A stretch of 35,274 bases of DNA from an uncultured Alistipes sp. (GTDB taxonomy: Bacteria; Bacteroidota; Bacteroidia; Bacteroidales; Rikenellaceae): assembly GCA_947178025.1 (NCBI GenBank), contig CAMWWU010000004.1, forward strand, positions 1-35,274. Direction: 5' to 3'. Positions 1-35,274 of this stretch are shown piece after piece. The translations under genes and the position numbers were made by a program. Each line of letters starts with the position of its first letter. Positions within the stretch are counted from its first letter, which is position 1. The notes beneath the pieces are model-generated. The model was not told where the DNA came from. It did no database searches and saw only the letters and a list, made by a program, of their open reading frames with translations.

Positions 1-541
1 GCAGGCGGTTGATGGCCGTGGCCAGCCCGTTGCCGATGGCCGTGCCGTCTTCGATCAGGCCGCTGCGGATGCGAGCCAGCAGGGTCTGGAGGGTGCTCTG
101 ATCGGTGGTCAGGGGGCTCTGCGTGAAGGCCTCGCCGGCGAATGCGACCAGACCGATCCGGTCGCCGTAGCGGTCGGCGATGAAGGCTCCGGCGACCTCC
201 TTGGCTGCCGTGATGCGGTCGGGTTTGAAGTCGCGGGCGAGCATCGAGCCCGAGACGTCGATGGCCAGCATGATGTCGATGCCCTCGGTGTTGGTCCGGG
301 CGTTCTGCTCGACGCCCTGCGGGCGGGCCAGCGCCACGACGGCGAGGGCCAGCGCAGCGGCGCGCAGCACGAACGGCAGGTGGCGCAGCCAGTAGCGGAA
401 TGTCTTCGGGGCGCCGGCGAGACCGTCGACGGTCGAGATGCGGATCGCGGCACCGCCCTGCATCGTCCGCCAGACGTAGTAGACGGTCAGCGGCACGAGC
501 AGCGTCAGCAGCCAGAGGCAGTATGGGGATGCGAAGTGCAT
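1..541 (-). CDS. batA: BatA-like VWA-domain membrane protein (partial, runs off the left edge)
   Basis: Manual translation from ATG at 541 on the minus strand: MHFASPYCLWLLTLLVPLTVYYVWRTMQGG...VEQNARTNTEGIDIMLAIDVSGSMLARDFKPDRITAAKEVAGAFIADRYGDRIGLVAFAGEAF. MIDAS motif DVSGSM and two N-terminal TM segments. This frame is absent from the supplied ORF list because it is truncated. Confidence 0.9.
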   Translation of the reverse strand, partial: MHFASPYCLWLLTLLVPLTVYYVWRTMQGGAAIRISTVDGLAGAPKTFRYWLRHLPFVLRAAALALAVVALARPQGVEQNARTNTEGIDIMLAIDVSGSMLARDFKPDRITAAKEVAGAFIADRYGDRIGLVAFAGEAFTQSPLTTDQSTLQTLLARIRSGLIEDGTAIGNGLATAINRL

Positions 542-596
542 GGTTCCTTGTAATTAAAAATTATCGGCATATACATCTCTTTCGTCGTGGCGGGCG

Positions 597-678
597 GCAG
601 CCTGCGGAGGTTTGCGCGAACGAAGAGAGCGGGCCTCCGCTGCCCGGAGGCTGCGGCCCGCACGGCTCCGGGAGCCGT
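597..678. other. Structured GC-rich intergenic region between the TPR and VWA genes
   Basis: Hairpin ACGGCTC-CGG-GAGCCGT (662-678); hairpin GCGGG/CCCGC (629-633/657-661) enclosing CCTCCG/CGGAGG (634-639/645-650); alternative pairing GCGGAGG (604-610)/CCTCCGC (634-640). Confidence 0.65.
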
Positions 679-710
679 AAAGGATATATTTGTAACCTGT
701 CATCGGGCGG

Positions 711-1499
711 CTACCAGTTTTTCTTCCCGCGCACCACGACGCCCTGTTTCTCCTTGAGCTTCTCCTGCGTGCGGTCCTCCTGGGCCTGGATGGCGTCGAG
801 CAGCTGTTCCTGCTCCTGCTCCGAGATGCCGGCCGGTACGGGCTGCGGATCGCCCGGCTGTTCGCGGTCGTTCGGCTCTCCGTCGCCCTGCTCCGGCTGC
901 GAGGGCTGCTCCGGCTGCGAGGGCTGCTGCCCGTCGTCGCCGTTCTGTCCCTTGTCGCCGTTCGGGTCCTGCTTGTCGTCGCCGCCGCCCTGCTGATTCC
1001 GGTCCTGGTTTCGATCCTGGTCCTGATTCTGCCGGTCGTCGTCGCCTCCGCCTCCGCCGTCCTGGTTCTCGTCGAGCAGCCGTTTGGTGTAGGCGTAGTT
1101 GTATTTGGCCTCCATGTCCGAGGGGTTCAGGCGCAGCGACTGCCGGTAGCTTGCGAGCGCCTCCTTGTACTTCTGCTGTTTGAACTGGGCGTTTCCGAGG
1201 TTGTAGAAGGCCTCGGCGCGCTCGGCTTCGGTACGCAGCGTGTCGGCCGCCGCCTGACGCATGGTCTGCTCGGCGTTGTCGAACCGCTCGGCCTTGTAGA
1301 GGGCGTTGCCCAGGTTGTACGTCGCCTCGAAGAGTCCCGGCGAGTATTCGAGCGCCCGGCGGTAGCGTTCGATGCTCCGGTCGTAGTTGCCTTTGTCGTA
1401 TTGTCTGTTGCCGCGGCGTACCTCCTTGCGCTCGGGCATCCGTTGGGCCGAGGCGCCGAGGGCGGCGAAGAGCAGCAGCAGTGTCAGAATGTGGTGCAT
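711..1499 (-). CDS. TPR-repeat protein of the Bat operon (BatC/BatE-like)
   Basis: Signal peptide MHHILTLLLLFAALGASAQ, TPR units (YDKGNYDRSIERYRRALEYSPGLFEATYNLGNALYKAERFDNAEQ), Asp/Gln/Pro-rich C-terminal tail; operon context. Confidence 0.85.
   Translation of the reverse strand: MHHILTLLLLFAALGASAQRMPERKEVRRGNRQYDKGNYDRSIERYRRALEYSPGLFEATYNLGNALYKAERFDNAEQTMRQAAADTLRTEAERAEAFYNLGNAQFKQQKYKEALASYRQSLRLNPSDMEAKYNYAYTKRLLDENQDGGGGGDDDRQNQDQDRNQDRNQQGGGDDKQDPNGDKGQNGDDGQQPSQPEQPSQPEQGDGEPNDREQPGDPQPVPAGISEQEQEQLLDAIQAQEDRTQEKLKEKQGVVVRGKKNW
891..926. repeat. Two tandem copies of an 18-bp unit (CTCCGGCTGCGAGGGCTG) in the TPR protein tail
   Basis: 891-908 and 909-926 identical; encodes SQPEQP-SQPEQ. 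Confidence 0.9.
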
Positions 1500-1500
1500 G

Positions 1501-2475
1501 TCATTGTTCGATTTCCGGTTGCGATTCGGGATTCGCGGCCTGCGACTCCTCGACGAGCTTGGTCTCCTCGACGAAGTAGTAGGCCTTCAGGTAGTCGGCT
1601 TCGTTCTGCTCGGCGTCGGGCGTGTCCTTGGCGAACTTCACCAGGTCGGCGTCGCGCAGGATGGTCGCGAGGTCCATCGAAGCCTTGTCGGGCATCTCGA
1701 CGTCGCGCATCGCCGCGAGGATCTCGTCGGAGGTCATCTCCATGGCTCCGACGCCCCAGCGTCCGGCGATGTAGGTGCGCAGAATCTCCGTGAGTCCCGA
1801 ATAGTATTGCTTGTGCTTGTTGTTCTGCCACAGTTTCTGGTGGTGCAGCGCTTCGAGCGCCCGGATCGCCACCACGTGGGGCGGCTGGGGCGGTGCGGGG
1901 CGGAAGAGGTCGCCCAGAGCCTTGCCGCGGGCCGCGAGCCAGCGGCGCAGCAGGTAGAGCGCCCCGGCGAGCAGAAGCAGCCCGAACAGACCCCACAGCG
2001 CGTAGCCGCTGATTTCGGCGAAGCGGAACGGCAGGCGCCGCTGTCCCTTGACGTCGTAGATCGACTGCGAGGTGGAGTCGATCTGAAAGGTCGTGACCGT
2101 CAGTCGCAGCGAATCGCGGCTGCTGAGCGTGTCGACGATGTTCTTGTCGGCATAGAGTACGCGGGCCACGCCGAGGTTGTAGTTGCCCTCTTCGAATGCG
2201 GCCAGACGGTATCGTTTGCGCAGTCGCAGGCGGCGGCCGTCGCGTTCGAGCGTGTCCACAGGCATTTCGCGGTAGAGCTCGATCTTGTCGTCGTGCGGAT
2301 CGAAGGCGGGAAACTCCACCACCTGCACGAGATCCTGCTCGACGTCGATCACGTAGTCGAAACGGTCGCCGATGCCGATGCTGTCGGGTTCGACGAAGCC
2401 CGTGACGACGGGGACGCGCTGTGCCGCAGCTCCGGAGGCGCATGCGAGGGCGAGCAATGCGAGGATTCGTTTCAT
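1501..2475 (-). CDS. BatD/DUF4381-like membrane protein of the MoxR-DUF58 operon
   Basis: Start MKRILALLALACASGAAAQ at 2475 (ATGA overlap with DUF58 stop), beta-rich ectodomain then TM (GYALWGLFGLLLLAGALYLL) and cytoplasmic tail; the longer ORF start at 2592 overlaps DUF58 and is rejected. Confidence 0.75.
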   Translation of the reverse strand: MKRILALLALACASGAAAQRVPVVTGFVEPDSIGIGDRFDYVIDVEQDLVQVVEFPAFDPHDDKIELYREMPVDTLERDGRRLRLRKRYRLAAFEEGNYNLGVARVLYADKNIVDTLSSRDSLRLTVTTFQIDSTSQSIYDVKGQRRLPFRFAEISGYALWGLFGLLLLAGALYLLRRWLAARGKALGDLFRPAPPQPPHVVAIRALEALHHQKLWQNNKHKQYYSGLTEILRTYIAGRWGVGAMEMTSDEILAAMRDVEMPDKASMDLATILRDADLVKFAKDTPDAEQNEADYLKAYYFVEETKLVEESQAANPESQPEIEQ

Positions 2476-3356
2476 CGCTGTTTGAATAGTTTGATGAGTT
2501 CGGTCACGTAGTCGCCGCCGGTGGAGATCGTCGCCGTGTCGATGCGGTTGTGGCGCAGCGTCTCGTCGATGCGCTGGCTGCGGCGGCGCCACTGCTCGGC
2601 GTAGTGGTCGCGCACGGCGCGCGACGAGGTGTCGACCCAGAGTTTGCGGCCGCTTTCGGCGTCCTGCAACTCGACGATCCCCACGTCGGGAAGCTCCGCT
2701 TCTCGCGGGTCGCAGACGCGGATGCCCACCAGGTCGTGACGGCCTCGGGCGATCTTGAGTGCGTCGTCGAGCGCCTCGCGGTCGCTTTCGGGCGTCAGGA
2801 AGTCCGAGAGGATGAAGGTCGTGCAGCGCTTCTTGTTGACGTTCGTCAGAAAACGCACCGGCTCCGCGAGGCTCGTGCCGGTCGATTCGGGCCGGAAGCC
2901 GATCAGCTCGCGGATGATGGTGAGGATGTGGCTGCGCCCCTTTTTCGGGGGGATGAACTTCTCCACCCGGTCCGAGAAGAAGATGCAGCCCACCTTGTCG
3001 TTGTTCTGCGAGGCGGAGAAGGCCAGTACGGCGGCGATCTCGGTCATCACCTGCTGCTTGAGGCGGTCGGTGGTGCCGAACAGGCGCGAGGCGGAGACGT
3101 CCACGAGCAGCATCATCGTCAGCTCGCGCTCCTCCTCGTAGACCTTGATGTGGGGCTTGCGCGAGCGGGCCGTGACGTTCCAGTCGATGTCGCGCACGTC
3201 GTCGCCGGCGCGGTACTCCCTCACCTCGGAAAACGACATGCCCCGTCCGCGGAAAGCCGTATGATACTTTCCGGCGAAGATCTCGTTCGACAGCCCGCGG
3301 GTCTTGATCTCGATCTTGCGGACGCGCCTGAGGATATCGTTCTCGCTCTGCTGCAT
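2472..3356 (-). CDS. DUF58 domain-containing protein
   Basis: EVREYRAGDDVRDIDWNVTARSRKPHIKVYEEERELTMMLLVDVSAS is the characteristic DUF58 signature; adjacent to MoxR. Confidence 0.92.
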   Translation of the reverse strand: MQQSENDILRRVRKIEIKTRGLSNEIFAGKYHTAFRGRGMSFSEVREYRAGDDVRDIDWNVTARSRKPHIKVYEEERELTMMLLVDVSASRLFGTTDRLKQQVMTEIAAVLAFSASQNNDKVGCIFFSDRVEKFIPPKKGRSHILTIIRELIGFRPESTGTSLAEPVRFLTNVNKKRCTTFILSDFLTPESDREALDDALKIARGRHDLVGIRVCDPREAELPDVGIVELQDAESGRKLWVDTSSRAVRDHYAEQWRRRSQRIDETLRHNRIDTATISTGGDYVTELIKLFKQR

Positions 3357-3360
3357 CGCC

Positions 3361-4359
3361 TTACGGTACGATTACGTTGTTGAGGATGTCGGTGACGATC
3401 TCCTCGGTGGTGATGTTCTCGGCTTCGGCCTCGTAGGTCAGGCCGATGCGGTGGCGCAGCACGTCGTGGCAGACGGCGCGCACGTCCTCCGGGATCACGT
3501 AGCCGCGGCGGCGGATGAAGGCGTAGGCCCGGGCGGCCTTGGCCAGCGAGATCGAGGCGCGGGGCGAACCGCCGTAGGCGATCAGGTTCTGCAACTTTTG
3601 GAGGTTGTATTCGGCCGGTTCGCGCGTGGCGAAGATGATGTCGATGATGTACTTCTCGATCTTCTCGTCCATGTAGACGTCCTCGACCACCTTGCGGGCC
3701 TTGACGATATCTTCGGGCGCGATGACCTTGTTCACCTCGGGGAGGCCTCCGCCGGCCAGGTTCATGCGCACGATGTCGCGCTCCTCCTGCTTCTTGGGGT
3801 AGGAGATCTTGGCCTTGAGCATGAAACGGTCGACCTGCGCCTCGGGCAGCGGGTAGGTGCCCTCCTGCTCCAGCGGGTTCTGCGTGGCGAGCACGAGGAA
3901 GGGCTGCGGCAGCGGGTAGGTCTCGTCTCCGATGGTCACCTGGCGCTCCTGCATCGCTTCGAGCAGCGCCGACTGCACCTTGGCCGGCGAGCGGTTGATC
4001 TCGTCGGCCAGCACGAAGTTGGCGAAGACGGGGCCCTTCTTGACGACGAACTCCTCGTTTTTCTGCGAGTAGATCAGCGTGCCCACCAGGTCGGCGGGAA
4101 GCAGGTCGGGGGTGAACTGGATGCGCGAGAAGTTGGCGTCGACGGCTTTGGCCAGCGTGGTGATGGCCAGCGTCTTGGCCAGTCCGGGCACGCCTTCGAG
4201 GAGGATGTGCCCGTTCGAGAGCAGGCCGATGAGCAGCGTGTCGACCAGGTGCCCCTGGCCCACGATGACCTTGCTCATCTCGCTGCGGAGCGTATCGACG
4301 AAAAACGATTCGCGTTCGATGCGCTCGTTGAGTTCCTTGATGTTGATGACTTCGCTCAT
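3361..4359 (-). CDS. MoxR-family AAA+ ATPase
   Basis: Walker A GVPGLAKT, Walker B VLADEINRS, sensor TQNPLEQEGTYPLPEAQVDRF. Confidence 0.95.
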   Translation of the reverse strand: MSEVINIKELNERIERESFFVDTLRSEMSKVIVGQGHLVDTLLIGLLSNGHILLEGVPGLAKTLAITTLAKAVDANFSRIQFTPDLLPADLVGTLIYSQKNEEFVVKKGPVFANFVLADEINRSPAKVQSALLEAMQERQVTIGDETYPLPQPFLVLATQNPLEQEGTYPLPEAQVDRFMLKAKISYPKKQEERDIVRMNLAGGGLPEVNKVIAPEDIVKARKVVEDVYMDEKIEKYIIDIIFATREPAEYNLQKLQNLIAYGGSPRASISLAKAARAYAFIRRRGYVIPEDVRAVCHDVLRHRIGLTYEAEAENITTEEIVTDILNNVIVP

Positions 4360-4420
4360 GATATGTCTTTTATTGTATCGTTTGCAGGTGTGTGTCCGTC
4401 CGCCCTAACGGAGCGGCAGG

Positions 4421-4428
4421 CAAATATA
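4421..4428 (-). promoter_or_regulatory. Candidate Bacteroidetes -7 element (TATATTTG) for the MoxR operon
   Basis: CAAATATA on plus, TATATTTG on minus; matches TAnnTTTG. A second overlapping candidate is TATTTTTG (4432-4439). No clear -33. Confidence 0.45.
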
Positions 4429-4499
4429 TTGCAAAAATACGATTTTTTTCCGATAATGTGCACCGCCTTACGGCGGCAGCCGCCGGGCGGAACAAAAAT

Positions 4500-4530
4500 T
4501 TTGTTCTGCCGCCGGTTTGTCGTATCTTTG
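4500..4530 (+). promoter_or_regulatory. Promoter of the UvrD-family helicase gene
   Basis: TTTG (4500-4503) - 19 bp - TATCTTTG (4523-4530), full match to the Bacteroidetes -33/-7 consensus; only 8 nt before the chosen ATG. Confidence 0.8.
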
Positions 4531-4538
4531 TCGTCATT

Positions 4539-7112
4539 ATGGAATCTCCGATATTGCAAGGTCTGAATACCGCCCAGTACGAGGCGGTCGTCAACTACGA
4601 TTCGCCGTCGCTCATCATCGCCGGAGCGGGCTCGGGCAAGACGCGCGTGCTGACGTCGCGCATCGCCTATATGATCGAGCAGGGCGTCGCTCCGTTCAAC
4701 ATCCTGGCGCTCACCTTCACCAACAAGGCCGCCGAACAGATGCGCGAACGCATCGCACAGATGATTCCCGACAACCGCAGCCGATATATCCGCATGGGAA
4801 CCTTCCACTCGGTCTTTTCGCGCATCCTGCGCGAAAATGCCGAGCGCATCGGCTTTCCCGAGTCGTTCACGATCTACGAGCCGTCGGATGTCAAGAATCT
4901 GCTGAAGACGATCGTCCGCGAGCTGAACCTGGCCGACGACAAGTATAAACCCAACGTGCTGGCCTCGCGCATCTCGTTCGCCAAGAACGCGCTGGTGACG
5001 CCGGGGGCCTACCTGGCCAACACGACCTGCGCCGCCGAGGACCGGCAGGCCCAGATCCCCGAGTTCGGCAACATCTACAACATATATTGCCAGCGCTGCA
5101 AGCGCAACGGCGCGATGGACTTCGACGACCTGCTGCTGCAGACCAACATCCTGCTGCGCGACTGTCCCGAGGTGCTGGCCCGCTATCAGGAGCAGTTCAA
5201 GTACATCCTCGTCGACGAGTATCAGGATACGAACTACGCCCAGTACGTCATCATCCGCCGCCTTTCGCAGCATCACGGCATGGTCTGCGTCGTGGGCGAC
5301 GACGCGCAGTCGATCTACTCGTTCCGCGGTGCCAAGATCGAGAACATCCTCTCGTTTCAGAAGGACTACCCCTCGGCCAAGGTCTTCCGCCTGGAGCAGA
5401 ACTATCGCTCGACGCGCACGATCGTCGACGCGGCCAACTCGGTGATCGTCCGCAACTCGAAGCGCATGGAGAAGCACTGCTTCTCGGCCGGCGAGGAGGG
5501 CGAGCCGATCCGCATCCTGAAGGCCTACACCGACCGCGAGGAGGCCGAGATGGTCGTCACGGACCTGCGCGACAAGGTGCGCGCCGCGGGCGACGAGTGG
5601 TCGGAAGCGGTGATTCTCTACCGCACGAACAACCAGTCGGCCGTGCTGGAGGACAACCTGCGGCGGCGGGGCGTGCCCTACCGCATCTACAAGGGGTCGT
5701 CGTTCTACGATCACAAGGAGATCAAGGACATGCTGGGATATATCCGGCTGGTGGTCAATCCGCGCGACGACGAGGCGTTCCGGCGCATCGTCAACTACCC
5801 GGCGCGCGGCATCGGCGACACGACGGTTCAGCGGATCGCCGACCTGGCCGCCGCACGCGGCGTTTCGATGTGGGAGGCGGTCGACTGCCTGGTGGCCGAA
5901 CCCGCCGCGGATCCCGTGCAGCGGACCATCGCCCGCAAGGTGGCGGAGTTCGTGGCGATGATCCGGGCGCTGTCGCTGACCCGCAACGAAAAGGGGCTCT
6001 ACGACTTCGGTATGGAGATCGCCTCGCGGTCGGGGATTCTGGCCGCCTACCGCACGGAGAACACTCCCGAGGCCACCTCGGCGCTGGACAACATCGAGGA
6101 GCTGCTCAACTCGATGCAGCTCTTCAAGGAGCAGCGCGATGCCGAGATCCGCAACGGCGAGCGTTCCGAAGAGGAGGAGGCGACCGTCGAGGAGTGGCTG
6201 CAGAACGTCATGCTGATGACCGACATGGACAAGGACGATCCGGCCGATCGCAACAAGGTGACGCTCATGACCGTACACTCGTCCAAGGGACTCGAATACA
6301 AATACGTCTACATCGTGGGCATGGAGGAGAACCTCTTCCCCTCGCAGCGGGCGGCCGAGTCGCCCGACGGCATGGAGGAGGAGCGGCGCCTCTTCTACGT
6401 GGCGCTCACGCGCGCCAAGGTCGCGGCGACGCTCTCCTATGCCGAGATGCGTTTCAAGTGGGGCAACATGGAGTTCTCGCGTCCGAGCTGCTTCCTGCGC
6501 GAGATCGATCCGAAATACGTGCAGTGCGACTTCGATCGCGACGACGAGCAGCCGCGGCCGCGCATGGACGGTCAGGGGCCGAAGGCCATCGACGAACTGC
6601 GCCGCCGTTTCGACTACCGCTTCCAGCAGAAGCGGCAGGAGGGGGGCTCGGGGCGCGGCGGCTCCTACGGCGGTCGTGCGGCAGGCGGTTCGGGAACCGG
6701 GTCGGGCGGCTACGGCGGCAGCCGGGTCGGCGGACGTCCCGCCGACGGCGAGTCGGGCATGGCGCATCGCTACGCGCGGCCCCGGCAGGGATTTTCGCAG
6801 CAGCAGCCGTCGCCGCAGCGTGCTGCCGTGCATCCCGCGACGGTGCAGGTGCCTCCCCCCTCGACCGACGGCATGCGCCGTCTGGGCGTGCGGCAGGCGG
6901 CGCAGGGCGTCGCGCTTCCCGGCGGGGGTGTCGCGTCGGGGGCATCGGGCGACTACGCCGTGGGACAGCGCGTGGAGCATGCCAAGTTCGGCGTGGGCAT
7001 CATCGAACGGATCGAGACCCTCGCCACCGATCAGAAACTCGTGGTGCGCTTCGACAACGCAGGCGAAAAGACCCTGCTGGCGAAGTTCGCCAAACTCACC
7101 CGACTCGGATAA
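4539..7112 (+). CDS. uvrD: UvrD/PcrA/Rep-family superfamily 1 ATP-dependent DNA helicase
   Basis: MESPILQGLNTAQYEAVV, Walker A IAGAGSGKTRVLTSRIAY, VDEYQDTNYAQ, GDDAQSIYSFRGA, EQNYRST, TVHSSKGLEYKYV, VALTRAK; C-terminal PcrA-like module VGQRVEHAKFGVGIIERIE. The upstream start at 4392 lies before the promoter. Confidence 0.95.
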   Translation: MESPILQGLNTAQYEAVVNYDSPSLIIAGAGSGKTRVLTSRIAYMIEQGVAPFNILALTFTNKAAEQMRERIAQMIPDNRSRYIRMGTFHSVFSRILRENAERIGFPESFTIYEPSDVKNLLKTIVRELNLADDKYKPNVLASRISFAKNALVTPGAYLANTTCAAEDRQAQIPEFGNIYNIYCQRCKRNGAMDFDDLLLQTNILLRDCPEVLARYQEQFKYILVDEYQDTNYAQYVIIRRLSQHHGMVCVVGDDAQSIYSFRGAKIENILSFQKDYPSAKVFRLEQNYRSTRTIVDAANSVIVRNSKRMEKHCFSAGEEGEPIRILKAYTDREEAEMVVTDLRDKVRAAGDEWSEAVILYRTNNQSAVLEDNLRRRGVPYRIYKGSSFYDHKEIKDMLGYIRLVVNPRDDEAFRRIVNYPARGIGDTTVQRIADLAAARGVSMWEAVDCLVAEPAADPVQRTIARKVAEFVAMIRALSLTRNEKGLYDFGMEIASRSGILAAYRTENTPEATSALDNIEELLNSMQLFKEQRDAEIRNGERSEEEEATVEEWLQNVMLMTDMDKDDPADRNKVTLMTVHSSKGLEYKYVYIVGMEENLFPSQRAAESPDGMEEERRLFYVALTRAKVAATLSYAEMRFKWGNMEFSRPSCFLREIDPKYVQCDFDRDDEQPRPRMDGQGPKAIDELRRRFDYRFQQKRQEGGSGRGGSYGGRAAGGSGTGSGGYGGSRVGGRPADGESGMAHRYARPRQGFSQQQPSPQRAAVHPATVQVPPPSTDGMRRLGVRQAAQGVALPGGGVASGASGDYAVGQRVEHAKFGVGIIERIETLATDQKLVVRFDNAGEKTLLAKFAKLTRLG

Positions 7113-7115
7113 ACG

Positions 7116-7775
7116 ATGACTGTAAAACAGCGATACGACGGCATCATCGCCTGGTTCTCGGAGCACATGCCCGTGGCCGAGAGCGAACTGCATTACGAAA
7201 ATCCCTATCAGCTGCTGGTGGCGGTGATCCTCTCGGCGCAGTGCACCGACAAACGGGTCAACATGACCACGCCGGCGCTCTTCGAGGCCTTCCCCACGCC
7301 GTTCGCGATGGCCGAAGCCACGGCCGAGGAGATCTATCCCTATATCAAGAGTATCTCCTATCCCAACAACAAGGCGAAGAACCTCGCGGGCATGGCGCGC
7401 ATGCTCTGCGCGGAGTTCGGGGGCGAGGTGCCCGCCGATCTGGAGCAGATGCAGCGTCTGCCGGGCGTCGGCCGCAAGACGGCCAACGTGCTGGGGGCCG
7501 TGCTGTGGCAGCGGGAGGTGATGCCCGTCGATACGCACGTCTTCCGCGTGTCGGAGCGCATCGGCCTCACCACGCGCTCGAAGACCCCTTTGCAGACCGA
7601 GCTGGCGCTCGAAAAGAACATCCCCGGGCACCTGCTGCCCGTCGCCCATCACTGGCTGATCCTGCACGGACGCTATGTCTGCACGGCGCGGGCGCCGAAA
7701 TGCGCCGAGTGCGGCATCGCGACGTGGTGCCGCAAGTATGCCGCCGACCGGAAATCAATCGAAAACAAGTCATGA
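7116..7775 (+). CDS. nth: Endonuclease III (base-excision repair)
   Basis: HhH-GPD: LPGVGRKTANVLG, catalytic Asp in PVDTHVFRVSERIG, FeS cluster C-x6-C-x2-C-x5-C (CTARAPKCAECGIATWC). Confidence 0.95.
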   Translation: MTVKQRYDGIIAWFSEHMPVAESELHYENPYQLLVAVILSAQCTDKRVNMTTPALFEAFPTPFAMAEATAEEIYPYIKSISYPNNKAKNLAGMARMLCAEFGGEVPADLEQMQRLPGVGRKTANVLGAVLWQREVMPVDTHVFRVSERIGLTTRSKTPLQTELALEKNIPGHLLPVAHHWLILHGRYVCTARAPKCAECGIATWCRKYAADRKSIENKS

Positions 7776-8539
7776 TACGCATCCTTTTGTCGCTTCTCTT
7801 GCTGCTGCCCCTGGGGGCTGCGGCTCAGCAGGACTCGCTGCGCGTGCTGTGGGTCGGCAACAGTTTCACGTTCTACAACGATCTGCCTGCGATGGTGCGC
7901 GAGATCGCCTCGACGCAGAAGGTCAAGCTCTCCTGCACGCGCTTCCTCAAGGGCGGCGAACGCTTCACGGGGCACCTCGGGAACGAAGCCCTGCTGAAAG
8001 CCCTCGCCGACGGAGGCTGGGACTACGTGATCCTCCAGGAGCAGAGCACGGCGCCCGCCATGACGACCGAATCGGTGGCGCGCGAGGTCTATCCGGCCGC
8101 CCGGAGGCTCGACAGCCTGGCCCATGCCGGTTCGCCCGGCGTGCGGGTGATCTTCTACATGACCTGGGGGCACAAATACGGCAACCGCAAGCCCGACGCG
8201 TCGTATCCGCTCGCGAACGGCTACGAGGGGATGCAGGAGCGGCTCAAGACGAGCTATCTCGAAATGGCCTACGCCAACGACGCCTGGTGCGCTCCGGTGG
8301 GGATGGCCTGGCGGCAGGTGCGCGCCGAGCGTCCCGACTGGCAGCTCTACCGCAACGACTGCTACCACCCGTCGGTCGTCGGCAGCTATCTGGCGGCCAA
8401 CGTGATCTTCACGACGATCTTCGGGAGAACCTATCAGACCGGATTCACGGCCGACCTCCCCGTAGAGCAGGCCGAGTACCTGCAGCGGACGGCTCAGCGG
8501 ACCGTGCTCGACAACCTCGTGCTGCTGAATATCCGGTAA
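7772..8539 (+). CDS. Secreted SGNH/GDSL-like hydrolase (DUF4886-type)
   Basis: Signal peptide MIRILLSLLLLLPLGAAAQQ, WVGNSFTFYNDLP, VILQEQSTAP, NDCYHPSVVGSYLAA; ATGA overlap with nth. The 1150-aa ORF from 5087 is an out-of-frame extension through uvrD. Confidence 0.8.
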   Translation: MIRILLSLLLLLPLGAAAQQDSLRVLWVGNSFTFYNDLPAMVREIASTQKVKLSCTRFLKGGERFTGHLGNEALLKALADGGWDYVILQEQSTAPAMTTESVAREVYPAARRLDSLAHAGSPGVRVIFYMTWGHKYGNRKPDASYPLANGYEGMQERLKTSYLEMAYANDAWCAPVGMAWRQVRAERPDWQLYRNDCYHPSVVGSYLAANVIFTTIFGRTYQTGFTADLPVEQAEYLQRTAQRTVLDNLVLLNIR

Positions 8540-8564
8540 GGGGGCGGATTCCGGATATTTTGCG

Positions 8565-8572
8565 TATATTTG
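8565..8572 (+). promoter_or_regulatory. Candidate -7 element (TATATTTG) for the DHH phosphoesterase gene
   Basis: Matches TAnnTTTG 25 bp upstream of the ATG; no convincing -33. Confidence 0.45.
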
Positions 8573-8597
8573 CCTTGTCTACCAAAGCGAATACCGA

Positions 8598-9626
8598 ATG
8601 AAACTGTCGAAAGAGGGAGTCGAAGAGCTGCGGGGGCTGCTCGCCAGGCCGCAGCGCATCGTGATCGTCTCCCATACCAATCCCGACGGCGACGCCGTGG
8701 GCTCGTCGCTCGCCTGGGCCGAAGCGCTCCGGACGATGGGGCACAGCGTGACGTGCGTCGTGCCGAACAAGTATCCCTATTTCCTCGACTGGATGCAGGG
8801 CATCGAACAGGTCGTGATCTTCCGCACCGACACCGAGGGGCGCGCCGCCCGGGCCATCGCCGAGGCCGAAACGATCTTCTGTCTCGACTTCAACGCCGTG
8901 TCGCGGCTCGAAAACCTGACCGAAACGATCGAATCCAACCGCACGGCGCGGCGCGTGCTGATCGACCACCACCTCGCCCCCGGCGAGGGCTTCGACATCG
9001 CCTTCTCGCACCCCGATTCGTCGAGCACCTGCTTCGTGGTCTACTCGCTCATCGAGGCGATGTTCGGCCCGGAGGCGATCTCGCCGCGGATGGCCGAGGC
9101 GCTCTACGTCGGCATGATGACCGACACGGGGAACTTCGCCTTCTCGTTCCTCACGCCCGAGCTCTTCCGCGCCGTGGCGGTGCTCGTCGAGCGCGGCATC
9201 GACATTCCGCGCATCCACAACAGCGTCTACAACTCCTACACCGAGGGCCGTGCGCGGCTCTTCGGCTACGCCATCAACCGCAAGATGGAGCTTATCGAGG
9301 ACGGTACGGTGGCCTACATGTCGCTTCTGGAGCACGAGATGCGCCGCTTCCAGTTCCAGCAGGGCGACAGCGAGGGGTTCGTCAACTACGCGCTGACGAT
9401 CAAGAAGGTGAAGATGTCGGCGATGTTCCTGGCGCACCGCAAGTTCATCCGCGTGTCGCTGCGCTCGCGCGGCGACGTGGACGTCAACCTCTTCGCCCGC
9501 AAGTACTTCAACGGCGGCGGCCACCGCAATGCCGCCGGCGGCAAGTCGTTCGACTCGATGCCCGAAACCATCGAACGCTACGTTCGCGCCGTGCGCGAAT
9601 TCGCCGAGGAGGGGCATCTCGGTTAA
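8598..9626 (+). CDS. nrnA: DHH-family bifunctional oligoribonuclease/PAP phosphatase (NrnA-like)
   Basis: NPDGDAVGSSLAW, DFNAVSRL, DHH in LIDHHLAPG, MMTDTGNF, DHHA1 motif FNGGGHRNAAGG. Confidence 0.92.
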   Translation: MKLSKEGVEELRGLLARPQRIVIVSHTNPDGDAVGSSLAWAEALRTMGHSVTCVVPNKYPYFLDWMQGIEQVVIFRTDTEGRAARAIAEAETIFCLDFNAVSRLENLTETIESNRTARRVLIDHHLAPGEGFDIAFSHPDSSSTCFVVYSLIEAMFGPEAISPRMAEALYVGMMTDTGNFAFSFLTPELFRAVAVLVERGIDIPRIHNSVYNSYTEGRARLFGYAINRKMELIEDGTVAYMSLLEHEMRRFQFQQGDSEGFVNYALTIKKVKMSAMFLAHRKFIRVSLRSRGDVDVNLFARKYFNGGGHRNAAGGKSFDSMPETIERYVRAVREFAEEGHLG

Positions 9627-9629
9627 AAA

Positions 9630-10568
9630 ATGAAGAACGGTATGTTTTCTGCTCGTCCCGCCTGGCTGCGGGCGGCTTTCGCGGCGCTCTTCTGCGCCGC
9701 GTTCTTCTGTTCGCCCGCCGTGTCGCTTTTCGCGGGCATTCTGTTCGCCCTTTTGCTGGGCAATCCCTACGCTGCGTTGAGCAAGTCGCTCTCGAAGAAG
9801 ATGCTTCAGTGGTGCGTGGTGGGGCTGGGCTTCGGCATGAACTTCCACGCTTCGCTGGCAGCCGGCCGCGACGGCATGCTCTTCACGATCGTTTCGGTCG
9901 TGGCGGTCATGCTGCTGGGTGTCGTGCTGGGGCGTCTGCTCGGCGTAGGCCGCAAGAGCGCCTACTTGATCTCGGCCGGTACGGCCATCTGCGGCGGCAG
10001 CGCCATTGCGGCCGTGGCCCCGGTCATCGACTCCGACGAGAACGAGACCTCGCTTTCGCTGGCGACGATCTTCGTGCTGAACGCCGTGGCGCTCTTCCTC
10101 TTTCCGGCCCTGGGGGCCCGGATCGGCATGACGGAGCGCGAATTCGGAACCTGGGCGGCCATCGCCATCCACGACACCTCGTCGGTGGTGGGGGCCGGAG
10201 CCGCTTACGGCGAGGAGGCCTTGCTGGTGGCGACGACCGTGAAGCTGACCCGTGCGCTGTGGATCATTCCGCTGTCGCTGGTCTCGATGGCCGTGTTCCG
10301 TCGCAAGGGAACGAAGATCCGCATCCCCTGGTTCATCGGGTGGTTCGTCGTCGCCATGTTGGTGAACACCTACTGCAACCTGCCCGGGTGGTTCTCGCAC
10401 GGCGTGTCGCTCGCGTCGCGCGCCGGGCTCTCGGCTACGCTCTTCCTGATCGGTGGCGGGCTTTCGGCGGAGGTGATCCGTCGCGTAGGGATCCGGCCGC
10501 TGGTGCTGGGCGTGGCGCTCTGGGCCGTGATCTCGCTCTTGTCGCTCGGGGTGATTCTGCTGCCGTAA
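9630..10568 (+). CDS. YeiH/UPF0324-family putative sulfate exporter-type membrane protein
   Basis: Multi-TM with VVGLGFGMNFHASL, ISAGTAICGGSAIAAVAPVI, AIHDTSSVVGAG motifs typical of the family. Confidence 0.88.
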   Translation: MKNGMFSARPAWLRAAFAALFCAAFFCSPAVSLFAGILFALLLGNPYAALSKSLSKKMLQWCVVGLGFGMNFHASLAAGRDGMLFTIVSVVAVMLLGVVLGRLLGVGRKSAYLISAGTAICGGSAIAAVAPVIDSDENETSLSLATIFVLNAVALFLFPALGARIGMTEREFGTWAAIAIHDTSSVVGAGAAYGEEALLVATTVKLTRALWIIPLSLVSMAVFRRKGTKIRIPWFIGWFVVAMLVNTYCNLPGWFSHGVSLASRAGLSATLFLIGGGLSAEVIRRVGIRPLVLGVALWAVISLLSLGVILLP

Positions 10569-10586
10569 GGACGGGGCCGCCCCGAA

Positions 10587-11168
10587 TCAGTGCGCCGGCA
10601 TTTCGATGCGCGGCATTTCGGGGCGCTCGTGATCCGAATAGAGGAGCACGTGCTCCCGTATGAAGTCCGCGAATGCGCGGGCTTCGTCGTTTTCGAGGGG
10701 TGCCGGACGGCTCAGCAGCACGAGTCGGTGCGGCTCGAAGGGGCGCCGGTAGGAGGGGTGCAGGTAGTGCCAGGGATTGGCTGCGAAGCCCGAGCGTTCG
10801 TAGAAGTGCAGCCGCCGGACGGAGATCTCGTCCTCGGGCGGGTCGATCTCCAGCACGAGGCGTCCGAACCGTTCGCCGAGCGCTTCGAGGGCCCGGCTGC
10901 CGATCTGCTGTCCGCGCAGGGCCGGATCGACGGCCAGGTGCTCGACGTAGCGGAACGGGCCCGCCTGCCAGTGGAACAGCAGGCCGGCCATGCGGTCGCC
11001 GAGCCGGATGGCGTCGGCCTCGAAGAGCGGGTCGGCGAGGGCTTCGGCATAGCGCTCCTCGTGCCAGCGCTCCTTGGCCGGGAAGGCGTTCCGGTAGATC
11101 GTCATCGCCTCGGCCCAACCCGGGTCGTCGCACGAAGCGAAGGGAACGAGTGTCGGGGCGGGGATCAT
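10587..11168 (-). CDS. GNAT-family N-acetyltransferase
   Basis: Start at 11168 (MIPAPTLVPFASCDD), acetyl-CoA motif VEHLAVDPALRGQQIGSRALEAL, LEIDPPEDEISVRRLHFYERSGF; ATGA overlap with lacI stop. Confidence 0.82.
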   Translation of the reverse strand: MIPAPTLVPFASCDDPGWAEAMTIYRNAFPAKERWHEERYAEALADPLFEADAIRLGDRMAGLLFHWQAGPFRYVEHLAVDPALRGQQIGSRALEALGERFGRLVLEIDPPEDEISVRRLHFYERSGFAANPWHYLHPSYRRPFEPHRLVLLSRPAPLENDEARAFADFIREHVLLYSDHERPEMPRIEMPAH

Positions 11169-12193
11169 TCGGCGGTCGTTTTGCGGGGTGCGCGCACCGA
11201 GTCGCGCACGGTGATGGTCGGCGGCAGCAGGATCTGCGAATGGTTCGCGCGGTTGTCCCGGATCATTTGCAGGAGCATCTTGATGGCCAGAATCCCCATC
11301 TCTTCGATCGGCTGATTCACGCGCGTGATGGCCGGCGAGAGGAAATCGAGGTAGGTATAGTTGTCGAACGATATGACCGACAGATCGTCGGGGATCCGCA
11401 GTCCGGCCTCTTCGGCGGCCTTCATCGTGCCGAGCAGAATCGTGTTGCTCAGGGCGAAGATCGCCGTGGGCGGCTCGGGTTCGGCGAGGGCGAGCTTGGC
11501 CTCGATGTAGCCGTTCTGGATCGAGAAGTCGCTGCCCGAAACGACGGCCCGGTCGTCGAGTCCGAAGTCGTGCAGCGCTTCGCGGTATCCCCGCACGCGT
11601 TCGGACGAGGTGATCGACGCCGACGGCCCCTGGATGCAGCGGATGTTGCGGTGGCCGTAGTCGAGCAGCATCCGGGTGGCGTTGTAGCTGCCCTGAAAGT
11701 TGTCCGTCGAGACGTAGGGGAGCGACGATTCGGGGAAATAACGGTCGATCAGTACGATGGGCGTGTGCTGCGCGACCTCTTCCAGCTGCTCGGGCGTGTT
11801 GCTGCACGGCACGACGATCACGCCGTCGATGTTGCGGCTCAACAGCGAATTGAGCCCTTCCGACTCCTCTTTCTCGTTCTCCATCGAGTCGATCAGGATC
11901 ACGGTGTAGTCGTGCAGCCGCGCTTCGTGGATGATGACATTGGCGATGTTGGCGAAGAAGGGGTTGTCGATGCTCGGAACGAGCAGCCCGACCGTATTGG
12001 TGCGTTTCGTGCGGAGACTTTGTGCCGTCAGGTTGGGCGTGTAGTTGCACTTTTGCGCAAATTCTTTGATTTTGCGCACGGTCTGCTCGCTGATCCGGTA
12101 CTTCTGCGCTTTCCCGTTCAGCACGCGCGATATGGTCGATATGGAGAAACCGGTTCGCTCGGCGATGGAAATCAGGGTCTCTTTTTGCGTCAT
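11165..12193 (-). CDS. LacI-family transcriptional regulator
   Basis: HTH SIAERTGFSISTISRVLNGKAQKYRISEQTVRKI; periplasmic-binding-like domain NTVGLLVPSIDNPFFANIANVI. Start at 12193; the ORF-track start at 12337 is upstream of the promoter. Confidence 0.95.
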   Translation of the reverse strand: MTQKETLISIAERTGFSISTISRVLNGKAQKYRISEQTVRKIKEFAQKCNYTPNLTAQSLRTKRTNTVGLLVPSIDNPFFANIANVIIHEARLHDYTVILIDSMENEKEESEGLNSLLSRNIDGVIVVPCSNTPEQLEEVAQHTPIVLIDRYFPESSLPYVSTDNFQGSYNATRMLLDYGHRNIRCIQGPSASITSSERVRGYREALHDFGLDDRAVVSGSDFSIQNGYIEAKLALAEPEPPTAIFALSNTILLGTMKAAEEAGLRIPDDLSVISFDNYTYLDFLSPAITRVNQPIEEMGILAIKMLLQMIRDNRANHSQILLPPTITVRDSVRAPRKTTAE

Positions 12194-12212
12194 TTCCTTG
12201 AATTTAATGAGA

Positions 12213-12244
12213 CAAAGATAGGTTTTTTTTGAAAAATTATCAAA
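12213..12244 (-). promoter_or_regulatory. lacI promoter
   Basis: Minus strand TTTG (12244-12241) - 20 bp - TATCTTTG (12220-12213). Confidence 0.8.
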
Positions 12245-12250
12245 AAACGC

Positions 12251-12281
12251 TTGGAAGAAAGCCGTATTTATATTATGTTTG
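12251..12281 (+). promoter_or_regulatory. Promoter of the ribokinase/SusCD operon
   Basis: TTG (12251-12253) - 20 bp - TATGTTTG (12274-12281); overlaps the palindromic operator. Confidence 0.72.
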
Positions 12282-12298
12282 CACAAACGTTTGCGCAA
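12279..12298. promoter_or_regulatory. LacI-type operator palindrome TTGCACAAAC|GTTTGCGCAA
   Basis: 20-bp inverted repeat, 9 of 10 positions symmetric, central CG, between lacI and the ribokinase operon. Confidence 0.85.
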
Positions 12299-12365
12299 GG
12301 CTCTTTCCGACCGGAGGCCGAACGTGGGCGAAACCATGCCGCAAAAACCTTAAAACTTATCTCGA

Positions 12366-13298
12366 ATGAACCCCCGTAAAATTGTCGTCATCGGCAGCAG
12401 CAACACCGACATGGTGATTAAATCCGAGCGGCTGCCCGCTCCCGGCGAAACCGTCCTGGGCGGTACTTTTCTGATGAATCCCGGCGGAAAGGGTGCCAAT
12501 CAGGCCGTCGCAGCCGCCCGGCTGGGCGGCGATGTGACCTTTGTCTGCAAAACCGGAACCGACCTCTTCGCCCAACGTGCCGAGGAGGGTTACCGGCGCG
12601 AGGGTATCGACACCGCATTCGTATTGCGCAATGCCGACGTGCCGTCGGGCGTGGCGCTCATCACCGTCGATGCCGAAGGCGAAAACTGCATCGTCGTCGC
12701 GCCGGGTGCCAATGATACGCTTTCGCCCGCCGACATCGAGCAGGCGCGTGCCGTGATCGAATCCGCCGATCTGGTCGTCATGCAGCTTGAGATTCCGCTC
12801 GATACCGTTCTGGCGGCCGCACGCATCGCCCGCGCCGCGGGAGCGCGCGTGCTGCTCAACCCTGCGCCTGCGCCCGCCCGCCCGCTCTCCGACGAGTTGC
12901 TCTCGCTGGTCGACCTGCTGATTCCCAATCGCACCGAGGCCGAGCTGCTCTCGGGAGTCCGTATCGCGGAGTGGGAGGATGCCGAATCGGCGGCCGTCCG
13001 GCTTCATGAACGCGGCGTCGGCAGCGTGCTCATTACGCTCGGCTCGCGCGGGGCGCTCTGTTTCGACGGCATACGCCATGAGCGCATCGCATCCTGTCCG
13101 GTCAAATCCGTCGACTCGACCGGTGCGGGCGATACGTTCTGCGGTGCGCTCTGCGTGGCGCTCTCCGAAGGCCGCGACCTCGTGGCGGCGGCCCGTTTCG
13201 CTTCGCTCGTGGCGTCGATTTCGGTGACTCGGGTCGGAGCGCAGCAGGCGATCCCCTATCGGACGGAGGTGGATCGGGCGCTCGCTGCGCAATCCTGA
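12366..13298 (+). CDS. rbsK: Ribokinase (PfkB family)
   Basis: IVVIGSSNTDMVIKSERLPAPGETVLGGTFLMNPGGKGANQAVAAARLGG and DSTGAGDTFCGAL. Confidence 0.92.
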   Translation: MNPRKIVVIGSSNTDMVIKSERLPAPGETVLGGTFLMNPGGKGANQAVAAARLGGDVTFVCKTGTDLFAQRAEEGYRREGIDTAFVLRNADVPSGVALITVDAEGENCIVVAPGANDTLSPADIEQARAVIESADLVVMQLEIPLDTVLAAARIARAAGARVLLNPAPAPARPLSDELLSLVDLLIPNRTEAELLSGVRIAEWEDAESAAVRLHERGVGSVLITLGSRGALCFDGIRHERIASCPVKSVDSTGAGDTFCGALCVALSEGRDLVAAARFASLVASISVTRVGAQQAIPYRTEVDRALAAQS

Positions 13299-13342
13299 CC
13301 GTAAGGACGAACCTTGAAAAACTATACCTAAAACCCTATTGT

Positions 13343-14518
13343 ATGAGAAACCTGAACTTAAAGGTTCTCGTCTGCGCGCTCGCTTTTGCTTCGGCGGGAT
13401 GCAGCGACGAGAGCGAACCGAATGCGGTGCCTGTCGCGCCTATTCTGAAGGAAGTGGTCATGCCGGCAGAGAGCAGGGCGCTTCCCGGAACCACGGTGAC
13501 GATCTCCGGAAAGGGATTCGATGTCTCCGACAAGATTTTCTGCGAGTCGCTCGCGGAGGAGCTCGATTTCGTACCCGAAATCGAGCATGTAAACGACCAG
13601 GGCATCTCGTTCGCCATCCCGGCGGAGGCCGCTGGCCCCTATGCCGTGACGGTCGAGCGCGCCGGTTTGACGAGCCGTCTGCCCGGCGAGCTGAAAGTGC
13701 CTTATGTCATCGTCATCGAAGGGCTGTCCGTGCCTTCGGGCAACGTGGTGCGCGGCGCCGTACTCGCTGTCCGGGGCAGCGGTTTCGAAGCCGGCGACGT
13801 GGCGAACTTCTCGTCTGACGGATATCCGGGCGGTACGATCGTCGCGACGGACGTGAACGTTACGGACTCCGGTATCGAAGTGAAGATTCCCGAGTCGTGC
13901 TACGGTGTCAATACGCTGACGATCGTGCGCGGCACGCGCCAGGCCAACCTCGGCCGGGTGAATGTCTCCGTTTCGGTCGGCGACGAGGTCGGCGGCGGTA
14001 TCGTCTTCTACACCTCCGACAAGGGGCTGCACGGGCTGATCGTCAAACGGACCAACACCGGCACGCCGACCCAGCAGTGGGGGCCGACGTCGCTGCACGG
14101 AGGTACGAAAAAGGATCTTTACACCGGTAAGGAGAATACGCGCCTTTGCGTGGCCAAGATGGCCGATTTCCATCAGCAGTTCGCTACCTGGCCCGCGGAC
14201 AAGCTGTCGGCCGCCGAGCTGTGCGCCGCCGAGAGCGAAACGGTCGACGGCGTGGTTTACGACGACTGGTTCCTCCCCTCGCAGCAGGAGCTGGCGGAAC
14301 TCTTCAAGGCTCGGGCTGCCGGCCTTTTCTCGGGCGGCAAGTCTGCGGCCGATCTTCCGGCCAACAACTACTGGACGTCGACCGAGGGCGACAACGATGC
14401 CAACGCTCCGATCTGGAGCGCCTACTACGTGAATTTCTACGAAACGGAGTCGCTCGTGTCGAGCAACAGCGACAAGGAGGCTTGGCAGATCGGTATTCGC
14501 GCCATCCGTCAATTTTAG
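13343..14518 (+). CDS. Putative surface lipoprotein with IPT/TIG-like repeats and C-terminal DUF1566/lectin-like domain (candidate surface glycan-binding protein)
   Basis: Lipobox FASAGCSDES; two Ig-like segments (GTTVTISGKGFDVSD, GAVLAVRGSGFEAGD); DUF1566-like tail WFLPSQQELAELF...NNYWTSTEGDN...IRAIRQF; immediately upstream of susC. Confidence 0.75.
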   Translation: MRNLNLKVLVCALAFASAGCSDESEPNAVPVAPILKEVVMPAESRALPGTTVTISGKGFDVSDKIFCESLAEELDFVPEIEHVNDQGISFAIPAEAAGPYAVTVERAGLTSRLPGELKVPYVIVIEGLSVPSGNVVRGAVLAVRGSGFEAGDVANFSSDGYPGGTIVATDVNVTDSGIEVKIPESCYGVNTLTIVRGTRQANLGRVNVSVSVGDEVGGGIVFYTSDKGLHGLIVKRTNTGTPTQQWGPTSLHGGTKKDLYTGKENTRLCVAKMADFHQQFATWPADKLSAAELCAAESETVDGVVYDDWFLPSQQELAELFKARAAGLFSGGKSAADLPANNYWTSTEGDNDANAPIWSAYYVNFYETESLVSSNSDKEAWQIGIRAIRQF

Positions 14519-14542
14519 CGAACCTACTAACCGAATAAAACG

Positions 14543-17482
14543 ATGAAAAAGATACTTTTCGTGCTGACAGTCTTGCTGTTGGCCGTTACCCCCCCCCTCC
14601 GGGCCCAGAATCGGGTCGAGGGCGTGGTGATGAATGAGAATTCCGATGCGCTCGCCGGCGTCGCGGTGGTTGTCAAGGGCACGCAGCGCGGTGTGTCGAC
14701 CGATGCCCGCGGGCACTTCGCCATCGAGGCGAAGAGGGGCGAGTCGCTGCTGTTCTCCTACATGGGAATGATCGATCAGACGGTCCCCGTGGCTTCGGGC
14801 CGTATGGAGGTCCGCATGGTTTCCGACAACTTCAACCTCGACGACGTGGTGGTGATCGGTTACGGCTCGGCCAAGAAGAGCGACCTGACGGGCTCCGTGG
14901 CGTCGGTCAAGCCCGATGCGCTCAAGAACGGCAAGGTCGGCATGGTTTCGTCGGCCCTTCAGGGTGCGGCGGCCGGTGTGCAGGTGACGCAGGGGAATAT
15001 GAAGCCCGGTGCCGATGCCAGCATTCTCATCCGCGGCGCGGGCTCGATCAATGCCGGAACCGAGCCGCTCTACATCATCGACGGCGTACCCGTGCAGGGC
15101 GGTCTTCAGGATCTTTCGGCCGTCGACATCCAGTCGATCGAGATCCTCAAGGACGCGTCGTCGGCTTCGATCTACGGTTCGCGCGGTTCGAACGGCGTGG
15201 TGCTCGTGACCACGAAAAACGGTACGGCCGGCAAGACCCGCGTTTCGTTCAATGCGACGGCCGGCGTGCAGAAGCTGATGAACAAGCAGGACATGATGAC
15301 TGCTCAGCAGTACTACGATCTGATCGAATCCTCGGGTCAGAACTACACCTGGTCGTCGGCCGAGCTGCGCCATCTGAGCCGCGGCGAATCGACCGACTGG
15401 CAGGATGCCGTGACGCAGGACGGCAGCTTCCAGAACTACAGCTTCTCCGTGTCGGGCGGCGGCAAGTCGACGACCCACTATCTCGGTCTGGACTACTACG
15501 ATCAGGAGGGTACGGTCAAGAATTCGTCGTTCAACAAGTTCACCGTCCGTTACAACATGGACGCCACGCTCAACAAGTGGCTGCGCTCGGGTGTCCGCGT
15601 GAATGTCGTCGAGTCGAAGCTGATGAACATCAACGAGGAGTCCGATTCGGGCTACGGCACGATGCACAGCGCCATTACGGCCCAGCCGACGGCGCCGATC
15701 TACAACGACGACGGCAGCTATTTCGACGGCTTCCTCAATACGAAAGCCAACCCCGTGGCCATCGTCGACCTGCTCGACAAGGCGACCAAGCGCACCCGTG
15801 CCGTCGGGTCGTTCTACCTCGAACTGGAGCCCGTAGAGAATCTCCGCATCCGTTCGGACAATGCCGGCGAGCTGGTCTTCTTCAAAGTCGACGAGTATGA
15901 GGACGGCCGCATGGGCCAGCACTATACGGCCGACGGCCACGCCCGCATCATGTCCAACAAGAAGAGCTACTGGCAGACCGAGAACACCGTTACCTACGAT
16001 CTGATCCGCGAGCGTCACAAACTGACGGTCATGGGCGGCTTCTCGGCTTCGCAGGTCCGCTACGAGGAGGTGACCGCCGACTCGAAGGGGCTCGATCCCA
16101 CCACGAAGTACAACAACCTGGGCGGTGCCGCCACGCACGGCCCCAACGGCTCCTACGCTTCCGGTTCGTCGCTCGTGTCATTCTACGGCCGTGCCACCTA
16201 CAATTTCGACGAGCGCTACCTGCTGACGCTGACCATGCGCGGCGACGGCTCCTCGCGTTTCGCCCCCGGGCACCGCTGGGGCTACTTCCCCTCGCTGGCC
16301 GCCGCATGGCGTGTGTCGGAGGAGCCTTTCATGAAGAGCGCCGCATGGGTGGACAACCTCAAGGTGCGCATCAGCGCCGGTATGCTCGGCAACCAGAACA
16401 TCGGCGACTACTCCCATGCCGCACAGATCAGCCAGGGCGGTTCGGGACTCGACTACGTGTTCGGCGGAAACCTCGCTTCGGGAGCCGTCTATACGACGAT
16501 CAGCAATCCCGAGCTGACGTGGGAGAAGGCCAAGCAGCTCGATCTCGGTATCGACTTCGGGTTCCTCGGCAACCGCATCGCCGGTACGATCGAAACCTAC
16601 TACAAGCGGACGACCGATCTGCTGTGGACGGTTCCGCTGCCTTTGGAGTCGGGCTACCGCAGCTCGATGACCAACGTGGGCGTCCTCGACAACAAGGGCG
16701 TCGAGTTTACGCTCAATACGGTGAATGTCAATATGCGCAACTTCCAGTGGACTACGTCTTTCAATATCTCCTACAACCGCAACGAGATCGTCGAGCTTTA
16801 CGACGGCAAGCAGGATGTCAACAAGTCGCTCTTCGTGGGCCACTCGCTGGGCGAGTTCTACCTGCTGCACTCCGCTGGCATTTGGCAGATTCCCGATGCC
16901 GAGCAGGCTGCCGCATACGGAGCCTATCCGGGCGACCGCAAGATCTACGATCGCGACGGGAATAACGTCATCAACGGCGAGGACCGCATGTTCGCCGGCC
17001 AGAGCACCCCGACGTGGTTCGGCGGTCTGACCAACACGTTCCGCTTCTACGGTGTCGACCTCACGCTCTTCATGAACTTCGCGGGCGGTCACAAGATCAA
17101 CAACTCGCTGCTGCGTTCGCAGAACTCCTACAATGTCTGGGGCAACATGAGCAAGGACTACTACGAGGGTTATTGGCGCATCGACCGTCCGAGCGACGTC
17201 TATCCGGCTCCGCGCGTGGGCAGCGCCTATGCCAACGGCGATGGTACGGACGCCAACCTGCAGGATGGCAAATACCTACGCATCAAGAACCTCGAAATCG
17301 GCTATACGCTGCCGAAGCGCTGGACCGACGCGATCCGCGCCAGCAGCGTCCGCCTCTTCTTCTCGGTGCAGAACCTGGCCACGTTCACCGGCTACACGGG
17401 CTATGACGTGGAGGCTTGGGACAACACCAATCCTTATCCCGGATCGCGCAGCTACATCGGCGGGATCTCCGTCAATTTCTAA
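14543..17482 (+). CDS. SusC/RagA-family TonB-dependent outer-membrane transporter
   Basis: Carboxypeptidase-regulatory-like N-domain, DDVVVIGYGSAKKSDLTGSV, IRGAGSINAGTEPLYIIDGVP, IEILKDASSASIYGSRGSNGVVLVTTK, C-terminal beta-barrel. Confidence 0.97.
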   Translation: MKKILFVLTVLLLAVTPPLRAQNRVEGVVMNENSDALAGVAVVVKGTQRGVSTDARGHFAIEAKRGESLLFSYMGMIDQTVPVASGRMEVRMVSDNFNLDDVVVIGYGSAKKSDLTGSVASVKPDALKNGKVGMVSSALQGAAAGVQVTQGNMKPGADASILIRGAGSINAGTEPLYIIDGVPVQGGLQDLSAVDIQSIEILKDASSASIYGSRGSNGVVLVTTKNGTAGKTRVSFNATAGVQKLMNKQDMMTAQQYYDLIESSGQNYTWSSAELRHLSRGESTDWQDAVTQDGSFQNYSFSVSGGGKSTTHYLGLDYYDQEGTVKNSSFNKFTVRYNMDATLNKWLRSGVRVNVVESKLMNINEESDSGYGTMHSAITAQPTAPIYNDDGSYFDGFLNTKANPVAIVDLLDKATKRTRAVGSFYLELEPVENLRIRSDNAGELVFFKVDEYEDGRMGQHYTADGHARIMSNKKSYWQTENTVTYDLIRERHKLTVMGGFSASQVRYEEVTADSKGLDPTTKYNNLGGAATHGPNGSYASGSSLVSFYGRATYNFDERYLLTLTMRGDGSSRFAPGHRWGYFPSLAAAWRVSEEPFMKSAAWVDNLKVRISAGMLGNQNIGDYSHAAQISQGGSGLDYVFGGNLASGAVYTTISNPELTWEKAKQLDLGIDFGFLGNRIAGTIETYYKRTTDLLWTVPLPLESGYRSSMTNVGVLDNKGVEFTLNTVNVNMRNFQWTTSFNISYNRNEIVELYDGKQDVNKSLFVGHSLGEFYLLHSAGIWQIPDAEQAAAYGAYPGDRKIYDRDGNNVINGEDRMFAGQSTPTWFGGLTNTFRFYGVDLTLFMNFAGGHKINNSLLRSQNSYNVWGNMSKDYYEGYWRIDRPSDVYPAPRVGSAYANGDGTDANLQDGKYLRIKNLEIGYTLPKRWTDAIRASSVRLFFSVQNLATFTGYTGYDVEAWDNTNPYPGSRSYIGGISVNF
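14589..14597. repeat. C9 homopolymer tract in the susC signal-peptide region
   Basis: gtta-ccccccccc-tccggg; encodes T-P-P-L in MKKILFVLTVLLLAVTPPLRAQ. Confidence 0.9.
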
Positions 17483-17504
17483 AACGTAAATCAAGACAAG
17501 AATC

Positions 17505-18929
17505 ATGAAAAAACTGATATATGCTGCGGCTTGTCTGCTGACCGTCGTCGCCGTCTCCTGCGAAAGTTTCCTCGACGAAACGCCCAAGAGCACGCTGACC
17601 CCGCAGAACTCTTTCAAGGACGAGGCAGACTGGAACAAGACCCTGACGGCGGCCTACGGATCGTTGCAGAACATCACTGCCGGCTTCGAGGCCAAGTATG
17701 CCATCACGCTGGGCGAGTTCGGCACCGACGAGGTGATCCCCTTCGACCTGGGGTGGGCCGCCTATGCCGAGCTGCACTACTATACGTTCTCGGCGCAGCA
17801 CGCCTTTCTGGACAACCACTACGGGCACTGCTACGATGGCGTCAAGCGATGCAATATCGTGATCGATATGCCGGCCGATGCCGCCGTGAGCAGCTCCGCC
17901 CGCACGATGATGATCGCACAGGCCCGGTTCCTGCGTGCGCTCTTCTATTTCGACCTGGTGCGCATGTACGGCGGCGTGCCCCTCTGGACCTCGGGTTCGG
18001 TGGATCGCGACCAAATCATGAAGCCGCGCGCCACGGCCGACGAGGTGTACGACCTGATCGTCTCGGATCTGCGCGCCGCGGCCTCCGTGCTGCCCGCGAA
18101 GTGGTCGGAGAACTCCGACAAGGGCCGCGCCACCTCCTATGCCGCGAACGCCATCCTGGGCCGCGTGCTGTTGCAGTGGGGGCGTCCTGCCGAGGCGCTC
18201 GCCGCCCTCGACCTGGTTTACGGCAAGTTCCGTCTTTACGACGACTACTCCTTCATCTTCTCGCCCGCGCATAAGAACGAGGAGATCGAGAATATCTTCG
18301 AGGTGCAGTTCCGCCACTCGGGCAAGTGGGGCGAGGAGGGTTCGCTCCAACACAGCTACTGGGGCCCGCGCGGGGTCGGCGGCCCGACCGCTTTCGGCGG
18401 CTGGGGCGGCTTCGGAGCTTCGCAGTACCTCTACGACAGCTATGCCGACAACGACCGTCGCAAGCAGGCCTTCTTCTGGACCGAGTTCGGAGGCATCCGT
18501 CAGGATCCGCCGTGCATCAGGAAGTTCTGGGACGAGAACTACGGCAACGAGATCGAGAACGACGACCTGAATTTCATCTACATGCGTTATGCCGACGTGT
18601 TGCTGATGCGTGCCGAGGCGCTGAATGCCGTGAACGACGCGACGAATGCCAAATACGACTGTCTGAACGAGGTGCGCCGTCGTGCGGGAGTCGCCGAGGT
18701 CTTTTCGGAGACCAACGAGCGGTTCGCTGAGATCCTGCTCGAAGAGCGTATGAAGGAGCTCTGCTGCGAGCATCTGCGCCGCTTCGACCTGATCCGTTTC
18801 GGCAAGCTCGCGCAGCAGGTGCGTCTTGCGCACGGTGTCGAGGTGCGCGATCACCACGTGCTTTATCCCATTCCGCAGAGTGCGATGGACGCCAACGATG
18901 CGATTACGGAGAACAATCCGGGTTATTGA
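17505..18929 (+). CDS. SusD/RagB-family nutrient-binding lipoprotein
   Basis: Lipobox VAVSCESFLDETP, YDGVKRCNIVID, AQARFLRALFYFDLVRMYGGVPL, RYADVLLMRAEALN, ERMKELCCEHLRRFDLIRFG. Confidence 0.96.
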   Translation: MKKLIYAAACLLTVVAVSCESFLDETPKSTLTPQNSFKDEADWNKTLTAAYGSLQNITAGFEAKYAITLGEFGTDEVIPFDLGWAAYAELHYYTFSAQHAFLDNHYGHCYDGVKRCNIVIDMPADAAVSSSARTMMIAQARFLRALFYFDLVRMYGGVPLWTSGSVDRDQIMKPRATADEVYDLIVSDLRAAASVLPAKWSENSDKGRATSYAANAILGRVLLQWGRPAEALAALDLVYGKFRLYDDYSFIFSPAHKNEEIENIFEVQFRHSGKWGEEGSLQHSYWGPRGVGGPTAFGGWGGFGASQYLYDSYADNDRRKQAFFWTEFGGIRQDPPCIRKFWDENYGNEIENDDLNFIYMRYADVLLMRAEALNAVNDATNAKYDCLNEVRRRAGVAEVFSETNERFAEILLEERMKELCCEHLRRFDLIRFGKLAQQVRLAHGVEVRDHHVLYPIPQSAMDANDAITENNPGY

Positions 18930-18955
18930 TCTGAAAAAAATATTATCTGTAGCAT

Positions 18956-20578
18956 ATGAAAACGACATTTCGATTTGCCTGCGCCCTGTTGTTCGTCGCA
19001 GCGGCCGGATGCGAAAAAGAGGGCGGTCAGCGCCTGGCCGATGTCGAACTCGGTCGCACGACGGTGGAGAACGGTGTGGTGACGGTGGTGCCGACCGAAT
19101 ACTATCAGGCTTTCCGCAACCCGATGAAGGGGCTGCGCGAGTTCTTCGGTCCGGGATACGACAAGAAACGCGATGAATACCCCTATCCCTACGGTTCGAT
19201 CATCAAGGAGTACATGCAGTGGAACATGATGGAGGATGTCGAGTCGGATGGCGTGGACAAGGTGATCGCCTACAGCGACCATCGCTGGGAGGGCGTCGAG
19301 GATATGAACGTCAAGGTGATTCCGCGTCCGTTCATCATCTGGATGGAGCCCTACGAGGGCGGATACCCGAAGAACACCTACACGAACCATCCCGACGATC
19401 TGAACGGCTGGCACTGGCCTTCGGACTTCCCGATGGAGGTGCGTTCGGCCGACGACAATACCCCTTCGACAGGCGGTTACTTCGATCCGCGGTTTCAGGA
19501 TCGCATGAAGAAGCTCGTTGCCAAACTGGGCGAGGCGTGGGACAACGATCCGCGCGTGGCCTATGTCGAGATGGGGCTCATCGGCGAGTGGGGCGAGCAT
19601 CACGATCCCAACGTTACGACCGTATGGCTGCCCCACACGCAGTCGTTCCATGTGGCCAACCGCACCTGGATTCCGGGTATCGAGAAGACCCTGGGCGATG
19701 CGTTCCGCGACGCTTTCAAGAACAAGAAGGTGATGGTCCGCTACGCTTACGAGTTCGAGGACTACGACTTCGGCATCTACTGGGATTCGTGGGCTATCGA
19801 CGAGGAGCTGGAGCGAGGTTACAATGCCATGGTCAAGCGCGGCGACTATTGGCGCGATCAGGTCGTGGGCGGCGAGATCACCTGGAACTGGGGCTCGCTG
19901 ATGGCCAACGGCTACAAGAGCTTCGAGGATTGCGTGGCCGACACCGGAACCCGTGCCCTGGTGCTGGAGCAGATCCGCACGCTGCACTGCAACCACCTGG
20001 GCGGCATCACGTGGGCCAACTTCAAGGATCAGCAGTTCCAGACCAATGCCGCTACGATACAGAAGGCGCTCGGCTATCGTTTCGTGATCCGGCAGTTCAG
20101 CTATCCGACGCGCATCGAGCGCGGCGTGCCGTTCGAGGTGAAACTCGACGTGGTGAACACGGGTTCTTCGCCCTTCTATTACGACTGGCCCGTGGAGGTG
20201 GCGCTGCTCGATGCCGAAACGCATGAAAAGGTGTGGGGTGCGACGCTCGACGACGTACATGTCTCGCAGTGGATGCCCGGCGACCGGTGGGACAAGGCCA
20301 AGAACTGCTATGCGGTGCCGGCGGAGGTGAACGAGGTGGCCGGCACGCTGACCCTCGATGAGGATCTGGCTCCCGGCAAGTACATCGTGTCGGTCGCCGT
20401 ACTCGACCCGGCGGGCATGCTCCCCTCGCTGCGCTTCGCGGCCATGAACTACTTTACGGGAGGCCGCCATCCGATGGGTTACGTCGGCGTGGGGGCTGAG
20501 AGCGACGAGTATGCGCTGACCTACGGTTTCGACGATATCCAGGCCGATAAGACGCTGCACTATGTCGTCGAGAAATAG
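18956..20578 (+). CDS. DUF4832-type putative glycoside hydrolase lipoprotein, copy 1
   Basis: Lipobox VAAAGCEKEGG; FRNPMKGLREFF, YVEMGLIGEWGEHHDP, KVMVRYAYEFEDYDFGIYWDSW, GGEITWNWGS, C-terminal Ig-like NTGSSPFYYDWPVEVALLD. Resembles the DUF4874/DUF4832 architecture. Confidence 0.75.
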   Translation: MKTTFRFACALLFVAAAGCEKEGGQRLADVELGRTTVENGVVTVVPTEYYQAFRNPMKGLREFFGPGYDKKRDEYPYPYGSIIKEYMQWNMMEDVESDGVDKVIAYSDHRWEGVEDMNVKVIPRPFIIWMEPYEGGYPKNTYTNHPDDLNGWHWPSDFPMEVRSADDNTPSTGGYFDPRFQDRMKKLVAKLGEAWDNDPRVAYVEMGLIGEWGEHHDPNVTTVWLPHTQSFHVANRTWIPGIEKTLGDAFRDAFKNKKVMVRYAYEFEDYDFGIYWDSWAIDEELERGYNAMVKRGDYWRDQVVGGEITWNWGSLMANGYKSFEDCVADTGTRALVLEQIRTLHCNHLGGITWANFKDQQFQTNAATIQKALGYRFVIRQFSYPTRIERGVPFEVKLDVVNTGSSPFYYDWPVEVALLDAETHEKVWGATLDDVHVSQWMPGDRWDKAKNCYAVPAEVNEVAGTLTLDEDLAPGKYIVSVAVLDPAGMLPSLRFAAMNYFTGGRHPMGYVGVGAESDEYALTYGFDDIQADKTLHYVVEK

Positions 20579-22199
20579 GTTGGCGGCGGCATTCGCACTG
20601 TGCGCCTTCGTTTGCGCAGGCTGTGCGGGGCGGGGGACTCCCGCCCGCTACACGGCCGCGTGCGACGAAGGCCGCGTGCGTGTCCGGATGGTCGAATACG
20701 AACCCGCCCTGCGCAATCCGATGAAAGGATTCCGGGAGTTCTTCATGATCGGCACTGACCGACGGCGTGCGGAGTATCCCTATCCCTACGGTTCGCTCGT
20801 CAAGGAGTACATGCAGTGGAACATGCTCGAAAACGTCGAGTCGGACGGCGTAGAGAAGATCGTCGCCTACAGCGACCGCCGCTGGCAGGGCGTCGAGGAG
20901 CAGAATGTGAAGGTTATTCCGCGCGTGCTGCTCGTGTGGGTCGAGCCGTGGCACGGAGGATGGGCCAAGGACGAGGCCAATCCCGACGATCTGAACGGCT
21001 GGCACTGGCCCTCGGACCTACCCGGCGAGACGGGGCCCTACAAGCAGATTCCGGGTTCGGTCGGCGCCTATGTCGAGCCGCAGGATTCGCTGACGACGAT
21101 CCGGGGCGGATATTTCGATCCGTCGTTTCCGGAGCGTGTGAGGAGGCTCGTCGCCAAGCTGGGCGAAGCGTGGGACGACGATCCGCGCGTGGCTTATGTC
21201 GAGATGGGCATCGTCGGCGAATGGGGCGAACACCATGACCCCGACCTGTCGACCCTCTTCGCGCCGCACGACGAGCCGCGGCATGTCGACGGCCGCACGT
21301 GGATTCCGGGCATGCAGCAGGTGCTGGGCGATGCGTTCCGCGATGCTTTCAGGAACAAGAAAGTGATGGTGCGTTATGCCTACGAGTTCGAGGATTACGA
21401 CTTCGGCATCTACTGGGACTCGTGGTCTCAGCCCGAGGAGCAGCAGCGCGGGTACGACGCGATGTTGCGCCGCGGCGACTACTGGCGCACGCAGCCCGTG
21501 GGCGGCGAGATCACCTGGAACTGGGGATCGCTGGCCCGCTATCCGAGTTTCGAGGCGGTGGTGGCCGACGACACGACCCGGCGTTTCGTCGTGGAGCAGA
21601 TCCGCAACCTGCACTGCAACCATCTGGGAGGCATCACATGGGCCGACTTCGACGATCCGGTATTCGCACGGAATGCCGCCGAGCTGCAAAAGGCGATGGG
21701 GTATCGTTTCGTGCTGGACGAGGCGGACTATCCCTGCCGGATCGAGGCGGGCGAGCCGTTCGGGGTGACCTTCTCGCTGCGCAATACGGGCTCTTCGCCC
21801 TTCTATTACGACTGGCCTGCGGAGGTGGCGCTGCTCGATGCCGCGACGCACGAAAAGGTGTGGGGCGCGACGCTCGACGACGTGCGCATCTCGCAGTGGA
21901 TGCCCGGCGAGGAGTGGGATGCCGACCGACAGGCTTACCGCAAGGCCCCCGAATCGGTGACGGTGCGGGCGCAGCTCGTGGCGGAGGGTGTCGCCGCCGG
22001 ACGTTATATCCTGGCACTGGGAGTTCTCGATCCTGCCTGCGGCCGTCCGACGCTGCGTTTCGCCAATACCAACTATTTTACGGGCGGCTATCATCCGCTC
22101 GGGTATGTCGGAGTCGGCGTGCCGGAGAGCGATCCCGCGCTCGATCCCGCATGTTTCGACGATTTGCAAAGCGATACTACATTGAATTACAAAATCTAA
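20562..22199 (+). CDS. DUF4832-type putative glycoside hydrolase lipoprotein, copy 2 (tandem paralog)
   Basis: Same motifs as copy 1 (LRNPMKGFREFF, YVEMGIVGEWGEHHDPD, GGEITWNWGS, NTGSSPFYYDWPAEVALLD); lipobox VCAGCAGRG; ORF overlaps copy 1 by 17 nt. Confidence 0.75.
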   Translation: MSSRNRLAAAFALCAFVCAGCAGRGTPARYTAACDEGRVRVRMVEYEPALRNPMKGFREFFMIGTDRRRAEYPYPYGSLVKEYMQWNMLENVESDGVEKIVAYSDRRWQGVEEQNVKVIPRVLLVWVEPWHGGWAKDEANPDDLNGWHWPSDLPGETGPYKQIPGSVGAYVEPQDSLTTIRGGYFDPSFPERVRRLVAKLGEAWDDDPRVAYVEMGIVGEWGEHHDPDLSTLFAPHDEPRHVDGRTWIPGMQQVLGDAFRDAFRNKKVMVRYAYEFEDYDFGIYWDSWSQPEEQQRGYDAMLRRGDYWRTQPVGGEITWNWGSLARYPSFEAVVADDTTRRFVVEQIRNLHCNHLGGITWADFDDPVFARNAAELQKAMGYRFVLDEADYPCRIEAGEPFGVTFSLRNTGSSPFYYDWPAEVALLDAATHEKVWGATLDDVRISQWMPGEEWDADRQAYRKAPESVTVRAQLVAEGVAAGRYILALGVLDPACGRPTLRFANTNYFTGGYHPLGYVGVGVPESDPALDPACFDDLQSDTTLNYKI

Positions 22200-22209
22200 A
22201 GCTTTTTCC

Positions 22210-23220
22210 ATGAAACGACTTCCGATTCTTCTGTTCGTGTTGTTGCTGGCCGTTTCCTGCGGCCGTCGCACGGCCGAGGAGCACCCCGTCCGAATTATTT
22301 TCGATACGGATCTGGGCAACGATATCGATGACGTGCTGGCGCTCGAAATGCTGCTCAACTACGAGCGGGAGGGCCGGGCCGAACTGCTGGGCGTGACGCT
22401 CTGCAAGGCCAATCCCCATACCGCCGAGTTCGCCGACGGCTATCTGCGGGCCGCCGGTCGCGGCGACATGCCGCTGGGCTTCGCCCATCGGGGCGTGACG
22501 CCCGAGGACGGGAGCTATCTGCTGCCGACGCTCGGTGCGTCGTTCGACGGGCAGCCGCTGCTCAGTCCCGAGCGCACGGCCGACGAGCTGCCCGAAGGTT
22601 ATGTGCTGCTGCGGCAGCTGCTGGCGCAGCAGCCCGATGCGTCGGTCGTACTCGTCGCCGTGGGGCCGTTGACCAACATCGGCAATCTGCTCGCGAGCGA
22701 GGCTGACGAGATCTCACCCCTCGCGGGGCGTGAACTGGTGGCGGCCAAAGTGAAGCGCGTGGTGACGATGGCCGGCTTGTTCGGCGACGAATTCGATTTC
22801 CCGGAGTGGAATGTCATGTGCGACGTCGAGGCGGCGCAGCGGACCTTCCATCTCTGCCCCGTGATGCTGACGACGACCGGCTGGGAGGTCGGCAACCGCT
22901 TGCTCTATCCGCACGAGAGCATCCTGAACGACTTCGGCGATCCCGAGGCCAGTCCCCTGGCGGTGGCTTACTGCCACTATATGGAGATGCCCTACGATCG
23001 GCAGACGTGGGATCTGACCGCCGTGCTGGAGGCCGTGGAGCCCGGCGTGTGGTTCGACCGCTCGCCCCGGGGCCGGATCCGGATCGCTGATGACGGTCGG
23101 AGTACGCTCGACGTGGCGGCGGAGGGCGTGCAGGATTATCTGATCATTCCGCAGGAACGCACGGCGGCGGCTCTGGAGGCGCTCGTCGCCCGGACTGCGG
23201 GTAAAACGCCGGAGCAATGA
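22210..23220 (+). CDS. Nucleoside-hydrolase-like (IUNH superfamily) lipoprotein
   Basis: Lipobox LLAVSCGRR, IIFDTDLGNDIDDVLALEMLLNY, VAVGPLTNIGNLL, WNVMCDVEAAQ, TWDLTAVLEAV. Confidence 0.88.
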   Translation: MKRLPILLFVLLLAVSCGRRTAEEHPVRIIFDTDLGNDIDDVLALEMLLNYEREGRAELLGVTLCKANPHTAEFADGYLRAAGRGDMPLGFAHRGVTPEDGSYLLPTLGASFDGQPLLSPERTADELPEGYVLLRQLLAQQPDASVVLVAVGPLTNIGNLLASEADEISPLAGRELVAAKVKRVVTMAGLFGDEFDFPEWNVMCDVEAAQRTFHLCPVMLTTTGWEVGNRLLYPHESILNDFGDPEASPLAVAYCHYMEMPYDRQTWDLTAVLEAVEPGVWFDRSPRGRIRIADDGRSTLDVAAEGVQDYLIIPQERTAAALEALVARTAGKTPEQ

Positions 23221-25175
23221 GACGCTGGGTGATCGCACTGCTGGCGCTGGCAGCCCTGCTGCCGGCCTCGGCCGGCCGGCGGCCGCTGGCGAGTGTCCTG
23301 TCTCCCGACGGTAAAAACCGGGTGGAGGTGTCGTTCGACGGCGGGACGCTGTGTTACGAAGTATTCCGCAACGACGACCGGATTCTGGCGCCGTCGCCCC
23401 TTTCGATGAGCGTCGAAGGGCGGACGTGGGGCGCCGATGCCCGGCCTCGCAAGGTCGTGCGGCGGCGTGTGGAACGCGTAGACCGGCCGGTCGTACCCCG
23501 CAAGAGCGCCGAGCTTCGCGATGCCTATTGCGAGGCGGCGCTCCATTTCCGCGGATACCGTGTCGAGGTGCGTGCTTATGACGACGGCGTGGCTTATCGC
23601 TTCGTCGGCACGACGCCCGAAGAGGGGCGTGTCGAACGCGAGCAGGTCTGTTATCGCTTCGATGGCGATTACCCCTCGCTAACGCTGCTGACCAAGGAGT
23701 TGCAGAATTGGTTCGAGGAGGATTACACCGAGCGGAGGCTCGGGGCGCTGCCTGCCGACAGCATGTCGATCGCGCCGGTCATGGTGCGTGTCGGCCGCTA
23801 TGGGGTGCTGCTCGCCGAGGCGAATCTGTACAGCTATCCGGGCCTTTACCTGCATCCTGCGGGGCTGGGTTTCGAGGGGGTTCAGGCCGCCTATCCGAGC
23901 CGGGAGGAGTTTCGCGACGGCACGAACAAGCTCTATGCCGTCGAGCGCGAACCGTGGCTCGTGAAGTGCGGGCTCGATCGGGCTTTCCCGTGGCGCGTGA
24001 CGGGGATCTTCGACGATGACGCCTCGATGCTCGCCAGCGACCTGGTTTACCTGCTCTCCGAGAAGAGCGACCGCGACTATGCGTGGGTTCGGCCGGGCAA
24101 GGTGCTTTGGGACTGGTGGAATCATAACAATATCTACGGTGTCGATTTCGAGGCCGGCATCAATACGGCGACTTACCTCTATATGGTCGATTTCGCTGCG
24201 GAGCACGGCATCGAGTATCTGCTCATCGACGAGGGGTGGTCGGGACGCGACGACCTGCTGACGCTCGCTCCCGGCGTGGATATTCCTGCCGTCTGCCGCC
24301 ATGCGGCCGAAAAAGGCGTCGGCATCCTGCTGTGGGCCAAGTGGATCAATGTGGACCGGCAGCTCGACGAGGCATTCGAACGGATGGCTTCGTGGGGTGT
24401 GCGCGGCGTGAAGATCGACTTCATGGACCGCAACGACGCCCGAATGGTCGACTTCTACGAGCGGGTGGCCCGCAAGGCCGAGGAGTGTCGGCTGCTGATC
24501 GATTTCCACGGCTCCTATCCCAACGAGGGAATGCGGGCGAAGTATCCGCTGCTGATGACCCGCGAGGGAGTGGTCGGCCTGGAGTATAACAAGTGGAGCG
24601 AGCGTGCGACGCCGCGCCACGATCTGATCATTCCGTTCCTGCGCATGTGGGTCGGCCCGATGGACTACACGCCGGGCGCCATGCTCAATGCGCAGCCCGA
24701 GTCGTTCCGGATCAGCCATGTCGAGCCGATGAGCCAGGGTACGCGGGCCCATCAGCTGGCCATGTACGTCGTCTACGAGAGTCCGTTGCAGATGCTTTCG
24801 GACAGTCCGACGAAGTACCTCGAAAACCCCGAGTCGTTCGCATTTCTGAAGCAGGTGCCGACCGTCTGGGACGAGACCCGTCCGCTGTTCGGCACCGTCG
24901 GAAGCAACGTCGGCGTGGCACGTCGCAGCGGCGACATGTGGTTCGTCGGCGTGATGGGCGGCAGCGAGGCGCAGTCGCTCGCGGTCGATCTTTCGTTCCT
25001 CGGCGGGGGAGTGTGGGAGATGACCCAGTGGGCCGACGGTGCGAATGCCGCGACGAACGGCAAGGACTGCCGCCGCAGCGCGCTGCGGGTGACTGCTGCC
25101 GACCGGATTCCCGTGGCCCTGGCGCCCGGTGGCGGTTTTGCGGCGGTGATCCGCCGGGGAAGCGGCGCCGAATGA
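23217..25175 (+). CDS. GH97-family glycoside hydrolase, predicted retaining (alpha-galactosidase-like) subgroup
   Basis: N-terminal beta-sandwich (SPDGKNRVEVSFDGGTLCYEV), WDWWNHNNIYGVDF, YLLIDEGW, GVKIDFMDRND, DFHGSYPNEGMRAKYPLLMTREGVVGLEYNKW; ATGA overlap with the upstream gene. Confidence 0.9.
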   Translation: MRRWVIALLALAALLPASAGRRPLASVLSPDGKNRVEVSFDGGTLCYEVFRNDDRILAPSPLSMSVEGRTWGADARPRKVVRRRVERVDRPVVPRKSAELRDAYCEAALHFRGYRVEVRAYDDGVAYRFVGTTPEEGRVEREQVCYRFDGDYPSLTLLTKELQNWFEEDYTERRLGALPADSMSIAPVMVRVGRYGVLLAEANLYSYPGLYLHPAGLGFEGVQAAYPSREEFRDGTNKLYAVEREPWLVKCGLDRAFPWRVTGIFDDDASMLASDLVYLLSEKSDRDYAWVRPGKVLWDWWNHNNIYGVDFEAGINTATYLYMVDFAAEHGIEYLLIDEGWSGRDDLLTLAPGVDIPAVCRHAAEKGVGILLWAKWINVDRQLDEAFERMASWGVRGVKIDFMDRNDARMVDFYERVARKAEECRLLIDFHGSYPNEGMRAKYPLLMTREGVVGLEYNKWSERATPRHDLIIPFLRMWVGPMDYTPGAMLNAQPESFRISHVEPMSQGTRAHQLAMYVVYESPLQMLSDSPTKYLENPESFAFLKQVPTVWDETRPLFGTVGSNVGVARRSGDMWFVGVMGGSEAQSLAVDLSFLGGGVWEMTQWADGANAATNGKDCRRSALRVTAADRIPVALAPGGGFAAVIRRGSGAE

Positions 25176-25203
25176 ACCCGGCCGGCCTCCGGAGCCGTCG
25201 CCG

Positions 25204-25235
25204 CTCCTTCCCCGAAGAGCTTCGGGAGGCGCCGG
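25204..25235 (+). other. GC-rich hairpin element upstream of the GRP-type sugar transporter
   Basis: CTCCTTCCCCGAAGAGCTTCGGGAGGCGCCGG; perfect inverted repeat CCCGAA-GAGC-TTCGGG (25211-25226); related to 27838..27866. Confidence 0.6.
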
Positions 25236-25281
25236 CGCACGATCGGGACGATCGAATCGAATACTAACCAAAATCTGAATT

Positions 25282-26289
25282 ATGTATATTGTAGGCAACT
25301 ATTTTACGGCGGTCGTATTCTGTCTGATTACGATGCTGTGCTGGGGTTCGTGGGGCAATACGCAGAAACTCGCTTCGAAGAGCTGGCGTTACGAACTCTT
25401 CTATTGGGATTACGTGATCGGCATGGTGCTCTTCGCGCTGGCGCTGGGTCTGACGATGGGCAGCACGGGCGATGCGGGCCGTTCGTTCCTCGCCGATCTG
25501 GGGCAGGCCGAATGGGCAGCCGCGGGATGCGTGCTGCTGGGCGGCGTGATCTTCAACGCCTCGAACATCCTGCTCTCGGCCTCGGTGTCGCTCGCGGGCA
25601 TGGCCGTGGCCTTCCCGCTGGGCGTGGGTATCGCGCTGGTGTTGGGCGTTGTGGTCAACTATATCGGCGCGCCTTCGGGAAACGCATCGGCGCTCTTCGC
25701 GGGCGTGGCTCTCATCGTGCTGGCCATCGTCTGCAACGGCATCGCCTCGGGGCGTATGTCGCAGGGCGAGGAGGATCGCCGGAACAACCGCAAAGGGTTG
25801 TGGCTCGCGCTGGCGGCCGGCGTGCTGATGTCGCTCTTCTACCGCTTCGTGGTGATGGGCATGGATGTCGAGAACTTCCAGTCGCCCGCCGCAGGGATGC
25901 TGACCCCCTATTCGGCGATCTTCGTCTTCTCGCTCGGCGTGCTGGCCAGCAATCTCCTCTTCAATACGCTGGTCATGCGCCGTCCGTTCGTCGGCGAGCC
26001 CGTGAGCTACCGTGCCTACTTCGGCGGATCGCTGCCGACGCACCTCGTAGGCATGCTGGGCGGTGCCGTGTGGTGTCTCGGTACGGCCTTCAGCTATATC
26101 GCTTCGGGCGAGGCCGGGCCGGCTATCTCCTATGCGCTCGGACAGGGCGCTCCGATGGTCGCCGCCGTGTGGGGAGTCTTCGTCTGGAAGGAGTTTCGGG
26201 GGGCGTCGATGCTTGTGAAGCGGCTGCTGGCCCTCATGTTCGTGCTCTTCGTGGGCGGGCTGGCACTCATTATCTCCGCCGGCAACTGA
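25282..26289 (+). CDS. GRP (glucose/ribose porter)/RhaT-like sugar transporter
   Basis: ~10 TM segments, start MYIVGNYFTAVVFCLITMLCWGSWGNTQKLASKSWRYELFYWDYVIG, SYALGQGAPMVAAVWGVFVWKEF; in operon with ribokinase. Confidence 0.85.
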   Translation: MYIVGNYFTAVVFCLITMLCWGSWGNTQKLASKSWRYELFYWDYVIGMVLFALALGLTMGSTGDAGRSFLADLGQAEWAAAGCVLLGGVIFNASNILLSASVSLAGMAVAFPLGVGIALVLGVVVNYIGAPSGNASALFAGVALIVLAIVCNGIASGRMSQGEEDRRNNRKGLWLALAAGVLMSLFYRFVVMGMDVENFQSPAAGMLTPYSAIFVFSLGVLASNLLFNTLVMRRPFVGEPVSYRAYFGGSLPTHLVGMLGGAVWCLGTAFSYIASGEAGPAISYALGQGAPMVAAVWGVFVWKEFRGASMLVKRLLALMFVLFVGGLALIISAGN

Positions 26290-26305
26290 CGCCGTATTCC
26301 GCAAA

Positions 26306-26344
26306 GTGAAAGGGCTGCCCCGACGGGCAGCCCTTTTCTTTCAC
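26306..26344. terminator. Bidirectional intrinsic terminator between the ribose-type and xylose operons
   Basis: GTGAAAGGGCTGCCC-cgac-GGGCAGCCCTTTTCTTTCAC; stem flanked by A and T tracts in the gap between converging genes. Confidence 0.9.
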
Positions 26345-26356
26345 GCGGCGTGCGGG

Positions 26357-27790
26357 TTATTTCGCGGCGTTCGAGCGCCACAGGGCGGACATCTCCTCCA
26401 GCGTCTTGCCCTTCGTTTCGGGCACCCAGCGCCAGACGAAGATCGCCGAGGCGAGCGACATCAGCGCATAGAGGCAGTAGGTGCCGCCGATGCTCCAGGC
26501 GCTCAGCGAGGGGAACGTGGCCGAGACGAGGAAGTTCGAGATCCACTGCGCCGCGACGGCGATGGCCACGGCCTGCGAACGGATCGTGTTGGGGAAGATT
26601 TCGGCGATGAGCACCCAGCAGATCGGGCCCCACGACATCATGAACGAAGCCGTATAGATGATGATGAAGACGAGGGCCGCCAGGCCGATCGAGTCGGTGA
26701 ACGAGAGTGCGGCCAGCGCGACCATACCGATCATCATGCCGGCCGAACCGATGATGAGCAGCGGCTTGCGGCCCACCTTGTCGACGGTGAAGATCGCCAC
26801 GACGGTGAAGAGGATGTTGACGATGCCCATCACGACCGTCTGCACCATCGATGCGTCGCCCGTGGCGCCCATGTTCTCGAAGATGCGCGGTGCGTAGTAG
26901 AGCACGACGTTGATGCCGACGGCCTGCTGGAAGAACGAGAGCAGCACGCCGATCGCGATCACGGCGACGCCGTAGGCGAAGAGCCGTTCGCGCTTCTCGT
27001 GCACCGTGGCTTTGATGTCGGCCAGGATCGAGCGGGCCTCCTCGCTGCCGTTGATGCGTGCGAGGATCGAGAAGGCACGGTCGTCGCGGCCCCTCAGGGC
27101 GAGGAAGCGCGGCGTCTCGGGGACGAGCAGTACGAGCAGTCCGAATGCGCCGGCCGGGAAGGCCTCGCTGACGAACATCCGGCGCCAGCCGATGGCGTTC
27201 ATGGCGCTTTGGATGGCTTCGGAGGTGTCGCCCAGCGAATTGCGGATCAGGTAGTTGACGAAGTATACGACCAGCATGCCGAAGATGATGGCGAACTGAT
27301 TGCACGATACGAGCGTGCCGCGGATGCGTGCGGGCGAGATCTCGGCGATGTACATCGGGCAGACGGCCGAGGCCAGTCCGACGCCGATGCCGCCCAGGAT
27401 GCGGTAGAGGTTGAAGACGACGAGCAGCGTCTTCGACGCTTCGCCGTAGGGCAGGATGCCGCTTTCGGGGCACCACGAGCCGACGGCCGAGATGAAGAAC
27501 ATGATCGCCGCGGCGATGAGCGAGCGTTTGCGGCCCAGGCGCGACGCCATCAGGCCCGAGATCGCGCCGCCGATGACGCAGCCGAGCAGGGCGCTCGAAG
27601 CCGTGAATCCGTGCCACCCCGAGGTGTAGAGGTCGCCCAGACCGTTGCGGAAGAAGTTTTCGAGGGCTTTCTCGGCTCCCGATACCACGGCGGTGTCGTA
27701 GCCGAAGAGCAGTCCGCCGATGATCGCCACCAGAACGATGGAGAAGAGGTAGAGACGGCTGCCCTGTGTGTTGGTTTGTGTCGAAGTCAT
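26357..27790 (-). CDS. xylE: MFS sugar porter, xylose:H+ symporter-like
   Basis: GGLLFGYDTAVVSGA, ASRLGRKRSL, RILGGIGVGLASAVCPMYIAEISPARIRGTLVSCNQF, VPETPRFL, VPETKGKTLEEM; adjacent to xylAB. Confidence 0.92.
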   Translation of the reverse strand: MTSTQTNTQGSRLYLFSIVLVAIIGGLLFGYDTAVVSGAEKALENFFRNGLGDLYTSGWHGFTASSALLGCVIGGAISGLMASRLGRKRSLIAAAIMFFISAVGSWCPESGILPYGEASKTLLVVFNLYRILGGIGVGLASAVCPMYIAEISPARIRGTLVSCNQFAIIFGMLVVYFVNYLIRNSLGDTSEAIQSAMNAIGWRRMFVSEAFPAGAFGLLVLLVPETPRFLALRGRDDRAFSILARINGSEEARSILADIKATVHEKRERLFAYGVAVIAIGVLLSFFQQAVGINVVLYYAPRIFENMGATGDASMVQTVVMGIVNILFTVVAIFTVDKVGRKPLLIIGSAGMMIGMVALAALSFTDSIGLAALVFIIIYTASFMMSWGPICWVLIAEIFPNTIRSQAVAIAVAAQWISNFLVSATFPSLSAWSIGGTYCLYALMSLASAIFVWRWVPETKGKTLEEMSALWRSNAAK

Positions 27791-27813
27791 AGGTTGTCAG
27801 GTTGGTTGGGTTG

Positions 27814-27829
27814 CCGGCCTTCGGGCCGG
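27814..27829. other. Hairpin CCGGCC-TTCG-GGCCGG in the xylA-xylE spacer
   Basis: Perfect 6-bp stem with tetraloop, flanked by A5 on plus. Confidence 0.65.
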
Positions 27830-27837
27830 AAAAATAC

Positions 27838-27876
27838 CCGGCGCCCGGACCTCTTCCGGGGAAGAGATCCGGGGCG
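27838..27876 (-). other. Long imperfect hairpin in the xylA-xylE spacer (related to 25204..25235)
   Basis: Minus strand CCCCGGATCTCTTCCCCGGAAGAGGTCCGGGCGCCGG; CTCTTCC pairs with GGAAGAG, then CCCGGA/TCCGGG. Confidence 0.65.
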
Positions 27877-27897
27877 GGTGTGCGGATGCGGTCGGAA

Positions 27898-29211
27898 TTA
27901 TACGTACATGTTCACGATCGCCTCGTAGAGCTCCTGCTTGCCGCTGTGGGGCACGGGCTCGTGGGTGCGGGCGTACTCGGCCACCTGCTCCAGGGTCAGC
28001 TTGCCCTCTTCGAACGCCTTGCCTTCGCCGGCGTCGTAGGAGGCGTAGCGGTCGGCGAGCATCCGGGTGTAGGGCGAGTTTTCGAGGATGTCGGCAGCGA
28101 TCAGCAGCGCGCGGGCCATGACGTCCATCGCGGCGATGTGGGCGATGAAGAGGTCTTCGGGGTCGGTCGAGTTGCGGCGCGTCTTGGCGTCGAAGTTCGT
28201 GCCGCCGCCCTGGAGGCCGCCGCCGCGGATGATGACCAGCATGGCCTGCACCATCTCGTAGAGGTCGATCGGGAACTGGTCGGTATCCCAGCCGTTCTGG
28301 TAGTCGCCGCGGTTGGCGTCGATCGATCCGAGCATGCCGTTGTCGACGGCGCACTGCAACTCGTGCTCGAAGGTGTGGCCGGCCAGCGTGGCGTGGTTGA
28401 CTTCGATGTTCACCTTGAAATCCTTCTCCAGACCGTGGGCCTTCAGGAAGCCGACGACGGTCTCGGTGTCGACGTCGTACTGGTGCTTCATCGGCTCCAT
28501 GGGCTTGGGCTCGATCAGGAAGTTGCCCTTGAAGCCCTTCGAACGGGCGTAGTCGCGGGCCATCGTCAGCATCGTGGCCATGTGCTCCTTCTCGCGCTTC
28601 ATGTCGGTGTTGAGCAGCGACATGTAACCCTCGCGGCCGCCCCAGAAGACGTAGTTTTCACCGCCCAGCTCGATCGTGGCATCGATGGCGTTCTTGATCT
28701 GCAGCATGGCGCGGGCCGCCGTGTCGAAATCGGGGTTGGTCGAGGCGCCGTTCATGTAGCGGCCGTTCGAGAAGACGTTGGCCGTGCCCCACAGCAGCTT
28801 GATGCCCGTTTCGGCCTGCTTCTGCTTGGCGTAGGCTACGATCTCCTTGAGGTTCTTCTCGTACTCCTCGACCGTGGCGGCCTCGTCCACGAGGTCTACG
28901 TCGTGGAAGCAGTAGTACTCGATGCCCATCTTCTGCATGAACTCGAAGCCGGCGTCCATCTTGGCCTTGGCGCGCTCCATGGGGCAGGCCGACTCGTTCC
29001 AGGGGAACTGCTTCGTGCCGCCGCCGAACTGGTCGCCGCCCTCGGCGCAGAGGGTGTGCCACCAGGCCATCGAGAAGCGGAACCAATCCTTCATCTTGCG
29101 GCCGGCTACGACCTGCTCGGGATTGTAGTAGCGGAAGGCCATCGGGTTCTTCGACTCCTTGCCTTCGAATGCGATCTTACCCACGGAGGGGAAATACTCT
29201 TTTGTTGCCAT
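27898..29211 (-). CDS. xylA: Xylose isomerase
   Basis: [106 protein letters not shown]. Confidence 0.98.
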
Positions 29212-29241
29212 AGTTTTTATTTGTTATTAAGTGTATGCGAA

Positions 29242-30726
29242 TTAATTTTTGATTCGGTGCTCCACCTCCCGTTTCCAGGCCCGATAGCCTTTTTCGAGTG
29301 CCTCGCGGTCGGCCTCGACCGGCTCCACGACTTCGAGGCGCCGGAGCGAGGCGAACGCCTCCTCGCGCGTGCGGTAGTAGCCGGCGCCCAGCGCGGCACC
29401 GCGGGCGGCACCCAGGGCGTTGTCGGTGTTGAAGAGCTCGATGCGGGCCCCGGTGAGGGTGGCCAGCGTGCTGCGGAAGAGCGGCGAGAGGAAGAGGTTG
29501 GCCTGCCCGGCGCGGATGACGTCGGGCTTGAGCCCCATTTCGCGCATGATGTCGATGCCGTAGCGGAACGAGTAGGCGATGCCCTCCTGCGTGGCGCGCA
29601 GGATGTGGGCCGTGGTGTGGCGGTTGAGGTCGATGCCGACGAGTGCCGCTCCCGTGGTGCGGTTTTCGAGCACGCGCTCGGCGCCGTTGCCGAACGGCAG
29701 CACGAGCAGACCGTCCGATCCGGCGGGCGCCGTGGCGGCCAGGTCGTTCATCTCGGGGTAGGAGAGCGTGTTCTGCACGACGTTGCGGTGCGTCCAGGAG
29801 TTCATGCACCCCGTGCCGTTGATGCAGAGCAGGATGCCGTAGCGGGGTGCTTCGGGACGGTGGTTGACGTGCACGAAGGTGTTCACGCGCGACAGCGGGT
29901 CGGCCTTCGGGGTGTCGACGACGCCGTAGACGACACCGCTCGTGCCGCCCGTCGCGGCGATCTCGCCCGCCTCCATGACGTTGAGCGAGAAGGCGTTGTT
30001 CGGCTGGTCGCCGGCGCGGTAGGAGATCGGCGTGCCGGCGGGAATGCCCAGCAGCCGCTCGGTGGCCTCGTCCGTGCGGGCCTCGATGCCGATCGAGACG
30101 CCCGCCTCGGGGATCATCCGCTCCGGAATGCCGTAGTAGTCGGCGACGAATCCGGCGCGGCGCTCTTCGCGGAAGTCCCACAGAATCTGCTCCGAGAGGC
30201 CGCTGATGCTGGTCGACATGCGCCCCGAGAGGCGGTAGGCGATGTAGTCGCCCGGAAGCATGAACTTGTGCACGGCGGCGAAGAGCTCCGGTTCGTTGCG
30301 CTTGACCCAGGCGAGCTTCGAGGCCGTGAAGTTGCCCGGCGAGTTGAGCACGTGCTCCAGGCAGCGGTCGCGGCCGAGGGCTTCGAGGGCTTCGGCGCCG
30401 ATTCCGACGGCCCGCGAGTCGCACCAGATGATCGATTTGCGCAGCGGGCGGCCCGCCTCGTCGAGGCATACGAGACCGTGCATCTGATAGGTGATGCCGA
30501 TCGAACGCACGTCGCTCATCGGATGTTCGGCGGCCATGCGCCGAATGCCTTCGCAGGCGTAGTGCCACCACATTTCGGGGTCCTGCTCCGCCCAGCCGCT
30601 CTGCGGCGCGTCGATGGGCATCTCCTGCGCGGGGTTGGTCGAGGAGGCCACGCACTCGCCCGTCGCGATGTCGAGCAGCGAAACCTTGACCGAGGATGAA
30701 CCGATGTCGATTCCTAAACTTTTCAT
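29242..30726 (-). CDS. xylB: Xylulokinase (FGGY family)
   Basis: MKSLGIDIGSSSVKVSLLD, YQMHGLVCLDEAGRPLRKSIIWCDSRA, RAGDQPNNAFSLNVMEAGEIAATGGTSGVVYG. Confidence 0.96.
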   Translation of the reverse strand: MKSLGIDIGSSSVKVSLLDIATGECVASSTNPAQEMPIDAPQSGWAEQDPEMWWHYACEGIRRMAAEHPMSDVRSIGITYQMHGLVCLDEAGRPLRKSIIWCDSRAVGIGAEALEALGRDRCLEHVLNSPGNFTASKLAWVKRNEPELFAAVHKFMLPGDYIAYRLSGRMSTSISGLSEQILWDFREERRAGFVADYYGIPERMIPEAGVSIGIEARTDEATERLLGIPAGTPISYRAGDQPNNAFSLNVMEAGEIAATGGTSGVVYGVVDTPKADPLSRVNTFVHVNHRPEAPRYGILLCINGTGCMNSWTHRNVVQNTLSYPEMNDLAATAPAGSDGLLVLPFGNGAERVLENRTTGAALVGIDLNRHTTAHILRATQEGIAYSFRYGIDIMREMGLKPDVIRAGQANLFLSPLFRSTLATLTGARIELFNTDNALGAARGAALGAGYYRTREEAFASLRRLEVVEPVEADREALEKGYRAWKREVEHRIKN

Positions 30727-30739
30727 TGGTCGGTTGAAA

Positions 30740-31486
30740 TTAATATCTCCAGTTGTTGATGAATCCCAGCCGCAGCTTCTCCTTGAGCGCTCGTTTGTAG
30801 GCGCTGCGGTTGAACGTATAGTATTGGGCGGGTTTGTGCGCCACGCCCTGCTCCTTTTCGGCCGTGGGGGTCAGGAAACCCGAGGCGAGGATCTTCTTGC
30901 GGAAGTTGCGGTTGTCGATCTCGATGCCGAGCACCGCCGAGTAGAGCGTCTGCAACTCGCGGATGGTGAACTTGCGGGGCAGCAGCTCGAACGCCACGGG
31001 CGACTGGAGCATTTCGCGGCAGAGCATCGCCAGCGCCGAGGCCAGAATCTGCTTGTGGTCCATGGCCAGCCGCGGGATCGACTCCACGTCGACCCACTGG
31101 GCCCCCTTGGCGGTCGTGTAGGCGATCGTGGGGGCGTCGAGCTTCACCAGGGCGTAGTAGCCTACCGTCACCACCCGCTCGGTGCGGATGCCGTGGTGGC
31201 GGTTGATCCACTGCAACTCCTCGCCGCTGACACGCTGCGGGTCGGAGAAGATCTCCATCTGTTTGAGGTAGACTTTGCGCAGCCCGGTCGCCTCCTCCAG
31301 CACGCGGGAGGCAGCCTCGGGCAGCGTCTCGTTTTCGAGGATCATCGCTCCGGGGAGCTTGAGCTTGTCCAGCGGCGTGTCGGAGGTGTAGTAGCGCCGT
31401 TCGATCAGCAGGACTTTCAGCGTCCGGCCGTTGAAGCCGAAGACGGCGCAGTCCACCGACAGCGATTGGTTCATCTGAATGGACAT
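30740..31486 (-). CDS. Nudix-related transcriptional regulator (NrtR/AraR/XylR-like)
   Basis: N-terminal degenerate Nudix domain (LKLPGAMILENETLPEAASRVLEEATGL), C-terminal winged-helix-like region FTIRELQTLYSAVLGIEIDNRNFRKKILASGFL; first gene of the xylBAE cluster. Confidence 0.88.
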   Translation of the reverse strand: MSIQMNQSLSVDCAVFGFNGRTLKVLLIERRYYTSDTPLDKLKLPGAMILENETLPEAASRVLEEATGLRKVYLKQMEIFSDPQRVSGEELQWINRHHGIRTERVVTVGYYALVKLDAPTIAYTTAKGAQWVDVESIPRLAMDHKQILASALAMLCREMLQSPVAFELLPRKFTIRELQTLYSAVLGIEIDNRNFRKKILASGFLTPTAEKEQGVAHKPAQYYTFNRSAYKRALKEKLRLGFINNWRY

Positions 31487-31507
31487 GGTTGCGGTTTTAG
31501 GTTATTG

Positions 31508-31515
31508 CAAATGTA
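31508..31515 (-). promoter_or_regulatory. Candidate -7 element (TACATTTG) of the Nudix-regulator/xylBA(E) operon
   Basis: CAAATGTA on plus = TACATTTG on minus, 21 bp upstream of the ATG; weak -33. Confidence 0.5.
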
Positions 31516-31761
31516 CGTCTTATCGTGCGAAAAAGTAAATAAATGCCGGAAATTACGCTAACTGTCCGGCCGAATCCTCCGCAGCGCTTCGCCGTGCGCC
31601 GTTTCGGCGTATGCCGTATAAGGGGCTTTTATACGTTAAGTGTCTCGGGCGGATGGGGCTGCGCGAGGCGGTCGGTTCGTGCGTAAGGCATTGATAATGT
31701 TTCGATTCATTGCTTTTGTGCGGGCGCCTCTTCGCGTGTGCGTGTGCGGGCGGGCTATTTT

Positions 31762-31789
31762 TTTGTTCGGCAAATTCTCCCTATCTTTG
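31762..31789 (+). promoter_or_regulatory. Promoter of the GH43 gene
   Basis: TTTG (31762-31765) and TATCTTTG (31782-31789); -7 matches consensus, spacer (16 bp) shorter than usual. Confidence 0.6.
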
Positions 31790-31832
31790 GATTCGGAGCT
31801 GCATGCCGATTATCAACCAACCATAAAACATC

Positions 31833-33476
31833 ATGAAAAAACTTTTGTTCTGTCTGCTGGCGGTCCTGCCGTCGGGGCTCTTCGCCCAGTCGGTCTGGAC
31901 GTCCGATCTGGGAAACGGGAAGTATAAGAATCCGGTGCTCTTCGCCGACTACTCCGATCCCGATCTGATTCGCACGGGCGACGATTACTGGATGACCGCT
32001 TCGTCGTTCAACTGCGTCCCGGGACTTCAGATCCTCCACTCGACCGATCTGGTGAACTGGGAGATCGTCAACGCCGTCATGCCGCGTCTGTACGACGGCG
32101 AGGCGTTCGACAAACCCCTGCACGGAGAGGGTGTCTGGGCCCCCGCCATCCGTTTCCACGACGGCTGGTACTATATTTATTGGGGTGATCCCTACCGGGG
32201 CGTCTACATGTCCCGCACGCAGGATCCGCGCGGCGAGTGGTCGGAGCCGCTGCTGGTCAAGAAGGCCGACGGCATCATCGACACCTGCCCCTTGTGGGAC
32301 GACGACGGGCGCGCCTACCTCGTGCACGGATGGGCCGGCTCCTGCGCCGGGCTCAAGAGCGTGCTGAGCGTCACGGAGATGTCGCCCGACGGCACGCGTC
32401 TGATCGGCGAGGAGGTGATGATTTTCGACGGTCACGGCGAGCACCCGACGGTCGAAGGGCCCAAGTTCTACAAGCGCAACGGCTGGTACTACGTCTTCGC
32501 TCCGGCGGGCGGCGTGAAGCCCGGCTGGCAGATCGTGCTCCGTTCGCGGTCGCCGTGGGGACCCTACGAGTGCCGCACGGTGCTGCATCAGGGCGACACG
32601 GAGACTCCCGGACCTCACCAGGGCGGCTGGGTCGAGGATGTCGAGGGCAACTCGTGGTTCATGCACTTCGTGGATATGTACGCCTACGGCCGTGTGGCGC
32701 ATCTGCAACCGATGACCTGGAGCGACGACGACTGGTGCATCATCGGTGTCGACCGCAACGGCGACGGCATCGGCGAGCCGGTGGATACCTACCGCAAGCC
32801 CGCCTGCCATAACCCGATGCGCGGAACGGCGACGCCGGCCGACAGCGACGAGTTCTCGGGCCGCACGCTGGGGCTCCAGTGGCAGTGGCACGCCAATCCG
32901 CAGCCGGGATGGTACTTCAACAATCCGTCGGACGGGGAGCTGCGGCTCTACTGCCGGGCGCACGACGAGGCGTGGCGCAACCTGGCCGACAACGGCAATC
33001 TGCTGCTGCAAAAGGTCAACGCTCCGACCTATACGGCGACGACCAAGCTGCGTTTCCACCCCTCCTACGAGGGTGACCGCGCCGGTCTGATGATCATGGG
33101 CTACGACTATGCCACCGTGGGACTGCGTCTGGCGGAGGGGAAGATCCTCGTCGAGCAGAACGTGGCGGTGAAAGCCATCAAGAAGGGGGCGCCCGAAAAG
33201 AGCGTCGCTTCGGAGGAGTTCGCGGCGTCGGCGGATCCGGTGGACGTGTGGCTGCGCTGCCGCATCGAGCGGCAGGCCAACGACGACGGAACCCCGCGCA
33301 TGGTGTGCCGCTTCTTCTGGAGCCGCGACGGCAAGCGCTTCCGTCCGATCGGCGAGCCCTTCACGGCCGATGCCGGACATTGGATCGGCGCCAAGATCGG
33401 CTACTACGCCGATGCGGAGATCCTCAAGAACGACGGCGGCTGGATCGACATCGACTGGTTCCGCACCTCGAAGTAA
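31833..33476 (+). CDS. GH43-family glycoside hydrolase (beta-xylosidase/arabinofuranosidase type) with C-terminal beta-sandwich domain
   Basis: Signal peptide; DYSDPDLIRTGDDYWMTASSF, GVWAPAIRFHDGWYYIYWGDP, IDTCPLWDDDGRAYLVHGW, PTVEGPKFYKRNGWYYVFAPAGG. Confidence 0.93.
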   Translation: MKKLLFCLLAVLPSGLFAQSVWTSDLGNGKYKNPVLFADYSDPDLIRTGDDYWMTASSFNCVPGLQILHSTDLVNWEIVNAVMPRLYDGEAFDKPLHGEGVWAPAIRFHDGWYYIYWGDPYRGVYMSRTQDPRGEWSEPLLVKKADGIIDTCPLWDDDGRAYLVHGWAGSCAGLKSVLSVTEMSPDGTRLIGEEVMIFDGHGEHPTVEGPKFYKRNGWYYVFAPAGGVKPGWQIVLRSRSPWGPYECRTVLHQGDTETPGPHQGGWVEDVEGNSWFMHFVDMYAYGRVAHLQPMTWSDDDWCIIGVDRNGDGIGEPVDTYRKPACHNPMRGTATPADSDEFSGRTLGLQWQWHANPQPGWYFNNPSDGELRLYCRAHDEAWRNLADNGNLLLQKVNAPTYTATTKLRFHPSYEGDRAGLMIMGYDYATVGLRLAEGKILVEQNVAVKAIKKGAPEKSVASEEFAASADPVDVWLRCRIERQANDDGTPRMVCRFFWSRDGKRFRPIGEPFTADAGHWIGAKIGYYADAEILKNDGGWIDIDWFRTSK

Positions 33477-33481
33477 TGCGA

Positions 33482-33518
33482 AGCGGGGGACGTTGCGAAA
33501 CGTCCCCCGCTCGTTTTA
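33482..33518. terminator. Intrinsic terminator downstream of GH43
   Basis: AGCGGGGGACGTT-gcga-AACGTCCCCCGCT followed by CGTTTT; perfect 13-bp stem. Confidence 0.92.
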
Positions 33519-33546
33519 TCCGCCGGGCGGCGGGTCGGGATAAAAT

Positions 33547-33578
33547 AAAAAAGGAGTTGAATTTTCAACTCCTTTTTT
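33547..33578. terminator. Intrinsic terminator downstream of tRNA-Leu (minus direction), structurally bidirectional
   Basis: AAAAAAGGAGTTGA-attt-TCAACTCCTTTTTT. Confidence 0.9.
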
Positions 33579-33580
33579 CG

Positions 33581-33666
33581 TGCCCAGGACAAGACTCGAA
33601 CTTGCACGAACCTAATTGTTCACTACCCCCTCAAAGTAGCGTGTCTACCAATTTCACCACCTGGGC
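33581..33666 (-). tRNA. tRNA-Leu (anticodon GAG)
   Basis: Minus strand GCCCAGGTGGTGAAATTGGTAGACACGCTACTTTGAGGGGGTAGTGAACAATTAGGTTCGTGCAAGTTCGAGTCTTGTCCTGGGCA; 7-bp acceptor stem, CTACT-TTGAGGG-GGTAG anticodon arm, long variable arm, GTTCGAGTC T-loop; no encoded CCA. Confidence 0.95.
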
Positions 33667-33821
33667 TTCGGGTCCTTTTCGGATTTCGAGTGTGCAAATA
33701 TAGGACTTATATTCCGAACCGCCAAATTTTTTTGCGGCAATGTCGCATTTTTTTGTTTTCGGCGGCAGCGGCGGGGGTGGTAAAGCGCGGGAGGCGGTCG
33801 CAGGGCCGCCTCCCGGCCGGG

Positions 33822-35274
33822 TCAGCGGAGGGTCATTTCGTCGATCAGGTAGCCCGCGCCGCCGATGCGGTCGATCACCAGCAGCACGTAGCGGATGTCG
33901 ACGGCGATGTTGCGGCAGATGGTCGGGTCGAAAGCGATGTCGCTCATCGTCGAGCGCCACGTGCGGTCGAAGTTGATGCCGACGAGTTCGCCCCGGGCGT
34001 TGAGGATCGGCGAGCCGGAGTTGCCGCCCGTGGTGTGGTTCGTGGCCAGGAAGCAGACCGGAGCCGTGCGGCGGCCGTCGAGCTCGATCGCCCACCGTCC
34101 GTAGTCCTGCGAGGCGTGCAGGTCGCGCAGCGACTGCGGGATATCGTAGTCGTAGATCTCGGGGTTGTCCTTGGCGATGATGCCGTCGACGGTCGTGAGC
34201 GGCTTGTGGTACTCGCCGTCGGCGTATTCGTAGCCGGCGACGGTGCCGTAGGCGACGCGCAGCGTGAGGTTGGCGTCCGGGAACATCTCGCCCGATTCGC
34301 CTTGCGAGGCGGCGAATTCGCGCAGCCCCTGCACGTAGCGGGCGTAGAGCCCGGTCATGCGGGCGCTGTTGAAGTTGCGCAGGGCGCGGGTGCCGAGCTG
34401 TCCGACGATCTCCTTGTCGCAGGCCGCGATCTGTTCGCGGAGCGTCTTGAGCTCCTCGCTGTCGGGCTGCTCCGTCGCGAGGGCGAAGATCCGGTCGGCA
34501 TAGGCCTCGGGCGAACCGTAGGCGGCGATGCCCTCGGCGACGGCCGGAATCAGGGGCATCCGGTCGTTGTAGTCGACGTATTTGCGCATCACCAGCCGGC
34601 AGAGCGCCTGCTCGGTGGGGCGGCGCCGGTCGAAGAGCGGGTCGGCGAGCTCCTCGGCCGTGTAGACGGGGAGCGTGCGGAGCGTTTCGGTGAGCAGTTC
34701 GCGCGTGTAGTACGAGGGCAGCGCCCGGTCGAACTCCTGCTTCAGGTCGGCCAGCACGGTGTCGTATCGGCCGGGGGCCTGCGCGCTCATGACCTGTGCG
34801 AATCGGCGTTCGGTCTCGCACTTCTTATTATAGGTGCCCAGACGTTTGAGCCCCAGCACCTCGCCCTGCCACTTCTTCCAGGCGTTCGCGATGTTGGCGT
34901 GCTTGGCGGCGTAGTGGATGCGCAGCGCCGGGTCGCTCTCCTGTGCTTTCGAGATCAGGGCGAGCCGCTCGGTGCGGATGTCGATCTTCATCGGGTCGGA
35001 GAGCTCCTGGATGTATTGCACGACGTCCGAGGTGATGAACTGCTGCGTGTTGCCCGGAAAGCCGTAGATCATCGTGAAGTCGCCCTCCCGGACGCCGCGC
35101 GTCGAGACGGTGAAGTGGCGTTTCGGCCGGTAGGGGACGTTCTCGGGCGAGTAGGCTGCGGGCCGGTTGTCGGGACCCGCATAGACGCGGAAGACGGAGA
35201 AGTCGCCCGTATGGCGGGGCCAGATCCAGTTGTCGGTGTCGCCGCCGAACTTGCCGATCGACGAGGGCGGGGCG
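33822..35274 (-). CDS. S46-family dipeptidyl-peptidase, DPP11-type (partial, N-terminus beyond the right edge)
   Basis: Frame stays open to the edge: IGKFGGDTDNWIWPRHTGDFSVFRVYAGPDNRPA...; catalytic serine ATNHTTGGNSGSPILNARGELVGINFDRTW; terminal VDIRYVLLVIDRIGGAGYLIDEMTLR. The ORF-track Met at 35072 is internal. Confidence 0.93.
   Translation of the reverse strand, partial: APPSSIGKFGGDTDNWIWPRHTGDFSVFRVYAGPDNRPAAYSPENVPYRPKRHFTVSTRGVREGDFTMIYGFPGNTQQFITSDVVQYIQELSDPMKIDIRTERLALISKAQESDPALRIHYAAKHANIANAWKKWQGEVLGLKRLGTYNKKCETERRFAQVMSAQAPGRYDTVLADLKQEFDRALPSYYTRELLTETLRTLPVYTAEELADPLFDRRRPTEQALCRLVMRKYVDYNDRMPLIPAVAEGIAAYGSPEAYADRIFALATEQPDSEELKTLREQIAACDKEIVGQLGTRALRNFNSARMTGLYARYVQGLREFAASQGESGEMFPDANLTLRVAYGTVAGYEYADGEYHKPLTTVDGIIAKDNPEIYDYDIPQSLRDLHASQDYGRWAIELDGRRTAPVCFLATNHTTGGNSGSPILNARGELVGINFDRTWRSTMSDIAFDPTICRNIAVDIRYVLLVIDRIGGAGYLIDEMTLR

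Follow-up and report, generated by a model that had tools for sequence, protein, structure and literature searches.

A LacI-headed SusC/SusD locus with a DUF4832 pair, probably a rus-type ribose-scavenging system with an exchangeable front end

Organization of the locus

In the 35,274-nt window (the whole stretch of DNA analysed, from an uncultured Alistipes sp.), nine co-directional genes occupy positions 12366–26289 of the forward strand, separated in gene order by 44, 24, 22, 26, −17, 10, −4, and 106 bp. All of them have been confirmed, so that the original prediction of a nine-gene co-directional set stands in gene order and at both ends. The range it gave (12366–26344) holds for the genes, although it leaves outside a divergent gene for a LacI-family regulator (11165–12193, minus strand; Pfam PF00356 plus Peripla_BP), whose start has been taken at 12193 (MTQKETLISIAERTG...). 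The best NCBIfam score of this protein is with the RbsR model NF047341 (235 bits, below the cut-off of 382), and LacI genes 40–76% identical to that of the window adjoin other loci of the same type.

The single good promoter that had been proposed for the cluster is represented by a Bacteroidota-type −7 box of the form TAnnTTTG (TATGTTTG, 12274–12281, plus strand), which overlaps a predicted LacI-type operator, the near-palindrome TGCACAAACGTTTGCGCA (12280–12297), the two together spanning 12274–12297. The operator is one mismatch from a perfect palindrome, and by chance the window would be expected to contain 0.01 sites of this kind. Sites resembling it (CAAACG.TTGYGCA) are found in the related loci L003, L007, L022, and L024, and in three of these (L024, L003, and L007) a −7 box of the same kind directly precedes the operator. 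A second operator considered at 20601 was rejected as a regulatory site, having three mismatches and lying inside the DUF4832b coding sequence.

At the other end, the strong terminator predicted after the last gene has been recovered as an intrinsic terminator (26309–26342, plus strand) with a stem at 26309–26336 plus a T tract (−34.5 kcal/mol, z = −5.7), and it is common to the operon and a convergent MFS gene. Internal terminators, which would have split the cluster, were looked for in every intergenic gap of the nine genes and none was detected; even the longest gap, the 106 bp before the transporter gene (25176–25281), folds no better than shuffled sequences (z = 0.04). An Rfam scan returned a tRNA as its sole match. 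The reading of the locus as a single rus-type transcription unit headed by LacI is supported. Moreover, the cluster is more than a chance adjacency, because 24 loci fetched from other Bacteroidota have the same set of genes. The locus type is rare, being present in 1 of 150 genomes of its family and 1 of 395 of its class, and searches of samples from the order, the family, and the class revealed no further locus of this type.

Predicted functions of the encoded proteins

The first gene codes for a ribokinase, RbsK (12366–13298, plus strand, as are all the following), which scores 364 bits with TIGR02152, over the equivalog cut-off, and is the only protein above the ribokinase cut-off in a profile search of the genome. 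It is followed by a lipoprotein with tandem TIG/Ig domains (13343–14518; Pfam TIG), whose C-terminal match to Lcl_C (DUF1566) is below cut-off. The AF2 model of this protein (pLDDT 83) has Foldseek matches that include the Bacteroides ovatus SGBP-B structures 6e57 and 6e9b, and the protein is likely to be a surface glycan-binding protein. The SusC/RagA TonB-dependent transporter (14543–17482; TIGR04056, 849 bits) and the SusD/RagB surface lipoprotein (17505–18929; PF07980 and PF14322) come next.

The two following genes code for DUF4832 proteins: a lipoprotein, DUF4832a (18956–20578; PF16116), predicted to be a clan GH-A-like glycosidase, and its tandem paralogue DUF4832b (20562–22199), which is 63% identical and has the same invariant residues. 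The AF2 model of DUF4832a (pLDDT 89, pTM 0.88) retrieves GH5, GH30, GH10, and GH39 barrels in Foldseek with E about 1e-7 (1.5e-7), but with modest TM-scores of 0.3–0.4. Glu214 and Glu307 are invariant in 51 of 51 sequences and lie near the ends of strands beta-4 and beta-7, where they are the candidate acid/base and nucleophile, respectively, as placed by motif and strand position rather than by geometry. DUF4832a is therefore predicted, at the level of the model, to be a clan GH-A-like barrel with a candidate catalytic Glu pair; alternatively, the barrel of this family could serve in binding or be inactive, because the TM-scores are modest despite the significant E-value. No function of DUF4832 is described in the publications found to mention the domain, and the present comparison offers a role as an enzyme that can be tested, together with candidate catalytic residues. 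In a crude lipobox scan for surface versus periplasmic location, not counted as evidence, the orthologues of the TIG lipoprotein and DUF4832a had more acidic residues after the Cys than those of the nucleoside hydrolase.

The inosine-uridine-type nucleoside hydrolase (NH) is a lipoprotein (22210–23220; PF01156) with an intact DTDxGNDxDD motif. In trees it falls in the same clade as the rus-type enzymes (RusNH subfamily). A second nucleoside hydrolase of the genome is coded on contig C43. Next to the NH gene lies that of a GH97 protein with a signal peptide (23217–25175; PF10566 plus N- and C-terminal domains), assigned to the retaining alpha-galactosidase subgroup, whose best PDB matches are 3a24 and 5e1q, retaining alpha-galactosidase (E 1e-139). 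D401 and E450 are invariant in 12 of 12 sequences, and D401, the candidate nucleophile, aligns with a residue that is Asp in 3a24 and Gly in 5e1q. Alpha-galactosidase specificity is not claimed, because the score with the NCBIfam equivalog NF053844, 623 bits, falls short of the 800 bits that this model requires. Finally, the last gene codes for an inner-membrane transporter of the GRP/RhaT/ureide-permease type (25282–26289; PF07168 and the RhaT model TIGR00776), which is RusT-like. Gene fusions link several of these proteins: DUF4832b is fused to NH in six loci (L010, L012, L016, L027, L028, and L029) and NH to GH97 in one (L005); therefore, DUF4832b, NH, and GH97 probably act on one common substrate.

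Relationship to rus loci and exchange of the front end

As a nutrient of gut bacteria, ribose has received little study. The rus locus of Bacteroides thetaiotaomicron (Glowacki et al. 2020, cited in PMC12596196) is BT2803–BT2809 with RusR. Loci have here been assigned to the canonical rus type from the count and arrangement of their genes (seven plus RusR, as in BT2803–2809), and in comparisons two loci of this type, L096 and L098, stand in for the B. thetaiotaomicron system. The proposed resemblance of the cluster to rus is borne out by identities to L096 of 55% for the ribokinase, 47% for NH (with the Asp residues conserved), and 64% for the transporter, which falls in the same tree. In trees, the rus-type ribokinases, NH proteins, and transporters interleave with those of DUF4832 loci.

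The synteny comparison with rus that had been suggested gave a positive result in Bacteroides, the test of chromosomal site covering the DUF4832 loci of this genus (L106 against L096). Both gene sets lie at the same chromosomal site, beside the same neighbour gene, and have in common the regulator RusR (88% protein identity), two ribokinases, K1 and K2 (92 and 89%), NH (77%), and the transporter (91%). On the other hand, SusC is only 28% and SusD 26% identical, the latter over part of its length, and the glycoside hydrolase slot is unrelated, a DUF4832 pair in L106 standing against a DUF4978 GH35-like protein in L096. DNA homology between the two loci ends at 4816 and returns at 13646. We regard the locus as a rus-type PUL that scavenges ribose and in which the front end, made up of outer-membrane proteins and enzymes, forms an exchangeable cassette (probability about 0.78). 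The comparison shows that rus loci have a fixed frame of kinase, hydrolase, and transporter, whereas their cassette for uptake and cleavage and their regulator can be exchanged, which would explain different ribose diets of close relatives at one chromosomal site. A literature search found no functional study of a DUF4832-type rus locus.

Proposed pathway and alternative substrates

For this ribose-scavenging system, we infer the activities, the order of the steps, and the substrate as follows. By binding the operator that overlaps the promoter, LacI would keep all nine genes repressed, until ribose or one of its derivatives causes it to let go. At the cell surface, an oligosaccharide or conjugate that contains ribose would be captured by SusC/SusD and the TIG lipoprotein, judging from their families; the two DUF4832 lipoproteins, as predicted clan GH-A-like glycosidases, may trim it; and in the periplasm GH97 could take off a capping group in alpha linkage, perhaps a galactosyl group. 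NH would then release ribose, which the RusT-like transporter would bring in for conversion by ribokinase into ribose 5-phosphate.

The nature of the substrate allows other explanations. Earlier, the LacI control, the duplicated DUF4832, and GH97 had been taken to suggest a different substrate. The regulator part of this argument fails. The window and its closest relatives do have LacI, whereas most Bacteroides and Chitinophagaceae relatives have a RusR-like protein, as would be expected if LacI marked a new substrate specificity; but DUF4832 cargo occurs under either regulator, and L098 already contradicts the idea, because there canonical-type rus cargo (93.6% DNA identity over 11 kb to the RusR-controlled L096) is combined with a LacI block that matches the block of an ADP-ribosylglycohydrolase-type rus locus at 97% identity. 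LacI control is thus uninformative on substrate, because a locus so similar to a RusR-controlled one carries the LacI block of another rus variant, and the explanation is very improbable. As for DUF4832 and GH97, the front end is indeed different, while a galactosyl-ribosyl substrate is still a guess, because GH97 occurs in only 12 of the 24 loci. That the PUL might serve a non-ribose glycan (e.g., an alpha-galactosylated or pentose-bearing one), with the ribokinase and the NH-like protein using another sugar, would fit with the alpha-galactosidase subgroup of GH97, with the accessory genes that sister loci contain or have nearby (GH127, GH109-like, GH123, GH2, GH3, sulfatase, and esterase), and with the distant relationship of NH to solved ribonucleoside hydrolases. 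This is unlikely, however, given a ribokinase over the equivalog cut-off, found in 22 of 22 loci whose contig extends that far, and kinases, NH, and transporter that rus loci with the same position in the chromosome also have.

A more serious alternative, a rus sub-case differing in substrate, is a scavenger of nucleosides or nucleotide conjugates (RNA, ADP-ribose) in which NH is the key enzyme and the DUF4832 proteins have modified nucleosides as their substrates or ligands. NH is conserved and fused to DUF4832b, a Mariniphaga locus has an additional ADP-ribosylglycohydrolase, and sister rus-type loci have three. Nevertheless, the window operon is without nuclease, nucleotidase, or ADP-ribosylglycohydrolase, and GH97 and the predicted clan GH-A-like enzymes suggest that the bonds to be cleaved are O-glycosidic, which leaves this alternative with perhaps one chance in a few. 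A bolder form of the ribose-scavenging reading is tentative and has well under an even chance. In it, the two DUF4832 proteins would represent a new glycosidase family of clan GH-A and, with an NH-fold O-ribosidase and GH97, would free ribose from a ribose-containing glycan other than RNA or nucleosides, while rus loci would change their ribose source by exchanging the entire front end as a cassette between kinase and transporter flanks that stay fixed.

Comparison with known systems

At the level of single proteins, the retaining alpha-galactosidase BtGH97b (BT1871, PDB 3a24) matches the GH97 of the window over its full length, with the nucleophile Asp and the candidate Glu conserved in both, although the window protein is below the equivalog cut-off. 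The clan GH-A barrels (e.g., GH5 endoglycoceramidase 5ccu, GH30 xylanase 4qaw, GH10, and GH39) may be similar in fold to the DUF4832a model, to judge from Foldseek matches with the modest TM-scores given above, and a sequence search of solved chains found no DUF4832 relative. At the level of whole loci, the Bacteroides ADP-ribosylglycohydrolase rus-type loci L103, L104, and L105 have LacI, ribokinase, SusC/SusD, and a GRP transporter, 63–74% identical, as in the window; however, three ADP-ribosylglycohydrolases and esterases stand where the window has DUF4832, NH, and GH97. The rus system of B. thetaiotaomicron shares with the window a ribokinase, SusC/SusD, a mid-slot GH-type protein, NH, and a GRP-type ribose transporter in one operon adjoining a regulator. 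By contrast, the window SusC is 28% identical and SusD barely similar, the DUF4832 pair replaces the DUF4978 GH35-like protein, and the TIG/Lcl lipoprotein and GH97 are extra. The canonical features of two ribokinases and RusR are absent from the window, which has one ribokinase and LacI; these features have not been taken as defining rus, because both vary among rus-type loci.

Operon structure and control

As the original prediction had it, nine genes of the window run in one direction (12366-26289, +) and are closed by a strong terminator (26309-26342). The gaps between them are short, two gene pairs overlap, and internal terminators that would split the cluster were looked for in these gaps and none is present. 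A LacI gene (11165-12193) stands divergently at the head of the operon, whose promoter, a -7 box of the Bacteroidota type (TATGTTTG), is followed immediately by a near-perfect palindrome, TGCACAAACGTTTGCGCA. The chance expectation for such palindromic sites is 0.01 in the window, and a comparable operator lies upstream of the operon in the relatives L024, L003, L007, and L022. The nearest named relatives by locus are the Alistipes genomes L001 and L024, with 63-92% protein identity across it, which makes Alistipes the probable genus of the host. Across the host, a metagenome-assembled genome of 2.2 Mb, no protein other than the ribokinase at 12366 exceeds the ribokinase cut-off. A GNAT acetyltransferase gene (10587-11168, -) has a start that overlaps the LacI stop, and therefore both may be co-transcribed. 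On the other side, a convergent pentose operon (26357-31486, -) codes for an MFS sugar transporter, a xylose-isomerase-like protein, an FGGY kinase, and an NrtR/AraR-type Nudix regulator; beyond it lie a GH43 enzyme (31833-33476, +) and tRNA-Leu (gag) (33580-33666, -), adjoined by a Peptidase S46 gene that extends to the window end.

Distribution of the DUF4832 loci

When 84,980 species genomes were scanned with the DUF4832 pair, 30 loci came up. The fetched loci L001-L024, from Bacteroidales, Chitinophagaceae, and Sphingobacteriaceae, hold ribokinase, TIG/Lcl lipoprotein, SusC, SusD, DUF4832a, DUF4832b, nucleoside hydrolase (NH), and GRP transporter. All 22 loci whose contig extends to the ribokinase position have that gene, and 23 of the 24 have the transporter. 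GH97 is optional: 12 of the 24 have it, and it is missing from every Chitinophagaceae and Sphingobacterium locus. A LacI gene neighbors 11 loci and a RusR-like regulator nine; the latter (L012 606-2261 and relatives, about 550 aa, no Pfam match) also adjoins several rus-type loci. The locus is rare, being present in 1/150 genomes of the window's family and 1/395 of its class in whole-genome samples, the positive in both cases being the window's own genome. That so rare a cluster keeps its content constant across distant families suggests that it was transferred whole.

Relation to the ribose-utilization system and exchange of its parts

The Rus locus, as named in PMC12596196, comprises BT2803-2809; RusR is its regulator and RusT its putative ribose transporter. 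The Bacteroides loci L096 and L098, classed as canonical by gene number and order matching BT2803-2809 rather than by Bacteroides thetaiotaomicron sequence, have seven genes in the order ribokinase 1 (K1), ribokinase 2 (K2), SusC, SusD, a DUF4969/DUF4978 protein of GH35/GH42-like sequence, NH, and GRP transporter. The proposed resemblance to rus is supported: the window and L096 are alike in K1 (55% identical), NH (47%), and transporter (64%), whereas SusC is only 28% identical. In trees of these three proteins, rus-type sequences fall among those of DUF4832 loci, not apart from them. L096 and L098 are two of the many ribokinase loci that turned up when 81 genomes from the same genus as L012 were searched with the ribokinase.

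Cargo exchange is seen at one Bacteroides site. L106, a DUF4832 locus, and L096 have a common left flank (L106 1062-4816) formed by the gene upstream of RusR (80% DNA identity), RusR, K1, and K2; DNA homology is absent across TIG, SusC, SusD, and both DUF4832 genes, and the alignment resumes at NH and transporter (13646-15610). At the protein level, RusR (88%), K1 (92%), K2 (89%), NH (77%), and transporter (91%) are conserved, in contrast to SusC (28%) and SusD (26% across part only), and the DUF4832 of L106 has no match in the L096 allele. L097, with 4.8 kb of left flank at 90% to L106, holds a third cargo. Thus, alternative front ends stand beside constant flanks: three cassettes next to RusR-K1-K2 at the same chromosomal site, with the right-hand NH-transporter common to two of the three alleles.

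The regulator is exchanged as well. L098 is 93.6% identical to L096 across 11 kb that takes in the complete seven-gene operon. The L096 operon is RusR-controlled, but the regulator block of L098 (1323-2813) is LacI, with 97% identity to the one in L103, a rus locus of the ADP-ribosylglycohydrolase type. Both homologies overlap within the 5' part of ribokinase 1, and an assembly join is unlikely because the L098 contig is 4.84 Mb long and the genome 4.8 Mb. LacI control had been taken as a hint of a different substrate; this natural recombinant, with canonical-type cargo under LacI, takes away the basis of that argument.

DUF4832 proteins and gene fusions

DUF4832a (18956-20578) and DUF4832b (20562-22199) are 63% identical. 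Sequence search against solved chains gave no match to DUF4832. An AlphaFold2 model of DUF4832a, built from 51 aligned homologues (pLDDT 89, pTM 0.88), finds its best PDB matches among barrels of clan GH-A: first GH5 endoglycoceramidases (E 1.5e-7) and GH30 xylanases, followed by GH10 and GH39. The TM-scores are modest, at 0.3-0.4. Glu307, where the seventh barrel strand ends, and Glu214, just past the fourth, lie within the motifs GGEITW and GEWGEHHD and are invariant (51/51); placed by motif and strand position, this candidate pair would fit a retaining glycosidase.

DUF4832b and NH form a single open frame in L010, L012, L016, L027, L028, and L029, falling in at least three separate groups of the NH tree, and NH is fused to GH97 in L005. 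This repetition indicates a probable common substrate of DUF4832b, NH, and GH97. Some fusions may be products of cassette exchange, since in L106 and L012 the exchanged cassette ends on its right at the fusion junction. The L027 and L028 fusions stand outside any recognized SusCD pair, with a TonB-dependent receptor, a nitroreductase, and an esterase-like gene close by. The window NH keeps the DTDxGNDxDD motif. A second, very divergent NH-like lipoprotein occurs in three DUF4832 loci (L003 14028-15305, L005 13397-14608, L022 14276-15505), and the L003 copy deviates from the usual DxDxxxDD motif. The window GH97 belongs to the retaining alpha-galactosidase subgroup with its nucleophile conserved, scoring below strict equivalog level. 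The model of the TIG/Lcl protein shows Ig domains in tandem and a C-terminal domain, and SGBP-B, a surface glycan-binding protein of Bacteroides ovatus, is among its fold matches; a surface binding role is therefore likely.

Proposed working and known systems

LacI would repress the operon as long as neither ribose nor a derivative is available. A ribose-bearing molecule would be taken up by SusC/SusD and the TIG protein, and the DUF4832 proteins and GH97 would strip other sugars from it or cleave O-glycosidic bonds; NH would then free ribose, to be imported by the transporter and converted by ribokinase to ribose 5-phosphate. Sister loci contain or adjoin accessory genes (GH127, GH109-like, GH123, GH2, GH3, sulfatase, esterases, ADP-ribosylglycohydrolase), which suggests that the decoration of the ribose source differs between hosts.

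Glowacki et al. 2020 reportedly described several ribose-utilization systems, broadly represented in Bacteroidetes and apparently diversified toward ribose from varied substrates. Systems of this kind are thus already known, and the DUF4832 architecture itself may be listed there; the present analysis adds a predicted fold and candidate residues for DUF4832, the gene fusions, and the independent exchange of cassette and regulator.
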